Positions 1 through 64,000 of a stretch of 64,000 nt of DNA are shown here, piece by piece (position 1 is the stretch's first letter; every line of letters starts with the position of its first letter). The notes beneath the pieces are model-generated. The model saw only the letters and a list, made by a program, of their open reading frames with translations. It did no database searches and was not told where the DNA came from. Source of the DNA: Polystyrenella longa (GTDB lineage Bacteria > Planctomycetota > Planctomycetia > Planctomycetales > Planctomycetaceae); assembly GCF_007750395.1 (NCBI RefSeq), contig NZ_CP036281.1, forward strand, positions 4,735,001 through 4,799,000, in the 5' to 3' direction. Both the position numbers and the translations under genes were made by a program.

Positions 1-409
1 CCATCGCTGCGTTCACTCTTTGCTGATCGTCGTTATTCGCAACATTCTCCTCCGGAAATTCTTCCTCAGAAGCAGCCTGTAATTCTTCAAGCGATTTCAG
101 ATTGTCGGTTCTCACGAAGGGGTCGTGTTTTAGTATTCGCTCCAGTGGGCTTTCTAACCATTCCCGATCAACTTCAACATTCGCCTCCGTAGCCAACTGC
201 ATCGCGGAAGAATTAATGGAATTGCTCGTAACGACAGTTGGAGCTAACGATGCCACAGCCGTGGTGTTTATTTCAACAGGTTTCAGTGAATCGTCTGATT
301 CGGCAAACTGTCCGTAGACGACCCAGATCAGCACCAACACCAGGAGAGGGATTGCAGCCATCTTGGCTTTCTCACGGACCTCATTCTTTTTCGAATTGGT
401 TTCAGCCAT
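1..409 (-). CDS. PilP/GspC-like pilus assembly protein (partial, runs off left edge)
   Basis: The 5' part of a minus-strand gene, about 136 codons, open to the window edge. The ATG at 409 overlaps the 3' end of the PilO-like gene by 8 bases (shared ATGGCTGA), so the two are translationally coupled. The N-terminus is basic, followed by one membrane segment (about residues 19-34) and then an acidic, Ser/Thr-rich linker. A LERILKHDPF stretch near residue 95 resembles the DPF motif that precedes the periplasmic domain in PilP/GspC proteins. Its place directly after pilM-N-O-like genes is where pilP normally sits, and the secretin (pilQ/gspD) would be expected further left. The membrane topology is visible; the PilP/GspC role is inferred from position and the DPF motif. 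Confidence 0.6.
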   Translation of the reverse strand, partial: MAETNSKKNEVREKAKMAAIPLLVLVLIWVVYGQFAESDDSLKPVEINTTAVASLAPTVVTSNSINSSAMQLATEANVEVDREWLESPLERILKHDPFVRTDNLKSLEELQAASEEEFPEENVANNDDQQRVNAAM

Positions 410-1034
410 GTTGCCCCTCCGGAAGTGAGGCTATCCGCTCAGTCTTTCTCACCGGCATAAAATAGATGTGGAGCTGTAAGGACGCCTTGTATTGCGGAAC
501 CTCTTCTTCCAACTGTTTTTTACTGGTAGCTCCAATCGGCTCAACAAAGAGTTGACTGACGCGGTTCAATCGTTGCAGGGAATGCATTTCATCTAGAAAG
601 TAACAGATACCTGTGTACCCACCATGAGCATTCAACTTAATTTGTAACTCGCGGTACTCTTCGCCAGACGATATCTGTTGAGGTTGATAGTCCTGAATCT
701 TCACTCCTGATTTTCGAGCAAGCCCCGTGATCTGGGCGAGAAAATCAACCTCTTTGGGTTGCTCAGGCATTCGCTTCAACAAATCGACCAGTTTCTGTTG
801 TTGAATACTCAACTCTTCCTGAGCAAGACGATGAGCGCTAGCGACCTCGTCTTCTGAATTCATTAACGCCAACAATTCCAGTCGCTGCGCATCGAGTGAG
901 ACCTCTCGAGCTTTCAGCTGATCATACCCGAAACGATAGCCAGCGATCAGAGAGATAAGCACAACCGCCATACAGGCAATGTGTATCCCCATATCGATCA
1001 ATTTCAATTGATTTCGGTCGCTGGAATTTTTCAC
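402..1034 (-). CDS. PilO-like type IV pilus inner-membrane assembly protein
   Basis: 210 residues with a GTG start at 1034. One membrane segment at about residues 15-33 is followed by a heptad-rich coiled coil (about 38-95). A compact C-terminal domain then contains the characteristic PilO stretch, with VDFLAQITGLARKSGV followed by a GGYTGICYFLDEM helix. In type IV pili, PilO dimerises with PilN in the inner membrane and links the cytoplasmic PilM ring to PilP and the secretin. It lies between the PilN-like gene (98-bp gap) and the PilP-like gene (8-bp overlap). The family call rests on topology, the PilO domain pattern and gene order. It could equally be called GspM-like. Confidence 0.8.
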   Translation of the reverse strand: MKNSSDRNQLKLIDMGIHIACMAVVLISLIAGYRFGYDQLKAREVSLDAQRLELLALMNSEDEVASAHRLAQEELSIQQQKLVDLLKRMPEQPKEVDFLAQITGLARKSGVKIQDYQPQQISSGEEYRELQIKLNAHGGYTGICYFLDEMHSLQRLNRVSQLFVEPIGATSKKQLEEEVPQYKASLQLHIYFMPVRKTERIASLPEGQHG

Positions 1035-1132
1035 GATATTGGACTTAACTCTGATGTTCCTGTTGATACATGAGTAATTGGATTAATGCGTCTCGGTTCC
1101 TGAATTTACATAAAACGGGTCTACTGATCGGT

Positions 1133-1741
1133 CTATAACTGGCACTCAATTTTAAATATTCGGAGTTTACGATCGTCTATTTGTTGTTCAGCAATCGAAA
1201 TTAATTCGACGGAATGAAACAGTCCTGTGGACGACATGTCAGCAATGAACCCAGTAATGGTTAAGTCATCCATAGCAAGCCCATCCAGCTGCAAAGACAT
1301 TTCAGTAGGATCTCGCGTTTCTTCCGGTGAATCTGAGGCGGTTCGCGTCATCTGTTGGCGTGAATTGCTGGTGGTAGATAACCGGAAGATCGTCAGATAA
1401 AGATCGCCTGCTCTGGCCGCAGCGGCTTCACTGACTTTTCCCAGTGTTTGAAGCGGAATATTTTTCTGCTCCAACCCCATTCCCAGTTGCTGTCGTTTTC
1501 GAAGTTTATTGATCTCTCCGTTTGAGTATTCCGTTTCATCCAGATGTTGCTGGATCGGTTTCACATCCAATTGCATTTGCTCGACCAGTCTCGCCTCTTT
1601 TTCAATTTCCGCCCGATGGACGATGTAATAGAAAATGAGGCCTCCCCAAAGGAGAAACATCACGGCTCCCCACTGCTTCAGTCGAATACGAATGAGAGAT
1701 CGCTTGAGAAACCCGATTGGGAGTAGATTGATATTCTGCAT
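1133..1741 (-). CDS. PilN-like type IV pilus assembly protein
   Basis: 202 residues from the ATG at 1741. The ATG shares bases with the PilM-like stop (TGATG) and has a good GGAGGTGG ribosome site 8 bases upstream, inside the pilM-like gene. An in-frame GTG three codons earlier is less likely. The opening MQNINLLP is the usual PilN start: in PilN this conserved cytoplasmic INLLP tail docks into PilM. A membrane segment follows at about residues 25-41, then a coiled coil and a small periplasmic alpha/beta domain. It is expected to pair with the PilO-like protein encoded next. Confidence 0.85.
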   Translation of the reverse strand: MQNINLLPIGFLKRSLIRIRLKQWGAVMFLLWGGLIFYYIVHRAEIEKEARLVEQMQLDVKPIQQHLDETEYSNGEINKLRKRQQLGMGLEQKNIPLQTLGKVSEAAAARAGDLYLTIFRLSTTSNSRQQMTRTASDSPEETRDPTEMSLQLDGLAMDDLTITGFIADMSSTGLFHSVELISIAEQQIDDRKLRIFKIECQL

Positions 1742-2847
1742 CACTTCCACCTCCGCAATGAGGCGAGTGACGCCGCAGGTCCGAACAGGGGGACCAGATT
1801 TTGATGAAGCGGCGTGTCGAGTGTGTCCGTCAGACGAAGGGACCAGGGTTTGACTGATATTTTTAACGGAATGGCGAGAGGCTCATACACCTGACGAAAC
1901 AGGGCCCCGCCACCGAACAGCCAGATATGATTCCATTCTGGCAAGCGAGTATTTGACTGTATGTATTGAACAGTTCGATTGACTTCCTTCTGGACCAGAT
2001 TGATATATTGATCAATCACTGGTTGCAGTCTTTTATTTAATGCCGATTGAAATTCGGCAGAACGACTTTCGTTCGATAGCATTGAGCACAACAGGTTCCA
2101 GCACTGCTGTTCCGACAAGCCTAGCTCTTTCGACAGGTCCTGCAGAAAGACTTGGAACTGACACCCTCGTAGCACACGCGTGTAAAAAGGGTTCCCCTGC
2201 TTCAGAAAAACCAATGTTGCGGCAGAGTACCCCCAGTCGATGGCAACTGTGGTCTGGTGACGCGCCATCGGATCCGCCATAATTATCGCTCGCGCTAAGC
2301 TGAAGGGCAGACCATCGAGAACTCGACAATTTAAGCTCGCTCGCTCCAGTGCTTTTCCAACGGCGGTCGAATTGCTGTTCGCCAGTGCGTAGACGATCAA
2401 CGAGGTTACTTCGTCGGTGGAGTCGCTCAACTCTTCTTCAGGTTCCCAGAAATCGAAAATGACATCTTCCTGGAGCTCGGAAACCAACTCCTGATGGATC
2501 ATCTCTTCATATTCGTCTAATGAAGACTCAGGCAGATTGACGGTGCGATAGTCGGTGGCGGACAGTGAAACCACTGCGGCTGCCTGTCGATTCTTCCATC
2601 CAGTAGAGAGGGAGACCATCTTCGAAAGCTCTGCGCTGAGCACCGAAGTAGATAGATGCTTCTCTTGCCAGAGCCCCGAATTGCAAACAGAGGCAAACTG
2701 CATCTGGCTAATTTTCCAGACGTCGTTTTCCTGCTCGACCTCCGCCAGTTTGAGCGCACTCCGTCCGATATCGACACCGAGCCAACTCCGTAGCGGCGCG
2801 AACTGTCGACCCTTAAAGGGGGCCAGTAAACTGGAGGTTAAAAACAT
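1741..2847 (-). CDS. pilM: PilM-like actin-fold pilus assembly ATPase
   Basis: 368 residues, soluble. It opens its fold with WLGVDIGRSALKLAEVE, the phosphate-1 loop of the PilM/FtsA/actin superfamily. A second nucleotide-binding strand is at VAIDWGYSAATLVFL (about residue 200), and a C-terminal HIWLFGGGALFRQV stretch matches the adenosine loop. PilM forms the cytoplasmic ring of the type IV pilus alignment complex and binds the N-terminal tail of PilN. The next gene is PilN-like and starts within its stop codon. Length is near that of typical PilM (about 350 residues). Divergence from proteobacterial PilM is high, but fold motifs and order agree. Confidence 0.85.
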   Translation of the reverse strand: MFLTSSLLAPFKGRQFAPLRSWLGVDIGRSALKLAEVEQENDVWKISQMQFASVCNSGLWQEKHLSTSVLSAELSKMVSLSTGWKNRQAAAVVSLSATDYRTVNLPESSLDEYEEMIHQELVSELQEDVIFDFWEPEEELSDSTDEVTSLIVYALANSNSTAVGKALERASLNCRVLDGLPFSLARAIIMADPMARHQTTVAIDWGYSAATLVFLKQGNPFYTRVLRGCQFQVFLQDLSKELGLSEQQCWNLLCSMLSNESRSAEFQSALNKRLQPVIDQYINLVQKEVNRTVQYIQSNTRLPEWNHIWLFGGGALFRQVYEPLAIPLKISVKPWSLRLTDTLDTPLHQNLVPLFGPAASLASLRRWK

Positions 2848-2933
2848 AGTGTGCGGCTTCCATCCACAGCAGAGTCCAAAATGGCCAACGGGCCGACGAT
2901 ATCAGGTTGAATCCTGACATCGCACATTCGAGG

Positions 2934-3236
2934 TTAGCGGCTTCCTCCCATTTGTTTTTCGATCCGCTCGAGTCTTCCGTCCATTCGTACGAGAATCTCT
3001 TTGATTTCCTGCAGTGTCTTGGCCGAACGGGCGCCACCACTTTCAAATGCTTTCGGCGGGGTTTCGTCACGCGGGGCTGCGTGGAGGTGCTCGTTGTCTT
3101 CCCAACTTAGACCGGTGAACAAACCAAAGATCATGGCGATCACGATAGCGAGCGGAAGCGAGCGGTTGGATTTCACCAAATGCCGCGTGGTTTCATCAGC
3201 GGACTGACTGCGCTGTACATCTTCTTCGTTGATCAA
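2934..3236 (-). CDS. Small membrane-anchored coiled-coil protein of the pilus cluster
   Basis: About 100 residues from a TTG at 3236, chosen because a strong AAGGAGAG ribosome site lies just upstream. The ATGs at 3269 and 3275 have none. A hydrophilic 27-residue cytoplasmic tail precedes one membrane segment (about 28-46), then a short linker and a C-terminal helix (about 72-98) with heptad spacing and basic/acidic alternation. It sits between the PilC/GspF-like and PilM-like genes on the same strand. I do not recognise the family. A platform or PilM-associated accessory role is a guess from location. Confidence 0.65.
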   Translation of the reverse strand: MINEEDVQRSQSADETTRHLVKSNRSLPLAIVIAMIFGLFTGLSWEDNEHLHAAPRDETPPKAFESGGARSAKTLQEIKEILVRMDGRLERIEKQMGGSR

Positions 3237-3355
3237 AATCTCTCTCCTTAGAATTTTGGCTCGGACCATTCTCAACGTCCGTTATTGGGCGCATCCAGAT
3301 TCGATCACCGCACGTGTCGGCATTTCCACGCGAGAGATGTTTCGTGCAACCCTGA

Positions 3356-4606
3356 TTAGTGCGACTGAGTCGAAACATCCAGCAGTGGGAGCATGATCGC
3401 CAGCACGATACCCGCGACAACCGCTCCTGTCACCACGATAATCGCCGGTTCGAGGACCTTCGTAAGCCCCTTGACCTGTCGTTCCCCTTCATCTTCAAAA
3501 AAGGAACCGACTTCAGTGAGAACCGTTCCCAGATTACCCGTCTGCTCAGCCGTCAGGACCATCTGGGCAGCGCCCCGGGGGATAAAATCGGCTTTCATAA
3601 ATATAGAGCCGATCGAACGCCCACTAATTACTTCGTCTTCCAGACGCTGAAATAGCGACTGATAATGCATGTTCTTCAAAGATCTTTGACAAAGCTGCAG
3701 CGATTCGAGTAGTGGAATCCCACTTTGTAGCAAGGTCCCCAAAAGCTGAAAAACCCTCCCAATCATTACAGCTTGCGAAGCCGCGCGAATCAGCGGAAAG
3801 TAAAGCAGGAAGGAATCGCGCCTGCGATGCGCTGATTCGGTCCTACTCCAGCAAAATAGACTCGCGGAACAAGCGATCGTCCCCAGCGACAATATCAGCA
3901 GGTTTTCACGAATCAGGCTGGAAATGTCGAGCAACAGTTGAGTAAACGGGGGAGCAACTGTTCCGAGATCCTGAAACACCTGGGCAAACTGCGGAAGTAC
4001 GAAAAAGATCAGCGCGAGAAGAACGAGACCACATACTCCAACCAATACAAGCGGGTAAGCCATGACCTGCTTCAATGTAGAAATTAGCCGAACCTCGTTG
4101 CGGATTAATTCCGCCATGCGATTAAGCACATGGGGTACGCGCCCGGCTGCTTCCCCCGCCGCGACGCTGGCGATGTAGGTAGCATCGAAAGCATGGGGTT
4201 GATTCTCAAGAGCCGCAGAAACCGATTTTCCATCGGAAACCTCTGAATGGATTTCCAGCAAAGTCTCGCGGAACGCCTCATGTGTGGTCTGTTGGGCGAT
4301 ATTATGAATTGATGCCGCCAGGTCAATTCCGGAGCGGCACATGATAGCCAACTGTGTAGTGAAGAACAGGATTTCGGTTCGCGGAATCTTCCTTCGTCTT
4401 GAAGGTTTGCTACGTTTGTTCAAAGTCAGTCTGCCCGACTTCTTTGATTTCTTCGAGCTTGTTTGATTAGATTTCGTCTCTGTTACAGAGAGTGGAAACA
4501 ATTGCTGTCGGCGCAGACTCTCTCGCGCCTCCTGTTCCGTATGTCCGTCGAGGACACCAGTGGAGATCTCGCCTGATTTGGATTTTGCTTTGTATGCATA
4601 AGGCAT
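3356..4606 (-). CDS. Type II secretion/type IV pilus platform protein (GspF/PilC)
   Basis: 416 residues, standard length. The N-terminus MPYAYKAKSKSGEISTGVLD is the usual PilC/GspF opening. Two T2SSF domains follow (about 75-200 and 275-400). Hydrophobic segments lie near 181-205, 236-255 and 385-410, giving the three-helix topology of the family. The basic, Lys/Arg/Ser-rich linker between about 47 and 73 is longer than usual. The protein is the inner-membrane platform on which the assembly ATPase acts, and the ATPase gene is the next one upstream (182-bp gap). Confidence 0.93.
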   Translation of the reverse strand: MPYAYKAKSKSGEISTGVLDGHTEQEARESLRRQQLFPLSVTETKSNQTSSKKSKKSGRLTLNKRSKPSRRRKIPRTEILFFTTQLAIMCRSGIDLAASIHNIAQQTTHEAFRETLLEIHSEVSDGKSVSAALENQPHAFDATYIASVAAGEAAGRVPHVLNRMAELIRNEVRLISTLKQVMAYPLVLVGVCGLVLLALIFFVLPQFAQVFQDLGTVAPPFTQLLLDISSLIRENLLILSLGTIACSASLFCWSRTESAHRRRDSFLLYFPLIRAASQAVMIGRVFQLLGTLLQSGIPLLESLQLCQRSLKNMHYQSLFQRLEDEVISGRSIGSIFMKADFIPRGAAQMVLTAEQTGNLGTVLTEVGSFFEDEGERQVKGLTKVLEPAIIVVTGAVVAGIVLAIMLPLLDVSTQSH

Positions 4607-4788
4607 GGTGTTTTTTCCTGTCCGAAAGGACGCGGATCATTGCCAGGAAACCAAGGGAAAATAGCGAGGTGTGAATTATTCAATGGAGAGTTCAAAGCCA
4701 ACTGAAAACAATCGATTTATAACGACTCGTGAGAGGACCTCTTCAGGATGTTAAAATAAAATGTGACTAATAACGGTGACTTGATTCA

Positions 4789-6537
4789 TCAATCGGCAAA
4801 GGCCAGACGGACAACTTCATCCAGACTTGTGGAACCCGACTCGGCCAGTTTGATCCCTTCGTCGAGCAACGAATTGATGCCCTTCTTATCGAAGAGGTCG
4901 CGAACAGCGGACATATCATCCGAATGGGTGATCGCCTGACGGAATTCACGATCGATCGGCAAGACTTCATAAATCCCTGTTCGACCGGCGAACCCGGTAT
5001 CGTAACATTGAGCGCACCCTTCTCCCTTCGAAAACGAACGACGTGTGTCGCCGCTGTATTCAATCATCTGCAGCATTTCTTCGTTGGGATAGTATTTCGT
5101 CCGGCAGCGAGGACAGACTGTTCGAATCAGTCGTTGTGCCACTACCCCGACCAGCGCGGCCGATATCTTGTAGGGCATAATCCCCATGTCCATCAGTCGC
5201 GTAATGGCCCCGATGGTGCTGTTGGTGTGTAGCGTGCTCAATACCAGGTGACCTGTTAAAGACGCCTGTATCGCCATTTCTGCTGTCTCGGCGTCACGAA
5301 TTTCCCCAACCATGATCACGTCAGGGTCCTGTCGCAGGATTGACCGGAGTGCATCGCTGAAGGACAGATTCGCTGAAGGATTGGCGTGGACCTGGTTAAT
5401 CATGTCCAATTGATATTCCACCGGATCTTCTACCGTCACGATATTCGTGTGAACGGACTTAATTAGTTCCAGTGCGGAATAGAGGGTGGTCGTTTTACCG
5501 CTACCTGTAGGCCCCGTTACCAGCAGCAGTCCGTGCGGCTTCTGGAGCATTTTTTTAATCGGATTAAGTTGTTCGGAGGGAATACCCAGTTCGTTCAGAT
5601 TGAACGTCAGGTTCTTTCTATCGAGAACACGCATCACGACCTTTTCCCCTTTAACGGTGGGGAGCGTGGACACACGAATGTCGACCTCTCGATTATCAAC
5701 AACGACATGCATCCGGCCGTCTTGGGCTTGTCGGTGTTCGGCAATGTCCATACGAGCCATGACCTTCACCCTGGAAACGAGTGCAGCGTGAAAATCGCGG
5801 CGGGGACGCAATACTTCTCGCAACATTCCATCAACACGAAAGCGGATCGTCGTATGTTTCTGACCTGGCTCAATATGAATGTCGCTCGCACCCTGGCGAA
5901 TCGAATTCACAATGAAGTAATTTACCAGGTTGATAATCGGGCTGCCGTCGGCCATCGCTTCGGATGACTGTAAATCGAGCAGCATCGTATCGGCCTGCAA
6001 CTCGATTGCCGACTCATCGATATCGGCCGTCACGTGGTCTACTTGAAAGTCCTTTTCGTAACAGCGAGGTATCAGCCGTTCGATAGAAGACTTCAATGCG
6101 ATGACGGGCCTGACTGTCAAACCCGTGAGGCGTTCAACTTCATCGACCTGCCGCAAGTTTTGCGGCTCCGCCATGGCGACGAAGATTTCCTTACGCACTT
6201 TGAAAAGCGCAACCGCCTTCAACGTTTCCGCATGGGAACGAGGTATCATCTGTACGACTTTGGGGTCGACGATTCCCTCTCGCAGGCGTACGGAGGGAAC
6301 GCCCAGTTGTTGATTCAGGAATGGAAGAATTTCTTCTTCTTCAACGAGCCCCATGCGCGTCAGGATCTCTCCTAAACGCGTGTTGTCTTTTTCCTGGCGT
6401 TCCAGGGCGCGTTCCAAGTCATCCTGACTGAGGAGACCGGCGCGAACCAAGCGGGCCCCCAGCGGGAGCGACGCTTCGGGAACGTCCCACAGGGGGTCAT
6501 GTGTTTTGATTTTGGATGCGGGGGTCGCGATACTCAA
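4789..6537 (-). CDS. Type II secretion/type IV pilus assembly ATPase (GspE/PilB)
   Basis: 582 residues from a TTG at 6537 that overlaps the STAS stop (TTGA), with GGGGAG about 9 bases upstream. An MshEN-type N-terminal domain (about 25-165) precedes the hexameric ATPase core. The core has Walker A GPTGSGKTTT (about 345), an Asp box, Walker B VIMVGEIRD, and a His box with LSTLHTN. A four-cysteine zinc site (CPRC ... CAQC) lies near the C-terminus, as in PilB/GspE and not in the retraction ATPase PilT. It powers pilin extraction and polymerisation with the PilC-like platform. No pilT is present in the window. Confidence 0.95.
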   Translation of the reverse strand: MSIATPASKIKTHDPLWDVPEASLPLGARLVRAGLLSQDDLERALERQEKDNTRLGEILTRMGLVEEEEILPFLNQQLGVPSVRLREGIVDPKVVQMIPRSHAETLKAVALFKVRKEIFVAMAEPQNLRQVDEVERLTGLTVRPVIALKSSIERLIPRCYEKDFQVDHVTADIDESAIELQADTMLLDLQSSEAMADGSPIINLVNYFIVNSIRQGASDIHIEPGQKHTTIRFRVDGMLREVLRPRRDFHAALVSRVKVMARMDIAEHRQAQDGRMHVVVDNREVDIRVSTLPTVKGEKVVMRVLDRKNLTFNLNELGIPSEQLNPIKKMLQKPHGLLLVTGPTGSGKTTTLYSALELIKSVHTNIVTVEDPVEYQLDMINQVHANPSANLSFSDALRSILRQDPDVIMVGEIRDAETAEMAIQASLTGHLVLSTLHTNSTIGAITRLMDMGIMPYKISAALVGVVAQRLIRTVCPRCRTKYYPNEEMLQMIEYSGDTRRSFSKGEGCAQCYDTGFAGRTGIYEVLPIDREFRQAITHSDDMSAVRDLFDKKGINSLLDEGIKLAESGSTSLDEVVRLAFAD

Positions 6538-6869
6538 TGCGTATAACTCCCCACCGCAGAAAGGGTATCCGGGTAAACTTCAAACTTGCTTAGAAAACCA
6601 GTGATACGGAGGATGTCTTCACACACAGGATTCGGGGCAGCGAGTTTTAGATTGCCACCGCTGGAGAGACAGGATTCAAGCGAATCCAGCAACCATTCCA
6701 ATCCAGAGCTATCAAGCAGCGGTGTATTTTTAAAGCTGAATACAACTTTAGGTTGGCCCGCCTGTTTGCATTCCTTGAGGAGTTCGTCGATCTCTTCCAG
6801 ATAATCGCTCGTGAGCGCATCGGTACCTTCAATGATTGAAATAGCACCTTGTTTTTTTCGTGAATACAT
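6534..6869 (-). CDS. STAS-domain protein (anti-sigma-factor-antagonist type)
   Basis: 111 residues from the ATG at 6869, which has AAAGGGG 9 bases upstream. A longer in-frame start would overlap the kinase gene and lacks a ribosome site. The whole protein is one STAS domain with the LLDSSGLEWLL motif (DSSG at about 53-56), whose serine is the phosphorylation site in SpoIIAA/RsbV proteins. The gene lies between a sensor kinase and the pilus ATPase and overlaps the ATPase start. It may therefore act in partner switching that controls pilus assembly. No RsbW-type anti-sigma kinase is adjacent, so its partner is unknown. Confidence 0.85.
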   Translation of the reverse strand: MYSRKKQGAISIIEGTDALTSDYLEEIDELLKECKQAGQPKVVFSFKNTPLLDSSGLEWLLDSLESCLSSGGNLKLAAPNPVCEDILRITGFLSKFEVYPDTLSAVGSYTH

Positions 6870-6882
6870 TCGATCGGCCCCT

Positions 6883-8301
6883 TTATTGCATTGGCAACTG
6901 GACGGTGAACTGGGTTCCTTTATCAATCTCAGATTGAATCAGGATTTGTCCGCCATGAAGTTCAATGACTTCGCTTGTATAAGCGAGACCAATACCATTG
7001 CCGGGAATGTCTCGAACCCGGGGATCGCTACTGCGGAAGAATTGCTCGAAGATTCGGCTGATCTCTTCATCGCGAATACCAATACCACTGTCTTCAATAT
7101 GAAAATGCATCGACGAACCAACCTGTTCCACACGGAAAAGAACCTTGCCCCCCTCCATCGTGTACTTGGCCGCATTCCCGAGTAAATTAACCAGCGAGGC
7201 CACAATTTTGTCTTTGTCGACGCTGATTTTGCTCAGTTTGGGAGGGACGTTCAATTCGAAGGCGATCTGTTTCTGCTCCATCTGAGGTTTGACATTTTCG
7301 CAGACTTCTTCAATCAAACGCAGCAGGTCCGTTTCATTTCTCGTAATGGACAGAGAGCCGGCTTCGATCTGTTTGATATCAAGTAAACTGTCTACGAGGC
7401 GGGCGAGCCGAGTTGCTTCGCTGTTGATGATATTGCAAAAGTTTTTGTGATCTTCAACATCCATATCATCCGCTGTCTGCAATGTTTCCGCATAGGCTTT
7501 AATATTCGCCAGTGGCGTTCGCAGTTCATGAGTCGCAGAAGAAAGAAACTGGTCTCGCATTTCGTCGGCCAGTTTATTCTGTGTTACATCCGAGAAATGC
7601 CAGAGGAGCATCCGGTCCCTATTTACGATTGGACGCGTTTTGATGGAGACAACGCCATCACTCGTCTGATCGCCCAACGCGATTTCGAAGTTCATCGGAC
7701 GATTCGCTTTAATCATCTGCTCCAGTTCGGGAATACGTTCGTATAATTCGTCCGGGAGGATTTCTGCCAAGGTCTTCGTCTTCACTTCTTCAGGCAACTC
7801 AACATTGAGAATGGCACCGAAAGAGAGATTTGCATATTGAATCATGCCTTCGTCGTTGGTGACGACAATGCCTTCAGACAGATTTTCGAGGGCCTGAGTA
7901 CTAAGTTGGTCATGCGAAGAGTTGATCTCGCCGCAGACGCGTTCCTCAAGAACCTGGAGTGATTCCTGATGAGCCATTTTTTCGGCCAACTTGTTCCAGG
8001 CCAACACCAGTGGTTGGCTGGAATTCATGATAGGATCGAGAGAAAAACGACCCGTCTGGTCACCGATGACTCCTAGCAACCTGCTTTCCAGGTATCCCAG
8101 AACTCGAATATCACGGGTAAGCAGATAACTTCCCACCACCACAATCACCAGTGGACCGACAAAGCATAGCGCGAGATAAACAGGGAGAACCTCACTAAAG
8201 CTGCTTCCCCACTGGAGAATCCCCCAGATCAGCGCGCAGCTCAAAACATAACAAAGAATTAACCTTTGTTTTGTAGTCAGGTTGTGCAGGATGGCGCTCA
8301 T
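6883..8301 (-). CDS. PAS-domain sensor histidine kinase in the pilus cluster
   Basis: 472 residues. Two membrane helices (about 14-31 and 38-61) have almost no loop between them, so a large periplasmic sensor is absent. A linker and a PAS domain (about 130-240) follow, then HisKA with the phosphoacceptor in THELRTP (His258). The HATPase_c domain has an N box near Asn376, a G1 box DSGIGI (about 404-409) and a G2 box GNGIGLA. Signals are probably read in the membrane or by PAS in the cytoplasm. It lies 13 bases upstream of the STAS gene, and the likely partner is the single-domain receiver encoded upstream. It resembles PhoR/ResE-class kinases. Confidence 0.92.
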   Translation of the reverse strand: MSAILHNLTTKQRLILCYVLSCALIWGILQWGSSFSEVLPVYLALCFVGPLVIVVVGSYLLTRDIRVLGYLESRLLGVIGDQTGRFSLDPIMNSSQPLVLAWNKLAEKMAHQESLQVLEERVCGEINSSHDQLSTQALENLSEGIVVTNDEGMIQYANLSFGAILNVELPEEVKTKTLAEILPDELYERIPELEQMIKANRPMNFEIALGDQTSDGVVSIKTRPIVNRDRMLLWHFSDVTQNKLADEMRDQFLSSATHELRTPLANIKAYAETLQTADDMDVEDHKNFCNIINSEATRLARLVDSLLDIKQIEAGSLSITRNETDLLRLIEEVCENVKPQMEQKQIAFELNVPPKLSKISVDKDKIVASLVNLLGNAAKYTMEGGKVLFRVEQVGSSMHFHIEDSGIGIRDEEISRIFEQFFRSSDPRVRDIPGNGIGLAYTSEVIELHGGQILIQSEIDKGTQFTVQLPMQ

Positions 8302-8550
8302 TGTGTTTATCGATCAGAGAAATGATACCTGGCTTAAGAATGAATCTATTCGAGATAACCAGTTTGGCGTCGTACTGAAAGAGGGTTACCGTTCCAGAAA
8401 GGAACAGAAGAGGTGAAGTCACATCGAATGTGATTTTCGTCTCTTTCAATCGCGCTTATTCTGAATGTACTTGCTATCGACTAATTTCCGCAGTCGTAAC
8501 TTACATTCCAAGTTGGATGAGAATTCATTCAACGATTAAATTTTAACGAT

Positions 8551-8946
8551 TTAACTTTTATTGACCGTTTCAGAGAGAGTCTCATTAATGAAATTAACAA
8601 TCTCTCGAGGACTGAAAGGTTTGTAAAACAGTTTGATAACCTGGAGTTTTTCAGAGAGTTCATCCGGGTTTAACTCGAACCCTTTGGCAGAACACATTGC
8701 CAGAGGAACCGATTCGTAACCCGGAGTCTTCCGCATCTGTAAAGCAAAGTCATATCCGCCCATTTGCGGCATTTGGTAGTCTGAGATGATGAACTCAATC
8801 GCATGCTGGTTGATGATCTCAAGGCCTTCGACACCATTGTTGGCGACGAATACTTCGTAACCTGCCCTCTGTATATTGAATCGCAATACAGATGACATTG
8901 CCTTATTGTCTTCAACAACCAGTATCCGTTGCGGTACAGAACTCAT
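8551..8946 (-). CDS. Single-domain response regulator (CheY-like receiver)
   Basis: 131 residues from the ATG at 8946; a TTG four codons earlier is possible. This is a complete receiver domain with an acidic pocket in VVEDN, the phosphoacceptor Asp56 in FIISDYQMP, Ser86 in place of the usual Thr/Ser switch, and Lys109 in LFYKPF. There is no DNA-binding or enzymatic output domain, so it should act by protein contact, as CheY or PilG/PilH do. It sits between the major pilin gene and the sensor kinase, which makes a local phosphorelay controlling pilus activity likely, though unproven. Confidence 0.92.
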   Translation of the reverse strand: MSSVPQRILVVEDNKAMSSVLRFNIQRAGYEVFVANNGVEGLEIINQHAIEFIISDYQMPQMGGYDFALQMRKTPGYESVPLAMCSAKGFELNPDELSEKLQVIKLFYKPFSPREIVNFINETLSETVNKS

Positions 8947-9065
8947 TTTCGGGCCCAATTCCTTTGGCGATCTGAACTCGTAAGAGTCTCATCGCTCCCT
9001 GTATTTCTTTAGCTTAGTCCTCGGCAAGTCAACAACATCTGTTACCGACTTATACTGATACCAAG

Positions 9066-9476
9066 TTACCAGGAAATATAGTCTGCGTGATTAATGGCGA
9101 TATCGCCAGATGTTTCATTGTAGACCCAACCGTCTCCGCCTGTTTTGACAGCCAGAGGATCCGCAGTTGATGCTCCCACTGTAGCGGTCTTGCTACCGAC
9201 GTGTGGTGCGGGAAACGGTCCTTTAAGGTAATCGGCCAGTTGAGTGCTGATAGTGGCTGCAGCGGGAAAACTACCGTTTTTTGCGCGGTACAATTCAATC
9301 GCTTCTCGCAGCACTGTTAACGACTGCTTTGAGGCGTTGTCACGTGCATCGGACGCTGTATCAAACATTTTCGGAGTCGCGATTGCGGCGATGATTCCGA
9401 GAATCAGTACTACGACTACTAATTCAACCAGTGTGAATGCGTTTCGTTTTTTTGACTTAGGAAGCGTGTTGATCAT
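9066..9476 (-). CDS. Major pseudopilin/type IV pilin-like protein (GspG-type)
   Basis: 136 residues. A short basic leader (KSKKRNA) is followed by the prepilin helix FTLVELVVVVLILGIIAAIATP. The residue before the cleavage point is Ala, not the usual Gly; Glu at +5 is present. The C-terminal part has the GspG-like pattern of a helix plus a short beta region, with AKNGSFPAA and GGDGWVYNETSGDIAIN. It is the first gene of the minus-strand pilus operon. Upstream GAGGAATACGGGAA provides a ribosome site. It is probably the main fibre subunit of the system whose minor subunits are encoded divergently at 10086-15058. Confidence 0.88.
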   Translation of the reverse strand: MINTLPKSKKRNAFTLVELVVVVLILGIIAAIATPKMFDTASDARDNASKQSLTVLREAIELYRAKNGSFPAAATISTQLADYLKGPFPAPHVGSKTATVGASTADPLAVKTGGDGWVYNETSGDIAINHADYISW

Positions 9477-10085
9477 TTCCCGTATTCCTCATGAATAAGA
9501 AGTGAATGGCTGAGCTCAGGCCCCTACTTAAAGAACAAAATCTCAGGCACTGAAACAGGATCAGAGAACGGCGTTGTTGAAGTCTAAATAATAAACGACA
9601 TTGCAACGTTCGAAATCCTGTAACGAAATATACAACCTGTTACTCATGTTTCAAAATCGAAACATCGATCAACGCTCTGAATCGCACTGCGATGCAACCT
9701 TTTTCATCCTGGAAAGTGAAAACGCAGGAATAACTCCTACAGCACAACCCTCCTGACTGTTGGGACCCTACCAATAGAGTTGCCTCTAAGGTTACAACCG
9801 ACGCGATCGATCCATGTGGACCACTTTCAGAAACTTATAAAATCGATGAGCAGGTGCGCTGGCCTCGTCAAAAGATTGGCGTTACAGGCGATTTTGTTTC
9901 ATTATTTCAACGCATACATACAAAACGTATGAAATACTTATCTTGCCTAACTAGATAGACATTTCATTAGATTCATTCCGCTACCGCCCGGTTCACAACG
10001 TGTAACAACAGGATTGACGCCGGCGTTCAGTTCGGACTCTCGTTAATCAGGATGCCTTTTTGTTAAACCGCGAAACGGTCGGTCG
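9477..10085. promoter_or_regulatory. Divergent intergenic region between the two pilus operons
   Basis: 609 bases without a convincing gene, separating the minus-strand assembly operon from the plus-strand minor pilin genes. Promoters for both are expected here, but I cannot assign -35/-10 boxes with confidence. A palindrome ATGTTTC-AAAATC-GAAACAT lies at 9647-9666 and could be an operator. The sequence is AT-richer than the flanking genes. Confidence 0.5.
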
Positions 10086-10634
10086 ATGTTCAATTCGTCA
10101 CATATAATCAGATGGCAATCAATCCACAGAAGAGATCAATCTCGGATCTGCGGCTGGTCGACGAAACTGCGACGTGACGGACATGCCCGTTCTGGGGTGA
10201 CATTGATCGATCTAGTACTGACGATCATCATCATCGGCATTCTATCTGCAGTGGCAATGCCTCGATTTTCGAAGGCGATTGAGGAACAGCGTGTTCGGGC
10301 CTCTGCCAGACGAATTAAGGCCGACCTGGAACTGGCGGCTCGCTACTCCCGATCAAACAGTCAGTCGGAAACGATTACTTTCAATACAGACGATCACTCT
10401 TATAGCTTTTCCAGCTTTAAAGATATCGACCATTCGTCCCAAGCTTATACCGTCTGGCTGAATACATCTCCTTATCACTCCACGATTCAATCCCTGGACC
10501 TGGACGACGGATCGGTCACTTTTAATGCTTATGGCATTCCCAGTACCGATTTGGAAATATCCGTCACCAATGGAGACCTGACCAAAACAATTACGATGGA
10601 ATCAATCACAGGACAAGTTCAAATCCAGGAATAA
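10086..10634 (+). CDS. GspH-like minor pseudopilin
   Basis: 182 residues. A long N-terminal leader of about 37 residues precedes the cleavage motif, ending in ARSG and followed by VTLIDLVLTIIIIGILSAVAMP. Asp replaces the conserved Glu at +5. A helix rich in Arg/Ala (about 70-100) and a beta-rich C-terminal domain follow, typical of GspH/FimT. No better ribosome site or nearer start was found, and the leader is unusually long for a type IV prepilin. First gene of a four-gene plus-strand pseudopilin series; 62 bases separate it from the next. Confidence 0.82.
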   Translation: MFNSSHIIRWQSIHRRDQSRICGWSTKLRRDGHARSGVTLIDLVLTIIIIGILSAVAMPRFSKAIEEQRVRASARRIKADLELAARYSRSNSQSETITFNTDDHSYSFSSFKDIDHSSQAYTVWLNTSPYHSTIQSLDLDDGSVTFNAYGIPSTDLEISVTNGDLTKTITMESITGQVQIQE

Positions 10635-10696
10635 TGCATAGGAAATGTTCTGATTAATTTTGTCCATTTTTTACGGAAGAACCACTGAGTAAGGCC

Positions 10697-12352
10697 ATGG
10701 CTATTCACCCAACCCGTAGCGGATATACACTCATCGAGTTAGTCGTGAGTATCGGTGCCAGTACTGTACTGGTTCTGGGGCTGGGATCTTCCATGTATCT
10801 GGCTGGACAGGCGCTGGCTCCGTCGGAATTGCTTACAAATACACTAAACGCTACGGAGGTTCTGCATAACCTGACCGACGATGTACAAAACGCGATTTAC
10901 CTTTCCGAGCATACTGATAACGTTATTGAGTTCGTTGTTCGGGACATGAATGGAGACAGTGTTCCCGATGTCGTCCGCTATGAATGGAGTGGCACACCAG
11001 GGGATCCGTTGATCAAAAAGTTCAATTATGGTTCCCCAGTTCAACTGATCGATGCAGTCCAGAACTTCGAACTGAAATATAATACGCGTTCGACCACTGA
11101 AGAATTCCCACCTAGCTTGATCGAAAGTGAAGAACAATTAATCGGTGGTGCGTTAATTTCCTTCTCTGGAACTCAACGAGTCTCCGCCATATATGAGGCT
11201 GGTTGGCCAGGTTTTTACTTTGTTCCGGTGATAGCGGATGGAGCCGAATCCTGGAACGTTACCAAAGTCAAACTTGGATTATCCCAATACGACGTAAGCG
11301 ATAACGGCAGTTTCTATCTTCAACTTCGATCCGCAACGGCAGGCCACATCCCCACGAGTGAAGTGCTGGAGCAGACTCTGGTACTGGAGAGTTCACTCAG
11401 TAGTTCATTGACTCTCAAAGAATTCAACTTCTCCGCTGTGAAGGGTTTATTACCAACTGATCGACTCTGCGGTGTACTACAACACCTAGACGGAACATAC
11501 TCTGGCAAAGTCAAAAGTCACTATCGGAATGGTGAACCTTATGCTCATGCAGTTAGATCAAATAATCAGGGGTCGAGCTGGTTCTCTGAGGAAGACGAGA
11601 TAGTCTATCACGAGGTCTGGGGAACCTATTATTACGGATCAGATAATGGAATGACGGTTGATCGGAACTATTTCACCGGTTTGAACGTGACATTGCAGTT
11701 GGGAAACACAACGGAGTCACAAGTTCGCACCGGGATTCCGCTCTTGAATTCCCCCGAATTACTGGTGGGTCTCTGGGAACTCGATTTTGACAATGACCCT
11801 TTAACGGCCGACACCAACTTCGACAATCTCAACGACTGGAGCTTGAAAGAAGGGGGCACCTTCGACACGGAAACACTTGCTCAAGGTGTTTGGGAATCCG
11901 ACGAAAGCATACTACGCACCGCACCCGATCACGACTTTCTGGAACCGACGACGGTGGTGGTTCGCCTGCGAGCAACAACCACAGGAGGGGAGGGGGCCGT
12001 CTTCGAAATGTATTCCGACTGGGATAATTCAAATGCCTTCGCTCTCCGAGGTCGCGTCACCCGCGAAACGAATAACACTCAAACTTATACCGCCGAGTCT
12101 CAATCATCTCCGGGCGTCTGGAACCAAGTCGTTCGCGTAGAGAATTTACCTCTCGATTTCATCGAAGTCCGAGTCGTCATCAGCCCCGATGATATGAATC
12201 ATGCCCAATTTCTACAGGGCAATCTGCTTGACAATTACACTTACTCGCGAGTATCGACAGACAATACGAAGAAATATGTATCGCTTTACGAATCAGGCTG
12301 TGATGCAGAGTTTGATTACATTTCCATACGCGTATCCGAACAACCGGAATAG
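10697..12352 (+). CDS. Minor pseudopilin with two large extracellular beta domains
   Basis: 551 residues, far longer than a normal GspJ/PilW (about 200). It has a prepilin site RSG/YTLIELVVSIGA with Gly9 at -1 and Glu14 at +5. A GspJ-like region runs to about residue 150. One beta-sandwich-like domain lies at about 160-330, with a pattern of L, G and P spacing seen in choice-of-anchor type extracellular domains. A second lies at about 345-551, of LamG/concanavalin-like appearance and rich in aromatic and Asp/Asn residues. The pilin part is seen clearly; the fold of the two C-terminal regions is inferred from composition and length. It may be a tip adhesin. Confidence 0.8.
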   Translation: MAIHPTRSGYTLIELVVSIGASTVLVLGLGSSMYLAGQALAPSELLTNTLNATEVLHNLTDDVQNAIYLSEHTDNVIEFVVRDMNGDSVPDVVRYEWSGTPGDPLIKKFNYGSPVQLIDAVQNFELKYNTRSTTEEFPPSLIESEEQLIGGALISFSGTQRVSAIYEAGWPGFYFVPVIADGAESWNVTKVKLGLSQYDVSDNGSFYLQLRSATAGHIPTSEVLEQTLVLESSLSSSLTLKEFNFSAVKGLLPTDRLCGVLQHLDGTYSGKVKSHYRNGEPYAHAVRSNNQGSSWFSEEDEIVYHEVWGTYYYGSDNGMTVDRNYFTGLNVTLQLGNTTESQVRTGIPLLNSPELLVGLWELDFDNDPLTADTNFDNLNDWSLKEGGTFDTETLAQGVWESDESILRTAPDHDFLEPTTVVVRLRATTTGGEGAVFEMYSDWDNSNAFALRGRVTRETNNTQTYTAESQSSPGVWNQVVRVENLPLDFIEVRVVISPDDMNHAQFLQGNLLDNYTYSRVSTDNTKKYVSLYESGCDAEFDYISIRVSEQPE

Positions 12353-12413
12353 CGTTTTCGCAAAACCACGCCAACTTTCTTACCTCACCGACAATCAGTA
12401 ACGACGACTAAAC

Positions 12414-13265
12414 ATGAACAAGCGTCATCAAACAACCAGAAACTTCTCGTCTCGCAAAGCCGGTTTGAGCCTGCTTGAAGTGGTGATGAGTACGTTATTG
12501 ATTTCTATCCTGATGTTGACAGCCTTGCGAACAGTCGGCGCATCGTTTCGAGCCGAGTTTTTTACTGCTCAGCAGACTCAGGCAATGCTGTTTGCAGAAG
12601 ATTTATTGTCTGAGATCATTCAGATGGAATACGAAGAACCCGTCGACCCAGTTTCCTTCGGTAGAGAAACGGGCGAAGTGGGCACCAACAGAACAACATG
12701 GGATGACGTCGACGACTACAACGGCTGGACTTCCTCACCACTGCAATATCAGGACGGAACAGAAATCCCTGACACAAGCTCCTGGACCCGTGCAGTTTCT
12801 GTCCAGTTCGTATTGGCTGACTCTCCAGACACGACCACCAACGACGATGAAGGCTTGAAGAAGATTACCGTCACTATCTCGAAAAACAATGTCGTTCTGG
12901 GTTCCTTGTCTGTTCTCCAGTCGAAGGCTTGGATTAACACGATTCCGGATCCGAACAATAATCTCAGTACGGGTAGCAAACCCTCTGTAAACCAGTCACC
13001 CATCGCTGTTGCGTCGGCCAGCCCGACTTCTGGTACAAGTTCCGTGAACGTCCAGTTCGATGCGACAAACTCGTCCGACTCGGATGGTGACTCAATCACT
13101 TTTTCCTGGGATTATGGCGACGGAAGTTCAGGCACTGGCTCTAAACCTTCCCATACTTTTACGAATGGAACTGGATCCACTCTCGTTCGGATTGTCACCC
13201 TGACGGCCAGCGACAGTTCGGGGGCTCAGGCAACTAAGACCTTAACGATCACCATCAATCCCTGA
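12414..13265 (+). CDS. GspI/PilV-like minor pseudopilin with C-terminal PKD domain
   Basis: 283 residues. A basic leader is followed by KAG/LSLLEVVMSTLLIS, with Gly17 at -1 and Glu22 at +5. The GspI-like region (about 18-170) is followed by a linker and a PKD domain (about 198-283), recognised by NQSPIAVASASP, a VQFDATNSSDSDGDSI stretch and the WDYGDGSSG core. PKD domains are extracellular Ig-like folds in surface and polysaccharide-binding proteins. A pseudopilin carrying one is unusual. It lies 61 bases after the long GspJ-like gene and 56 before the CBM-containing gene. Confidence 0.85.
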   Translation: MNKRHQTTRNFSSRKAGLSLLEVVMSTLLISILMLTALRTVGASFRAEFFTAQQTQAMLFAEDLLSEIIQMEYEEPVDPVSFGRETGEVGTNRTTWDDVDDYNGWTSSPLQYQDGTEIPDTSSWTRAVSVQFVLADSPDTTTNDDEGLKKITVTISKNNVVLGSLSVLQSKAWINTIPDPNNNLSTGSKPSVNQSPIAVASASPTSGTSSVNVQFDATNSSDSDGDSITFSWDYGDGSSGTGSKPSHTFTNGTGSTLVRIVTLTASDSSGAQATKTLTITINP

Positions 13266-13321
13266 TTTGCTGTCATTGACTTCCATTCCACTCATTCTGT
13301 CCTCTTTTCGATCAATCATTC

Positions 13322-15058
13322 ATGTTCACGAAATCCCCAACTTCACCAGCTAAATCAAAAAGGCGGGGCAGTATGTACCTTTCGGTACTGATGGTCTCGG
13401 TGCTGGTCTCGTTGTTGGGTATGTCCGCATTAGTGGTGAAACGTGTCCAACGGCGGAACCATCAATCATCAATGGACGCCAGTCAGGCACGATTCATAGC
13501 GCAATCCGCCTTGCGGATCGGCATGCTCGATATCGAAAATGATCCCAACTGGCGATATAACTTTCCCAACGGAACATGGAAGGATGACGTTGCGCTGCTG
13601 GGAGGAAAGTACACACTGGAAGCTTACGACCCATCCGATGGAGACCTTGCCAACAACCCTGAAGAACCTGTTGTGCTGGTGGCGACCGGCGTCGTTGGTT
13701 CCGCTCGTCAGAAGACACAACTTACATTAACGCCCGTGAACCGAGGTTACTCATTTTTAGAGAAAGCCCTTGTCAGCCAGCACGACATCAAGGTTGAAGA
13801 GAACACTTACCTCTACTGTAATCAAATCCTGGCATCGAATCACGATTTCGATGCACAGAGCGGTAGCTCTATCGTTGCCGATGTAGAAGCCGAAAATGAT
13901 GTAAAAGGTAGTGGTACATATTACGGTACAACAGAGGAAGAAATTCAACAGGAAGCTTTTCCAGAGACTGATGATATTCTCAGTTACTATCTGGCGCGGG
14001 GAACTGAAATTGACTACAGCAGCATTCAAGACAAAGCGGTCAACATCATTAAGAATGATACGTTTGAGACGAATATCGATTTATGGGAAGCGGATAGCTG
14101 TTCGATATCTAAAAGCGAAAGCTGGCCTTACGCTGGTGCGTCCAACTTACTGTGCAGCAATCGTAACTCGGTAAGCGATGCCGTCACCTATGATGTGACG
14201 AATCGAATTGCCAAAGGAGAGACATACAACCTCACCTTCTGGGGCCGTTCTTCGGGAATCACCTACGACGCGTTCAGCGTCATTATAGAAACTGACGCCT
14301 CTTCCAGCGGAGTACAGCAGGTCGTTGCGAATACTGGACTGATGATGCCGTACTGGGTTCAATACACCGTCTCTTTATCTCCTAACTGGAGTGGAACCCT
14401 CAATTCTGCAAAGATCAGAATCCAGACCCGTTATAGCAGCGTCAGTTTCAATATCGACAATGTTTCTTTCAAAGAACCCGACCCGCCCGCTGGTACGATT
14501 TATAAACGAGTCATAAGTCCCAACCATAACCCTTACGGGGAAACAAATCCTGATGGGATTTACTTTATCGACTGCGGAGGAAGCGCCCTGGGAATTGATA
14601 CTTGCCGTATTCTGGGCACGCTGGTCGTTCTCGATTCCGGAGACAGCAGCCAGATTTATCCTGGCCCGATTGCCTGGTCCACTGTGGAGCCCAACTTTCC
14701 CTGTTTGCTGGTCGATGGAAAGTTCAACATTAACGCCACCAGTGACGGTCTGAACGAAACTCGAGATGAAGTGAATTACAACCCGATTGGGGCGGCTCAC
14801 AATACGCTCGGCGAAGATGATGACATTGTCGATACGATTCCGTCGAAAATCTCGGGCCTGATCTACGTCAGCGATGACCTGGTTTTTGACAACCAGGCGA
14901 ACATCGAAGGAGTGGTACTCGGTGGTAATAAAATTACCATCGAAGATACATTCTCGCTGGTTTACAATTCCATCTTCTTTACCAACCCTCCCCCCGGTTT
15001 CAGTGCCCCGGAGACGATCCGCATTCTGTTGAACTCCGTCCAGAAACCGCTCGACTGA
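13322..15058 (+). CDS. PilX/GspK-like minor pseudopilin with a CBM4/9-like domain
   Basis: 578 residues. A basic leader (KSKRRG) precedes a hydrophobic helix SMYLSVLMVSVLVSLLGM; there is no +5 Glu, as in several GspK/PilX proteins. The pilin-like region runs to about 235. Residues about 241-386 look like a carbohydrate-binding CBM4/9-type jelly roll: it opens NDTFETNIDLWE, has YNLTFWGRSSG in mid domain and closes with FNIDNVSFKEP. The C-terminal part (about 400-578) is beta-rich and resembles the polymer-forming surface domain found in planctomycete PilX-like proteins. Last gene of the minor pilin series. Confidence 0.8.
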   Translation: MFTKSPTSPAKSKRRGSMYLSVLMVSVLVSLLGMSALVVKRVQRRNHQSSMDASQARFIAQSALRIGMLDIENDPNWRYNFPNGTWKDDVALLGGKYTLEAYDPSDGDLANNPEEPVVLVATGVVGSARQKTQLTLTPVNRGYSFLEKALVSQHDIKVEENTYLYCNQILASNHDFDAQSGSSIVADVEAENDVKGSGTYYGTTEEEIQQEAFPETDDILSYYLARGTEIDYSSIQDKAVNIIKNDTFETNIDLWEADSCSISKSESWPYAGASNLLCSNRNSVSDAVTYDVTNRIAKGETYNLTFWGRSSGITYDAFSVIIETDASSSGVQQVVANTGLMMPYWVQYTVSLSPNWSGTLNSAKIRIQTRYSSVSFNIDNVSFKEPDPPAGTIYKRVISPNHNPYGETNPDGIYFIDCGGSALGIDTCRILGTLVVLDSGDSSQIYPGPIAWSTVEPNFPCLLVDGKFNINATSDGLNETRDEVNYNPIGAAHNTLGEDDDIVDTIPSKISGLIYVSDDLVFDNQANIEGVVLGGNKITIEDTFSLVYNSIFFTNPPPGFSAPETIRILLNSVQKPLD

Positions 15059-15301
15059 TCCCATGCCTTCTTTAGAGATTGCAAAGCGGATTTCAGTTTC
15101 ATGTTGTTTTTTAGCATCATTGGTGAGACAGCCTGTCCCCGCTGCGCAACACCAGCTTTCGCTCTACAGTTGAAGCGATTCTTCTCTTTATCGTTTGCCT
15201 GTAACCACTTACCGCTCTGATCTGTCATTCAGAGAGTGTTTGGTATCTAAATTGCGTTACTTCTCAAGCTCATTCTATCCGCTTGAGAGGAACGTTCATC
15301 A

Positions 15302-16273
15302 ATGTCTGTGCTGCTTCGCCTGTCGCTGTTTATTATGGCCTTGAGTTATGTCGTATTAACGACGGAACGGACATTGTGCGCGGAAGAAGTTGCTTCACCT
15401 CTCGTCGAAGTGACCACCAGCAATGGGCGTGAAATCCGGGGCCTTGTCGATAGCCGAACCAACGGCGCCGAACTCGTTCTGACCGTCACTTCAACCGACA
15501 TTCAAGTCAACAGCCATCTTCCCTGGAGTTCCATCTCTTCAATCCGTTTGGGTGGTCACACGTTAACACTCGAAGAGCTGAAAGCGGAATTACCTGCGAT
15601 TCAATCCGACTTCAATATGCGGCCTGCTTTTGGCGGATGGACGTCCGAAGGCATTCACATTTCCCAGATTTCAGCAATTGAGGACGGTTACCTGCAGCCA
15701 TTTCCTGTTGAGCCTGCTGTGGGCTTCTATCCACCTACCCCCGAATATCGGCAGGACGTTCCTCGCGTCGCCAGTTTGAACATCACCGCCCGCGTTGCCA
15801 ATTGGGACCGAGATCCTGAACGAGATGGTTTATTAGTAGAAGTACAACCCCTTTCAGCGACGGGCGAAATCATTCCCGTGACCGGTCAACTCGAATGTGA
15901 ATTAATCATCCAGCACAAAACATGGAGAGGGGGCGAATATATCGAGCGCCTCGACTCTCGTTTTTCCGTACTCGACCGTTGGACCGATCCAGTGAAAGCG
16001 GACCAGTTCTATTCTCTAGGCATAGTTCAAGGCACAGTGATTCAACTTCCCTATCGTGTCCGTCATCCTGAAGCCCGGCTGAACATCGACTCGGATGCTC
16101 TTTTGCATGCTCGTCTCAAGGTCCCCGGTCAGGGTGTTTTTGAAGCTTCGTATGCAATCGTGCGGCTTCGTCCGTACAGCTCCATTCGAGATGATTATCA
16201 ACAGTATCGCGGCCAACGCTATTTCCCTCAGGAGCGAGCTCGCTTTATTCCCCGCAATCCCCTCCATCGCTAA
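15302..16273 (+). CDS. Secreted protein of unknown function
   Basis: 323 residues with a clear signal peptide (about 1-27, ending near TLCAEE). A GAGAGGAAC ribosome site sits 8 bases before the ATG. Residues about 32-70 form a small beta unit (VEVTTSNGREIRGLVDS ... WSSISSIRLG) similar to the short SH3-like beta modules common in secreted planctomycete proteins. The rest is beta-rich with several Tyr/Trp and a Pro-rich Tyr segment (about 135-150), and the C-terminus is basic. I do not recognise a family. It precedes the bufferin-like cluster but is separated from it by a palindrome, so joint function is uncertain. Confidence 0.8.
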   Translation: MSVLLRLSLFIMALSYVVLTTERTLCAEEVASPLVEVTTSNGREIRGLVDSRTNGAELVLTVTSTDIQVNSHLPWSSISSIRLGGHTLTLEELKAELPAIQSDFNMRPAFGGWTSEGIHISQISAIEDGYLQPFPVEPAVGFYPPTPEYRQDVPRVASLNITARVANWDRDPERDGLLVEVQPLSATGEIIPVTGQLECELIIQHKTWRGGEYIERLDSRFSVLDRWTDPVKADQFYSLGIVQGTVIQLPYRVRHPEARLNIDSDALLHARLKVPGQGVFEASYAIVRLRPYSSIRDDYQQYRGQRYFPQERARFIPRNPLHR

Positions 16274-16295
16274 ATTTACTCTGAGTCGAGCGGCG

Positions 16296-16315
16296 ACTGT
16301 GAGATCGCTCACAGT
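16296..16315. promoter_or_regulatory. CRP/FNR-type palindrome upstream of the Cys-rich precursor gene
   Basis: ACTGTGAG-ATCG-CTCACAGT is a perfect 8-bp inverted repeat. It contains TGTGA-N6-TCACA (16298-16313), which matches the Escherichia coli CRP consensus exactly. It lies 23 bases after the stop of the secreted-protein gene and about 120 bases before the precursor start. It could instead be a short transcript-end hairpin, but no T-run follows. Confidence 0.4.
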
Positions 16316-16434
16316 TTGGGAATAACGTTTGATCAGTCTATTGCGGAATCGTTCCAGATTGATATTGTTGAGAGAATATAAAGCCTATGCAGGCGCTCAC
16401 CGTTTTCTCTCAACTCTGAAAAAGGAACACTCCG

Positions 16435-16974
16435 ATGGAGTTAACTCCAGAAAAACTGAATAGACGTGATTTCAGCCAACTAACCATGGCCGCCATGGGT
16501 GGATTACTGGCCGGTACTGCCGCCGGTTGCGGGACGGGAGAATCTGCACCTGCAACAACTGAGACAGCTGAAGCTCACGATGAGCATGAAGAGCACGACG
16601 ACGACCATGATCACGATCATGACGTTGAAGCTGCCGAAGGTGGAATTCCAGAAGACTGGAAAGAAATCATCACCTCTGGCAAAAACGTCTGCCGTGGTCT
16701 GAACCAGTGCAAAAACCACCGCGAAGAAGCAAACGACTGTGCGGGAACGGGCGCCTGCTACACGGCGAACAAACATACCTGCCACGCCGACAACGACTGC
16801 AAAGGGCAGGGCGGATGTGGTTCCACTTCGGGACGCAACTCCTGCAAAGGAAAAGGCGAATGTTCCGTTCCGTTGAACGATAAAATTTGGGCCACCACCC
16901 GCACCGCGTTCGAAGAAGCGATGAAAGCGGCCGGGAAAGAATTCGGCGAAGCACCCGCAAAAGTCGAATCCTGA
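16435..16974 (+). CDS. Tat-exported Cys-rich metal-binding RiPP precursor (bufferin-like)
   Basis: 179 residues. It has a Tat signal RRDFSQL (Arg10-Arg11) and a hydrophobic stretch ending in TAAGC, so Cys32 may be lipidated. A His/Asp/Glu-rich segment (about 48-63) follows. The core (86-143) has nine cysteines at 86, 92, 102, 108, 116, 122, 128, 137 and 143, in a repeated C-X5-C pattern with Gly/Lys/Asn between. The tail (about 150-175) is a conserved-looking amphipathic helix. AAAGGAAC gives a strong ribosome site. The DUF692/MNIO and DUF2063 genes follow, as in bufferin clusters, where MNIO enzymes modify precursor cysteines to bind copper. Homology to the bufferin precursor families is by pattern, not by search. 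Confidence 0.82.
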   Translation: MELTPEKLNRRDFSQLTMAAMGGLLAGTAAGCGTGESAPATTETAEAHDEHEEHDDDHDHDHDVEAAEGGIPEDWKEIITSGKNVCRGLNQCKNHREEANDCAGTGACYTANKHTCHADNDCKGQGGCGSTSGRNSCKGKGECSVPLNDKIWATTRTAFEEAMKAAGKEFGEAPAKVES

Positions 16975-17020
16975 TTCTGATTTGAGGTGAAGCATCACTT
17001 CGACAGATTAATTCACGAAA

Positions 17021-17060
17021 ACGCACGTCGGCTCAGGTATAATGGTCTGACGTGCGTTTT
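17021..17060 (+). terminator. Intrinsic terminator/attenuator between precursor and MNIO genes
   Basis: A perfect 9-bp stem ACGCACGTC (17021-17029) / GACGTGCGT (17049-17057) with a 19-base loop, followed by a long T-run. It lies 47 bases after the precursor stop and 24 before the MNIO GTG. Partial readthrough would yield more precursor than enzyme mRNA. The loop also contains TATAAT (17038-17043), a possible -10 box for a second promoter. Confidence 0.75.
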
Positions 17061-17080
17061 TTTCTTTCAGTTGCTTCGCT

Positions 17081-18061
17081 GTGTCTTTCCCGCAGCCTCT
17101 TTCCCGTAGCGAATTCGAATTAGCAGATTCAATCATGACGGAAGCTCGACTTGGACATCCTGACCTGGGACTGGGGCTCGGATTGCGATCCTGCCATTAC
17201 CAGTACATTCTCGACCAACAGCCCGATGTGGACTGGTTCGAAATCATCTCCGAGAACTACATGAACTCGGAGGGTCGACCGCGACACATTCTCAACCAGA
17301 TCGCGGAACGTTATCCACTGGTGATGCACGGTGTCTCCCTTTCCATCGGCAGCACCGATCCGCTGAATTTCGATTATCTCGATGGCCTGAAGAAACTCGC
17401 AACAGAGATCAACGCCCGTTGGGTCTCTGATCATATCTGCTGGACAGGAATCGCCGGTCGCAATACCCACGATCTGCTTCCCATTCCTTATAACGAAGAG
17501 ACCTTAGGTCATCTCACGGCTCGAATTCAGACCGTACAGGAATATTTGGGGCGACCGCTGGTTCTGGAAAACCCGTCCAGCTATATCACCTTCGCCGCTT
17601 CAACAATGGCGGAGGAAGAATTCATAACTCGTCTTGTCCGTCAAACAGGTTGTGGATTGTTGTTGGATGTGAACAACGTCTATGTCAGTTGTTACAACCA
17701 CGACGCCGATCCACTCGACTACATTCGCCGCTTACCGCACGAATCGATCGTGCAGTTTCACCTCGCCGGTCACACTAATCTAGGAACGCACTTAATTGAC
17801 ACCCATGACGGGCATGTGGTTGATCCTGTCTGGAATCTCTACCGTGAAGTCTGTCAGCTAACGGGAAATGTTTCGACCTTGCTGGAGTGGGACGCTCAAA
17901 TTCCTGAGTTTCCAGTGTTGTTTGCCGAAGTTCAGAAAGCCAAAAAGTTTCGCGATGGCGGCCTGACAACTCCCTTCGAGGAGCAATCTCCACCCGAACA
18001 ACCCGTCGCCCGTTCTGCCGTTCCCCATCCAACCACGCTGACGATGATCGAATACGAGTGA
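17081..18061 (+). CDS. DUF692-family multinuclear non-heme iron oxygenase (MNIO, bufferin/MbnB type)
   Basis: 326 residues from the GTG at 17081; an ATG at 17135 (18 codons in) is an equally plausible start, since neither has a clear ribosome site. It is a TIM-barrel DUF692 protein whose conserved metal-ligand motifs are all present: MHGVSLSIG (His83), SDHICW (Asp117, His118), NTHDLLP (His130), LENPSSY (Glu163), [11 protein letters not shown] (Asp196), FHLAGH (His227, His231), IDTHDGH (Asp240, His242) and LLEWD (Glu269). Family members use two or three irons and O2 to rearrange peptide cysteines, as MbnB does in methanobactin. The upstream Cys-rich protein is the likely substrate and the DUF2063 protein (3 bases downstream) the likely partner. 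Confidence 0.92.
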
Positions 18062-18064
18062 GTA

Positions 18065-18955
18065 ATGGACAGGCCCGATTCCGCTTCAATCTTTAAACTG
18101 CCCGTACTGCAACAATGGATGCAACTGGTCATTACGCACCCCCAAGGAATCGAGGGCGGCATTCAATCGTCCACCGCACAGGAGCAGGTTCCAGTCGATC
18201 TCGAATCACTTGAATCCGTCATCCCACGTTCCCGGCAACTGACGAGCCTCCAACGCCTGCAAGTTTATGGAAACGCTTATTACGCGCGTCTGGTCGATTG
18301 TCTGGGGGAAGAATTTCCTGCGCTGCATTATGGCCTGGGCGAAGAAACTTTTTCAGGTTTCGCGTTCGCCTATCTGCAATCGTACCCATCCACCAGTTAT
18401 ACACTCGATGATTTAGGCAGGAACTTTCCGACCTTCCTGGAAGAAACGCGGCCCCGTGATCCAGACAGCGGGTGGGCCGATTTTCTGATCGATCTTGCTC
18501 GGCTGGAACGGACGTATGCCGACGTTTTTGATGGTCCTGGAATGGAAGATGAATCGCCCCTCAACATCGAGCAACTCGCCGCTATTCCGCCCTCCGATTG
18601 GGAACGACTCTGCCTCACTCCGGCACCCTGCTTGCGACTCCTGGAACTCCAATACCCCATCCACCTGTATGCGACTGCTGTCAAAAAAGAAGAACAACCC
18701 AGTTTCCCCACTGCGGAAAAAACGTGGCTGGTCATCTTTCGGTCTGAGTACATCGTGCGGCGAAGGGCTGTGGACGAGACGCAATTTCGGCTTCTGGAAA
18801 GATTGATCTCCGGGGTCACCTTGGGGGCAGCACTCGAATCGACCATCCCCGACGAATGGTTCGACAATGGAAATCTGCAGCAGACTTTGCAGGAATGGTT
18901 TACCTTTTGGGCAAAATGGCGGTTCTTTTCCGGGTATCGATTAGAACAATCATAA
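18065..18955 (+). CDS. DUF2063-family partner of the MNIO enzyme (BufC/HvfC-like)
   Basis: 296 residues, starting 3 bases after the MNIO stop. The N-terminal DUF2063 domain (about 10-130) is recognised by LTSLQRLQVYGNAYYARLVD, then FPALHYGLGEETF and YPSTSYTLDDLGRNFP. A second alpha/beta domain (about 155-290) follows. In bufferin and related clusters this protein binds the precursor leader and delivers it to the DUF692 oxygenase. The pairing of DUF692 with DUF2063 is standard. The gene ends the cluster; no dedicated exporter, regulator or DoxX-like gene follows. Confidence 0.88.
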   Translation: MDRPDSASIFKLPVLQQWMQLVITHPQGIEGGIQSSTAQEQVPVDLESLESVIPRSRQLTSLQRLQVYGNAYYARLVDCLGEEFPALHYGLGEETFSGFAFAYLQSYPSTSYTLDDLGRNFPTFLEETRPRDPDSGWADFLIDLARLERTYADVFDGPGMEDESPLNIEQLAAIPPSDWERLCLTPAPCLRLLELQYPIHLYATAVKKEEQPSFPTAEKTWLVIFRSEYIVRRRAVDETQFRLLERLISGVTLGAALESTIPDEWFDNGNLQQTLQEWFTFWAKWRFFSGYRLEQS

Positions 18956-19138
18956 CGATTGAGCCTGCTTGGATCTGCCCTCAGCCTCTCCCGGACCCGC
19001 CAAATCCAGCACAACAGTAGGCACTCTCTTAAAGCCTTGCGCAAATGGATTTTACTCCTTTTACGTACCCGCTCAGGTAGCGTATGATTAGTCAGATATT
19101 CTCCTTCTTGAATCCGCTTTGATGATGGAAAACTGATC

Positions 19139-21007
19139 GTGTCGCTGACTGAACTTGCCACACAATTAAAAGATTTAAAAACGGCGACGGAGAAACTCCA
19201 TCACGTCAGTCATCTGCTCCAGATTGCACCACTCAAAGAACGGGAATGGTTTCAGTTAATCGAACATAAACTGTTGCCTCAGATGCAACAGGATTCGTTC
19301 CTGATCGCCGCTGTCGTCGGTGGAACCAACATTGGCAAAAGCGCGATCTTTAATCGGCTTGCCGGGGAACAAATCAGCTCGGTTAGTCCGCTCGCATCGG
19401 GAACCAAACATCCTGTATGTCTTGTCCCAACCGGGTTTAATGATCGCCATCAACTGGACGACATCTTCAATTCTTTTGAATTACAAAAATGGGCCGACGC
19501 GGACGAAGCATTGCAGGAATCGGACACCGACTACCTCTTCTGGCGAGAAGCGGAAAACCTACCGCCGAACCTGCTGATCCTCGACACTCCCGACATCGAC
19601 AGTGACGCGATGGTCAACTGGGATCGAGCCGACAAGATTCGCTTGACTGCCGACGTGTTGATTACCGTCCTGACTCAGCAAAAATACAACGACGCCGCTG
19701 TAAAAGAGTTCTTCCGAAAAGCGGCTGCGGAAGACAAAGTCCTGATGGTTGTCTTCAACCAATGTCAGCTTCCCGAAGATGAAGAATACTGGCCCATCTG
19801 GTTAGAGACATTCTGCGCGACGACAGGGGCACGCCCGGAATACCTGTATCTGGTTCCCAGTGACCGGACTGCCGTCACCGAGAATCGACTTCTCTTCCTG
19901 GAACGCGAATATCGCCAACCGGGTGAAGCTGCTTCACAGACGACGAATGAAAACACCACTTCCTCCAGCGACCTCGCAACCGACTTATCACAGCTCAAGT
20001 TTCAGGAAATCAAACTGCGAACACTTCAAGGTTCACTGAAAGAAGTCCTTCATCCACAGAAGGGGGTCTCCGGATTTCTGACTGAAATCGAACGGGTTAG
20101 CCAGGAGTTCCGCGTCGCGGCAGAAAAGATCTCGACGGAAAGTGTCACTCAGATTTCTGATTGGCCCATTCTACCGAATTCAATTCTCGTACATGAAATC
20201 CGCCAATGGTGGAAAGATCACCAGACAGGCTGGGCCCGAAATGTGCAATCGGTCTACGATACGGTTGGAGCAGGGATCACTAAGCCATTCAAAATGCTCA
20301 AAGCCAGTCTCGGTGGGGAAACAACTTCTCCACTCGAAGAATATCGGAAGCGGGAACGGGCGGCTCTGTTGAAGACAGTCGAGGAAATCTTCAAAACCCT
20401 TAGTTGGATGCGGGACTCCTCCTCTACGTTGATCCGTCCGAACTTCGAAAAAGCCCTCGCCGGTCACGACCGTGCGAAACTTCTCGAGAGACTCAAAGCT
20501 CGACATGACGCCTTCGATTTGAAGCATGATCTTAAACAGGTCGTACATCAGGAGATGAGTCTGTTCCAAAAGAACAATCCAGAAGCCTATCGGCTTTATC
20601 AAAACTTAAATCAAGCTTCCGCCGCAGTACGCCCCGTCACCAGCGTGGCCTTGTTCACTTTGGGATGGGGACCTGCTGGCGAACTTGTTGCCCCTGTGGT
20701 CGTCCCTTTTGTTGCTGACTTCATTACGGGGACCGTGACCGCCGTCGCGGGCGAACAGGCAGTCACCTCCACTGCGAGTTCCGGAATTGGATTCCTGCAG
20801 TCCAAGTTTCAAAAACTACAGGACCATTTCACGCGGATACGTGTCCAGTGGATGGTTGAGCTGATCAAGGAAGAACTACTGGGGAACCTACCGGGTGACC
20901 TGCAACAGGCAGCGTCCTTGAATGAATCTCCAGAATTCAAACAAGTCGAAGCGGCTCTCCTTGAATTAAAACAGCAAATGAAAACTGTCGAACAATCTGT
21001 CAACTGA
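19139..21007 (+). CDS. Large dynamin-like/YeeP-type GTPase A
   Basis: 622 residues from a GTG at 19139. The G1 loop GGTNIGKS (61-68) is intact. The switch region has SPLASGTKHPV and G3 is LDTPDID. The expected G4 (N/T-K-x-D) is replaced by FNQCQ near residue 203, so guanine specificity is uncertain. Helical regions follow, with a hydrophobic, Ala/Gly/Val-rich stretch at about 500-545 that could insert in a membrane, and a coiled-coil tail. Length and layout fit bacterial dynamin-like or 50S-binding GTPase relatives. The second GTPase follows 19 bases downstream. Function is unknown; membrane remodelling is a reasonable guess. Confidence 0.75.
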   Translation: MSLTELATQLKDLKTATEKLHHVSHLLQIAPLKEREWFQLIEHKLLPQMQQDSFLIAAVVGGTNIGKSAIFNRLAGEQISSVSPLASGTKHPVCLVPTGFNDRHQLDDIFNSFELQKWADADEALQESDTDYLFWREAENLPPNLLILDTPDIDSDAMVNWDRADKIRLTADVLITVLTQQKYNDAAVKEFFRKAAAEDKVLMVVFNQCQLPEDEEYWPIWLETFCATTGARPEYLYLVPSDRTAVTENRLLFLEREYRQPGEAASQTTNENTTSSSDLATDLSQLKFQEIKLRTLQGSLKEVLHPQKGVSGFLTEIERVSQEFRVAAEKISTESVTQISDWPILPNSILVHEIRQWWKDHQTGWARNVQSVYDTVGAGITKPFKMLKASLGGETTSPLEEYRKRERAALLKTVEEIFKTLSWMRDSSSTLIRPNFEKALAGHDRAKLLERLKARHDAFDLKHDLKQVVHQEMSLFQKNNPEAYRLYQNLNQASAAVRPVTSVALFTLGWGPAGELVAPVVVPFVADFITGTVTAVAGEQAVTSTASSGIGFLQSKFQKLQDHFTRIRVQWMVELIKEELLGNLPGDLQQAASLNESPEFKQVEAALLELKQQMKTVEQSVN

Positions 21008-21026
21008 ACGAACACCGACATTCCCT

Positions 21027-22874
21027 TTGCCGAACGAATCCTATTTGCCTGAGACTTATCTGATGTCCTCACCCCGAATCGATCAAATAGAACTGCTGAC
21101 CAGAATCGACGAACTGACCACCCAGTTACGTCGTTGGATCGACGTGGAACATGCGTGGGAGCCGTTGCAGCATTCGCAAAACCTGTTGAAGCAACTTCTG
21201 AGCCGCGCCGAAGATCTTCGTCTGCGGATCGAACAGCCTTTAGTCGTCGCCACCTTTGGAGGAACAGGAACAGGCAAGAGCACGCTGGTTAATGCCCTGA
21301 TTGGTTCCGAAGTCAGCCGCACTGGTAAACAGCGTCCCACAACGCGCCGACCCGTTCTGCTGGTCCATCCTTCTACTGATCCAACCCATCTCAGTTTTCC
21401 AATTCACGACTTCGAAGTGGAAGTGGTCGACTCACCCCTCCTCCAGGATATCGTACTGGTCGACTGCCCCGACCCGGACACTGACGAATCAGCAGCCCAC
21501 GAAAGCAACCTTGCCCGGTTGCACCGGATGATTCCCTATTGCGATGTGTTGATCTACACCACAACCCAACAGAAATATCGTTCCTCGCGCGTCAAAGATG
21601 AATTAATTCAAGCGGCAGTCGGATGCCGATTACTATTTGTCCAATCTCATGCCGACCTGGATGAGGACATCCGCGACGACTGGCGAGGTCAACTCGAACA
21701 GAACTACGCCGTCCCCGAACTGTTTCTCGTCGACTCGATCACAGGCCTGCAGGAACAACAACGGGGATTGCCCCTCACCGGAGACTTCGGACGATTATAC
21801 GAAACAATTCAGTCAGAACTGTCCGCTTCGCATCGTCAACGAATCCGGAGGGCCAACTTACTCGACTTGCTTCAGGCAGGAGTTGACCGCGGCCTTGATA
21901 ACCTTCACGACCATCTCGTCGCATTGCGAAATCTGGAAAGCGCACTCGAACAGGAACAACAGAAGGTCGCGCAGACTTTGACGTCCAACCTGACGGGCGA
22001 ACTGCAATCCAGCCGTGGTCTCTGGGAACGAAGGCTACTCAACTCGGTGGCAGAGATCTGGGGCATCGGCCCCTTTGCCCTTGTCTTAAGGTTATATAAC
22101 AGCCTCGGCAATCTGGCCGCATCGCTCACCTTCTTCCGAGCCCGCAGTACCGCACAGATGGCGATCATCGGAACTCTGCAGGGGATGCGGTGGATTAAAT
22201 CCAAACAGGCCGAACAAAGTTCGGAATCTCAAGCGGAACGCCTTTCATCCATGGGCATAGACGACGACTTGCTCCGTGAAAGCCAAATCGTTGTATCAGG
22301 GTATGCGCAGGAAGCAGGATTCAACCCACAGGAAATTAAAGACTTCTCCTTCGACAACTTGCAACATGATGCCGCTCGGGTGGAGTCTCGTTTTCTGGCG
22401 GATGTTGGCATACAGATTGACGACCTTATTGAACGCATCGCCAAACGAAACTCAGGAAAGCTGACCCGCTTCATCTACGAAACCCTCTGGTCCGCTTATT
22501 TGTTTTTTGTCCTGTTGCGAATTGGAGAGAACTTCTTTATCGACTCTTTCTTTTACGAAGCTCCGCTGCTGCGGATGGAATTTTACATCGCTGCCGGTAT
22601 CTTTCTGATCCTCTGGTCTGGTGTGCTGGTTATTGCTTTAACCTTACAGATACGTCGAGGATTAAACCGGGAGATTGAACAGTTGGCCGACAACCTCGCT
22701 CGCAAAAAACTGACCAGTCCCCTCTATCCTGAATTAGCCACCGCCTGCCATTCGGCCCATCAACAGTTGCACCAGTTGGAACATCTCAAACAGAAAACAG
22801 AAGAAGCTCGCAAGCTGTTAAGTGATCAGTCCTCACTGGGTGGAACGCATGTTCGCAATGTTCCTACGCGATAA
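21027..22874 (+). CDS. Large dynamin-like GTPase B with C-terminal membrane hairpin
   Basis: 615 residues from TTG 21027; ATG 21063 is an alternative start. G1 is GGTGTGKS (about 78-85), switch I has RPTTRRP, and G3 is LVDCPDPD. The G4-like motif is QSHADLD, with His where Lys is expected. A long helical middle region is followed by two membrane segments (about 487-510 and 522-546) and a C-terminal coiled coil. This is the paddle/transmembrane layout seen in bacterial dynamin-like proteins. Being next to a second GTPase of the same size suggests a heteromeric pair, as known for other bacterial dynamin pairs. A housekeeping HPRT gene follows 33 bases downstream. Confidence 0.78.
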   Translation: MPNESYLPETYLMSSPRIDQIELLTRIDELTTQLRRWIDVEHAWEPLQHSQNLLKQLLSRAEDLRLRIEQPLVVATFGGTGTGKSTLVNALIGSEVSRTGKQRPTTRRPVLLVHPSTDPTHLSFPIHDFEVEVVDSPLLQDIVLVDCPDPDTDESAAHESNLARLHRMIPYCDVLIYTTTQQKYRSSRVKDELIQAAVGCRLLFVQSHADLDEDIRDDWRGQLEQNYAVPELFLVDSITGLQEQQRGLPLTGDFGRLYETIQSELSASHRQRIRRANLLDLLQAGVDRGLDNLHDHLVALRNLESALEQEQQKVAQTLTSNLTGELQSSRGLWERRLLNSVAEIWGIGPFALVLRLYNSLGNLAASLTFFRARSTAQMAIIGTLQGMRWIKSKQAEQSSESQAERLSSMGIDDDLLRESQIVVSGYAQEAGFNPQEIKDFSFDNLQHDAARVESRFLADVGIQIDDLIERIAKRNSGKLTRFIYETLWSAYLFFVLLRIGENFFIDSFFYEAPLLRMEFYIAAGIFLILWSGVLVIALTLQIRRGLNREIEQLADNLARKKLTSPLYPELATACHSAHQQLHQLEHLKQKTEEARKLLSDQSSLGGTHVRNVPTR

Positions 22875-22907
22875 CAGTATCAGGCTTAAGCAGCGGGGGA
22901 GAAGATC

Positions 22908-23432
22908 GTGAAGAAGTTAATCGAAGCAGCCGAGATTGAGCAGTCAGTCAAAAAGCTGGGGCGCGAAATCGAAAAATGGTACCAGGGAGAACCGCTCACC
23001 ATTCTGGGAGTATTAACAGGCAGCGTGATTTTGCTTTCGGACCTTGTCCGCGCCGTTGAGTTACCGATCAAAATCGGTTTAATCCAAGCCTCCAGCTATC
23101 GTGGCGCCTCCACCACCCGGGGAGAACTGATCATCAACGAGAGCTTGATTCCCAATATCGACAATCGTCACGTGCTGTTGCTGGACGACATTTTTGATAC
23201 GGGCCACACGCTACAGAAACTGATCCCTGTCATCGAAAAGCGAAAAGCACTGACCGTCCGCACGGCAGTGCTTTTATGGAAACAGGAACGGACCGAAGTC
23301 GATTTCGCTCCCGATTATCATTGCTTTAAAATCCCGAACGAATTCGTCGTCGGATACGGTCTCGATTACAACGACGAATACCGGCATCTGCCATTCATCG
23401 CGTCATTGGAACCAGATGAAATCGAAGACTAA
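22908..23432 (+). CDS. hpt: Hypoxanthine phosphoribosyltransferase
   Basis: 174 residues, normal length. GTG start with GGGGGAG upstream. The PRPP-binding motif is VLLLDDIFDTGHTL (about 87-100), the flexible loop is QASSYRGASTTRGEL, and the C-terminal VVGYGLDYNDEYRHLPFIA is the typical purine-contact region. It salvages hypoxanthine and guanine using PRPP in the cytoplasm. It trails the GTPase pair with a 33-bp gap, possibly on the same transcript, and converges with lnt 24 bases downstream. Confidence 0.95.
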   Translation: MKKLIEAAEIEQSVKKLGREIEKWYQGEPLTILGVLTGSVILLSDLVRAVELPIKIGLIQASSYRGASTTRGELIINESLIPNIDNRHVLLLDDIFDTGHTLQKLIPVIEKRKALTVRTAVLLWKQERTEVDFAPDYHCFKIPNEFVVGYGLDYNDEYRHLPFIASLEPDEIED

Positions 23433-23456
23433 CCTGCAGCAAGGGAGGTCACTGTT

Positions 23457-25382
23457 TTATTTGCGAACAGGTGCCGGAACAAGTTTCTGACGAGGCCAGC
23501 AGGCAGCGACCAATGAGATCAGTACCAGACCAAGACAGATCATGGCGAACCAGTCCCCGTAGTAGAGGTAAGGGCTCGTCCGTTTGTCGAGGGGCACCTG
23601 ATCGATCAGAATTCCGTTCACCTGTTTGAACCAGCTGCCGGTTTTGGGATCGATAATGGAAGCATGCATTTCTGTTTTTGTTTCCCGATTTTCCAGTTCG
23701 ACTGTCTGGAAAACTTCAGGTTCGCTGCGGATGACGCCTTGGGAGTCAATGACGACAGAAATCCCTGTATTCACGGCACGCACCATCGGAGTACGCGTTT
23801 CTACGCATCGGAACGCTGAGGTAATCAAGTGCTGGTCGAGTTCACTGGAACCATGGAACCAACCATCGTTGGTTAAATTCACGAGGCAATCGACTGGTTT
23901 TTCTTCATCGATTCCTGTCTTCACGAAATCACGAACCAAGGTCGGGACAGTATCTTCGTAACAGATGAGCGGGGCAAAGTTCCATTCATCATGAGCAAAG
24001 AAAAAGGGTTCGATTCCGGCATCGATTCCCATTCCACCGGTCGTCGGCGAGACCATATTGCCTTTCAACAGCTCGTCCTGGAAAGGAATATACTCTCCAA
24101 ACACCACCCGATGATTTTTGTCGTAGATTCCTTTGATCCCCTCCAGAGGTGAAATACAAACAGCCGAGTTGTAAGCGTGCATTCGTTCCTCATCCAGACG
24201 GCGGGAATCGATTCCGATTACCAGTGCCGCACCTGATTGAGAACTCAAACCTTCCAGCATTTCGGGAACGGTCTTATCGTTCCAACGGTCAGCCGGGACC
24301 ATGGGAGCCAGACGCAGCCGTTCATCTTCGGTCAAGCTGGTATCGGCAGTCATTAGCGGATAGCGATACATCGTTTCCGGCCAGACAATTAAGTCGGGCT
24401 GATATTGAACCGTCTGCCCAGTCAGGTAGTAGTGCATATCAAAGATTTGCTGGAACTGACGAGGATCATGTTTCAATGAAGAAGGAAAGTTCCCCTGTAC
24501 CAGAGCCACCCGGGGGCCGGGTACGAATTCTGTTTCAGACAACCGGTAGTACCCGTAACCGAGCACTAATCCAAACAACCCCAGATGGGCCATGACCATC
24601 ACGAATGGTCGGGAAGGAGTTGCCAGCAGGGATTGCTGCGATTGGACTTCCTCAGGATGCGGACGTTCGACAGTTCGGCTCAGCATTTTTAGCTTATGGA
24701 ATACTGACTCCGGCAAAAGTGCCGTAAGCACGGCCGCAGTCGCCGCCATCAGAAAGCTGATTCCATAAGTTCCGGTCAGGTCCGAAATCTGAATCAAGGA
24801 AGTCCAGCGATATTGAGAGTGCGACAAAAAATACCATGGGAAGCCGGTCATCAGAAATCCACGCAGGAATTCCAAACCGACCCAAACCATGGGAACAGCC
24901 ACCGCGAATGGAAGTTGTAATCGATGAACCGCGGCACGCGACATCATAACGAACATGGTCATATAAACTGAGAGGTACAACGCGAGACCGAAAAGGGCGA
25001 AGTACATCAGCGGATCGCCGAGACGCATCCATTGTAGTATGGAAATGTAACCCACGAAGGAAAGCAGGAATGTCGCGCGATAAGTCCAACGGGTTCGCTG
25101 TACTGGTCGGATTAACATCATGGAAGGAACGAGGGCCACCCAACCGAGGACGGACCAGTTGAGTGGTGTGAACGTCGCCCACAACAGTACGGCTGATAGC
25201 CCTGCCAGCATCCAGGTTGCTCGCGACGAAATCGACGCAGTGCGTGCTTTATTGATGATTGCCTGAATCTGTGGATCCAGATTGGCCGCCTTAGTATTGG
25301 CGTTCACGCCTTTACCAGGGGCAGCAACAGGAGTCGTAGATGAATCGGGCGTCGTTTTAGGCGTCATGGTCTCTGTGGACAT
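23457..25382 (-). CDS. lnt: Apolipoprotein N-acyltransferase
   Basis: 641 residues, about 130 longer than E. coli Lnt. A hydrophilic Thr/Pro/Ala-rich extension (about 1-45) precedes six or so membrane helices. A nitrilase-fold domain (about 290-560) carries the catalytic triad Glu in VWPETMYRYP, Lys in YDKNHRVVFGEYIPF and Cys in PLICYED. A last membrane helix lies near the C-terminus, and about 45 residues (VIDSQGVIRSEPEVFQ onward) form the end of the catalytic domain. It adds the third acyl chain to lipoproteins on the outer face of the inner membrane, and its presence supports a diderm envelope. Confidence 0.94.
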   Translation of the reverse strand: MSTETMTPKTTPDSSTTPVAAPGKGVNANTKAANLDPQIQAIINKARTASISSRATWMLAGLSAVLLWATFTPLNWSVLGWVALVPSMMLIRPVQRTRWTYRATFLLSFVGYISILQWMRLGDPLMYFALFGLALYLSVYMTMFVMMSRAAVHRLQLPFAVAVPMVWVGLEFLRGFLMTGFPWYFLSHSQYRWTSLIQISDLTGTYGISFLMAATAAVLTALLPESVFHKLKMLSRTVERPHPEEVQSQQSLLATPSRPFVMVMAHLGLFGLVLGYGYYRLSETEFVPGPRVALVQGNFPSSLKHDPRQFQQIFDMHYYLTGQTVQYQPDLIVWPETMYRYPLMTADTSLTEDERLRLAPMVPADRWNDKTVPEMLEGLSSQSGAALVIGIDSRRLDEERMHAYNSAVCISPLEGIKGIYDKNHRVVFGEYIPFQDELLKGNMVSPTTGGMGIDAGIEPFFFAHDEWNFAPLICYEDTVPTLVRDFVKTGIDEEKPVDCLVNLTNDGWFHGSSELDQHLITSAFRCVETRTPMVRAVNTGISVVIDSQGVIRSEPEVFQTVELENRETKTEMHASIIDPKTGSWFKQVNGILIDQVPLDKRTSPYLYYGDWFAMICLGLVLISLVAACWPRQKLVPAPVRK

Positions 25383-25487
25383 TATTCGGCATCCATGCTG
25401 AATCGGTTGACGTTGTTCTATCGGGCGGCACAGGCCACACCATGTTATTGCGAACCAGAACAGGTGGTCGCAAACGGAGAGACAGAA

Positions 25488-26714
25488 CTACTTCCAAGGA
25501 TAAAAATTAAATATAGTGCCCGCTTTATAGACAAAATCCGGTTTTGAGAATAGAGCCATTCCGTCCGCCAGCACTGTCCCTTTCAGGTCCGAAGACCCTC
25601 TCCAATCCAAAGGCGTGATCCGCACCTCCCCTTCAGCCAATTCAAACTGTACAGGCCAGTAAGTAGGGCGATCCCCTTTATGCAAATGGTCATGCGTTAA
25701 CCTTGCGCAAACCATTATTGGCAAACTACTTAATGCGTCATCTCCCATCGTTCGGCGTAGAGCTGTTTTTACGAAAATCTCAAAACAGACCATGCTGCTT
25801 ACCGGATTCCCAGGGAGACCGAAGACGGTTTTGGGAGGTCGATCTGATGCTTGATTTTGCTGACCAAACCAAATCGGTTTGCCCGGTTTCATTTGAACTT
25901 TGTGAAAGATTTCCTGCACATCGAGCGATTCGAGGACACTAGGAACCAAGTCCAGCTTACCGGCGGAGACTCCACCCGAGAGAATCAACATGTCGTGTTG
26001 CAGGCCTAACTCGATCTTCGCTTGCAGATCATCCCGGTTGTCCCGAGCAATGCCCAGTGGCACAGGAATGGCGCCCGCCTGACGAAGTTGTTCGACCAGC
26101 ATGACTTCATTAGTGTTTCGAATCTGGCCAGGTCCGGGCGTCTCCTCGACGGCAACGAGCTCGTCACCTGTCGCCAACACAGCCACTCGTGGCGGAGGAA
26201 ATATCTGTACCTTTACGAATCCCATTTCAGCCAATACGGCCAGTTCCTGCGGGCGCAATCGAGTCTTTTCAGTGAAGACCGCTTCTCCTTCGCGCATGAT
26301 CTCGCCCCGGTTGAGCACATTTAGACCGGCTCGTATCTCGTCGATTTTAAAGACGATCTCGTTACTGTGTTTATTGAACTCCGTTAGCTCATGTTGAACG
26401 ACAGCGTCGGCCCCTGCAGGAATAGGGGCACCCGTCATGATACGAATCGCTTCTCCTGGATTTACCTTTTGAGATGAAACCTGTCCGGCCGTCAATTCAC
26501 CAATCAGCTTCAAAACCGGTTTGTCCTGCTCAAAATCAGCTGACCGGACGGCGTAGCCATCCATACATGCTTTATCAAACGGGGGAGAATTCAGCGGACT
26601 GGATATTGTCTGCGCGAGGAGTAACCCCTGCGTGTCATGTAAATGACGTTCAACCGGAGTGAGAGGTGCGAGGCGGGAAGAAACAATGTCTAATGCTTCG
26701 TCAATCGACAACAT
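25488..26714 (-). CDS. moeA: Molybdopterin molybdenumtransferase
   Basis: 408 residues from ATG 26714; a TTG four codons upstream is less likely. MoeA domain order is complete: N-terminal domain with DEALDIVSSRLAPL, domain II with ITGAPIPAGADAVVQHE-like sequence (IMTGAPIPAGADAVV), the MoCF_biosynth domain with TGDELV and SGGVSAGK, the FGLPGNPVSSMVCFE signature, and the C-terminal beta domain. It inserts molybdate into adenylated molybdopterin. No other Mo-cofactor genes are adjacent. Confidence 0.95.
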   Translation of the reverse strand: MLSIDEALDIVSSRLAPLTPVERHLHDTQGLLLAQTISSPLNSPPFDKACMDGYAVRSADFEQDKPVLKLIGELTAGQVSSQKVNPGEAIRIMTGAPIPAGADAVVQHELTEFNKHSNEIVFKIDEIRAGLNVLNRGEIMREGEAVFTEKTRLRPQELAVLAEMGFVKVQIFPPPRVAVLATGDELVAVEETPGPGQIRNTNEVMLVEQLRQAGAIPVPLGIARDNRDDLQAKIELGLQHDMLILSGGVSAGKLDLVPSVLESLDVQEIFHKVQMKPGKPIWFGQQNQASDRPPKTVFGLPGNPVSSMVCFEIFVKTALRRTMGDDALSSLPIMVCARLTHDHLHKGDRPTYWPVQFELAEGEVRITPLDWRGSSDLKGTVLADGMALFSKPDFVYKAGTIFNFYPWK

Positions 26715-26946
26715 GGGAAATCTCAAAGCAGGGAGTCGTCAGGAAGAGAACAGGGGACGTTCCTGCAGCATAGCAGGTCTTTTATCCTCTTATGAAGTCT
26801 GAGCGAAGACTGGGTGACCTGTTTAACGAATTCGGAAACAGGTCTGTCTCAAAAGCCTTCCAACGGAACTATTTGACGTCCCTCCTCTCGCGGGATAAGC
26901 TCGAAGAGAGACTCTATTCGACATTTCTAAACACGATAGTGCCCCG

Positions 26947-27237
26947 ATGCCTGTACCTTTCTCCGCCAGCACAGACCAAAAAAAATCCCCAACGGGAATT
27001 CGCTGGGGAGTTTTCGTAAGTTGCTGGATAGCGATTGGCTATATCTGGTTGGCCGTGTTGCCAGCGTATAGTGCCTCCGAAGTGAATCAGCGCCGGTGGG
27101 AACATTGGGAAGCGCAAGGGATTGATCCCTCCGCGACTTACTATTCCGAATTGGAATGCCACACAACGATTCTTTCCCATTGGAAAGAACGTCAGGCCAG
27201 TCAACCGAGTCCGGTTCCGACCCCCAGAGAAGAATAA
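26947..27237 (+). CDS. Small single-pass membrane protein of unknown function
   Basis: 96 residues. A short N-terminal tail is followed by one hydrophobic helix (about 19-42, GVFVSCWIAIGYIWLAVLP), then a hydrophilic Trp/Glu-rich and Pro-rich tail. No clear ribosome site precedes the ATG. Competing minus-strand frames across the same bases have no recognisable composition. I accept it because the helix and charge pattern look like a real membrane protein. No family recognised. Confidence 0.5.
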   Translation: MPVPFSASTDQKKSPTGIRWGVFVSCWIAIGYIWLAVLPAYSASEVNQRRWEHWEAQGIDPSATYYSELECHTTILSHWKERQASQPSPVPTPREE

Positions 27238-27302
27238 ATTAGGCTCTCTTCCTGAAGATCGGCTGTATGTATAAGTGCAGTGGTTAAGTATCGAGTCAGT
27301 GA

Positions 27303-27617
27303 TTAGGCAGTGACACGGCCCAAGTACTGATGCAGTTCCTGGTACTGACTCGTAATTTCATCTTGGACGCTGTCTTTACAGGCCTGTTCCAACCGTGCGG
27401 AGATGATAGTCAGATGTGGGTATCCGTATCCGCCACCTGCTCCTTTGAGCTGATGAGCGAGTGATTTTAATTCAGCAATGTCCTGAGCATTGTAAGCGAC
27501 TTCAAGTCGCTGACGGCGAATTGGAATTTCGTCAGTAAACATTTCCAGCAGTTCGACGAAATCTTCATCGTCGGCAAACTCGGATCGGACAGGTTCTAGG
27601 TTCTGGGCGGAAATCAT
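27303..27617 (-). CDS. Stand-alone HPt (histidine phosphotransfer) protein
   Basis: 104 residues, a single HPt four-helix domain. The phosphoacceptor is His55 in LAHQLKGAGGGYGYP, and helix A has VELLEMFTDEIPIRRQRLEVA. It relays phosphoryl groups from a hybrid kinase receiver to a response regulator. No kinase or receiver gene is adjacent; the nearest two-component genes are those of the pilus cluster about 18 kb away. Its partners cannot be deduced here. Confidence 0.92.
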   Translation of the reverse strand: MISAQNLEPVRSEFADDEDFVELLEMFTDEIPIRRQRLEVAYNAQDIAELKSLAHQLKGAGGGYGYPHLTIISARLEQACKDSVQDEITSQYQELHQYLGRVTA

Positions 27618-28043
27618 GATTGATTTCTCCTGGCTTCATCAGTCAACGTGAGTAGTGAAGCATCATCGAGATATGAACAGGCAAACCAGCGGCTCACCTC
27701 ACAAGTTCATTCCAGTCGATTGTCGATGCAAAAACGAAAGTACGTCAGAAACATAGCTTGCGAATGAATTCGACGTCGCATCTTCATTTCCTCACCGCTC
27801 TGCTGCTTTCGTGTCATCTCTGTTTGTATCGATAATACCAGTTAGACATATTTTTAATCTGAGTGACATCAGATTGTCGAGTTCCACCAAATCTCAGGAT
27901 TCCTGCCTCTAAGAGCGAAAGTAAGGGTTTCCAGAAGACAGGGGGGCAATTGCTTCATTACAATCATTAAAGTCATCACGATCAATTTCTCCGACTGAAC
28001 AGCCTGTTTTTTTGACGAGACGTTTTGTATTTCGAGGAGCTTC
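27618..28043. other. Intergenic region, no gene seen
   Basis: 426 bases between the HPt gene start and the DUF6807 gene. It must hold both divergent promoters. I see no RNA gene, long repeat or convincing small ORF. The segment around 27830-27890 is AT-rich. Confidence 0.4.
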
Positions 28044-28958
28044 ATGAGTTATCACATTCCGCGCTGTCGTGTTCTGCCACTCCCCGACAATCAGGTTTCT
28101 TTTGAAATTGATCGCCAGGAACGGCTTCGCTGGCATTTCGGCTCTGAATATCCACGTCCTTTCTTTTACCCGTTCTACGGACCAAGCCGAATTTCGCTCA
28201 CCCGGATGGGGCACCCCGGAACCGCCAGCCATGAACATCACCGGTCGATCTGGTTTGCACATGCGAAGGTAATGGGAATGGACTTCTGGTCGGAGAACAG
28301 CGAATCCTTTATCCGTCAGCAGACCTGGATGGCTTATGAAGACCGAGATGATGAAGCCCGCATGGCCGTGCAGATCGGTTGGTTCGACGGACACGACCCA
28401 GCCCCCTTGATAGAACAAGAGATGGTCGTTGCGGTACGAACGACTGCCGAAGAAGAAACCGTTCTGGAAATCCAGGCGACATTCCGTCCCGTTGCTGAGT
28501 CTCTCGAACTAGAGGAAACCACATTCGGTTTATTGGGGATCCGCATGGCGGCCGAAATCTCCGAGTTTTTCGGGGGAGGCCAATTGACCAACGCCCACGG
28601 TGCACAAGGGGAAAAAGCGATCTTTGGTCAACCTGCAAACTGGGTCGACTACAGTGGCCTCATCACTCAGAATCTGCACGAAGGCATCACCTGTTTCTAT
28701 CATCCTGATAATGTACGCGCCCCCGTCGGGTGGCATGTTCGTGAAGATGGTTGGATGTCCCCTTCTACCTGTGGTAAAGGGGCCCTTGTATTAAAGAGAT
28801 CAGAACCGACCACACTAAGATATCTCTTATGGGCGCACGCCGGACCAGTCAATCAGGAGAAAGCCGATGGAGTGCTCGAAGGATTTGCCAAATCGACGGC
28901 GTACGTCGTGAAGCCTGCGACGACACGACACCGTGAATTTGAAATCCATCGGCAGTAA
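28044..28958 (+). CDS. DUF6807 (PmoA-like) family protein
   Basis: 304 residues, cytoplasmic (no signal peptide). Family hallmarks are RPFFYPFYGPSRISLTRMGHPG, then the HEHHRSIWFAH motif and a DFWSE motif. The C-terminal half contains YSGLI and HPDNVRAPVGWHVRE, with TLRYLLWAHAG near the end. These proteins are abundant in planctomycetes and often lie in carbohydrate-catabolism loci, but the reaction is not established. The histidine cluster near residue 73 suggests a metal or active site. No pathway genes are adjacent. Confidence 0.85.
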   Translation: MSYHIPRCRVLPLPDNQVSFEIDRQERLRWHFGSEYPRPFFYPFYGPSRISLTRMGHPGTASHEHHRSIWFAHAKVMGMDFWSENSESFIRQQTWMAYEDRDDEARMAVQIGWFDGHDPAPLIEQEMVVAVRTTAEEETVLEIQATFRPVAESLELEETTFGLLGIRMAAEISEFFGGGQLTNAHGAQGEKAIFGQPANWVDYSGLITQNLHEGITCFYHPDNVRAPVGWHVREDGWMSPSTCGKGALVLKRSEPTTLRYLLWAHAGPVNQEKADGVLEGFAKSTAYVVKPATTRHREFEIHRQ

Positions 28959-29193
28959 TCCTTTTCTCAACAGCGATCTGTTCATCCGGTAATTCTCAAA
29001 CTAATAACATTTATCTGGACACCATTTTTTCATCGTATTTCCGTGCAAATTTTTCATACACTAATGTCACCTCGCGAAATGCACTGAGGCTCGACAGGAT
29101 TCGCTCGCTCCCCACTTCATCTACTGGTGATGATCTTTGCCACTGTTACCCAATCGTTTTTCATCTATGGATCACTGACGGAAGTTTCCTCCT

Positions 29194-30075
29194 TTGATGA
29201 GTACTGATACGCAAACAACAGATAATCCATTTCGAAATCAGCCCCTCAGCCTCGACTACGCGGTGGAGACTCCCGAAACGGTTGTATTGCATTACCAACT
29301 GGCGGGTCCGGCAGTGCGGCTAATGGCCTATACCATTGACTTCGTTATTCGCGCAACGATCACTTTTGTTCTCATGATCATCTTCACGGTCGCCGGTCTT
29401 TATCTACCTGGTCTTGCAACCGGGTTATTTCTGCTCTGGTTGTTTATAAACGGTTGGGGTTACTACGCCATCTGTGAAGGTTTCTTCCATGGCAAAACCC
29501 CCGGAAAGAACGTCTTGGGGCTTCGCGTGATTCACGAGAACGGACATCCGATTAACTTCTGGATGGCAATTAATCGAAACTTCATTCGCGCGGTTGATTC
29601 CACTCCGCTCTATATCCCGGCCTTGATCAGCATGTTTTGCTCGCGGAAATTTCAACGACTGGGCGACCTTACAGCGGGAACCGTCGTCATCACCGAGAGG
29701 CGAGTCCGACTCCCCCGTGAACCAGTCATTCTGGAGAAGATCGACCCTCTGCCATTGAATTTATTAAACCAGTACAAGCCTGACGAACAGATGCTGGCTG
29801 TCATTGGCGATTTTCTCTCGCGGCGGATTGCGATCGATTACAAACGGGGGCACGAACTCAGCAGACCACTGGCTCATGAACTGGCGAGGAAATTTCAATT
29901 TCGGGGCGATCCCGAATTAGTTCGCAAGTTCCCGATGGCGTTTATCGCTCGCGTATACGTGACCTTTATCCCCAACGAGCAAAATCAAGCGGAAGAAGTG
30001 GCAGCTACTCCGGAACCGATAACCGAAGCCAACATTATTCAGCCAGCTGGATCGACGGAGGATTGGAATGAATAA
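29194..30075 (+). CDS. RDD-family membrane protein
   Basis: 293 residues. The RDD domain (about 30-165) has three membrane segments (near 45-63, 70-88 and 120-145) and the signatures RLMAYTIDFVIRATI and GKTPGKNVLGLRV. A hydrophilic C-terminal region (about 180-293) follows. It overlaps the SpoIIM-like gene by 8 bases. In many bacteria an RDD gene and a SpoIIM gene neighbour MoxR/DUF58/DUF4129 genes, but here only a third membrane protein follows. The role is unknown; transport or envelope integrity has been proposed for RDD proteins. Confidence 0.88.
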   Translation: MMSTDTQTTDNPFRNQPLSLDYAVETPETVVLHYQLAGPAVRLMAYTIDFVIRATITFVLMIIFTVAGLYLPGLATGLFLLWLFINGWGYYAICEGFFHGKTPGKNVLGLRVIHENGHPINFWMAINRNFIRAVDSTPLYIPALISMFCSRKFQRLGDLTAGTVVITERRVRLPREPVILEKIDPLPLNLLNQYKPDEQMLAVIGDFLSRRIAIDYKRGHELSRPLAHELARKFQFRGDPELVRKFPMAFIARVYVTFIPNEQNQAEEVAATPEPITEANIIQPAGSTEDWNE

Positions 30076-31045
30076 GAAAACATTCATGCAGTCGCGTCGT
30101 CACGCTTGGGAAGAATTCTCAGATCTGCTGGAGAAACTGAAGAAATCGAAACGACATTATTTGTCCGGCCCAGAAGTGCAACAGTTCTCCACGTTATATC
30201 GAGAACTCTGCAATGACCTCTCGATGGTTCGATCTCGCAAACTGGGTGAGGATCTGGAAGCCTACCTGAATGCATTGGTCTCTCAAGGCCACAACCTCTT
30301 CTATCAATCTCCGCCGGTAAACTTCGGCGAGTTCTGGAATTTCGTCTTCATCGACTATCCCCGTACCTTTCGAGCCAACTGGAAATACTTCCTGCTGGCA
30401 TCGCTTCTCTTTTTCGGGCCATTTTTAGTAAGTTGGATCGTCATTCAGATCAATCCCGATCTGGCCGAACGCGTGATCAGTTCCGAACAACTCGAAGACA
30501 TGTCCTACATGTACAGCGAGGAATCCGTTGAAGAACGGAAAGATGTCTCGGCAATGGAATTCGGTGAACAGCGAACTGGGATGTTTGGATTTTACATTTT
30601 CAATAATGTTGGTATCGCGCTCCGAACTTTTGCCGGGGGCGTCCTGTTTGGCGTCATTACTGTATACACGCTCCTTTCAAACGGCATCGTTCTTGGAACG
30701 GTATCAGGTTTTCTACTCAGCGAGGGGCATGGGGATCGCTTTCTCAGTTTCATTATTTCTCATGGTTCATTTGAACTGACGGCCATCGCTGTTGCGGGAG
30801 GTGCGGGCTTGATACTCGGGCACGCAATGATCCACCCTGGACAGCAGACCCGTCTACAATCACTCAAGTCACGGGGAGTCGACGCGCTCAAAATTGCTCT
30901 CGGGGCGGCAGTCATGCTCATCGTCGCTGCATTTCTGGAAGCCTTCTGGTCACCCGCGAATATTCCAAACCTGTTCAAGTATGTTCTGGGTTCGGCTTTG
31001 TGGGCAGTCGTGATTATCTATCTCTTGCTTTCAGGGAGGAAATAA
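30068..31045 (+). CDS. Stage II sporulation protein M-like (SpoIIM) membrane protein
   Basis: 325 residues. A soluble helical N-terminus (about 1-95) precedes about five membrane helices (first near 100-122). It is recognised as SpoIIM family from FYIFNNVGIALRTFAGGVLFGVIT, LLSNGIVLGTVSGFL and the SHGSFELTAIAVAGGAGL motif. The name comes from Bacillus endospore engulfment. Here it is a generic family member, since no sporulation genes are present. It overlaps the RDD gene (8 bp), and its stop overlaps the next start (TAATG), so the three are translationally coupled. Confidence 0.88.
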   Translation: MNKKTFMQSRRHAWEEFSDLLEKLKKSKRHYLSGPEVQQFSTLYRELCNDLSMVRSRKLGEDLEAYLNALVSQGHNLFYQSPPVNFGEFWNFVFIDYPRTFRANWKYFLLASLLFFGPFLVSWIVIQINPDLAERVISSEQLEDMSYMYSEESVEERKDVSAMEFGEQRTGMFGFYIFNNVGIALRTFAGGVLFGVITVYTLLSNGIVLGTVSGFLLSEGHGDRFLSFIISHGSFELTAIAVAGGAGLILGHAMIHPGQQTRLQSLKSRGVDALKIALGAAVMLIVAAFLEAFWSPANIPNLFKYVLGSALWAVVIIYLLLSGRK

Positions 31046-31881
31046 TGGCTAGCGCACCTACCAACTCCATGATTCCCTTGCAGGCACTGACGGTGACTCA
31101 ATCGATTGATACCGGCATGCTGGTCGTCCGCACTCACTTCGCCGCCGTCTATAAAGTAGTTATCCCTTTCGCCATTCTGGCCTGCACTCTGGTTTATTGC
31201 CTGAATCATTACTTCAACTTCTACTCTGCGACGCTGTTCCCCATCGTGTTTCTTATGCTGGCCCCTCTGGGAGACCTGCTCATCCGCAAAGTCACGAAGC
31301 GGGAATGGCTCCTTCCTGGAACAATCACTTCACAGGGAAAAGAAATACTGAAGTTGGAGAGTACGACTCGAGTTATCCTACGCGGCTTTGGAAGGCAACT
31401 GCTTTTACTATTGTTGACTTTGCTGTTGATCATTCCAGGCCTGTTGTATTTCCGCAAAAGCTATTTTCACGCGGAACGTAAATATCTTGATAACCCGGAT
31501 TCCAAAATTCAACAGCGTGTCTGGAAAGAGCTAACCAAAGCCGAGGCGGTTAGTCTGGAAGGAGCAGTGATAGCGCTGGCGAGTTTTTGGGTTCTGCTGA
31601 GTCTGTTGCTCTTTCTGTTTGTCGATCTGGCTAGTTCACTCCTCTTTGATTTCCCCATTTTCTTCTACCGGTTTCAAGAGGATGCCTCGCTTCTTTACCT
31701 GCTGATCTACGACCCATACGTGATGGTCACTGCCACGGCAGTGGTCCTGTTTACCTATCCGATCATTCGTATGGCGTGGATGTTCTGTTACATTAATCTT
31801 CGGGTCAAATTCGACTGCTGGGACATTGCGACCAGTATCAACCGACAGGCTGAGATACTGAGAGTCAGCATGGAGGACTGA
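31045..31881 (+). CDS. Multi-pass membrane protein coupled to RDD/SpoIIM
   Basis: 278 residues from the ATG at 31045, preceded by GGGAGGA and sharing TAATG with the SpoIIM stop. An in-frame upstream ATG at 31000 lies inside that gene. About five to six hydrophobic helices are visible (near 33-52, 55-75, 112-135, 170-200, 220-245) with a short hydrophilic C-terminus. No family recognised, but third membrane proteins of this type often accompany RDD and SpoIIM genes in planctomycetes. It may be a complex partner. Confidence 0.85.
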   Translation: MASAPTNSMIPLQALTVTQSIDTGMLVVRTHFAAVYKVVIPFAILACTLVYCLNHYFNFYSATLFPIVFLMLAPLGDLLIRKVTKREWLLPGTITSQGKEILKLESTTRVILRGFGRQLLLLLLTLLLIIPGLLYFRKSYFHAERKYLDNPDSKIQQRVWKELTKAEAVSLEGAVIALASFWVLLSLLLFLFVDLASSLLFDFPIFFYRFQEDASLLYLLIYDPYVMVTATAVVLFTYPIIRMAWMFCYINLRVKFDCWDIATSINRQAEILRVSMED

Positions 31882-31972
31882 AGCAGTAAAACCGATTGCG
31901 ATTCATTTCAACCCCACGTCTTAACGACCATCGAAATTCAAAACAAAATTCCGGGCATAGAAAATTGAAACG

Positions 31973-32893
31973 ATGAACCTCTCTCCGAAATCGTCCTCCG
32001 CCATTCCATCGCCGACTTCACCAACACGGAAGGGAATCATTCTGGCCGGAGGTTCCGGAACGCGGCTCTACCCCGCCACGCGCGTGATTAGTAAACAGCT
32101 ATTGCCCGTTTACGACAAACCGATGATTTATCATCCACTATCCACCATCATGCTGGCCGGCATTCGCGATATCCTACTGATCAGCACACCGCACGATTTG
32201 CCCCTATTTCAACAACTGCTGGAAGATGGTTCCCAATGGGGATTAAATTTAACTTATGCGGTACAACCGGAACCCAAAGGGCTCGCGCAAGCATTTTTAA
32301 TCGGTGAAGACTTCGTCGGCGACGACCCGAGTTGCCTCATTCTGGGTGACAATATCTTTTACGGGCACAAAATGAGCAGCTTCTTACAGGAAGCGAATGC
32401 TTCTCAGGAAGGAGCGACTGTTTTTGCATATCACGTCCGTGATCCACGCCGATATGGAGTCGTGGAAGTGGATGGAGATGGAAATGCGATTTCTATCGAA
32501 GAAAAACCCGAGAAACCGAAATCCCATTACGCGGTCACGGGGCTTTATTTCTATGATAACTCGGTCACCGAGATCGCCCGGCAGTTGAAGCCTTCCGCGC
32601 GGGGCGAGTTGGAGATCACCGACGTGAATCGCGTTTATCTGGAGCGACAGCAATTGAAAGTCGCTCAATTCGGGCGAGGAACGGCATGGCTCGATACAGG
32701 TACTCATGAATCGCTGATTGAAGCCAGCACCTTCATCAGCGTTCTCGAATCCCGGCAGGGGCTCAAGGTCGCCTGTCTGGAAGAAATCGCCTGGCGACTC
32801 GGTTATATCGACCGCAAGCAAGTGATCGAACTGGCCAAACCGATGGAGAACAATTCCTACGGTAAATACCTGCTGGAGCTGATGGGAGAGTAA
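31973..32893 (+). CDS. rfbA: Glucose-1-phosphate thymidylyltransferase
   Basis: 306 residues, with a Ser/Pro/Thr-rich extension of about 20 residues before the nucleotidyltransferase core. Signatures are [22 protein letters not shown] (split here as GGSGTRLYP and [12 protein letters not shown]), the [10 protein letters not shown] sugar-binding loop and [16 protein letters not shown] near the C-terminus. It makes dTDP-glucose from dTTP and glucose-1-phosphate, the first step to dTDP-rhamnose. rfbB, C and D are not adjacent. Two glycosyltransferases lie a few kilobases away but on the other strand. Confidence 0.95.
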
Positions 32894-33166
32894 AGTCCTG
32901 TTCTGGAAAAGGATTTCTGTCGATCAAACCAAGTCCATCAGGGTCCGGCCAGACTCGCTACCAATTCGGCCCGGCCCTCATTACTATTTGCGGATGAAAT
33001 CTGTCTCGATCCCGCATGGGACGAACCTGCGCGGCCACATTTGAGTCCAGAGGATGTCGTACTTCTCAGGTTCTCGCTCGCTGTTCCCAGCTGAGCCAAG
33101 GCCGTGCCGCTGAATTCCCGATCACCGGGGCTTCTATCCGAAACACAAACTCTTACAGGTAATAAG

Positions 33167-34399
33167 ATGGCCAGAATCAACGATCATTTTCTCAAACTCA
33201 AAGCAGGATACCTCTTCCCTGAAATCGGACGCCGTGTGAACGCGTTCTGCGAAGAGAACCCGGATGCCAAAGTCATTCGACTCGGAATTGGCGACGTTAC
33301 TGAACCACTCCCCCCTGCTATCACCGAAGCGATGCACAAAGCAATCGACGAAATGGCCGATCGCAGCACCTTCCGTGGTTATGGTCCCGAGCAGGGATAT
33401 GATTTTCTGCGAACAGCGATTGCCGATAACGACTATCAGGCACGCGGGGTGAATGTCAAAGCGGACGAGATTTTCATCTCAGATGGTTCAAAATGTGACA
33501 CCGGAAATATCATCGACATCTTCGGTCAGGACAATAAAGTCGCCGTGACGGATCCAGTATATCCTGTCTACGTCGATACGAATGTCATGGCTGGACGTAC
33601 TGGCGAGGCCAGTTCTTCGGGCCAATACTCCGGTTTAGTCTATCTGCCTGTCACCGCCGAGAACGATTTCACTCCGGAACTTCCCAGCGAATCGGTCGAT
33701 TTGATTTATCTCTGCTACCCGAACAATCCAACGGGAACAGTCGCAACCAAAGAGACCTTAAAGAAATGGGTCGACTACGCTCGCGAAAAAGAAGCGATCA
33801 TTCTGTTCGATGCCGCTTACGAGGCATATATTCGCAACCCGGACATTCCGCATTCGATCTACGAAATCCCTGGAGCCCGCGACGTTGCGATCGAGTTCCG
33901 CAGTTTTAGTAAAAATGCTGGATTCACCGGAACACGCTGTGCATTCACTGTCGTTCCGAAAGATCTCAAAGGCCGCGCGGCCGATGGAGAACTCGTCGAC
34001 ATTCATCCGTTATGGAATCGACGACATAGCACCAAGTTCAATGGCGTTCCCTACGTGATCCAACGTGGAGCCGAAGCCGCCTATTCGCCTGCTGGAAAAG
34101 CACAGATTAACGAGTTGGTTCGGTTCTATCTGGAAAACGCCAGCCTGCTCCGAAAAGGCCTGGAAGCAGTGGGAATCGATGTCTACGGGGGCGTCGATGC
34201 TCCTTACGTCTGGTTAAAAACCCCACGAGGGCTTACCAGTTGGGAATTCTTCGACAGACTGCTCCAACAGGCTCACCTGGTGGGAACACCGGGTAGTGGT
34301 TTTGGCGCCAGCGGTGAAGGCTATTTCCGCCTGAGTGCCTTCAACAGCCGGGAAAACGTTGAGGAAGCTGTCAAACGATTCCAGAAAGTCGTTTCCTGA
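33167..34399 (+). CDS. dapL: LL-diaminopimelate aminotransferase
   Basis: 410 residues from the ATG at 33167 ([20 protein letters not shown]), the usual DapL opening. A 21-codon upstream extension has no family match. Fold type I PLP enzyme: the lysine lies in [15 protein letters not shown], with the YPNNPTGT and DAAYEAYI motifs and the C-terminal [20 protein letters not shown]-like end ([13 protein letters not shown]). It converts tetrahydrodipicolinate directly to LL-diaminopimelate, giving lysine and peptidoglycan precursor. This one-step route is typical of planctomycetes, chlamydiae and plants. A strong terminator follows. Confidence 0.94.
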
Positions 34400-34448
34400 T
34401 TTCGAAAACAGACTTCTCGATTTGTACAATACTGAAATGTGATAAACG

Positions 34449-34484
34449 AAGCCCTGCCGGTTCCAGTACCTGCGGGGCTTTTTT
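34449..34484 (+). terminator. Intrinsic terminator of dapL
   Basis: AAGCCCTGC (34449-34457) pairs with GCGGGGCTT (34472-34480) with one mismatch, followed by TTTTTT. It lies 50 bases past the dapL stop and abuts the stop of the convergent glycosyltransferase gene, so it may work in both directions. Confidence 0.85.
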
Positions 34485-35658
34485 ATTGACTCTCGTATTC
34501 CTTTGGGCAAGTCAGACGTTGATACAACTCAAGATGTTCGTCGATGCATTTTTTCCAACTGAACTCTGCCGCGCGGCGGACGCCTCGTTCGCTTAATTGC
34601 TGTCGTTGCTCTGGCTGATCGCATAACTCCTTAATCACTTTAGCCCAGGCATTTGGTGAACTTCCCGAACAGGTAATGATTCCATCTCCATACAATTCTC
34701 GGAAGGGAGCAATATCCGCGCAGATCGTAGGCAAGCCTATCGCCAATGCTTCCAAGACGGGGATGCCAAAGCTCTCGTACAAAGAGGGATACAGAAAGAA
34801 GTCCGCCTGCCGTAATAACTCAGGCACTTCTCGATGGGGAACAGGAGGCGACAGCTCAATCAGTTCGGCAGCATCTGTCCGTTCAATTTGTTTCTCCATT
34901 CGCCTTCGATCCGCTGATTCAATTCCCACCAGCTTCAATTGAGGCTGCAAACCGAAAATCGCCTCTAATTGATGCACCACCCGAATGAGAAGTTCCACAT
35001 TCTTTCGTATGTAAGGGCGACCGATCCAGAGTAGCTGAGGAGCCGTCAACTTCTCTGTCCACCTTCCCGTTGAGGCCCGGTTGAGTTCTCCAAATTCGGG
35101 ATTCACTCCATGGTAGATGACCGACATTCGGTCTGGTGGAATCTTCAACTGTTCGCGAGCAATTTGGGCATCTGCATGAGAGACGGCAATCGCGTGTACA
35201 TTATTTCGCCGGAGAGCACGTTCATTCCAGCTACGATAGAGTCGTTGAGAACGAGGCATTTGCTCAGGGAAACAAAACCGGAGTGTATCGTGAACGGTCA
35301 CGATCGATGCACGCTTATATCGCACAGACATCGTTCCATAGGGAAAATGCATGAGCTCAAGCTGATGCTGATTCAGGAGACGTGGAAAGTAAACCTGCTC
35401 CCACCCGATGCGTTGGAATTTCTTGTTCGCCTGAACGGGAGTGACCACCAACTCAATTCGTGACTGATTACGTAAGCCGGGGTGATTGATGAACTCCGAA
35501 TCCTGAGAAACAAACAAGACAAACTGAAGTCGTTCCAGTTCCACTGTAGGACGTGTGATTAATTGGTTAACCAATTGTCGAACATACGTCTCTGCCCCTC
35601 CACGCCGGTTGGGGTCGAGGTAGACCGCGTTGATTCCAATTTTAATCGGCGACAGCAT
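34483..35658 (-). CDS. Glycosyltransferase family 4-like (GT-B fold)
   Basis: 391 residues. N-terminal Rossmann domain with INAVYLDPNRRGGAETYVRQLV. C-terminal GT4 domain with LLWIGRPYIRKNVELLIRV (donor-site lysine), then VPHREVPELLRQADFFLYPSLYESFGIPVLEALAIG, where the E-X7-E motif is ESFGIPVLE. It transfers a sugar from a nucleotide-sugar donor, retaining the anomeric configuration; the acceptor is unknown. 88 bases downstream of a GT2 gene, probably one transcript for a surface glycan. Confidence 0.92.
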   Translation of the reverse strand: MLSPIKIGINAVYLDPNRRGGAETYVRQLVNQLITRPTVELERLQFVLFVSQDSEFINHPGLRNQSRIELVVTPVQANKKFQRIGWEQVYFPRLLNQHQLELMHFPYGTMSVRYKRASIVTVHDTLRFCFPEQMPRSQRLYRSWNERALRRNNVHAIAVSHADAQIAREQLKIPPDRMSVIYHGVNPEFGELNRASTGRWTEKLTAPQLLWIGRPYIRKNVELLIRVVHQLEAIFGLQPQLKLVGIESADRRRMEKQIERTDAAELIELSPPVPHREVPELLRQADFFLYPSLYESFGIPVLEALAIGLPTICADIAPFRELYGDGIITCSGSSPNAWAKVIKELCDQPEQRQQLSERGVRRAAEFSWKKCIDEHLELYQRLTCPKEYESQ

Positions 35659-35746
35659 GGATTACTTTCGACTGCAATTATGCATCAGGTTGAGAAATCG
35701 ATTTACAGTTTCCTCAGACATTCGGGGGTATTCAAGAAACTTCCGC

Positions 35747-36556
35747 CTAGTCAGTCGACTCTGCTTGTAGTAAATGGGACGGATTCCAACCCCACTTGCG
35801 ATGCCAGCGAATCCAGGATCGCGCGTGAAGCCAGGCGTCGCGTGACAACAGATTCCGGCTGGCTCGCTGTTCGTTGTGATAACAGAGTGCTTCGCCGTGA
35901 AACATTACCTTCCAGTTCTGTCGATGCATGCGAACGGCGTAATCGACATCCTCATAGTATTTCTGGAATTGCTCATCAAAGCCGCCAACTTCAATGTAGG
36001 CCTCCCGTCGAATGAGCATAAAACAACCGGAAAGCCATTCACATGCAAACGAACCATGTCGATTCTGGTCTGTATAAAGATAGCGATCTTTTTCACCAGG
36101 AAAGAAGCAATCCATTCCCATTCGTCGGGTAAGAAAAGTGAGCGGTGTTTGCAATCTGCGCGCTGGATAACCGTATTCGCCTCCGGGAAGATACACCCGG
36201 CAACCTGCAACTCCGCAGTCCGTTTGCTGTCGCATGAAAGTTATCATTCGGTCGAGACAGCGATTCTGATTGTCAAACTGAATATCCGTGTTTAACAACA
36301 ACACAAATTCGGCGTTGGATGCTGCCAGAATTAGATTGAGATTTTCCGCATAGGTTCTTCTCTCTTTGTTCACCAGAACTTCAGTCGGTTCAATAAGCTC
36401 CCGATACCGTTCCACTCCCTGTCGGGATGCGTTTTCGATCAGGAGAAGCCGAATTGGAAAAGCAGGGAGACTGGCGCGCAGCGAGAAGAGCAGATTTTGC
36501 ATGTGCTCGTCATCGTCCGTGTAAATCACGCCGATATCCAAAACCGGTGGACTCAT
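35747..36556 (-). CDS. Glycosyltransferase family 2 (GT-A fold)
   Basis: 269 residues from the ATG at 36556, preceded by AAGGAG at 5 bases; a GTG two codons upstream is less likely. It has GT2 motifs: LLLIENASRQGVERY, the LLLNTDIQFDN metal-binding segment and WLSGCFMLIRREAYIEVGGFDEQFQKYYEDVDYAVR, in which the acceptor/catalytic ED motif lies. It resembles rhamnosyltransferase-type GT2 enzymes of O-antigen clusters. No membrane segment. Likely acts with the GT4 protein encoded next. Confidence 0.92.
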   Translation of the reverse strand: MSPPVLDIGVIYTDDDEHMQNLLFSLRASLPAFPIRLLLIENASRQGVERYRELIEPTEVLVNKERRTYAENLNLILAASNAEFVLLLNTDIQFDNQNRCLDRMITFMRQQTDCGVAGCRVYLPGGEYGYPARRLQTPLTFLTRRMGMDCFFPGEKDRYLYTDQNRHGSFACEWLSGCFMLIRREAYIEVGGFDEQFQKYYEDVDYAVRMHRQNWKVMFHGEALCYHNEQRASRNLLSRDAWLHARSWIRWHRKWGWNPSHLLQAESTD

Positions 36557-36934
36557 CGCCACTCCTTCATCAATCCAACCCTGTTTAACCTATCTCAACG
36601 TGTCCGCTTCGGCGTGACCAGCAATCGTGGTCTACCAGTGAACTCTGCCTTCTACATAGGCGAATTCCGTGAAGATTCCAAGCGTGCAATTCAACAAACG
36701 CCATTTCCTAAAGAGTTTCGCCACATCACTAACCTGTTACATCAAAATGGTTTAAACCCCTTCTCTCCTCCAAGTAAATGACCGAGTTACGAAATGGAAC
36801 TTTTTACAAATTAGAGGTCCAGTGGGGCTCAAAAGAGCTTGACCTGTTTTGAACATCTGGCATATAACCCGCGCCATCTGCGTCAAACTTTAGGTTTTCT
36901 GGTTAAAAAGACAGATTTTTTGGAGAAAAAAACG
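36557..36934. other. Intergenic region upstream of the parvulin gene
   Basis: 378 bases, divergent between the GT2 gene and the parvulin-type gene. No gene or repeat recognised. It should contain promoters for both. Confidence 0.4.
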
Positions 36935-38005
36935 ATGAGTGAAGGGACTCACTTAACATCGACCTCGAACAAAAGCTCAAAGAAAAAATGGGCTATTGTA
37001 TTCGGAACTTTAATGGCAGTGACGGTCGCCGCCGTCTCGAGCCAGTTTCTGAAATCGAAAGATACTCAGGCCGCCACCGAGCGAAAAGCCACGACCACTG
37101 CGTCGAATACAAACACGGCTAACAACTCGGCTAAAATGGCCCGCGTCGGAAACAACTTCATCACAAAAGATGAACTGAAACAAGAATGTCTGGAACGATA
37201 TGGTAAGGAAGTTCTGGAAACATTGATCAATCGCAAGGTGATTGAAACAGCCTGTGAACAGCAGGGCGTCAAAGTCGAAGACAGCGAAGTCAATCAGGAG
37301 ATTGTCGAAATCGCGAAACGCTTCCAGCTTGAACCCGATTCCTGGCTGCAGATGCTGCAAGCCGAACGGGGATTGACTGCTTTGCAGTACAAGCGTGATG
37401 TCATCTGGCCGATGATTGCACTTCGCAAACTGGCCGGCGGAGATGTCCAATTGACCGAACAAGACATTCAGAAATCATTCGTTCGGGATTACGGCCCTCG
37501 CGTTAAAGCCCGGCTGATCATGGTCAACCAGAGTCGGGAAGCTCAGCAGATTTGGAAAAAAGTCAAAGAGAACCCTTCGGACTTCGGTCGCTATGCCCGC
37601 GAACACTCTGTTGAACCAAACAGCCGTGCTCTCGACGGACAGATTCCGCCGATTAGCAAGTATTCCGGCAGTGAGGAAATGTGGAATGCCGCCTTCAAAC
37701 TCAAAGAAGGGGAAGTTTCTGGTATCATCCAATTGTCTGATTATAACCAGAACCAATACTGCATTTTGCTATGTGAAGGCTACACCCAGCCACGCACGAC
37801 CAATCTGGAAGATGTTCGCCAGGACCTGATCGACCACCTGACCGAAGAAAAAACACAGAAGCTGGTTGCCGACGTATTCGAACGGATTAAACGTGATATT
37901 GCCGTCGACAACTACGTGACAGGCGTTCGTACTGGTGGAATCACCCCGGCCAGCGGAACTGCCCCAGAAAAAGTAGGTAGCGTTCGTCAAGCAGCGGGTC
38001 GCTAA
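36935..38005 (+). CDS. SurA/PrsA-like parvulin peptidyl-prolyl isomerase, membrane-anchored
   Basis: 356 residues from the ATG at 36935, chosen because TTGGAG lies 9 bases upstream; an in-frame ATG 32 codons earlier lacks one. A Ser/Lys-rich cytoplasmic tail precedes one membrane helix (about 20-37), then a linker rich in Thr/Ala/Asn. A SurA_N-like helical domain (about 70-165) follows, then a parvulin domain (about 180-285) with VKARLIMVNQS, FGRYAREHSVEPNS and WNAAFKLKEGEVSGII. The role is folding of exported proteins in the periplasm. A strong terminator lies 170 bases downstream. Confidence 0.88.
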   Translation: MSEGTHLTSTSNKSSKKKWAIVFGTLMAVTVAAVSSQFLKSKDTQAATERKATTTASNTNTANNSAKMARVGNNFITKDELKQECLERYGKEVLETLINRKVIETACEQQGVKVEDSEVNQEIVEIAKRFQLEPDSWLQMLQAERGLTALQYKRDVIWPMIALRKLAGGDVQLTEQDIQKSFVRDYGPRVKARLIMVNQSREAQQIWKKVKENPSDFGRYAREHSVEPNSRALDGQIPPISKYSGSEEMWNAAFKLKEGEVSGIIQLSDYNQNQYCILLCEGYTQPRTTNLEDVRQDLIDHLTEEKTQKLVADVFERIKRDIAVDNYVTGVRTGGITPASGTAPEKVGSVRQAAGR

Positions 38006-38177
38006 GGCCTGCGAACTGTTGGGCCAGTGATTTCACTGTAATGACTTAGGGGTAGCTATCTCCCCCAACCTAACTGTCTGATATTTACGCAGATGCACCG
38101 AACCTGCCCCGTCAAAACGTCTCCAACAGGACGATGCGGCGATAATTCGAGGTTCAGCAACCAGATAACCAGAAACA

Positions 38178-38216
38178 AACGGCGTCGCTTCCTTTTGAGC
38201 GACGCCGTTTTCCTTT
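38178..38216 (+). terminator. Intrinsic terminator downstream of the parvulin gene
   Basis: AACGGCGTCGCT (38178-38189) pairs perfectly with AGCGACGCCGTT (38198-38209) across an 8-base loop, followed by TTCCTTTT. It is 173 bases past the stop, so the 3' untranslated region is long. Confidence 0.85.
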
Positions 38217-38389
38217 TGCCCCGTGGGGAGCCGTGTTAAAATACGGGGAACCATAGAATCAGGTCTTCATGAATTTTGCGACGCTGACGAGCGAAACCGC
38301 CGACCTTTGATTTGGCACTATTTTCTGAATCCCCTTTTCCGCATAAGCTTCTCGAAGCAAATGCCTCCTTTTTGAATTCAATACCCCTC

Positions 38390-38420
38390 TTATTTAAGTC
38401 AATGCACCCCTTATTTAAGT
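38390..38420 (+). promoter_or_regulatory. Direct repeats in the alaC leader
   Basis: TTATTTAAGT occurs at 38390-38399 and 38411-38420, each preceded by a CCCCT or ACCCC block, 21 bases apart (two helical turns). The second copy ends 9 bases before the annotated ATG, where a ribosome site would be expected and none is seen. Candidate operator, or an AT-rich leaderless-promoter region. Confidence 0.35.
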
Positions 38421-38429
38421 TTATACACT

Positions 38430-39674
38430 ATGCGTAGCGAAACTGACGTTCCGTTTGAAGACACGCCATTCAAAGTTCCCGTATCTGATCGGGTCAACAG
38501 GCTGCCTCCGTACCTCTTTGGCAAAATCAACAAGCTGAAGTACGAAAAACGGGTGGCGGGAATCGACGTCATCGACCTGGGAATGGGTAATCCGACGGAT
38601 CCCCCCGATCCGCTCGTCATCGAAAAGATGAACGAAACCCTGAAAGACCCCCGAAACCATCGTTACTCCGTATCGAATGGAATCGCCAATCTTCGCAAAG
38701 AGGTCGTTAAGCGGTACTGGAAAAAGTACGGCGTACGCTTGGAACCGGATGAGGAAGTCATTGCCTGTATCGGGTCTAAAGAAGGGTTCAGCCATATGTG
38801 TTTGGCCCTCATGGGTCCAGGCGATACGGCGATTGTCCCCTCTCCCACATTTCCCATTCACGAATACGCCGTCATGCTGGCGTCTGGGAACGTGATTAGC
38901 ATTGATGTGCGCGATCCCGATAAGTTCCTCAGGAATGTGGCTTATACTTGCGAGCATCTGTACCCCAAACCGAAGGTCGTCATCGCGAATTTCCCTCACA
39001 ATCCGTCGAGTACGGTGATTGAGCAGGACTTTTATGTTGAGCTGGTTCGGTTGGCGAAAAAGTATCAGTTCCTCGTCATCAGTGACTTTGCCTATGCCGA
39101 CATCTGCTTCGACGGTTATAAGGCCCCCAGCTTTCTATCGACGCCCGGTGCCATTGATGTCGGAGTGGAATTCACCACGATGAGCAAAGGTTACAGTATG
39201 GCGGGATGGCGAATCGGCTTCTGTTGCGGGAACGCCGAGATGGTCCGGGCGCTTGCCACTATTAAAGGCTATTACGACTACGGCATTTTCCAGCCCGTCC
39301 AGATTGCTGCGATCGTCGCGATGCGGGAATGTGACGAGGCCGTGGAAAACGTGGCTCGAATTTATCAGAAACGCCGCGATGCATTGTGCAAAGGACTCAT
39401 CCGGCTCGGTTGGGAGATTGAAATTCCCAAGGCAGGTATGTTCATCTGGGCCAAGATCCCCGAACCCTGGCAGAAGATGGGCTCCATCGATTTCGCCATG
39501 AAACTTCTCGATGAAGGGGGAGTCGCTGTCAGTCCGGGCCGTGGATTCGGCGAAGATGGCGAAGGGTACCTTCGATTAGCGATTGTCGAAAATGAGCAAC
39601 GCCTGAAACAGGCGGTGCGACAAATCGATCGCTGCCTGAAATCGGAAGAACAGGAAACCCCAGCAGCAACATAA
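38430..39674 (+). CDS. alaC: AlaC-like PLP-dependent aminotransferase
   Basis: 414 residues. Fold type I aminotransferase: [23 protein letters not shown] is the typical AlaC start (given here in parts: [14 protein letters not shown]). [20 protein letters not shown] and the PLP lysine in [16 protein letters not shown] follow, with [19 protein letters not shown] near the end. E. coli AlaC is a glutamate-pyruvate aminotransferase. Some relatives are annotated as LL-DAP aminotransferases, but dapL is already at 33167-34399, so alanine synthesis is the better guess. Confidence 0.88.
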
Positions 39675-39740
39675 TCGAGTATCCCTGATCGCAGCAGAAT
39701 CCTGCGCGGATTAATATCGCGATCAATACTCTAAATAACC

Positions 39741-39786
39741 AACGCCCTTGGAGAGACGATTTCGTTTCCTCAAGGGTTTATTTTTT
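39741..39786 (+). terminator. Intrinsic terminator of alaC
   Basis: CCCTTG (39745-39750) pairs with CAAGGG (39771-39776), with an inner GAGACGA/TCGTTTC stem, followed by TTTATTTTTT. It lies between alaC and the convergent ZIP gene. Confidence 0.75.
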
Positions 39787-39826
39787 AGGGTCTGGTTTTC
39801 AGGGTCGGTTTTCAGGGTTTCAAAAT

Positions 39827-40768
39827 TCAGGGGGTTGTTTCAGCAGGGGCTTCTATCTGGTTTAGCGGCAGGTTCTGATTTCTCTGGTGTGTGGGCTCTA
39901 GATAAATCAAACCGTAGGCCAGGGCCAGACCAACGATCAACGCCGCCGACAAGGTCGCCCGGTCGTGCGCATGGAATTCGAGTTCAGGAAGTAAGTCAGA
40001 GAGTGCGATCGAGAGAAAAACACCGGCCGAGAAGGCGAGCGCACATCCAATGACCACTTGCGACTGGTCCCCAAGCTGATTGATCCCAAGCACGAAGAGA
40101 AATGCTCCCAGGGGACAAATCATGGCATAAGCGAGATTCACCTTCTGCTGTGATGATTTCGACCATCCCGCAGAGGACATCAGACTCGTGATGGAAACGG
40201 CATCCAGCGGTTTGTGCAGGACAATCGCCAGAAAAGTCCCCAGACCATACAGTCCTATAGTCGATTCGCCATGGGCAGCACTCGCCTGAACGCTGGCACC
40301 AAGAGCCAATCCATCAATCAGAGTATGGACGGAGAGGCCGATAAAAACGCCCATCCAACTCAATCGATGCGGGTGTTTTTCGCACGCTTCAGTGGCAACT
40401 GGCCCGGGAGAAATTGCTGCTTTCAGGTCGTGGTCATGATCGTGTTCATGATCGCAGTCGGTTTGCAGGTCATAACCAACATGATCAACCTCGGCGATAC
40501 CATGATTGTGAAAGTGAAACATCCGTAACAGAAAGAAGGTGGTGATCAATCCCATCACCATCCACCAGATACCGCGGTCGAGGCTGTCCAGTTCATAAAC
40601 ACCATGCGGGAGCAGGTGAAACAGCGCAATCCCCAGCATCAGGCCGCCAACGAGGCTGGTGGTCATCTGCATGCGGGTATGTGTGAGTCGCACCAATTGA
40701 GGTAATGCACCGCCCATCAGCGAACTGAGAACAATCACCGCACAATAAATAAACAGAATCAGAAGCAT
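39827..40768 (-). CDS. ZIP-family divalent metal transporter
   Basis: 313 residues with eight probable membrane helices. Helix 4 carries GVFIGLSVHTLIDGLALGAS and helix 5 LAIVLHKPLDAVS, the paired metal-site helices of ZIP proteins (HKxxD in place of the common HxxPE). A His/Asp-rich cytoplasmic loop (about 105-118, CDHEHDHDHD) lies between helices 3 and 4, as in zinc-transporting ZIPs. It probably imports zinc. An ArsR-family regulator gene is divergent, 870 bases away. Confidence 0.9.
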   Translation of the reverse strand: MLLILFIYCAVIVLSSLMGGALPQLVRLTHTRMQMTTSLVGGLMLGIALFHLLPHGVYELDSLDRGIWWMVMGLITTFFLLRMFHFHNHGIAEVDHVGYDLQTDCDHEHDHDHDLKAAISPGPVATEACEKHPHRLSWMGVFIGLSVHTLIDGLALGASVQASAAHGESTIGLYGLGTFLAIVLHKPLDAVSITSLMSSAGWSKSSQQKVNLAYAMICPLGAFLFVLGINQLGDQSQVVIGCALAFSAGVFLSIALSDLLPELEFHAHDRATLSAALIVGLALAYGLIYLEPTHQRNQNLPLNQIEAPAETTP

Positions 40769-41638
40769 GGAATCCCAGTCCAGGTAACAGATAGCCGCTT
40801 CTTGACCTGAAAATCGCGAAGCTCTGAAAAGAACGGTTTCAACGGAATCGCCCGAAAACAGGGCGAATTCGCCACTATCTGCTTGTCAAAATGGGGCCTA
40901 TGTTCCGGAAAGCCGTGAATTGTCCCAACACTACAGAGAAGCGATCCCAAAAAAAAGAGGAAAAAGTTAGCAGAATTTCGAATTCAGAGAGATACAGCTG
41001 CAGTTGCTTCGCGTAACAAATCTGGGACTTTTCATAAATCCGACGGAGAAGCCTGTCTTCACCGCCGTTTTTAAACGCCCCACTTGGCCGCAGGTGCTTC
41101 AAAGCAGCATTTCAATCCGGATGCAAGATCCCACTCCATACTCCGATGTTTCGGAAAATAAAAGAAACTCTGTTCCTTGAATCAAAGTTAACAGAACTTT
41201 TCGACTTGGATTGGGTTTAAATTGTTATCCCCCTTCGCTTTACGTTCCTTCGGCCCGAGGACGAACGCCTCTGTTTTCACCTGTCTCCCAACAGTTTGCT
41301 GGTGGATTTCTCATTTTATCTCGCGACTCGCCCTCACGATTAATATCTCCTTTTTAATACCCGATATACGACATCCTCCACGCGAAGAACTTTATTTTCT
41401 TCCACTAGAGGTGGTCTCTATTCCCACGTTGGGAAAGAGGCGAGCTGTTTTTATCTCTATTTTTCTAAGTTACTTCAGGAAACGTCAGCGTGCGGTGCCA
41501 CAGAGCAAAGCGGATTCGGTCTATCCAAGGATCTATTTAATTGACCTGTATTGGTAGACAATATTCCGCTTGGTCCCCATCCCAGGGAACCAGTTCAGAG
41601 GGGTGCTCCGGAGGAACGACGTTTATTCATTAATCATT
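40769..41638. other. Long intergenic region between ZIP and ArsR genes
   Basis: 870 bases without a believable gene; ORFs in it have no family features and poor ribosome sites. A short hairpin CGCCC-GAAAACA-GGGCG lies at about 40849-40866, close to the ZIP start on its upstream side, and could be a metal-regulator site or leader hairpin. The 41330-41420 part is AT-rich. Confidence 0.35.
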
Positions 41639-42013
41639 ATGATTTCTTCAAAAGACTTGCCTTGCCTTGTTGGTGACCAGGAATCTCCTGATGAAATTGA
41701 CGGAGCCCTGCTTTCTCGACAGGAATGCCAGAAGGCGGCCGATATTTTCCGCGCATTGGGCGATCCGATCCGATTTCAGATTCTGTCATTGCTGGCTCAG
41801 AAAGAAATGTGTGTCTCTGATATTGCCTCGCTGCTGGAAGACAGCTTGCCGGCTGTTTCTCAACGTCTGAAATTATTGAGAAAAGACAATATCGTCTCGG
41901 TCCGTCGGTCCGGAAAGTTCAGTTACTATTCGCTCGTTGATAATCATGTACGCACTCTTGTGTCCAACGTCATCGAATATCTGGCTCAAGAAGAACGCGG
42001 AACGGCGAATTAA
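41639..42013 (+). CDS. ArsR/SmtB-family metal-responsive repressor
   Basis: 124 residues from the ATG at 41639; a TTG 23 codons upstream is open but has no ribosome site. Winged helix-turn-helix: FRALGDPIRFQILSLLAQKEMCVSDIASLLEDSLPAVSQRLKLLR is the classic ArsR layout (parts: RALGDPIRFQIL, VSQRLKLLR). Only one cysteine lies in the alpha-3 position (MCVSD), so an arsenic-type Cys site is incomplete. The last helix DNHVRTLVSNVIEYL has D-x-H and a Glu resembling part of the alpha-5 zinc site. Zinc sensing is the better guess and fits the nearby ZIP gene. Confidence 0.85.
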   Translation: MISSKDLPCLVGDQESPDEIDGALLSRQECQKAADIFRALGDPIRFQILSLLAQKEMCVSDIASLLEDSLPAVSQRLKLLRKDNIVSVRRSGKFSYYSLVDNHVRTLVSNVIEYLAQEERGTAN

Positions 42014-42042
42014 ATGGACCGACTTTTCTCGGCAGTCCATTT
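42012..42042 (+). terminator. Probable transcript-end hairpin of the arsR-like gene
   Basis: AAATGGAC (42012-42019) pairs with GTCCATTT (42035-42042), with a partial inner CGA/TCG stem. It starts in the stop codon. There is no long T-run after it, so efficiency is uncertain. Confidence 0.45.
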
Positions 42043-42473
42043 CTGCGATCAATCTCCGGATTCAATGGATGCCGAAGGCTCATCTCCCTGTTGCACTGGG
42101 CCGAATCCGTGCCCAGTCTGCCCATTCTTCGATCATTTTGCCTGAAAAATGATCACTGCCAGATCATTCCTGCGTCCTAGTACCGGAATCTGGTACGGAG
42201 ACGCTTTCAAATGGGTTCGAATTCCGTTTAGAATCTTCTTCGGGATTTAACCGGACGTTCAGACACCCTCCCCCCTCTGCTCAGGTTCGATTGCCTCTCT
42301 TGTAATCGAGCCGCTGCGGAAGTGGATCCAGATCGTCCGGACCATGTCCTTCCATTCCTGCCTGATCACTCCAATTCAAAAATGTCTCCGGATCGGATGC
42401 CTTCTATCGTGAACGCTCATCAGAAGATCCATCCGTCGAGACGCCTGCTCTCTGCCGGAAGAAGAGTAAGATA
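42014..42473. other. Intergenic region with palindromes upstream of the symporter operon
   Basis: 460 bases. Besides the hairpin at its start, it holds the palindrome GATCATTTT (42131-42139) / AAAATGATC (42146-42154), a possible operator or hairpin. I find no coding signal elsewhere. It should include the promoter for the DUF997/symporter operon. Confidence 0.4.
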
Positions 42474-42833
42474 ATGCCAGAACAAAAACTGTTGGGGAAA
42501 TATGAATATGACCCCGTGTTCCTGAACGCAAGAAAAGAGGCGATCGTTATTCTGTTCGTCTGGATCTTCTTTTTTCTTTGGACAGTCCCTTACTGTTACT
42601 TCAACGGCTACCGTGATTCGGTCGACCCGGACAACCTTGAGTTGATCCTGGGAATGCCGAGATGGATCGTTATGGGGGTAGGACTTCCCTGGCTGGTGGC
42701 GGATATCGTAACCATCCTATTCGCGACGTTTTACATGAAAGACGATCCACTCGGAGAGGCCGAAGAAGGTGCCGACCTTGCGGAGGAGATTGCGGAGATG
42801 CATGCTGCCGACGGAAAAGGAGGTGAAGCATGA
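42474..42833 (+). CDS. DUF997/YhdT-like small membrane protein
   Basis: 119 residues with two membrane helices (about 24-42 and 63-85), a conserved Trp/Pro-rich loop and an acidic C-terminal tail. YhdT-type proteins are encoded directly before sodium/pantothenate symporters (PanF). Here the gene overlaps the next, an SSS-family transporter, by 4 bases (ATGA). It is probably an accessory subunit of that transporter. Confidence 0.8.
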   Translation: MPEQKLLGKYEYDPVFLNARKEAIVILFVWIFFFLWTVPYCYFNGYRDSVDPDNLELILGMPRWIVMGVGLPWLVADIVTILFATFYMKDDPLGEAEEGADLAEEIAEMHAADGKGGEA

Positions 42834-44818
42834 ACTCCATGTTAATCGTATTCCTGATTTATACACTTGCCGTCTTTGGTCTGGCGATCTTTTCAAACAA
42901 GCTGTTGAAGTCCAAAGGCTTTATGAGTGAATACTTCCTCGGAAGTCGCAGTTTGGGTGTCTGGGCCTTCGCGCTGACTTTTGCAGCAACCAGTGCTTCT
43001 GGCGGTAGTTTCACCGGGTTCCCGTCACTCATCTATACCTACGGTTGGGTATTGGGGCTCTGGATTGCCAGTTACATGGTGGTCCCCATCTGCACGATGG
43101 GCTGGCTTGGAAAACGCCTGAACCAGGTCGCACGAATTTCGGGCGCGATCACGATCCCCGACGTGATGCGCGATCGCTTTCATAGTCGTGGATTGGGTCT
43201 GTTCACCGTATTGATCATTCTCTTCTTCATGATTTTCAATCTGGTTGCTCAGTTCAAAGCGGGCAGCGTAATCCTGAAGACCTTGCTGGCTGATGTGGAC
43301 CTCTTTCGGAATGCCGGTTTGAGCCTGGAAGCTTGGACCTCCACGATTCCATTTCTTGCTACCAGTATGGGCGGCGAGTACCTGCTCTGCCTGCTCGTGT
43401 TCGGATTAGCCGTCATTTTCTACACGACTTACGGTGGTTTCCATGCGGTCGTCTGGACGGACGTCATGCAGGGTATCGTCATGGTCTTTGGGGTTATGAT
43501 CATGTTGCCGCTCGCCATCTACCAGGTTGGCGGACTGGGAAATGCAACCAGAGACATGGCACAAATGGTTCCTCCCCGAACGGGCGATCTTCAATTTTCG
43601 CTCACGGAACCGACAGACCAAAACCTTTCGTTAAACAGTAAACATTGGTTAGTCGAAGCGATTGAAAATGCGGAAGAAGGCCAACCGGCTCATAACATCT
43701 ACCGCTTGAAGGCACGAATTGATATTTCCGCAGGAGAATCGACGGGGGAAACTCTGCTTGAGGGAAAACCAAGTACTGTTCAAGTGCTTAAAATTATGAC
43801 CCCTCACGAAATTGAGCGTATCTATGAAAACCACCAGGAGGATCCCGACTTTTTCACGATAACTTCTGCGACGTTCAACCCGACTGATTTTCAGACAACG
43901 AACGAAGCGGGTGAAGTTGAAGATTTCTACCCGGTTACCGAAGATGGAAAACCGTTGCGAGGCACTTATGTCTCCGCACCGGGGGCTGACCCATCCAGTA
44001 ACAAGGGTTTTCTGCCAATAGCGGTAGCCGTATCGTTCTTCGTCTATTGGGCATTCAGCGGTGCAGGGCAGCCCTCGAACATGGTTCGCCTGATGGCATT
44101 CAACAGTTCGATGACGCTGAAAAAGTCAATCACGACAGTGGCGATCTACTTCACAATGATCTACTTCCCACTTGTGATTATCTTCTGCTGTGCCCGTGTG
44201 CTGATGCCGGGGATGGAAGCAGAATCTGACCGGATCATGCCCGCCATGACCGTTCTACTCACACAGAATGCCAACGTTCCCTGGCTGGCAGGTGTTCTGG
44301 TCGCTGCTCCGTTTGCTGCGGTGATGTCGACGATCGACAGTTTCCTGTTGATGATGTCCTCGGCAATTGTTCGTGACATCTATCAGCGGAATATCAATCC
44401 CGAAGCCAGTGACAAAACGATCAAACGGGTCAGTTTCACCAGCACATTTATTATAGGATTGATTGCCATGTTCTTCGCAATCGATCCCCCGCAATTTCTG
44501 CAGGACATTATTGTCTACACCGGTGGAGGCCTGGCAACCTGTTTCCTCGCCCCCGTCGTATATGCGATTTTCTGGCCGAAATGTAACAAGCAAACCATCT
44601 TCGCCAGCATGGCAATTGGTTTGGGAGTACACTTCCTCTGCCATATCTTAGGCTTAATGTTTAACGGCGAATTTCTTTCACCATACAAAGTCTTCGGATT
44701 TGACCCCATCATTACTTCGATGGTAGCTTCGTTTGTTGGAGGTCTAATCGTCGGAAAATTATTCCCCGCCCCTGATGAAGCTCTGATCCGAAAGTACTTT
44801 GGCAAGAACGAAGGTTAA
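42830..44818 (+). CDS. Sodium:solute symporter (SSS/PanF-like) with large extramembrane insertion
   Basis: 662 residues against about 480-500 for PanF. Sequence features of the family include FLGSRSLGVWAFALTFAATSASGGSFTGFPSLIY (short: GSRSLGVWAFALTFAAT) and AVMSTIDSFLLMMSSAIVRDIYQ (sodium-site Ser/Thr helix). About 13 helices are visible. Between helices near residues 235 and 390 lies a hydrophilic insertion of about 130 residues with repeated acidic segments, which probably faces outside. Substrate unknown; pantothenate is suggested only by the YhdT-like partner. An amidohydrolase gene follows 74 bases downstream. Confidence 0.88.
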   Translation: MNSMLIVFLIYTLAVFGLAIFSNKLLKSKGFMSEYFLGSRSLGVWAFALTFAATSASGGSFTGFPSLIYTYGWVLGLWIASYMVVPICTMGWLGKRLNQVARISGAITIPDVMRDRFHSRGLGLFTVLIILFFMIFNLVAQFKAGSVILKTLLADVDLFRNAGLSLEAWTSTIPFLATSMGGEYLLCLLVFGLAVIFYTTYGGFHAVVWTDVMQGIVMVFGVMIMLPLAIYQVGGLGNATRDMAQMVPPRTGDLQFSLTEPTDQNLSLNSKHWLVEAIENAEEGQPAHNIYRLKARIDISAGESTGETLLEGKPSTVQVLKIMTPHEIERIYENHQEDPDFFTITSATFNPTDFQTTNEAGEVEDFYPVTEDGKPLRGTYVSAPGADPSSNKGFLPIAVAVSFFVYWAFSGAGQPSNMVRLMAFNSSMTLKKSITTVAIYFTMIYFPLVIIFCCARVLMPGMEAESDRIMPAMTVLLTQNANVPWLAGVLVAAPFAAVMSTIDSFLLMMSSAIVRDIYQRNINPEASDKTIKRVSFTSTFIIGLIAMFFAIDPPQFLQDIIVYTGGGLATCFLAPVVYAIFWPKCNKQTIFASMAIGLGVHFLCHILGLMFNGEFLSPYKVFGFDPIITSMVASFVGGLIVGKLFPAPDEALIRKYFGKNEG

Positions 44819-44892
44819 GCGATTCGAGACGGAGAAATTTCCACGGAGGGGTGACTTTTTGAACTGAAATCGAATGATAGTCGGAGCGAATC

Positions 44893-45738
44893 ATGGTCAG
44901 AATTGATGCCCATAGTCATGTCTGGACTCCCGATACGATGGCTTATCCGTTGGCCCCTGGATGGCGGAAAGCCAATATGGACCCGGCGAGTTTTACGACG
45001 GAAGAGCTACTCGAGCACATGCACGGATCGAACGTCGATAAAACCGTGTTGATCCAAATGTCGTTCTATGGCTACGACAACAGTTACATGCTCGACTCCA
45101 TTCGGAAACACCCTGGCAAATTCGCCGGTGTGGCCGTCATCGATCAGGATACGGGTCGCGTTGACATGGAAATGCGAAAGCAGCAAGGACTCGGGGTCAC
45201 TGGGTTTCGGATCTTTCCTAAAAACCAGACTGAAGATTCCTGGCTCAGCTCCGAAGCTATGCACACCATGTTTCAAACCGGTGCCGAAGAGAAACTTAAC
45301 ATGTGCTGCCTGATCGACGCTGTCCATCTGGTCGCGCTCGACCGCATGTGTCGAGATTTTCCGGATACGCCCGTGGTGATCGATCACATGGCGAGGATTG
45401 GAGTCGATGGCAACATTCGTGAGACTGAGGTGAATCAGCTCTGCGCTATGGCTCGTCACCCACACGTAACGGTGAAAGTTTCCGCGTTTTATGCCCTCGG
45501 TAAAAAAGAAGCTCCCTATCGGGACTTGAGCCCGTTAATCAAACAGCTATACCAAGCCTTTGGTCCGGAGCGATTAATGTGGGCGACGGACTGTCCATTT
45601 CAAGCAGTTCAACCGCATACCTACAAAGCATCGCTGGAACTGGTGGAACGAGGGCTCGATTTTCTATCCGCTTCTGATCGGGAATGGCTATTAGGAAAAA
45701 CAGCCGAGCGAGTTTTCTTCGCCCACCAAAAGAGATGA
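44893..45738 (+). CDS. Amidohydrolase-2 family metal-dependent hydrolase
   Basis: 281 residues, TIM barrel. The metal motif RIDAHSHVW is at the N-terminus, with VTGFRIFPKN, VIDHMARIG and WATDCPFQ near the C-terminus, giving His and Asp ligands in standard order. The family hydrolyses lactones or decarboxylates small aromatic and sugar acids; L-fuconolactonase and 2-pyrone-4,6-dicarboxylate hydrolase are relatives. It lies behind the symporter, so it may act on the imported compound. Exact substrate unknown. Confidence 0.9.
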   Translation: MVRIDAHSHVWTPDTMAYPLAPGWRKANMDPASFTTEELLEHMHGSNVDKTVLIQMSFYGYDNSYMLDSIRKHPGKFAGVAVIDQDTGRVDMEMRKQQGLGVTGFRIFPKNQTEDSWLSSEAMHTMFQTGAEEKLNMCCLIDAVHLVALDRMCRDFPDTPVVIDHMARIGVDGNIRETEVNQLCAMARHPHVTVKVSAFYALGKKEAPYRDLSPLIKQLYQAFGPERLMWATDCPFQAVQPHTYKASLELVERGLDFLSASDREWLLGKTAERVFFAHQKR

Positions 45739-45849
45739 ATCCACCAGGATCATTCTCGACCGCAATGTTCAGGACCAGCGTTATCTCGCGCAGAGATCGC
45801 CCTCGACTGAACCGAACCGTAGATGATGCTGATGTGAATCCGCGATCGA

Positions 45850-46107
45850 TTACCGGTAGAGAACAGCACTCGTCACTGGTTGCTCCATCAGTCGAAAGTG
45901 CGGTTTGTTGGCAAAGTCGGGTTTAGCAGGATGCGTCGCCAAGAAGTAGCCTTTACAGCGCGGGCATTCCAACTCTGTGCCCAGTTTATCCATTTGTAAC
46001 TGGAGCGCCAAAAGACGAGGTGCAGACACATTATGATTGTTAATCTGGTATTCGTAAAAACAGTGCGAACAGCAGAGATCTATATTTGGATTGTAATCGA
46101 GAGACAT
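45850..46107 (-). CDS. Small zinc-ribbon protein of unknown function
   Basis: 85 residues from the ATG at 46107, with CGGAG 7 bases upstream. Longer in-frame starts have no ribosome site. Two Cys pairs, CCSHC near residue 13 and CPRC near 49, suggest a zinc ribbon. A helix of basic and hydrophobic residues lies between them and the tail is unstructured. No family recognised. Confidence 0.65.
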   Translation of the reverse strand: MSLDYNPNIDLCCSHCFYEYQINNHNVSAPRLLALQLQMDKLGTELECPRCKGYFLATHPAKPDFANKPHFRLMEQPVTSAVLYR

Positions 46108-46594
46108 CGGAGAACTCCGCATTACTGAACTTATTTGAAAGGCGAAAGACGATTTTCCAGTGCTGTCAACTCGAGGTGAACTTCTGCTGCAATTCTTACC
46201 TGGCAAAGTCAGGACTATCTTTTCATCCAATTATAAGATGAATACCTGCATAAAGAAAAGAGGTTAAAAAAGAGAGTCACTTCGCCGACATGACGGAGAA
46301 ACAGTCACACTCGCCTGAAATCCCCGTAAGCAGACAGCGAAGAGACTCCCTGAAGCTGAGGATTTGTAGCTTAACTGATCCTATGTCATCTTGATGGCAC
46401 ACCTATTTGCGATTCTGTTCCGAATTTGGCAAACTATAAACCTTTATACGTAAGGCATTCTCTGGCAATACATCGAGATATGTAAAATCTGCCAAGAATG
46501 ACGTAGAGTTAGATTAAAATCGACTTTCTAAGTCTTGTTTCTTTATTGGCAGCGGAGCAGAAGCTCCTAAATACATCACAATGAGGTAAAAACC
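46108..46594. other. Intergenic region upstream of the sugar kinase
   Basis: 487 bases, divergent between the zinc-ribbon gene and the sugar kinase gene. The palindrome TTATACGTAA lies near 46443-46452. No gene or RNA recognised. A near-match to a sigma-54 promoter at 46395-46410 has one base too many between GG and GC. Confidence 0.35.
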
Positions 46595-47686
46595 TTGAGA
46601 ATCGTCACCTTCGGGGAAGTCATGCTACGTTTGGCTTCCGAAGATTTTCTACGCATGCGGCAATCGATCCCGGGACGTCTCGATGCGACTTTTGGGGGAG
46701 GCGAATTAAATGTCGCGATCTCAGTTGCTTTTCAGGGTGGAAGTTCTGCCTATCTGACCGCGCTTCCAGATAACGTGATTACCGACTCACTTCTTCAGGA
46801 TATGCGTAAGCTGGGAGTGGACGACAGTCTGGTACAACGGTCGCCAGTGGGCCGTTTTGGTATCTACTTCGTCGAAACGGGTGCCAATCAACGTGGGGGT
46901 ACCGTTACTTACGACCGGGAATTCAGTTCGATTTCCATGGTTGAATCCGATTTCTTCCATTGGCATAAAGCATTCGACGGCGCCACTTGGTTTCATATCA
47001 CCGGAATCACCCCGGCCATCAGTAAACAAGCAGCCGCATCGGCACTTGAGTCTGTTAAACAGGCCAAAGAGCGCGGCATTACCGTCTCTTGCGATTTGAA
47101 CTACCGTGGAAAACTCTGGAAGTGGGAAGAGGGGACATCCCAGATTGATCTCGCTCGTAGAACGATGAAGGAAATGATGCCTTACATCGACGTCGTTATT
47201 GCCAATGAAGAAGACGCTGATCGTTCCCTCGGCATTAGCGCCAGTGAAACTGACATCGAAGCGGGTGAACTAAATATCGCCGGGTACGAAGAAGTCGCAC
47301 GCGAGGTTGTCAAACAATTCCCCAATGTCAAAAAGGTGGCGATCACTTTACGAGAAAGTTATTCTGCGACGCACAACAACTGGGGAGCGATGCTGTTTGA
47401 TGTTGCATCGGACCACGCTTACTTCGCTCCGGAAGACTCTTCCGGCAAGTACAGCCCATACGAGATCAAAAACATCATTGATCGCGTTGGTGCTGGCGAT
47501 TCGTTTGCAGGCGGACTTGTAGTCGCACTGAATACGCCTGAACTTTCCGATCCACAAACAGCCATTCGGTATGCTACGGCAGCAAGTTGTTTGAAACATT
47601 CGATCAAAGGCGATTTCAACTACGCGACTCGACAGGAAATCGAAGCGCTCATGGGTGGCGCCGCTAGTGGTCGCGTTCAACGATAA
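46595..47686 (+). CDS. PfkB-family sugar kinase (2-keto-3-deoxygluconate kinase-like)
   Basis: 363 residues from a TTG start with GAGGT upstream. N-terminal PfkB signature: TFGGGELNVAISVAFQGG. The KDG-kinase-like middle has GRFGIYFVETGANQRGG, and the C-terminal ATP/anion site is DRVGAGDSFAGGLVVAL with the catalytic Asp. Sequence pattern is nearest to KdgK, which phosphorylates 2-keto-3-deoxygluconate from uronic acid breakdown. With xylose isomerase next (139 bases downstream), plant or algal polysaccharide catabolism is likely. Confidence 0.88.
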   Translation: MRIVTFGEVMLRLASEDFLRMRQSIPGRLDATFGGGELNVAISVAFQGGSSAYLTALPDNVITDSLLQDMRKLGVDDSLVQRSPVGRFGIYFVETGANQRGGTVTYDREFSSISMVESDFFHWHKAFDGATWFHITGITPAISKQAAASALESVKQAKERGITVSCDLNYRGKLWKWEEGTSQIDLARRTMKEMMPYIDVVIANEEDADRSLGISASETDIEAGELNIAGYEEVAREVVKQFPNVKKVAITLRESYSATHNNWGAMLFDVASDHAYFAPEDSSGKYSPYEIKNIIDRVGAGDSFAGGLVVALNTPELSDPQTAIRYATAASCLKHSIKGDFNYATRQEIEALMGGAASGRVQR

Positions 47687-47825
47687 TCGAACTACGACCC
47701 AGGCTGTTGCGTGAGGAAACTGGCATCTCAGATAACCGTTGAGTTAAGATACTCCGAACGACGACTGCCATCTTTCCAACTTCATCCACTACTCTCTAAT
47801 AAATCCATTAAGGGATCGATCGCTC

Positions 47826-49136
47826 ATGGAATACTTCCCCGAAGTTCCAACTATCAAATACGAAGGGGCGGATAGCCGCAACGATTTCGCATTCAAACAT
47901 TACAACCCGGACGAAACCGTCGCCGGAAAAACCATGCGGGAATGGCTGCGGTTCAGCGTTTGTTACTGGCACACCTTCCGTGGCACCGGTGCCGATCCCT
48001 TCGGCGCACCTACATTGGATCGGCCCTGGGATGACGGAACCGATTCGACAGAAAACGCGCTCAAGCGTGTCGACGTTGCCTTTGAGTTCATGGAAAAGCT
48101 GGGCGCTCCGTTCTACTGTTTTCACGACCGCGACGTCTCTCCCGAACGGGATACGTTAAAAGAGAGTAACGACGTCTTCGATAAAATCGCCGACAAGTTA
48201 TTGGAAGCACAGAAGCGAACTGGTATCGAACTGCTGTGGGGCACAGCCAATCTGTTTTCCCATCCGCGGTACATGCACGGTGCGGCAACCAGCCCGAATG
48301 CGGACATTTTCGCCCATGCGGCCGCACAGGTCAAAAAAGCGATGGAAGTGACTCATCGCCTCGGTGGACAGAACTATGTTTTCTGGGGTGGTCGCGAAGG
48401 TTATATGAACCTGTTCAATACCGACATGAAGCGAGAACTCGATCATCTGGGTCGGTTCATGCACATGGCAGCCGACCACGCGGATAAAATCGGTTTTAAA
48501 GGAACATTCCTGTTTGAACCAAAACCCAAAGAACCGACGAAACATCAATACGATTTTGATGCCGCCGCCTGTTTGAACTTCATCCGCCAGTACGATCTGA
48601 TGGACCGAGTCAAACTCAACATCGAGACGAACCACGCTACGTTGGCCGGTCATACGATGATGCATGAGCTTGCCTACGCCTCCATTCAGGATGCTCTGGG
48701 AAGTATCGACGCCAATACAGGTGACTTACTACTAGGCTGGGATACAGACCAGTTCCCAACAGACATCTACCTGACAACGCAGTGCATGCTGGTCATTATG
48801 GAACAGGGTGGCCTCGCCCCAGGTGGAGTGAACTTCGATGCGAAAGTCCGCCGCGAAAGTTTCGAACCGGTCGATTTGTTCCATGCCCACATCGGTGGTA
48901 TGGATGCCTTCGCCCGCGGCTTGAAGATCGCTGCTAAAATCCGCGAAGAACATGTGCTGACTGATTTCGTATCCAATCGATACAGCACTTTCGACTCTGG
49001 GATCGGCGAAAAGATCGAAGCAGGCACCGTCGGCTTCAGTGACCTGGAGTCTTACGTTCTTGAAAAAGGGACACTCGAACCGAATCAGAGCGGTCGCCAG
49101 GAATGGATTGAGAACCTCATTAATCGTTACGTTTAG
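47826..49136 (+). CDS. xylA: Xylose isomerase
   Basis: 436 residues, class II length. Motifs include [16 protein letters not shown] (substrate/metal Glu and Asp), [17 protein letters not shown], the metal glutamates and histidine in [12 protein letters not shown], and [14 protein letters not shown]. It interconverts D-xylose and D-xylulose (and glucose/fructose) with Mg or Co. No xylulokinase gene is adjacent; the preceding gene is a PfkB kinase. A strong terminator follows at 49163. Confidence 0.96.
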
Positions 49137-49162
49137 CACCTGACATGTAATACAATAATTTG

Positions 49163-49204
49163 AAGGAGCCGACGGAATTCATTACCAGCGGCTCCTTCTT
49201 TTTT
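49163..49204 (+). terminator. Intrinsic terminator of xylA
   Basis: AAGGAGCCG (49163-49171) pairs perfectly with CGGCTCCTT (49189-49197) across a 17-base loop and is followed by CTTTTTT. It lies 26 bases past the xylA stop. Confidence 0.9.
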
Positions 49205-49241
49205 AGCAACCCCCCATTATTTTTATTGTGGTTAAACGCCA

Positions 49242-52200
49242 ATGCCTAGATTGCTGATTGCCCTCCTGCTTGTTGTATTGACGACTTTTTCCGTTTCTCT
49301 GTTGGCTAAAGTTCCATCGGAAACGGACACGCTGAAGTCTTCCAAAATTTCGGTGGAATCATCCCGGAAAGAAGCCGAACTATCAATGGAAGCCTTTCGT
49401 ATTCCGGAAGGCTTCAAAGTGCAACTATTCGCCTCTGAACCATTGATGGCGAATCCCTGTGCTTTCTGCATCGACGAACAAGGCCGCTTTTATATCGCCG
49501 AGTCTTACCGGCAGGACAAAGGGATCACGGACAATCGTAGCCATAGTGAATGGTTGAGGGATGACCTTTCCCTTCAAACGATCGAAGAACGTCGCGAGAT
49601 GTATCGCAAACATCTTTCCCCGGAAGAATTCGCCTTTTTCGGTCACGATGAAGATCGTATCGTCCGTATTGCTGATACCGATGGCGATGGCCTCGCGGAT
49701 GAGTCTGTAATCTTCGCCGATGGTTTCAACGATATCGTTGAAGGAACAGGTGCAGGTGTCCTCGCCTGGGATGGCGATGTTTATTACACCTGCATCCCCA
49801 AAGTCTGGAAAATGCGAGACACCAACGGAGATGGAAAAGCAGACGAACAAAAGGCTCTCTCCGATGGATATGGAATCCGTGTTGCTTTTCGTGGACACGA
49901 CCTGCATGGGCTCGCCCTGGGACCGGACGGCCGAATTTATTTCAGTATCGGTGACCGGGGCTACAATGTGATGACGGCCGAAGGGAACCATCTCTTTCGC
50001 CCCGAAACTGGAGCGGTCTTTCGCTGCGAAAAGGATGGTTCGGACCTGGAAGTTTTTGCTTACGGTTTGCGGAACCCACAGGAACTTGCCTTTGATGATT
50101 ACGGGAATCTGTTTACGTGCGACAACAACTCAGACAGTGGTGACAAGGCTCGATTTGTGCATGTGGTCGAAGGTGGCGACACCGGTTGGCGGATGCACTT
50201 TCAGTATCTGAGTGATCGCGGCCCCTGGAACCGGGAGAAGATGTGGCATCCGCAGAACGAGGAACAACCCGCCTATATTATTCCGCCGATCGTTAACGTC
50301 GCCGATGGCCCTTCAGGATTCGTCGCTTACCCTGGAGTGGGATTGAGTGAAAGATATCAGGGGCACTTCTTTCTCTGTGACTTCCGGGGTACTCCCAACA
50401 ACTCAGGAGTTCGATCCTTCAGTACGAAGCCGAAAGGGGCGAGTTTTGAAATGGTTGACGAGCACCAGTTCATCTGGTCTGTACTCGCGACGGATATCGA
50501 CTTTGGATATGACGGATCAATCTATCTTTCGGACTGGGTCGATGGTTGGACCGGTTTAGGGAAAGGCCGTATTTTCAAATTCACTGACGAAAAACATTCT
50601 GCCGTCGCCGCTGCCGCCAAGACATCGGAATGGATTGCCGCCGACTATGCAGCCATTAAAGCTCCTGAACTGAAAAAGCTGCTGGATCACGCTGACCGTC
50701 GTATCCGTTTGAAAGCACAATTTGAACTGGCTCGTCGTGGCGACATTGAGACACTTCTGTTGGTCTTTAATGATCAAAATGCATCGCTATTATCAAGGCT
50801 TCATGCGACCTGGGGACTTGGCCAGATTGCTCGCACAGATGCTATTGTAGCCAGTCAGATTCGCTCCGGACTGAACTCGAAAGAACCTGAAATACGCGCT
50901 CAGACAGCAAAGATGCTGGGCGAAGCTGAAGACGGAGGTTCACTCAAGGGGCTGATTGATCTGACAATCGATGAGAGTCCTCGTATCCGAATGATGGCGG
51001 CCCTCGCTCTGGCGAAACTCAAACTTCCTCAGGCAACTCCGGCGATCATTAAAATGCTGGTTGAAAACAACAATCAGGATCCTATTCTGCGACATGCCGC
51101 CGTCATGTCCCTGACCACATGTCACACTGCGGACGAACTGTCACAACTCGGCAAGCATGCTACTCCGGCAGTCCGCTTGGCCAGCCTGCTCGCTCTGCGA
51201 AGACAACTCTCTCCATCCATCTCTCAGTTTCTGAACGACTCAGAAGTGAAAATCGTTATCGAAGCGTCTCGGGCAATTCATGACGAGCCAATTCTGGAAG
51301 CGATGCCGGCGCTGGCAGAACTTCAACTCACTCCCGAAACTGACGACGCCCTGGCACGACGCATAATTAATGCCAATCTGATCATGGGAGATCGTCCCTC
51401 AGCAGAATGTCTGATGTCGTTGGCAGCGGACTCCGAATTCAATGAAACATGGCGTACATTGGCGATTGATGCACTCAACGAATGGGCTGCTCCCGATGAA
51501 GTGGATGTCGTGCATGGAGACTGGCTCCCTAAACCGGAACGGAACGCCGATTATGTTCCTGAATTGCTGCGTCCTCATTTATCATCGTTACTGGCAGGCG
51601 AAGACGTTATCCGGAACAATATTGTTCAACTGGCAACAACTTACCAAATGAAGGAAGTTCTTCCTGAACTGCGTATCGATGTGAGCAACGCCATGTTAAC
51701 TGACGACGCTCGCGTGACTTCACTAAAAGCTGTCTATGAATTGAACAAGGGTGAAGCAGAGGAACTGCTAAAAACGAGCTTAGCTTCTGAGTCTCCCCTT
51801 TTACGAACGGTTGCACTCACTTTACTGGCCGAGCGTAACCCGCAGGGAGCCCGTCCATTTATTGAGAAGGGACTGCTATCGGAAAATCATCACGAACAAC
51901 AGCAAGCCATTCGCGCGATTGCTCAGTTAGATTCGACCGCCGCTAGTGAGTTGCTGCTACCATTGAATGAGAAATGGGAGTCTCACGAACTTCCCCCTTA
52001 CCTCGAACTCGAGGTGGCTGAAACGACCGAGGCTGCGATTCAATCTGAGAAGGGTGCAGTTTCGGAACTGTCTCAGACTTTCAATACGATTCGTGACAGT
52101 TTTGTCGATCACCCCTTAAAATCTTATACCGTCGCTCAAGCAGGAGGCGATGTTGAACGTGGCCGCAACTTATTCCACAACCGCAATGATCTCTCCTGCC

Positions 52201-52565
52201 TGCGGTGTCACACTGTTGATAAAAAGGGAGGCGAAGTCGGTCCCAACCTAACCAATATTGGTAAGGAAAAGACTCCCGACTATCTCGTCGAAGCGATTGC
52301 TTTTCCTGACAACAAAATTGCCAAAGGGTTCGAATCGGCGGTAATCGTTACCGACGAAGGGAAGATTCACGTCGGTATCGTCCGTAATGAAACAGACGAG
52401 ACGATTGAGCTCATCAAGGTGGACGGAGCGAAAATCACGATCAGCAAAGATGAGATTGATGAAAAAGCCCAGGGAAAATCGGCGATGCCAGAAGACTTGA
52501 TTAAGAAAATGTCTTTGAGTGACCTGCGCGATCTGGTCGCCTATTTAAAATCGCTTCAAGGGTGA
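49242..52565 (+). CDS. PVC-type dehydrogenase/HEAT-repeat/c-type cytochrome fusion
   Basis: 1107 residues. A signal peptide (about 1-23) is followed by an NHL-like, membrane-bound-dehydrogenase-type six-bladed propeller (about 55-440). Its repeats include IADTDGDGLADES and MRDTNGDGKADE (EF-hand-like Asp runs) and DLHGLALGPDGRIYFS. HEAT repeats run from about 470 to 930, and the C-terminus has a CXXCH haem site SCLRCH (about 986) with a distal Met likely near the end. Such fusions are specific to planctomycetes and verrucomicrobia and are thought to oxidise sugars or alcohols in the periplasm, passing electrons to the haem. Being next to xylose isomerase supports a sugar role but does not prove it. 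Confidence 0.9.
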   Translation: MPRLLIALLLVVLTTFSVSLLAKVPSETDTLKSSKISVESSRKEAELSMEAFRIPEGFKVQLFASEPLMANPCAFCIDEQGRFYIAESYRQDKGITDNRSHSEWLRDDLSLQTIEERREMYRKHLSPEEFAFFGHDEDRIVRIADTDGDGLADESVIFADGFNDIVEGTGAGVLAWDGDVYYTCIPKVWKMRDTNGDGKADEQKALSDGYGIRVAFRGHDLHGLALGPDGRIYFSIGDRGYNVMTAEGNHLFRPETGAVFRCEKDGSDLEVFAYGLRNPQELAFDDYGNLFTCDNNSDSGDKARFVHVVEGGDTGWRMHFQYLSDRGPWNREKMWHPQNEEQPAYIIPPIVNVADGPSGFVAYPGVGLSERYQGHFFLCDFRGTPNNSGVRSFSTKPKGASFEMVDEHQFIWSVLATDIDFGYDGSIYLSDWVDGWTGLGKGRIFKFTDEKHSAVAAAAKTSEWIAADYAAIKAPELKKLLDHADRRIRLKAQFELARRGDIETLLLVFNDQNASLLSRLHATWGLGQIARTDAIVASQIRSGLNSKEPEIRAQTAKMLGEAEDGGSLKGLIDLTIDESPRIRMMAALALAKLKLPQATPAIIKMLVENNNQDPILRHAAVMSLTTCHTADELSQLGKHATPAVRLASLLALRRQLSPSISQFLNDSEVKIVIEASRAIHDEPILEAMPALAELQLTPETDDALARRIINANLIMGDRPSAECLMSLAADSEFNETWRTLAIDALNEWAAPDEVDVVHGDWLPKPERNADYVPELLRPHLSSLLAGEDVIRNNIVQLATTYQMKEVLPELRIDVSNAMLTDDARVTSLKAVYELNKGEAEELLKTSLASESPLLRTVALTLLAERNPQGARPFIEKGLLSENHHEQQQAIRAIAQLDSTAASELLLPLNEKWESHELPPYLELEVAETTEAAIQSEKGAVSELSQTFNTIRDSFVDHPLKSYTVAQAGGDVERGRNLFHNRNDLSCLRCHTVDKKGGEVGPNLTNIGKEKTPDYLVEAIAFPDNKIAKGFESAVIVTDEGKIHVGIVRNETDETIELIKVDGAKITISKDEIDEKAQGKSAMPEDLIKKMSLSDLRDLVAYLKSLQG

Positions 52566-52580
52566 TACCTGACTCAAACC

Positions 52581-52747
52581 GGGTGGCCCAGACAATCGCG
52601 CATACGTTGTCTGGGTGCCGGAGGCACACAAGGCGTTAAATGCACTTACGGGCAAGGCACTGAGGAAGCGATTCCTGTCGAACATAGGGGACCGCTTAGT
52701 GTTGCTACGCAACCCAGACAACGTATACGCAATTGTCTGGGCCACCC
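52581..52747. repeat. MITE-like inverted-repeat element, copy 1
   Basis: Terminal inverted repeats GTGGCCCAGACAATCGCGCA... (52583-52616) and its complement (52712-52745) match over 34 bases with 2 mismatches, and the outermost GG/CC extend the stem to 36. Each arm is itself palindromic (CCCAGACAA ... TTGTCTGGG). The inside contains AGGCACACAAGGCGTT. No ORF of note. A diverged second copy of equal length (163 bp, direct orientation) is at 53717-53879. Confidence 0.8.
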
Positions 52748-52762
52748 TTGCCATGAGAACGA

Positions 52763-53683
52763 TCAGGTCACATATAACCGGCGACCGATCAACTTGGCGG
52801 GGAGAAACAGGCAGGCGGTGGCGATGGCATACCCGTAGCAGCCATGGAATGCGAGTATGTAAATTGCGTCGAAGAAGATGATCGACGTGAGCAATGTCCG
52901 CATAGCCAGTTGAACCTGGGCGGGACTGGGTTGACGTATCGCCGCGATAATCTTGCGACCAATCAGTACGAACACTGCCATCAATCCTGCAAAGGCGATC
53001 AGTCGATGAATGGGGAATGGGGCAACGGCGGTATCGTCGAGGTCATTTGCCGGCACGTACCAGAAGAATACCGCTCGCACCATCAACAGGGCGACAAACC
53101 CCAGGGCCAGGGTACCAATTTTCAGCTCGACAGGCGAACTTTCTTCTGCCTCATTGCGTCCGAACCAGGTCAGAGCGAGTACATACAATCCCGAAAGCAG
53201 GGCAACCGCCTGCAGCCCCGGTTCCCACAGATTTATCGCGAGACTTGCCCCCAACAGGACATTCAAATATCGACAGAGCCCCATCAGGATCGGTCCGACG
53301 ATATAGACTTTGCCACCCGCGTCATACAAGAGCACCGACGCGGAAATCGCCAAGGCGATATACAGAGAATTTAAACTCACGAAAGACGCCGCGACAAATC
53401 CGACCAGCATCAAAATGACCGACAGCGCCAACGCGTGTTTGGGGCAAATGGCCCCACTGGGGATCGGTCGGAATGGGCGTTCTTTTGCATCGATATGACG
53501 ATCAAAATAGTCGTTAAACGCCATGCCGGCCAGATAGAGCCCCGTTGAAGAGAGCATCAACAACAAAACAGAAGTTACTGGCAGCAGGTGTTCGTGCGTC
53601 AGCAGGTAACCAAGCCAGATGTTACTCCAGGCCGAGAAAAGGGCGGGCAGGCGAACAAGTTGGAACCAGGGTCGGAGAGACAT
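52763..53683 (-). CDS. UbiA-family prenyltransferase (SCO3242/EboC-like)
   Basis: 306 residues from the ATG at 53683 (MSLRPWFQLVRLPALFSAW); an in-frame upstream start overlaps the repeat. About eight or nine membrane helices. The first polar loop has NDYFDRHIDAKERPFRPIPSG (shown here as NDYFDRHID ... RPFRPIPSG), the Mg-diphosphate site. The second site has YDAGGKVYIVGPILMGLCRYLN, typical of the SCO3242/EboC group, not of UbiA/MenA. EboC belongs to a cluster for exporting or translocating precursors. No other ebo genes are nearby. It is bracketed by the two repeat copies. Confidence 0.88.
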   Translation of the reverse strand: MSLRPWFQLVRLPALFSAWSNIWLGYLLTHEHLLPVTSVLLLMLSSTGLYLAGMAFNDYFDRHIDAKERPFRPIPSGAICPKHALALSVILMLVGFVAASFVSLNSLYIALAISASVLLYDAGGKVYIVGPILMGLCRYLNVLLGASLAINLWEPGLQAVALLSGLYVLALTWFGRNEAEESSPVELKIGTLALGFVALLMVRAVFFWYVPANDLDDTAVAPFPIHRLIAFAGLMAVFVLIGRKIIAAIRQPSPAQVQLAMRTLLTSIIFFDAIYILAFHGCYGYAIATACLFLPAKLIGRRLYVT

Positions 53684-53716
53684 AATGGCATTTGTAACGG
53701 AGAAGTACGGAAAGGG

Positions 53717-53879
53717 GTGGTCCAGACAATTGTGCATGCGTCGTTTGGGTGCCGTAGGCACACAAGGCGTTGAACGCTCTTAGGGGTGAGGAACAGAAGA
53801 ATCAATTCCTGTCGAACCATGGTCACCGCTTTGTGGTGCTTTGCAGCCCAGACAACTCTTCGAGATTGTCTGGATACTC
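53717..53879. repeat. MITE-like inverted-repeat element, copy 2 (diverged)
   Basis: GTGGTCCAGACAATTGTGCA... at 53717-53750 and a partial complement ending ATTGTCTGGATACTC at 53846-53879. Exactly 163 bp like copy 1 and in the same orientation, sharing the inner AGGCACACAAGGCGTT and ATTCCTGTCGAAC blocks. The terminal arms have more mismatches than copy 1, so it looks older. Confidence 0.75.
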
Positions 53880-54031
53880 GACTTTGAATGGGGAAGTTCA
53901 GATCGTAACAGCCTGCCAGGGTGGGAATCAATCGACTGAATGAGGGCTTGGCATAAGTTAATCTGACCAAAGTCTCTTATTAGTAAGAGGTTACAAGCTG
54001 AAATGGGTCTGCAGGGAACGTACAATCAAAA

Positions 54032-54416
54032 CTGAGAGTGGGCCGTGTGATCGCTGCGGGTCTATGATTCATAGACTTGCGGAGGAAAGTCCGGGCTTCA
54101 CAGGACATGGTGGTGGGTAACGCCCACCGTCCGCGAGGATAGGGAAAGTGCCACAGAAAACAAACCGCCTGCGCGACCTCGGTTGCGTCGGTAAGGGTGA
54201 AAAGGTGCGGTAAGAGCGCACCAGCAGTCCGGGTGACCGGATTGGCTTGGTAAACCCCACCAGAAGCAAAACCAAGCAGAGGCAAGCTCGATTCACTCGA
54301 GCACGAGGCGGTCCGGTTCGTCTGAGTCTCGGGTAGGTTGCTAGAGGTGTCGGGCAACCGGCATCCCAGATAAATGATCACGCTCGACAAAACCCGGCTT
54401 ACAGGCCCACTCTCAT
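54032..54416 (+). ncRNA. rnpB: RNase P RNA, bacterial class A
   Basis: P1 is formed by GAGAGTGGGCC (54034-54044) with GGCCCACTCTC (54404-54414). Conserved core: GAGGAAAGTCCGGGCTTCAC (CR-I, near 54085), AGGGAAAGTGCCACAGAAAAC, AGAGGCAAGC-type loops, and the 3' block AGATAAATGATCACGC with ACAAAACCCGGCTTACAG near 54390. It is the catalytic RNA that matures tRNA 5' ends. A T-run follows the 3' end. It is separate from any CDS; the minus-strand ORFs across it are shadows. Confidence 0.97.
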
Positions 54417-54830
54417 TTTTGTTTAGTCATTTGTTTGGAACCACAGATGAACTCAGATAGACACTGATTCTTACTGAAACAGGAAACCCATAACGTACTC
54501 GGCAGTGCGATGGGGGTACTCAATGCTCCGGGATGAGCGACCATGACCCAGCAGAGGCTTTCAGCACCGCTGATAAATAAATAATCTTTCCGATATCGAA
54601 ATGGGCCAGATGATAAACTTTCGACGAGTCACTAATCTGAACGTAGGCTTCAATGATCTACTTTTCGTGAAATTGATCCGTGTTCATCTGAGTTTATCTG
54701 TGGTTTCAACCCTTTTCCTAAATCTGTGAACTTCATTCTTCTGTTGTCTGCAAAATTCGGTTCCAAGGCCCACTTACTTTTTGTTTGGATCTCTGATAGA
54801 CACGAATTCTGAGATAGATATTTCGAACCA
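54417..54830. other. Intergenic region between rnpB and hemG
   Basis: 414 bases almost filled by the inverted-repeat element at 54440-54704. From 54780, a further related stretch (CTGATAGACACGAATTCTGAGATAG) partly repeats the arm motif. No coding signal. Confidence 0.45.
54440..54704. repeat. Inverted-repeat element downstream of rnpB
   Basis: ACCACAGATGAACTCAGATA (start of the 25-base arm at 54440-54464) is matched by its complement at 54680-54704 with 3 mismatches in 25. The 215 bases between hold no ORF. The CCACAGATGAACAC-type arm is a recurrent intergenic sequence in many bacterial genomes (established in general terms), so this may be one copy of a dispersed family. Confidence 0.65.
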
Positions 54831-56285
54831 ATGAACATCTCCACTTCTGAGAATAACCTAATAAAAGTCGCAGTGATTGGGGGTGGGATTAGTGGCCTGT
54901 CGGCGGCGAATCGTCTGCTGGAGATTTCCGCAGAGCAGGGGAGGCCAATTGATCTGACCCTATACGAAGCGACTGCGCGACATGGGGGATTACTTGGAAC
55001 AGAGAAGGTCGGTGAGTATCTCGTCGAGCAGGGAGGGGACATGTTTGTCACCAACAAACCCTGGGCAGTCGACTTGTGTAAACGACTTGGTCTGGAAGAT
55101 CAGCTGATCGAAACAGAGACAGGGAATCGACGCGCTTTTGTGCTGTCGAAAGGGAAACCGATTGAGGTTCCGCTCGGTTTCAACCTGATGGCTCCCGCCC
55201 GCATCTGGCCAATGATTGCGACGCCGCTGCTCAGTTGGAAAGCCAAACTGCGAATGGGATGGGAATACTTCGTCCCGCCACACAAGAATATTGACGAAGA
55301 TGAAAGCCTGGCCAGCTTTGTCCGGCGTCGGTTGGGAACGGAAGCACTCGATAGACTGATTCAGCCGCTCGTGGGAGGTATTTACACCTCTGATCCAGAA
55401 AAACTCTCTCTCCGCGCCACGCTTCCCCGGTTTATTGAAATGGAACGGGAGCATGGCAGTTTAATTCGTGCTATGCGGAGGCAGGCGAAAAATTCCACCG
55501 ACAATCGTGCCGCGACCGGTGCGCGATATAGTCTGTTCGTCACCTTAAAGGGAGGTCTCCAACAGCTACTCGACGCGTTACGGGAGAAGGTCGACCTCGA
55601 GGCGAATTACCAGACAGGGCACCGCTTGACCAAAATCGAACCGCTGGAACCGGGATATCGTTTGACGTTCGATGTTGCTCATTCTTCGGAGTCTGTGGTT
55701 ACAGAAGTCGACCGCCTGCTGATCACCACGCCCGCCCCTGTCACGGCGAGACTCGTTGATTCATTCGCCCCGAGTCTGGCTGAACCTCTTGATCAGATTG
55801 ATTATGCTTCTTGTGCCCTCGTCCTTAGCGGACATAATGTGAACGATTTTGATCACCCGATGGATGCGAATGGGCTCGTCGTTCCTTATGTCGAGAACCG
55901 CAAGGTACTGGCGATCTCATTCACCAGCCGCAAATTCGCAGGCCGGGCTCCCGAGGGGCACATCCTGCTACGTACGTTTGTAGGGGGAGCACTCCAACCT
56001 GAATTGCTGCTGCAGACAGATGACGAAATCAAGCAGTTCACGATGGCAGAGATTAAGGATATCTTCGGTCTCAAGAATGAACCTGACTTCATCGAAATCA
56101 GCCGGTACGAAGGAGCGATGCCTCAGTACCATGTCGGCCACACAGAGCGGATAGCCTCGATCCAGAAAGAGGCAGCCGTACTTAACGGATTCGAACTGGC
56201 GGGCAATATCTACGAGGGAGTTGGCATCCCCGATTGCATTCACAATGCAGAAGAAGCGGCAAAGCGATTATTGGCGACCAACTAA
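54831..56285 (+). CDS. hemG: Protoporphyrinogen oxidase (HemY/HemG type, FAD)
   Basis: 484 residues. FAD motif VAVIGGGISGLSAANRLL (about 13-30). Substrate/FAD region: LYEATARHGGLLGTEKVG. Middle motifs: LVEQGGDMFVTNKPWAVDLC and PLVGGIYTSDPEKLSLRATLPRF (short: LVGGIYTSDPEKLS). C-terminal FAD/ligand end: YEGVGIPDCIHNAEEAAKRL. It oxidises protoporphyrinogen IX in haem synthesis. Convergent with aroC, 15 bases apart. Also annotated hemY in some databases. Confidence 0.92.
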   Translation: MNISTSENNLIKVAVIGGGISGLSAANRLLEISAEQGRPIDLTLYEATARHGGLLGTEKVGEYLVEQGGDMFVTNKPWAVDLCKRLGLEDQLIETETGNRRAFVLSKGKPIEVPLGFNLMAPARIWPMIATPLLSWKAKLRMGWEYFVPPHKNIDEDESLASFVRRRLGTEALDRLIQPLVGGIYTSDPEKLSLRATLPRFIEMEREHGSLIRAMRRQAKNSTDNRAATGARYSLFVTLKGGLQQLLDALREKVDLEANYQTGHRLTKIEPLEPGYRLTFDVAHSSESVVTEVDRLLITTPAPVTARLVDSFAPSLAEPLDQIDYASCALVLSGHNVNDFDHPMDANGLVVPYVENRKVLAISFTSRKFAGRAPEGHILLRTFVGGALQPELLLQTDDEIKQFTMAEIKDIFGLKNEPDFIEISRYEGAMPQYHVGHTERIASIQKEAAVLNGFELAGNIYEGVGIPDCIHNAEEAAKRLLATN

Positions 56286-56311
56286 ACAGCGACCTTATAT
56301 CTATTGGTCGC
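56274..56311. terminator. Shared hairpin at convergent hemG/aroC ends
   Basis: GCGACCAA (56274-56281) pairs with TTGGTCGC (56304-56311), overlapping the last codons of both genes. This could terminate transcripts in both directions, but no T-run of note follows. Confidence 0.45.
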
Positions 56312-57425
56312 TTCGTTGGCCCTTCCAACGTAACCAATGATCCGCGAGCACGATAGCAATCATCGCTTCCGCCATGGGAATAAACCGGGGCAGCAGACAA
56401 GGGTCGTGACGTCCACGTGTTTGAATCGTGGCCGGTTCTCCCTGTCGGTTGACCGTGGGTTGTTCGATAGGCAAGCTACTCGTCGGCTTCACTGCCGCTC
56501 TCAATATGATCGGCATGCCGCTGGTGATTCCACCCAGCATTCCGCCATGTTTATTGGACTTGGTCTGGATGCCGCCTTCTTTTTCAGCGTCTACACTGGT
56601 AGTGAATATATCGTTGTTTTCGGACCCACGTAAAGTCACACAACCGAAACCAATCCCGTACTCTACTCCCAAAACAGCGGGCAGGCTGAACAATGCTTTC
56701 GCGAAATCCGCTTTCACTTTATCAAAAACAGGCTCACCCAGTCCGGCTGGAACACCCGTGGCGACAATTTCGGCGGCGCCACCGATGGAGTCACCTTCTT
56801 TGCGAACTTTCTCGATTAACCTGATCATCTCGGCGGCGATATCTGGGTCCGGACAACGAACCACGTTTGCCGATCCGTCGGGAAGTTTTTCAACTTGATC
56901 CAAAGTAACTGAAGCCGGGTCAGCAATATTTGCTTTGATGTCACCGACTTGTGATACATAACCGACGACTTGGCCACCAAACTCCTGAGCAATCAGTTTT
57001 TTGGCGACGACACCGGCCGCGACACGGACATTCGTTTCACGAGCACTCGACCTTCCCCCACCACGATAATCACGAAAACCGTATTTGGCATCGAAGGTAT
57101 AATCCGCATGCCCGGGGCGATAAAGGTCTTTGATGTTCGAGTAATCTTTGCTGCGCTGATCCTGATTGCGAATCAGGATCGCGATGCTTGTCCCCGTCGT
57201 ACGACCCTCAAACACACCGGCCAGAATTTCGGGATGATCATCTTCTTTTCGCTGTGTGACAATCTTACTCTGTCCCGGCTTACGACGGTTCAAATCCGCC
57301 AGCAGATCTTCCTCGGTGAGTGGAATTCCAGCGGGAACGCCATCGATAATGACCACGTTTCCAGGACCGTGACTTTCGCCTGCAGTGGTAATGCGAAAAG
57401 ATTGACCGAAAGAATTCCCTGCCAT
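56301..57425 (-). CDS. aroC: Chorismate synthase
   Basis: 374 residues, standard. Motifs: GESHGPGNVVIIDGVPAG, the FMN/substrate motif RGGGRSSARETNVRVAAG, and KHGGMLGGITSGMPIILRAAV near the C-terminal third. It makes chorismate from EPSP with reduced FMN, for aromatic amino acids, quinones and folate. Single gene with no other aro genes nearby. Confidence 0.97.
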   Translation of the reverse strand: MAGNSFGQSFRITTAGESHGPGNVVIIDGVPAGIPLTEEDLLADLNRRKPGQSKIVTQRKEDDHPEILAGVFEGRTTGTSIAILIRNQDQRSKDYSNIKDLYRPGHADYTFDAKYGFRDYRGGGRSSARETNVRVAAGVVAKKLIAQEFGGQVVGYVSQVGDIKANIADPASVTLDQVEKLPDGSANVVRCPDPDIAAEMIRLIEKVRKEGDSIGGAAEIVATGVPAGLGEPVFDKVKADFAKALFSLPAVLGVEYGIGFGCVTLRGSENNDIFTTSVDAEKEGGIQTKSNKHGGMLGGITSGMPIILRAAVKPTSSLPIEQPTVNRQGEPATIQTRGRHDPCLLPRFIPMAEAMIAIVLADHWLRWKGQRSDQ

Positions 57426-57697
57426 CGCGCTGAAATCATTCTATTGCGTATAAGAAGCCCAAGAGCTTCGCGAACTGCGGTTATGTAAAATATCAATACA
57501 AAGCTTAAGATTACACAAAGCCCAGTATAACGGATCGACCCCTGTTCTCACCACAAGTCAAACCTGATTTACCCGGTGATTTAAAGGTCCCTGCGCGAAA
57601 TTGCGGGTTGATCTCTTTCGAAGAGTGGGAAATTCGTATAATCAGTCACAATAGTCATCTGAAAACCCCAAACAAACCGTTTGCCTGAAACGTAACA

Positions 57698-58480
57698 ATG
57701 AGTCGCCCGACTGATCCGGACCCCCGATCCCCCTTTCGATTTACCTTACCGTCGGGAGAAAAGATCCCCGATTGGCAAATCCGGCAGTTTCAGTTTTCCG
57801 GTTGTCTGATTCTATTCCTGCTCCTGTTTGCCGGCTGTCTGCTTCCGCTGTTTCTGATTGATGTTGCCCAGCAGGCCTTGATCAATCTGAATCTCAGCCC
57901 CACTGGAGCGATTCTGGTTCTGCTCGGAATCATCATCGGATCGACAATTAATGTCCACATATCGCGCAGGCTGACAGGGCGGACCATTGATGTCTCTCCG
58001 CCGACGCCGTTTGCCCAGTGGCCACCCGCATTTTCAGGAAAACGACTTAATGAAGAACTGATCATCGCCGTGAATGTGGGCGGTTGCGTGATTCCAGCGC
58101 TACTGGGAGTCTGGCTACTGCGTCCGTTATTGGAGCAGGGGGGGAAGGTCGTCATGGTCCTGCTGATCGGAATATTGCTGAACAGCGTGATCTGCTACCT
58201 CGCTTCGCGCCCCATTCGAGGATTGGGCATTCTGCTGCCACTCTGGGTGCCAGCGCTCATCGCACTGCTGGTGCCATGGATCGGCTTAAACCATCCCATC
58301 TATGAATCGTTTCGTCCCGCGACAGCCTATTTGATCGGGATCAGCGGACCGCTACTGGGGGCAGACTTGCTTCGCTGGAAGGACTTCCATCAGATCGGAT
58401 CGGGAATGGTCTCAATCGGTGGTTCAGGGACGTGGGACGGCATTTTACTCGCGGGGTTGGTCGGCGCTTTCTTTGCCTGA
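57698..58480 (+). CDS. DUF1614-family multi-pass membrane protein
   Basis: 260 residues with seven or so membrane helices after a hydrophilic, Pro-rich N-terminus (about 1-30). Family features are LLGIIIGSTINVHIS near 95-110 and the C-terminal SGPLLGADLLRWKDFHQIGSG and SIGGSGTWDGILLAG motifs. Function not known. The ATG has no strong ribosome site. It stands alone between aroC and the beta-helix gene. Confidence 0.85.
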   Translation: MSRPTDPDPRSPFRFTLPSGEKIPDWQIRQFQFSGCLILFLLLFAGCLLPLFLIDVAQQALINLNLSPTGAILVLLGIIIGSTINVHISRRLTGRTIDVSPPTPFAQWPPAFSGKRLNEELIIAVNVGGCVIPALLGVWLLRPLLEQGGKVVMVLLIGILLNSVICYLASRPIRGLGILLPLWVPALIALLVPWIGLNHPIYESFRPATAYLIGISGPLLGADLLRWKDFHQIGSGMVSIGGSGTWDGILLAGLVGAFFA

Positions 58481-58521
58481 GAGAGATCGATCTGATCCAC
58501 CTTTTTTAGTGATCAAGCTGC

Positions 58522-60768
58522 TTAATTGACCGAGTTCCCGTCTACAAAGCTATTTACGACGTTATACAGGAATAAGCCTTTGTCGTTCCAATGTTGGACT
58601 TCATTGTCCGTAATCGTCGCGTTACGAACGTCGTACTCGTTCCCACCGGAAACCACGATGCCCGACTTCCCTTGAGAACCAGAGACATCACTGGAATCCA
58701 CTTTGATCTGCGTCGCATTTCGAACATCGATTCCTCGGTCGGCAGTATCACGAACAGTATTGCTGATCAGAGTCACCCGGTCTGCCCCTTTAACCTGAAT
58801 CCCGATCTTCACCCGGTCCAGACCTTGGGCACTTCCAATTCCTAAGAGAGTGTTATTCGTGACTAGAACATCTCGACTTCGAATCGCTTCCACACTGGAA
58901 TCGACGCCCCAGTTGTACGATGCCTGAATAAGAATTCCGGTGGATACCGTATTCCTGATGTTGTTACCAGAAATGGTTGCATCTCGAACGCCTGTCAGAA
59001 CGATGCCACGGCCTTGTGCGTCCTGATGTTCCGTTACGCGGCCAATGATCGTGTTGTTCTCAATCGTTATATCATGGGGGGCGTAATTGAAATTGACACC
59101 GTATTGAGTTCCCGCATGCACTGCTATGGCATCATCGCCGAGATTACTTAATCGATTGTTGGAAATCACCAAACCCTGAAGAGGATAAGTCGGATAACTG
59201 GAATCGTTTTCAAAGACAAGCGGGAACGACGTGATTCCGTCACGACCTACATTCTCGATTGTATTATTCGTGAAAGTTCCGTTAATCAACCCATTGTTCG
59301 CGATACCAAACCCACTGGTTTTTCCTATAGTGACTCCCGTGACCAGAACGTTCTCCACTCGACGGAAGAAAATCCCGTGAGTCACATCGTGGTATGCTAC
59401 ACCGTAAGGATCGCCTGTGAATCCACCATAGAGGGCAAAGTCACGAAGTTCGATATTGGAGTCACCCGTCGTTTCATCAGAACGGTCCCGGTTTCCTAAA
59501 TGGAATTCGCGTCCTTCGGACTGGTCATGCCAGGTGAATTGAAGTATGGAGTTGTTACCAGCCCCGTAAATTTTAGTATTCGAGGGAATGAGAAGTGGTT
59601 CACTGATTAGATATGTGCCGGCATTGATAAACAGTTCTCTTCCTTCGGCTGCATCGAACGCGGCTTGAAGTGCCGCCGTATCGTCAGTGACACCATCGCC
59701 AACGGCTCCGAATTGTTGCACACTCGAGTTCGTTCTCAGAATCTCAACGGATAACATCGCCCGATCTTCTACCCCGGCGCCCAATGCGGGATCATCAACC
59801 TCCACAGTCACATCCAGAACGCCATTATTTTGAGCATTCAGAACAGCGCCCGGTCGTAACATAAGATGGTTGTTATTGATCGAAAACAGCCCTGCATCAT
59901 CTCCCACGATTCGAAGATTATTCTCGCCGATACCGTCGTCAAAAATCACAATCTCAGCGATAACGATTCCGTTAGACGTATCCACGTCCTCAACCAAAGT
60001 CGCAATGGGATTCTGGAACTGAATGTCAGGAGTGGAGTTAATCACATCTGGAATCAATTTGATGATCTTGTCGATTCCCGATCCAACATCGAGCCAATCC
60101 CCATCAAACTCATCAACCAACCGGTCGTTACCACTTCCACCATGAAGTTCGTCGTAACCGTTTTCGCCATTCAGGTAGTCACTACCATCGTTTCCATCGA
60201 GGATATCTCGACCGTCGCCACCATATAACTGATCACTGCCGTCTGCACCGATAAGATGATCGTTTCCATTATGCCCTCGAAGTACATCATGGCCACTGCC
60301 CCCGTGAAGTACATCATTTCCACCACGTCCCAGCAATCGGTCGTTTCCTTGATCTCCATAGAGGAAATCAGCCAGGCCGCCACCATAAAGCAAGTCATCG
60401 CCGAACCCTCCGTACGCCGTCGATGGCAGATCGGTATCATTGCGAAAAGAGTCGTCGCCATTCTCACCCTGAAAGTAGATGGATTTAATCCCGTTAAGAT
60501 TAAAATCTCGCGACACTTCAACATTGCCTGTAGAAATGGACGCGCGAATGCGACCATTTCCGATCTCACTGATGACGGCAACGTCATTCTGGTCGGTCCC
60601 TTGCATCACTACCACGCCGGCTCCCGACAACGATAGTTGCGGAGTCAACATGCAACGGGATTCCAGACGTTCAGCAGCAAAGGAAGGTTCCAGACGCTGA
60701 CGTTTTCGAGGAGTTTTCAGAAAGTATTGATGTACAAATTGAGGCAGCAGATGGAGGAGTCGAGTCAT
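58522..60768 (-). CDS. Secreted RTX/right-handed beta-helix protein with cadherin-like insertion (paralog 1)
   Basis: 748 residues. The Arg-rich N-terminus ends in FAAERLESRCMLTPQLSL, the LExRxML motif of planctomycete exported giant proteins. About nine RTX-type nonapeptides (GGxGxDxL-like, about 125-225) bind calcium. A cadherin-like beta domain follows (about 245-345; VEVDDPALGAGVEDRAMLSVE). A pectate-lyase-3-like parallel beta-helix runs from about 352 to 748, starting FGAVGDGVTDDTAALQAAFDA. It lacks the usual lyase catalytic residues as far as I can see. Paralog of the next gene to the right, which lacks the cadherin-like part. Confidence 0.88.
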   Translation of the reverse strand: MTRLLHLLPQFVHQYFLKTPRKRQRLEPSFAAERLESRCMLTPQLSLSGAGVVVMQGTDQNDVAVISEIGNGRIRASISTGNVEVSRDFNLNGIKSIYFQGENGDDSFRNDTDLPSTAYGGFGDDLLYGGGLADFLYGDQGNDRLLGRGGNDVLHGGSGHDVLRGHNGNDHLIGADGSDQLYGGDGRDILDGNDGSDYLNGENGYDELHGGSGNDRLVDEFDGDWLDVGSGIDKIIKLIPDVINSTPDIQFQNPIATLVEDVDTSNGIVIAEIVIFDDGIGENNLRIVGDDAGLFSINNNHLMLRPGAVLNAQNNGVLDVTVEVDDPALGAGVEDRAMLSVEILRTNSSVQQFGAVGDGVTDDTAALQAAFDAAEGRELFINAGTYLISEPLLIPSNTKIYGAGNNSILQFTWHDQSEGREFHLGNRDRSDETTGDSNIELRDFALYGGFTGDPYGVAYHDVTHGIFFRRVENVLVTGVTIGKTSGFGIANNGLINGTFTNNTIENVGRDGITSFPLVFENDSSYPTYPLQGLVISNNRLSNLGDDAIAVHAGTQYGVNFNYAPHDITIENNTIIGRVTEHQDAQGRGIVLTGVRDATISGNNIRNTVSTGILIQASYNWGVDSSVEAIRSRDVLVTNNTLLGIGSAQGLDRVKIGIQVKGADRVTLISNTVRDTADRGIDVRNATQIKVDSSDVSGSQGKSGIVVSGGNEYDVRNATITDNEVQHWNDKGLFLYNVVNSFVDGNSVN

Positions 60769-61124
60769 AATTAAAGAAAAACTGGCATCGAAATAATGCC
60801 AAAATGGTCAATATTAAATGAGGAGGAGTTAATTCAGACAGGCACCCTACCGACCAATCGGCGCGAGCATGGGAGCCTGACGTACTTAGATGTGAATCAT
60901 GAAGAAGGAGATATTCGCAGAGTGGAACGGAATAGTAGGCAGTTCAGTTAGAGTCGCAAAGCGGGATTACCCTGAATTGTCCTACAAACGTGAATAGCGA
61001 CTAGCAAACATAGGAGGACTATTCAAAGTACGTAACTGTAACGAATATTCCACAGTTTTACTGGACCAACTTCATTTTTATCCAAAAGTCCCCGCCAGAA
61101 GAAAGCTGTTTTTCCAACAGTAAT
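60769..61124. other. Intergenic region between the beta-helix paralogs
   Basis: 356 bases. No gene or repeat recognised. It should contain the promoter of the left paralog and the end of the right paralog's transcript. Confidence 0.4.
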
Positions 61125-63233
61125 TTAATTGCCACTTCCACCGATCGTCGGAAAGAGTAGGTGAATTCCACCGAGTGATCTCGCAGCGACTGCCGAGAAA
61201 AGTGGATCAAGGCCCCCGGAAATTTCTTTCGCATTGAAGACATTGTTGATTACCAGATCTTCGTCGTTCCAGTGATCGATGATGTTATCGGAGATGATGG
61301 CATTTCGAACCGAGAAATCATCGCCTCCGACGAGTAGGATCGCCGACTTACCAAGTGATCCGTAGACTTCATTCGCAATGATTTCAATTGAAGTCGTATC
61401 GCGAATATCAATTCCCCGATCCGCCGACCGACGTAGCACGTTATTAACAATCCTGACTAGATGAGCGCCCTTCACCTGGATACCAATTTTGACCCGATCT
61501 AATCCTTCCGCAACGCCGACTTCAATCAAGGTATTGTTCGTCACCAGAATATTACTGCTACGGATCGCTTCCAGAGCCAAACTGGGATTGGTCATGTTAT
61601 TGTACCACGACTGAATCAGGATCCCGCTGGAGACCGTATTACTGATCTGGTTTCCATCGATCGTGGCATTTCGAACGCCGGTTAAGGCAATCCCTCGACC
61701 TTGCGATAATTCGTGAAGTGAACTGCGCCCAACTATGATGTTCTTTGAAATCGTCACGTTTGTAGGAGCAAGGTTATTGTTGATCGCGAACTCTGTTCCG
61801 GCATGAACGGCGATAGCATCATCGCCCACGTTTTCGAAGCGGTTATAAGAAATTAACAGATTTTCCAACGGGTACGATTTAAAATTGGGATCATCCTGCT
61901 GAACTAAAGGAAACGAAGTAATACCATCACGGCCCACATTCTTAATTGTGTTCCCCGTGAATGTCCCATTGATGATCCCAATATTGCTGATGGCGAACCC
62001 GCTGGTATTGCGAATCTCAACACGGGTCACTTTCACATTCTTGACTTTGCGAAAAAAGATACCATGAGTCACACCATGACTGGCAGGACCGTACGGATCG
62101 CCGTTGTCTCCGCCTTCTAAGGTGAAGTCTCGTAGTTCAATGTTCTCATCGCCACTGGCTTCGTTGGCCCGGTTTTTATTCCCCAGGTAAAACTCTCTTC
62201 CTTCTGCCTGATCTCGCCATTCGAATTTCAAAACAGTGTTTGCGCCTGCACCGGAGACAATCGTGTTCGAGGGAACCAGGAGAACGTTACTGATAAGATA
62301 GGTTCCAGGATTGAGATACAACTCGCCCCCTTCGGCAGCATCCAGCGCGGCCTGCACTGCGGCGGTGTCATCAGTGATTCCATCACCCACGGCACCAAAA
62401 TCACGGACACGTAGAATCCCTCCGGTAGTACTGGATGACGAAGCAACGACTTCATTTGTACTTGTAACAGGTGCAACTTCGGTCGTCTGTTGGACTTCCG
62501 CACCTTTATCTAGAAGATCTTTACCGCTACTTGTAATGAGTTCATCAATGCCGGCCTGACCGAACAGTAAGTCGTCACCCAAACCACCATCAAGGTAGTC
62601 ATTTCCGCTCCCCCCTTTAAGTACATCATGGTCATCACCACCAACAAGCCGATCGTCATCAGGTCCCCCGATCAGTAGATCATTACCAGATCCACCAACC
62701 ATCAAGTCGTTTCCATTGTGTCCTTTCAGGACATCGTTCCCCGCATTACCAAATAGTTCATCATCCCCCCCTCGACCCAATAGCCGATCGTCTCCTGGTC
62801 CACCGTTCAATCGATCGAAATTGCTACCGCCATAGAGAATGTCGTTTCCGTTTTCGCCATGCGCAACGGATGGAAGAGAAGTGTCATTTCGGAAGGTATC
62901 ATTCCCATCGCCACCGAAGAAAAGGATCGACTTCACCAGACCAGTGGGATAGCTACGAGAGATTTCGACTTCACCATCACTAATGGTTGCAGCAATGACA
63001 CCCATTTCGTTCTCTTGAATATGGGCGATGTCGCGAGCATCAGTGCCTTCGACAATCAGGACACCCGCTCCCGCGAGTGACAACTGCGGGGTCAACATCT
63101 GCCGCGTCTCAAGTTGCTCCACGGCGAACCTGGTCGCCCGTGATTTTCGCCTGGGAGGTACTGGTTTAATACCACATCTTATTTGCTGAATTGAATTCTG
63201 GAGTAATCGACTGAGGCTTAATCGAAGTCCCAT
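61125..63233 (-). CDS. Secreted RTX/right-handed beta-helix protein (paralog 2)
   Basis: 702 residues. The N-terminal LExRxML motif (FAVEQLETRQMLTPQLSL), a dozen RTX nonapeptides (about 120-240) and a short Thr/Ser-rich linker lead to the same beta-helix domain (about 285-680; FGAVGDGITDDTAAVQAALDA). The two paralogs are alike through most of the helix, including GVTHGIFFRKV and GRGIALTGVRNATI-type coils. The gene may have arisen by tandem duplication. Predicted to be exported and calcium-bound; the target is unknown. Confidence 0.88.
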   Translation of the reverse strand: MGLRLSLSRLLQNSIQQIRCGIKPVPPRRKSRATRFAVEQLETRQMLTPQLSLAGAGVLIVEGTDARDIAHIQENEMGVIAATISDGEVEISRSYPTGLVKSILFFGGDGNDTFRNDTSLPSVAHGENGNDILYGGSNFDRLNGGPGDDRLLGRGGDDELFGNAGNDVLKGHNGNDLMVGGSGNDLLIGGPDDDRLVGGDDHDVLKGGSGNDYLDGGLGDDLLFGQAGIDELITSSGKDLLDKGAEVQQTTEVAPVTSTNEVVASSSSTTGGILRVRDFGAVGDGITDDTAAVQAALDAAEGGELYLNPGTYLISNVLLVPSNTIVSGAGANTVLKFEWRDQAEGREFYLGNKNRANEASGDENIELRDFTLEGGDNGDPYGPASHGVTHGIFFRKVKNVKVTRVEIRNTSGFAISNIGIINGTFTGNTIKNVGRDGITSFPLVQQDDPNFKSYPLENLLISYNRFENVGDDAIAVHAGTEFAINNNLAPTNVTISKNIIVGRSSLHELSQGRGIALTGVRNATIDGNQISNTVSSGILIQSWYNNMTNPSLALEAIRSSNILVTNNTLIEVGVAEGLDRVKIGIQVKGAHLVRIVNNVLRRSADRGIDIRDTTSIEIIANEVYGSLGKSAILLVGGDDFSVRNAIISDNIIDHWNDEDLVINNVFNAKEISGGLDPLFSAVAARSLGGIHLLFPTIGGSGN

Positions 63234-63758
63234 ACAAAACCATCCCTGTTTTCGGCTGTTCTTTCGGATTTCCGGCTACGGAGTCCCTGCGTAACCAATT
63301 GAATAACTGTTCCTCTATCTAGTCGTCATTTCAGGAACAACTCGCCATTCCATTTTAATCCTCATAGCCGATTCAACCGGTCATAGCCTTCATAGTTGCT
63401 TTATTATGAAGGAGCCTCGACTCGTGATGATGCCCAGGACAGAGGCGAAACAACTGAGGCAGCCGTCGGCATAAGGTCAAGCTGAGTCGTAAATTACGGG
63501 CCGGTAACACTAGGTTGTCTGGGAGGTTTTTTAACAGAGGACATTCGATATCTAAACGAGAGAAGCGACGAATATATTTGCCATGTTTATTCGGCGATTT
63601 TTTTGTTTCTTGAATTCGCTTTTGCCGACGCGCACCTGTTTCACCGATTGCTTTGCAACCGAAGGTTTTGCTCTAGCTCCATCTGAGCGAGCGGTGTCTC
63701 TTTCGTTCGCGCCATAAGCATTGCGAACTGGGCGTTAGAAAATCATTTCCACGTCTGA

Positions 63759-63823
63759 TTTCAGTCCGGTATTTCAGTCCGGTATTTCAGTCCGGTATTT
63801 CAGTCCGGTATTTCAGTCTCGTA
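63759..63823. repeat. 13-bp tandem repeat
   Basis: TTTCAGTCCGGTA is repeated four times exactly (63759-63810) and once with two changes (63811-63823); a sixth, weaker unit follows. No known family. Confidence 0.95.
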
Positions 63824-63840
63824 TTTTCATGCCGTAAATA

Positions 63841-63876
63841 GAAAAACGGAGACGGTTCATAGTAGAACCATCTCCG
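63841..63876 (-). terminator. Minus-strand terminator for the right-edge gene
   Basis: On the minus strand CGGAGATGGTTC (63876-63865) pairs with GAACCGTCTCCG (63858-63847) over 12 positions, including one G-U pair that works only in minus-strand RNA, then TTTTT (63846-63842). The gene ending at 63931 is the likely transcript. Confidence 0.8.
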
Positions 63877-63930
63877 CCTCGCTTTCATGGACTGGAAGCG
63901 TAATCGAATTGTCGTTCGTCTCTCTTTGAT

Positions 63931-64000
63931 TTACGAACCATCAATTTTCGAAGGCTTAGCCACTCCTTTCAGTTGTTTTACAAATTCCGGTTCCGAGAGA
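63931..64000 (-). CDS. C-terminal fragment of a gene running off the right edge
   Basis: The last 22 codons of an open minus-strand frame ending in TAA at 63931-63933. The visible tail is LSEPEFVKQLKGVAKPSKID followed by Gly-Ser. The frame is supported by the terminator just downstream. Too short to identify. Confidence 0.6.
   Translation of the reverse strand, partial: LSEPEFVKQLKGVAKPSKIDGS

Follow-up and report, generated by a model that had tools for sequence, protein, structure and literature searches.

The genome of Polystyrenella longa contains a locus in which three neighbouring minor pilins, here designated PilW, PilV and PilX, carry additional folded modules; the locus probably specifies a modular tip complex of a type IV filament, with a binding head that would most likely grip an extracellular polysaccharide or glycoconjugate, for adhesion or capture. 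In the arrangement proposed, the H-, J- (PilW), I- (PilV) and K-type (PilX) subunits would prime and cap the filament, with PilX as the putative cap, and the PilB, PilC and PilM-N-O machinery, encoded divergently next door, would build it. The three largest subunits of this tip set bear the added modules, with a CBM22-like jelly roll carried by the predicted solenoid of PilX, a PKD domain in PilV that may be a spacer or stabiliser, and a jelly roll together with a concanavalin A-like domain in PilW; the filament tip would thus become a multi-domain binding head.

Gene Content of the Locus

The features found in the window (the whole stretch of 64,000 nucleotides that was analysed) are listed in Table 1. 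Three consecutive pseudopilin-like proteins of 551, 283 and 578 aa had been proposed in a preliminary description, and the open reading frames bear this out in coordinates and length, with a class III prepilin signal visible in each (PilW ...TRSG/YTLIE, PilV ...RKAG/LSLLE, PilX ...KRRG/SMYLS) and a G or A residue at position -1 in nearly all homologues. The Pfam N_methyl HMM responds weakly (E about 0.007 for PilW and PilV, no match for PilX). Glu5 is found in 57 of 59 PilW homologues (Asp in 2), in 66/66 PilV homologues, where the DD(V/I)DDY motif is conserved as well, and in 0/51 PilX homologues, all counts being among the matches listed; PilX without Glu5, next to PilW and PilV with it, is the signature expected with a capping K subunit. 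A GspH-like pilin, unlisted in the preliminary description, precedes PilW and makes the set of four adjacent H-, J-, I- and K-type minor pilins complete.

Minor pilin sets of the H-J-I-K type prime and cap type IV filaments. We infer an assembly of this kind at the filament tip, as well as probable control by c-di-GMP through the MshEN domain of PilB. The STAS protein, histidine kinase and REC-only protein are kept together beside PilB in several relatives, and homologues of the secreted protein encoded after PilX occur in 13 other loci, among the matches listed, and adjoin PilX wherever the operon is complete.

Table 1. Features of the pilin locus of P. longa, with positions in the window.
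Feature	Position	Strand	Basis
PilP-like gene	extends past left edge of window	-	position and anatomy only
PilO-like	402-1034	-	position and anatomy only
PilN-like	1133-1750	-	position and anatomy only
PilM	1741-2847	-	TIGR01175 E 6.4e-19, under cut-off
PilC/GspF-type platform protein	3356..4606	-	T2SSF E 1.1e-49
PilB/GspE-type assembly ATPase, N-terminal MshEN c-di-GMP-binding domain	4789..6537	-	T2SSE E 6.3e-141; MshEN E 1.6e-14; NF053729 over cut-off
STAS protein, histidine kinase, REC-only protein	6534..8958	-	TIGR00377, kinase models, Response_reg E 1.5e-17
GspG/PilA-like major-type pilin, 136 aa, divergent orientation	9066..9476	-	N_methyl E 1.1e-7; TIGR01710 E 3.2e-13, under cut-off
GspH-type minor pilin, fourth member of H-W-V-X set	10086..10634	+	TIGR01708 E 2.8e-10, under model cut-off
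PilW / GspJ-type minor pilin, 551 aa, two added β domains	10697..12352	+	ORF, Glu5 motif, AlphaFold
PilW jelly-roll insert, aa 143-311, flanked by pilin β strands	11123..11629	+	fold match (VIA)
PilW C-terminal concanavalin A-like lectin/glucanase-fold domain, aa 355-551	11759..12349	+	fold match (VIA)
PilV / GspI-type minor pilin, 283 aa, C-terminal PKD	12414..13265	+	ORF, Glu5, DD(V/I)DDY motif
PilV PKD domain, aa 193-281	12990..13256	+	PKD_4
PilX / GspK-type minor pilin, 578 aa: pilin stalk, β-solenoid, inserted CBM	13322..15058	+	ORF, AlphaFold, Foldseek
CBM22-like jelly roll within PilX solenoid, aa 237-388	14030..14485	+	CBM_4_9, VIA, CBM22 profile
Secreted protein without known family, after PilX, candidate partner	15302..16273	+	no Pfam match; homologues in 13 other loci

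Predicted Structure of PilX

A CBM4/9-like jelly roll had been placed at the C-terminus of the 578-aa protein. The fold is clearly indicated by the Pfam match to CBM_4_9 (aa 241–370, E 1.9e-14), by the CBM22 profile (E 3.1e-15) and by the superposition on the CBM22-1 structure 4xup_E (VIA Z 20.4, rmsd 2.0 Å, 148 residues), but the position has to be revised; in the AlphaFold model (pLDDT 91.5), the CBM is an insertion within the β-solenoid, which resumes C-terminal of it. An α-helical cap domain is a feature of the T2SS K subunit; in the PilX model, a GspK-type domain of this kind is absent, and, because only short helices, the β-solenoid and the CBM are predicted beyond the stalk, PilX is, as modelled, K-like by position and Glu5 pattern and not GspK by cap fold. 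A large β-solenoid inserted in the pilin domain of a minor pilin is also present in ComZ of Thermus thermophilus (PDB code 6qvi), with which a Foldseek search aligned PilX over the full length (E 1.9e-7); unlike ComZ, PilX contains a further CBM within the solenoid, and the TM-score is low (0.2–0.3).

Residues R25, W53, Y103, Y136 and E138 of the structure 1dyo, which we take to be the xylan-binding cleft residues of CBM22 (R25 and E138 mutants appear in the PDB as 1h6x and 1h6y), are replaced in the alignment by D, S, V, R and Q in the P. longa PilX CBM, and R25 and W53 are missing in 12/12 CBM inserts of PilX and its relatives among the matches listed. Retention of the CBM22 xylan site was rejected on the grounds of this alignment. 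Since the cleft residues are missing, the module is assigned a CBM22-like fold and is not classed as a xylan-binding CBM22; it shares the fold and profile similarity with the xylan-binding modules (4xup/4xuo, 1dyo) and differs from them in the five cleft residues and in the host protein, which is a pilin and not a xylanase. Two columns of the insert alignment are invariant, W255 and D379, and both look structural.

Modules of PilW and PilV

Both of the C-terminal β domains attributed earlier to the 551-aa protein are predicted with confidence (AlphaFold model of PilW, pLDDT 94.0) and match solved folds, but only the second is C-terminal, the first being inserted between pilin strands; neither matched a Pfam or NCBIfam model. 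The jelly-roll insert resembles the baseplate protein of phage phi812 (9euj_G; VIA Z 16.2, rmsd 2.8, 155 residues), and it is missing in 4 of the 59 homologues among the matches listed, in which the flanking pilin strands are kept. The best counterpart of the tail is the lectin domain of the Vibrio cholerae sialidase (2w68_B; VIA Z 16.0, rmsd 2.5, 161 aligned), nearly tied with GH16/GH43 sandwiches (Z 13–15), and a PDB sequence search with the tail gave no useful match; the tail is concanavalin A-like by this fold match to lectin/glucanase sandwiches. Homologues of the tail occur in 13 loci, among the matches listed.

The PKD domain attributed to the 283-aa protein was recovered at its C-terminus, where PKD_4 (E 1.2e-16, 61 bits against a gathering score of 27) and PKD (29.6 bits against 23.5) both exceed the Pfam gathering scores, and its PDB relatives are mostly collagenase PKD domains. 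The preliminary description would have failed if CBM and PKD folds had been lacking, and this was not the case.

A fibre tip binding polysaccharide, as suggested in the preliminary description, gains from the presence of non-pilin modules on pilins, two carbohydrate-type folds, a tip-complex gene set and the published dextran binding by fibres of other planctomycetes (PMC5394234), and display of the modules at the tip is likely; it loses from the missing R25 and W53, and a PKD domain by itself is not a glycan binder. Moreover, a CBM or lectin fold is no proof of sugar binding, and similar Z-scores were obtained for enzyme sandwiches and phage baseplate domains. A glycan ligand of the modules is plausible.

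Conservation and Variation of Modules

Related loci were gathered by a profile of PilV that contained the motif DDVDDY, and the best 80 loci were compared; the query included PKD-bearing rows, and the module counts given below are not frequencies. A contig scan of genomes with the PilX sequence alone gave no match, and the alignment of distant PilX rows gave no usable pattern. The W-V-X gene order is conserved across Planctomycetota loci, and the order H-W-V-X is kept in relatives. CBM_4_9 is present in 12 of 51 PilX proteins (among the matches listed); CBM_4_9 and PA14 occur in PilW homologues, and PKD, LamG and CBM_4_9 in PilV homologues. The length of the PilX insert is bimodal, with 9–22 aa in 40 proteins, 168–186 aa in 11 and none between, among the matches listed.

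Modules are either absent or located at fixed carrier sites. Besides the PilX insert, CBMs of relatives occupy three sites: a second site in PilX (locus L106), the middle of PilW, where a CBM_4_9 domain replaces the jelly roll (L130), and the tail of PilV (L095). Most homologous operons among the matches listed are without one or more modules, so the modules are dispensable for the pilus as such; at the same time, they are kept across diverged genera, and chance similarity is therefore no explanation. All modules are under purifying selection, which is the only reading given to dN/dS, codon-based dS being saturated between the three congeners; the divergence rate of the CBM and of the PilW mid domain is roughly double that of the scaffold.

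Filament Class and Alternative Functions

At the locus, the NCBIfam equivalog models of T4P and T2SS components score below their cut-offs, both those for GspE, F and G (567, 299 and 49.9 bits against 630, 424 and 88.9) and that for PilB of the type IVa pilus (566.8 against 675.65), and these scores place the filament in neither subclass. No secretin and no PilT were found within the locus; PilT is encoded separately at 4.644 Mb (432 bits, over the cut-off).

Adhesion rather than nutrition is a serious alternative, with a probability a little short of even; the tip modules would bind the cell's own or a neighbour's extracellular matrix, or a host or algal surface, in polar fibres, rosettes and attachment, with the same anatomy but another ligand and purpose. 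In P. longa, loose polar fimbriae join cells into rosettes, and the fibres arise from crateriform structures (PMC7716846). The MshEN domain of PilB and the HD-GYP gene found in the loci of at least 33 relatives are expected of a sessility switch, and the faster evolution of the CBM and the PilW mid domain fits a surface ligand, but a soluble polysaccharide fits the carbohydrate-fold modules equally well.

PKD domains are often spacers, and the modules in general might be passive spacers without a ligand, for instance keeping the filament tip beyond outer layers. The lost CBM22 cleft residues and the coming and going of modules among relatives are consistent with this, but repeated recruitment of CBM_4_9, LamG and PA14 at several carrier sites would be hard to explain, and the reading is rather improbable.

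It is also distinctly unlikely, even more so than passive spacing, that the locus encodes a T2SS-like secretion pseudopilus whose modules would serve to recognise or expel exoenzymes, rather than to bind environmental ligands; although the PilA-, PilC- and PilB-like proteins score about equally with GspG, GspF and GspE and with T4P models, and a T2SS substrate touches the pseudopilus tip (PMC4471445), the locus has PilM/N/O-like genes in place of GspL/M and no GspC/D, and CBM, PKD, LamG and PA14 modules are unexpected for cargo sorting. A separate T2SS-type cluster, GspE-F-G-H-I-J-K-L-M, is located at 4.61 Mb of the same genome, for which reason the identification of the locus as the genome's T2SS was rejected. 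DNA uptake, with PilX as a ComZ-like solenoid pilin binding DNA in transformation and the CBM incidental, is the least probable alternative despite the full-length alignment with ComZ, which is thought to bind DNA (PMC8179133), considering the low TM-score, the lack of visible competence genes next to the operon, and the PKD, CBM and lectin-fold modules left unexplained.

Comparison with Known Systems

The preliminary description had connected the locus with the uptake of polysaccharides by planctomycetes through pilus-like fibres. Pili-like fibres of the crateriform structures of Planctopirus and Gemmata do bind gold-dextran (PMC5394234), and P. longa resembles these bacteria in having fibres that arise from crateriform structures (PMC5394234, PMC7716846), but in a putative Planctopirus genome the sole counterpart is a divergent cluster, which gave no Pfam match to a module. 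A link between the locus and the Planctopirus fibres that bind dextran is thus unsupported, and the literature search found no paper naming the genes of such planctomycete fibres. A role of the tip complex in uptake is speculative; it is a long shot that the tip is an exchangeable glycan-recognition head, with modules swapped at fixed J, I and K sites to match the local polysaccharide, which would be drawn in via crateriform structures for selfish uptake. Another pilus-like system of the PVC superphylum, the mucin-utilisation locus MUL2 of Akkermansia (PilM-like Amuc_1101, pilin-like Amuc_1102; PMC13174399), is tied to glycan use; unlike for P. longa, the available part of that report describes no tip pilins with a CBM. 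PilM of the window matches the Amuc_1101 family weakly (E 1e-6, far under the family cut-off).

The closest parallel to the favoured modular tip complex is offered by PilC (lectin) and PilB (vWA) of Streptococcus sanguinis (PMC9934059, PMC8179133), which have in common with the P. longa set a pilin stalk, a grafted binding module and a proposed tip position, as well as a concanavalin A-like fold on one subunit. Glycan binding by the lectin module of the S. sanguinis tip pilin PilC has been measured (PMC9934059), whereas the P. longa modules are known from sequence and predicted fold. Surveys list modular pilins with carbohydrate-type domains, including one representative from a Planctomycetes bacterium, and the available survey text (PMC9934059, PMC8179133) names neither CBM22-like nor PKD modules, which P. 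longa has. The locus supplies named proteins, domain borders and relatives without each module, which makes single-module binding directly testable, and is a candidate for how planctomycetes grip sugars or surfaces. Unlike in S. sanguinis, three consecutive subunits of the H-I-J-K set each carry a module in P. longa, and two of the modules are internal insertions, not C-terminal grafts; modular pilins, so far single subunits with a graft, hereby come to include a tip set with modules on three of four subunits, at fixed sites and phylum-wide.

Minor pilins of the probable filament tip

Glu5, the glutamate at position 5 of the mature pilin, is present in the PilW and PilV proteins of the window and missing from PilX; among the homologues, it is found in 57 of 59 PilW proteins (the other two have Asp), in all 66 PilV proteins and in none of the 51 PilX proteins. 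The K subunit is characterised by the lack of Glu5, and the distribution of this residue across the aligned sequences is what PilW, PilV and PilX should show as J, I and K subunits, respectively, with K as the cap. Capping of the tip complex by the K subunit has been described (PMC9934059; PMC4471445).

The preliminary description assigned the extracellular domains of all three proteins to the C-terminus. This holds for the PKD domain of PilV and for the second extra domain of PilW, which is a C-terminal extension; the two other modules are internal, the first extra domain of PilW being flanked by pilin strands in the alignment with relatives, and the PilX model running from a long pilin helix through pilin strands to a beta-solenoid broken by a jelly roll at residues 237-388. 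Residues 96-105 of PilV (window 12699-12728) form a near-invariant acidic motif, (W/F/Y)DD(V/I)DDY, across Planctomycetota relatives, and this motif is possibly a subunit interface or a metal site.

Predicted folds and the putative ligand

AlphaFold2 modelling, conducted with alignments of 51 (PilX) and 59 (PilW) rows, yielded mean pLDDT values of 91.5 and 94.0, respectively. The CBM-like and beta-sandwich domains suggested earlier from the sequence were recovered as a CBM22-type fold in the PilX insert, where superposition of the model on CBM22-1 of Xyn10C (4xup_E) gave a Z-score of 20.4 (rmsd 2.0, 148 residues aligned), and as a lectin-type fold in the PilW tail, which resembles the lectin domain of the V. 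cholerae sialidase (2w68_B; Z-score 16.0, rmsd 2.5, 161 aligned), with GH16 and GH43 sandwiches scoring close behind. A profile of 12 inserts also matched CBM22 in the PDB (E 3.1e-15); a Foldseek search aligned PilX with the ComZ pilin as well, with a low TM-score. The PilW mid domain is similar to a baseplate jelly roll of phage phi812 (Z-score 16.2, rmsd 2.8, 155 aligned).

Such predicted folds do not by themselves prove glycan binding. The cleft residues of CBM22 (1dyo) are presumably R25, W53, Y103, Y136 and E138; R25 and E138 mutants exist in the PDB (1h6x, 1h6y). In the profile alignment, these positions are occupied by D, S, V, R and Q in the window PilX, and the Y103 position is F or Y in 4 of 12 inserts. 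A MAFFT alignment moves the last two positions (Y136, E138) and gives the same outcome for R25 and W53. Since the cleft residues are lost, with R25 and W53 missing in 12/12 inserts, a xylan-binding site in the PilX insert is not supported; the ligand is possibly other than xylan.

Conservation and distribution of modules

A PilV profile search revealed at least 320 relatives; the best 80 loci, from Planctomycetota, were compared, and the W-V-X order is retained in most of them. The length of the PilX insert is bimodal, with 9-22 aa in 40 proteins, 168-186 aa in 11 and none intermediate. CBM_4_9 was found in 12 of 51 PilX proteins among the matches listed; it is located at another site, near the C-terminus, in the PilX of one relative (L106), occupies the PilW mid site in a second (L130) and the PilV tail in a third (L095). 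Further modules among the listed loci include PA14 on one PilW and PKD or LamG on PilV. That carbohydrate-type modules have been recruited repeatedly, and to more than one site on the carrier pilins, is the best of the indirect arguments for glycan binding.

On the pilin-core tree, three label changes are required for the CBM and two each for the PKD and the PilW tail. Besides the window, the full set of three modules is present in two congeners, in a Fuerstiella (L041) and at one further locus (L042). Among 134 near-complete genomes from the family, 17 contain a strong full-length PilV match. Purifying selection acts on every module within the genus; the CBM and the PilW mid domain diverge at about twice the rate of the scaffold, and the PKD is the slowest. 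Other large PilV C-terminal extensions (>200 aa) occur in the loci L044, L061, L048 and L093; a Pfam scan found no module in the first three.

Modular pilins are already described (PMC8179133), and the structure of a glycan-binding modular pilin has been solved (PMC9934059). What is new is the presence of modules on three adjacent tip subunits, two of these modules being internal insertions at fixed sites, and an operon spanning the phylum in which the same sites are empty, filled or hold other modules.

Comparison with other fibres and possible regulation

Pili-like fibres of the crateriform structures in Planctopirus and Gemmata bind gold-dextran (PMC5394234). Unlike the window, a Planctopirus-like genome contains only a divergent V-W-X-H cluster, and the PilW- and PilX-like proteins encoded there are free of modules according to Pfam, so the published dextran result is not transferable to the window modules. 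Divergent clusters of this kind, in Planctopirus-like and other genomes (L128:5895-10050, L140, L141), encode PilX-like proteins of 626-659 aa with almost no Pfam matches. Type IV pili of Fimbriiglobus are cited as aiding adhesion to chitin in a 2024 comparison (PMC11131199), and the Akkermansia MUL2 locus ties a PilM-like and a pilin-like protein to mucin use (PMC13174399).

PilB contains an MshEN domain, with the MshE-type c-di-GMP motif scoring above the cut-off. An HD-GYP-like gene is located near the minor pilins in 33 relatives' loci (e.g., L033:11990-13678 and L034:3795-5483) and is missing at the window locus. Taken together, the PilB domain and the relatives' HD-GYP-like genes suggest that the filament may be under c-di-GMP, and hence sessile/motile-switch, control.

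Host, locus and neighbouring genes

Polystyrenella longa Pla110T was isolated from polystyrene particles in the Baltic, and loose polar fimbriae and fibres arising at crateriform structures were described for it (PMC7716846); its genome is complete (6,125,480 bp).

Gene order around the minor pilins (window coordinates)
Feature	Position	Strand	Remark
GspG/PilA-like pilin	starts at 9476, leftwards	minus	first gene of the minus-strand series
REC protein, histidine kinase, STAS protein, PilB, PilC, small protein		minus	in this order after the GspG/PilA-like pilin
PilM, PilN-like, PilO-like, one gene leaving the window edge		minus	in this order after the small protein
GspH-like pilin	from 10086	plus	followed by PilW, PilV, PilX
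Secreted protein, no known family	15302-16273	plus	after PilX

The secreted protein has homologues in 13 other loci and adjoins PilX wherever the operon is complete. The NCBIfam equivalog cut-offs place the system outside both the standard T2SS and the standard type IVa pilus, and it is therefore named only a type IV filament, without a subclass. Secretins and a PilT are encoded elsewhere in the genome, and a distinct T2SS-type cluster, GspE to GspM, is located at about 4.61 Mb (L143; G000:C1:4608000-4622000). GspK of that cluster has 547 aa, and its H and J proteins carry acidic Ser/Glu-rich insertions.

Elsewhere in the window, the stretch 16435-18955 encodes a Cys-rich small protein (Tat-signal-like), followed by a RiPP enzyme of the MbnB/TglH/ChrH type (E 1.8e-109) as well as a DUF2063 protein, and looks like a bufferin-type metal-binding RiPP cluster. 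Two dynamin-like/GTPase proteins, one of 622 aa and the other of 615 aa, are encoded side by side at 19139-22874.

Follow-up and report, generated by a model that had tools for sequence, protein, structure and literature searches.

At this locus three genes follow one another on the forward strand, encoding a cysteine-rich precursor, an MNIO/DUF692 enzyme and a DUF2063 partner, with a gap of three bases between the MNIO stop and the start of the partner gene (Table 1; all positions refer to the window, the whole stretch of 64,000 nucleotides that was analyzed). The gene order is A-B-C with the precursor first, as in bufABC, and the loci of relatives show the same order; in most of the loci examined, the precursor, MNIO and DUF2063 genes are found together. 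No transporter, sensor, DoxX or copper gene is adjacent to the cluster, in line with the first-pass annotation, which had seen no dedicated transporter or sensor, and no extra neighbour gene common to most relative loci was found. A second MNIO gene is absent from the 6.13-Mb single-contig genome, the one in the cluster being the sole copy, and a search for plasmid carriage of the precursor core gave no match. The near relatives are planctomycetes, with a Gimesia record among them, and on this basis we assign the organism to that group.

Table 1. Features of the cluster and its surroundings, in positions of the window.
Feature	Position	Strand	Remarks
bufA-type precursor, 179 aa	16435..16974	+	Tat motif, lipobox, acidic/His linker, nine-Cys core, C-terminal tail
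Predicted Tat/lipoprotein signal peptide through Cys32 (codon 16528-16530)	16435..16530	+	RRxF 59/59, lipobox Cys 47/59
Nine-cysteine core C86-C143	16690..16863	+	
Terminator-like hairpin (15 + 3 bp)	17017..17066	+	U tail, TATAAT in loop; between bufA and bufB
MNIO (DUF692, BufB-type), 308 aa	17135..18061	+	PF05114, MNIO_BufB
BufC-type partner, 296 aa	18065..18955	+	DUF2063 + RRE-like C-terminal domain
Lnt	23460-25382		Within the window

Regarding the surroundings, two consecutive dynamin/MMR_HSR1-type GTPase genes (19139-22874) come after the cluster in the window, the first of which is likewise found close to the cluster in L145 and L171, and three consecutive genes at 10697-15058 have N-termini that, judged by eye, are type-II-secretion/pseudopilin-like. 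In the loci L035, L166, L167, L168 and L172 a class-V aminotransferase gene (SufS-type cysteine desulfurase by sequence) is located directly upstream of bufA, in the same orientation and in an operon-like disposition, while in L033, L037 and L146 (Gimesia-type) a gene for a thioredoxin-like protein, which matches YHS below threshold, lies about 1-2 kb from the cluster on the opposite strand.

The comparison of the MNIO with PF05114 gave E=1.5e-109 (366 bits), bearing out the DUF692 similarity claimed before, and against the NCBIfam profile MNIO_BufB (NF050167) the protein reached 371.2 bits, over the cut-off of 310. Its motifs (H65, D99-H100, E145, D178-V-N-N181, H209, D222-T-H224 and E251) align with those of the nearest solved MNIO relatives, 3BWW, TglH and MbnB, so that the iron-ligand motifs attributed to the oxygenase are indeed in place. 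Moreover, the DVNN and DTH motifs contain the residues equivalent to N175, D242 and H244 of HvfB, whose activity is abolished by changing them (PMC13419390). The open frame extends back to a GTG at 17081, which had been taken as the start, with an ATG downstream at 17135; the ATG is the better start and 17081 probably wrong, since the same-genus relative aligns from 17135 and conservation is absent upstream of it.

The partner protein matches PF09836 (DUF2063; E=1.2e-17, 64.4 bits, cut-off 27.2), and scores slightly under the cut-off against the NGO1945_C profile (25.4 bits, cut-off 27). Its AF2 model (pLDDT 92) matches the fold of NGO1945 (3dee) with Z 15.1 and TglHI entries with Z 13, and the C-terminal part matches the RRE of the leader-binding TbiB1 with Z 8.1; no TorD-like fold was among the structural matches listed. 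With its DUF2063 and RRE parts it corresponds to the partner that is called PME-type-1 in bufferin systems (PMC12452194). The earlier assignment of this protein thus holds, and the MNIO above the BufB cut-off, the DUF2063-RRE partner and the A-B-C order sustain the reading of the three genes as a bufferin-like cluster.

The search of the precursor against the BufA families, which had been proposed as a check, gave 20.1 bits against BufA2 (NF050166) and 24.4 bits for the core alone, both under the cut-off of 60. All of the 16 sampled members of the precursor family matched BufA2 at E<0.01, and the relative L201, with which the precursor has the planctomycete tail in common, passes the cut-off with 62.8 bits; L201 and L202 have 11-12 Cys and the same tail as the nine-Cys members. 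We classify the precursor as a diverged branch of bufferin-2 (BufA2), homologous to the family. Its core cysteines are at positions 86, 92, 102, 108, 116, 122, 128, 137 and 143 (spacings 5, 9, 5, 7, 5, 5, 8 and 5), with the exact C-X5-C spacing in five of the eight gaps, and a helix is predicted in the C-terminal tail at residues 149-165. Exactly nine core Cys were counted in 54 of the 58 relatives scored, instead of the 6 or 12 of BufA2, and we know of no characterised bufferin with a nine-Cys pattern. An alignment with the 12-Cys BufA2-like planctomycete proteins L182, L183 and L191 was used to interpret this core, which reads as a duplicated 12-Cys BufA2 unit minus an internal stretch with two Cys and minus one Cys in the second half, because L201 passes the cut-off and carries the same tail. 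The CKG and CAG motifs of the precursor match 'Cys-Lys' captophorin substrates (PMC13097082). The AF2 model of the precursor (pLDDT 41) leaves the core without a fold, AF2 being blind to modifications and metals.

The His/Asp run pointed out by the first-pass annotation is present at about residues 48-63 and is not a part of the core; the linker lacks His in 42 of the 59 relatives and also in the same-genus relative, and His-free linkers in so many members rule out the run as a conserved metal site. Within the bacterial family, 81/150 genomes contain the precursor family, and across the phylum it was found in 56 of the 392 genomes sampled, the weaker matches including 12-Cys relatives; given this frequency in the bacterial family and the conservation of RRxF and of the nine-Cys pattern, the three-gene observation is more than chance. 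At one locus (L032:1173-2252) tandem precursors, one a lipobox form and one with an AxA-type site, are placed ahead of one MNIO.

Residues 9-13 of the precursor are N-R-R-D-F (R10-R11-D-F13), and a lipobox-like TAAGC ends at Cys32. From 62 high-scoring planctomycete ORFs we aligned the 59 distinct ones having RRxF in the first 90 residues, so that the motif, present in every aligned relative, was itself used to select them; of the three ORFs left out, one shows TRRDF after a mis-called early start, one SRREL, and the third is interrupted by an in-frame stop ahead of the signal. The n-region flanking the motif is variable, and the invariant part of the signal consists of RRxF plus a Gly/Ala-rich, weakly hydrophobic h-region, with a best 15-residue hydrophobicity of 1.65 versus 1.95 in RR-less relatives (p = 1.5e-6, rows not phylogenetically independent). 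Since these RR-less, Sec-like relatives are present in the same phylum, the Tat signal characterises this branch rather than the phylum as a whole. The twin-arginine motif proposed before has been confirmed. When compared with DUF1501 Tat proteins, signal conservation was 0.50 versus 0.36-0.41 at a mature identity of 0.4-0.6, a relation that is reversed at 0.6-0.7, with controls that include at least one doubtful frame. The sequence features of a Tat substrate, namely an RRxF-like motif, a weakly hydrophobic h-region and TatC in the genome, are all found, and the precursor appears to carry a Tat-type motif in place of the Sec signal peptide of bufferins.

As for the lipobox, the claim made for Cys32 is supported by sequence comparison, the site being usual in the relatives without being universal: most of the 12 members that lack this Cys have an AxA-type (signal-peptidase-I-type) site and keep 8-11 core Cys. 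As those members retain their core Cys and mostly show AxA-type sites, Cys32 appears to behave as a lipobox and not as a metal ligand. The residue at -3 (Ala, Met or Phe in many members) deviates from the commonest lipobox consensus. A lipobox Cys after the h-region, together with Lgt and LspA encoded in the genome, corresponds to what is seen in bacterial lipoproteins. The minority of relatives without a lipid anchor is expected to be a soluble periplasmic form, and RR is also kept in these soluble members. Parsimony on the MNIO tree gave 7 lipid/no-lipid changes within the RR group, with low branch support, the starred branches forcing only 2 changes whichever the Tat state.

Core relatives without a clear signal peptide (ELHVCMGLNSCKN...) were also observed, in L040, L041, L043-L059, L084 (Bacteroidota) and L061 (gammaproteobacterium). 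Their genes adjoin those of an MNIO and of a genuine DUF2063 partner; in those checked, in-frame stops are present upstream, and the MNIO tree groups the sampled ones in a single clade, beside a planctomycete Tat form. They represent an exception to the published correlation of PME-type-1 with signal-peptide precursors.

The 106-nt stretch with the intergenic hairpin folds at -37.3 kcal/mol (fold z = -4.4). The hairpin arms and TATAATGG are kept in the same-genus relative, the remaining spacer not being conserved, and the hairpin is a single copy in the window; it was not among the hits of a terminator scan that considered loops of 3-8. Under a strict rule similar hairpins were detected in 16/85 A-B spacers, too few for a general feature of such spacers. 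The hairpin probably limits read-through, setting the ratio of precursor to enzyme, and the TATAAT in its loop could be a promoter element; no consensus promoter site was found upstream of bufA.

The three-gene set very probably makes a cysteine-rich metal-buffering peptide. At the level of sequence, the gene content, the homology, the conservation of signal and cysteines and the export and lipidation genes argue for a bufferin-2-type bufABC cluster (captophorin, 'Cys-Lys' group) in which Tat replaces Sec, with cytoplasmic Cys oxidation and then Tat export leading to a lipid-anchored metal buffer, a reading that we consider likely. Some 16% of the Buf2 precursors have been predicted to be lipoproteins with a Sec signal (PMC12452194) and the same phylum has RR-less, Sec-like relatives, so one could see here an ordinary Sec-exported bufferin-2 lipoprotein, RR being merely the positive n-region of a Sec signal; however, two invariant arginines are not required by Sec signals, RRxF persists in all aligned relatives while the n-region around it varies, the h-region is Gly/Ala-rich and weakly hydrophobic, and RR is retained in soluble members, which makes this improbable. 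We give even less credit to an unmodified precursor, that is, a plain Tat-exported, Cys-rich, metal-binding lipoprotein resembling Csp1, with the MNIO acting elsewhere. Tat-exported Cys-rich copper stores do exist (Csp1; PMC12510493) and the precursor is under the BufA2 cut-off, but its gene stands with those of the MNIO and the DUF2063 protein in most loci, the MNIO is the only one in the genome, and the CKG/CAG motifs fit 'Cys-Lys' captophorin substrates (PMC13097082).

The metal is a separate matter, as the cluster may be a true MNIO/Tat one whose product serves zinc or other metal buffering, or redox/sulfur stress, and not copper. No copper gene is adjacent, some clusters adjoin the class-V aminotransferase (cysteine desulfurase type) or the thioredoxin-like protein, roles beyond copper have been suggested (PMC12452194), and the His/Asp run of this precursor might be a Zn or Ni site; nevertheless this run is not conserved and copper is the metal chelated by the characterised PME1-MNIO members, and we hold the non-copper alternative to be unlikely, though worth keeping in mind.

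For the likely course of a Tat-routed bufferin pathway, we infer the modification chemistry, the metal, the order of events and the localisation as follows. The precursor would be made in excess, the hairpin after bufA limiting read-through into bufBC, and the DUF2063-RRE partner would present it to the MNIO diiron enzyme, which would carry out a 4-electron oxidation of each of several core Cys in the cytoplasm, with 5-thiooxazoles as the probable result. Once complete, the peptide, compact by then and possibly carrying its metal, would be handed to TatC via its twin-arginine motif; after export, Cys32 would be turned by Lgt and LspA (and Lnt) into a lipidated N-terminus, the end state being a thiol/thiooxazole buffer, most likely for Cu(I), on the external face of the membrane or on the outer membrane. 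Characterised MNIO-PME1 pairs install 5-thiooxazoles and their products chelate copper (PMC13097082, PMC12452194), and both assignments, probable in our case, are taken from these relatives. With Tat export, folding takes place in the cytoplasm and the metal is sometimes selected there too, as in MncA versus CucA (PMC4192464).

Antoine et al. proposed that the partner masks the Sec signal until modification is complete. By analogy, the DUF2063-RRE partner might be a Tat proofreading chaperone, which would hold the RR signal as a RiPP leader and release it to TatC after the Cys are finished, export being gated by modification; we put this forward as a tentative idea. The Tat signal-peptide chaperones TorD/NarJ (PMC8428690) likewise hold their substrate until it is matured, a likeness that is one of analogy only, whereas the partner here is a DUF2063-RRE protein with no TorD/NarJ among its structural matches.

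When compared with Bufferin-2/BufA2 (NF050166; Buf2, 6/12-Cys), the cluster has the same A-B-C order, an MNIO over the BufB cut-off, a DUF2063-RRE partner, CKGxN/CKGxGxC repeats and a signal peptide in the precursor; it differs in the predicted Tat instead of Sec route, in nine core Cys instead of 6 or 12, in the long C-terminal tail, in the lack of DoxX and in a precursor under the family cut-off. The RiPP-lipoproteins DybA/NedA (PMC12636315) are also MNIO-associated lipobox peptides with lipidation expected after export, although they are chryseobasin-like and EGKCG-type peptides, and Tat is unmentioned in that work, whose mining kept only 50-160 aa and so excluded the 179-aa precursor. Csp1 (Methylosinus; Neisseria NGO1701, PMC12510493) is likewise a Tat-exported, Cys-rich envelope metal buffer, but it is a four-helix bundle with unmodified Cys, without an MNIO and with no lipobox reported. 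The first-pass annotation had regarded a lipid-anchored modified peptide as unusual, a view that does not stand against the predicted lipoproteins among Buf2 precursors (PMC12452194) and the two MNIO lipopeptides demonstrated by mass spectrometry (PMC12636315). What stands out is the Tat route, not lipidation; a keyword search of the open-licence literature turned up no paper describing an MNIO peptide or bufferin exported by Tat.

Tat prefers folded, matured cargo, and therefore a branch with Tat export and a lipid anchor would give a natural solution to the problem of premature export. For Sec, the question has been raised of what keeps a precursor that bears an export signal inside the cell until it is modified (PMC12452194). 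If the partner were a Tat chaperone, a RiPP pathway would be merged with Tat quality control, planctomycete-wide. Our results suggest that the same core occurs with different modes of export (Tat with or without a lipid anchor, Sec, and no signal), and that a membrane-bound metal buffer is present in a large share of planctomycete genomes (81 of the 150 in this bacterial family).
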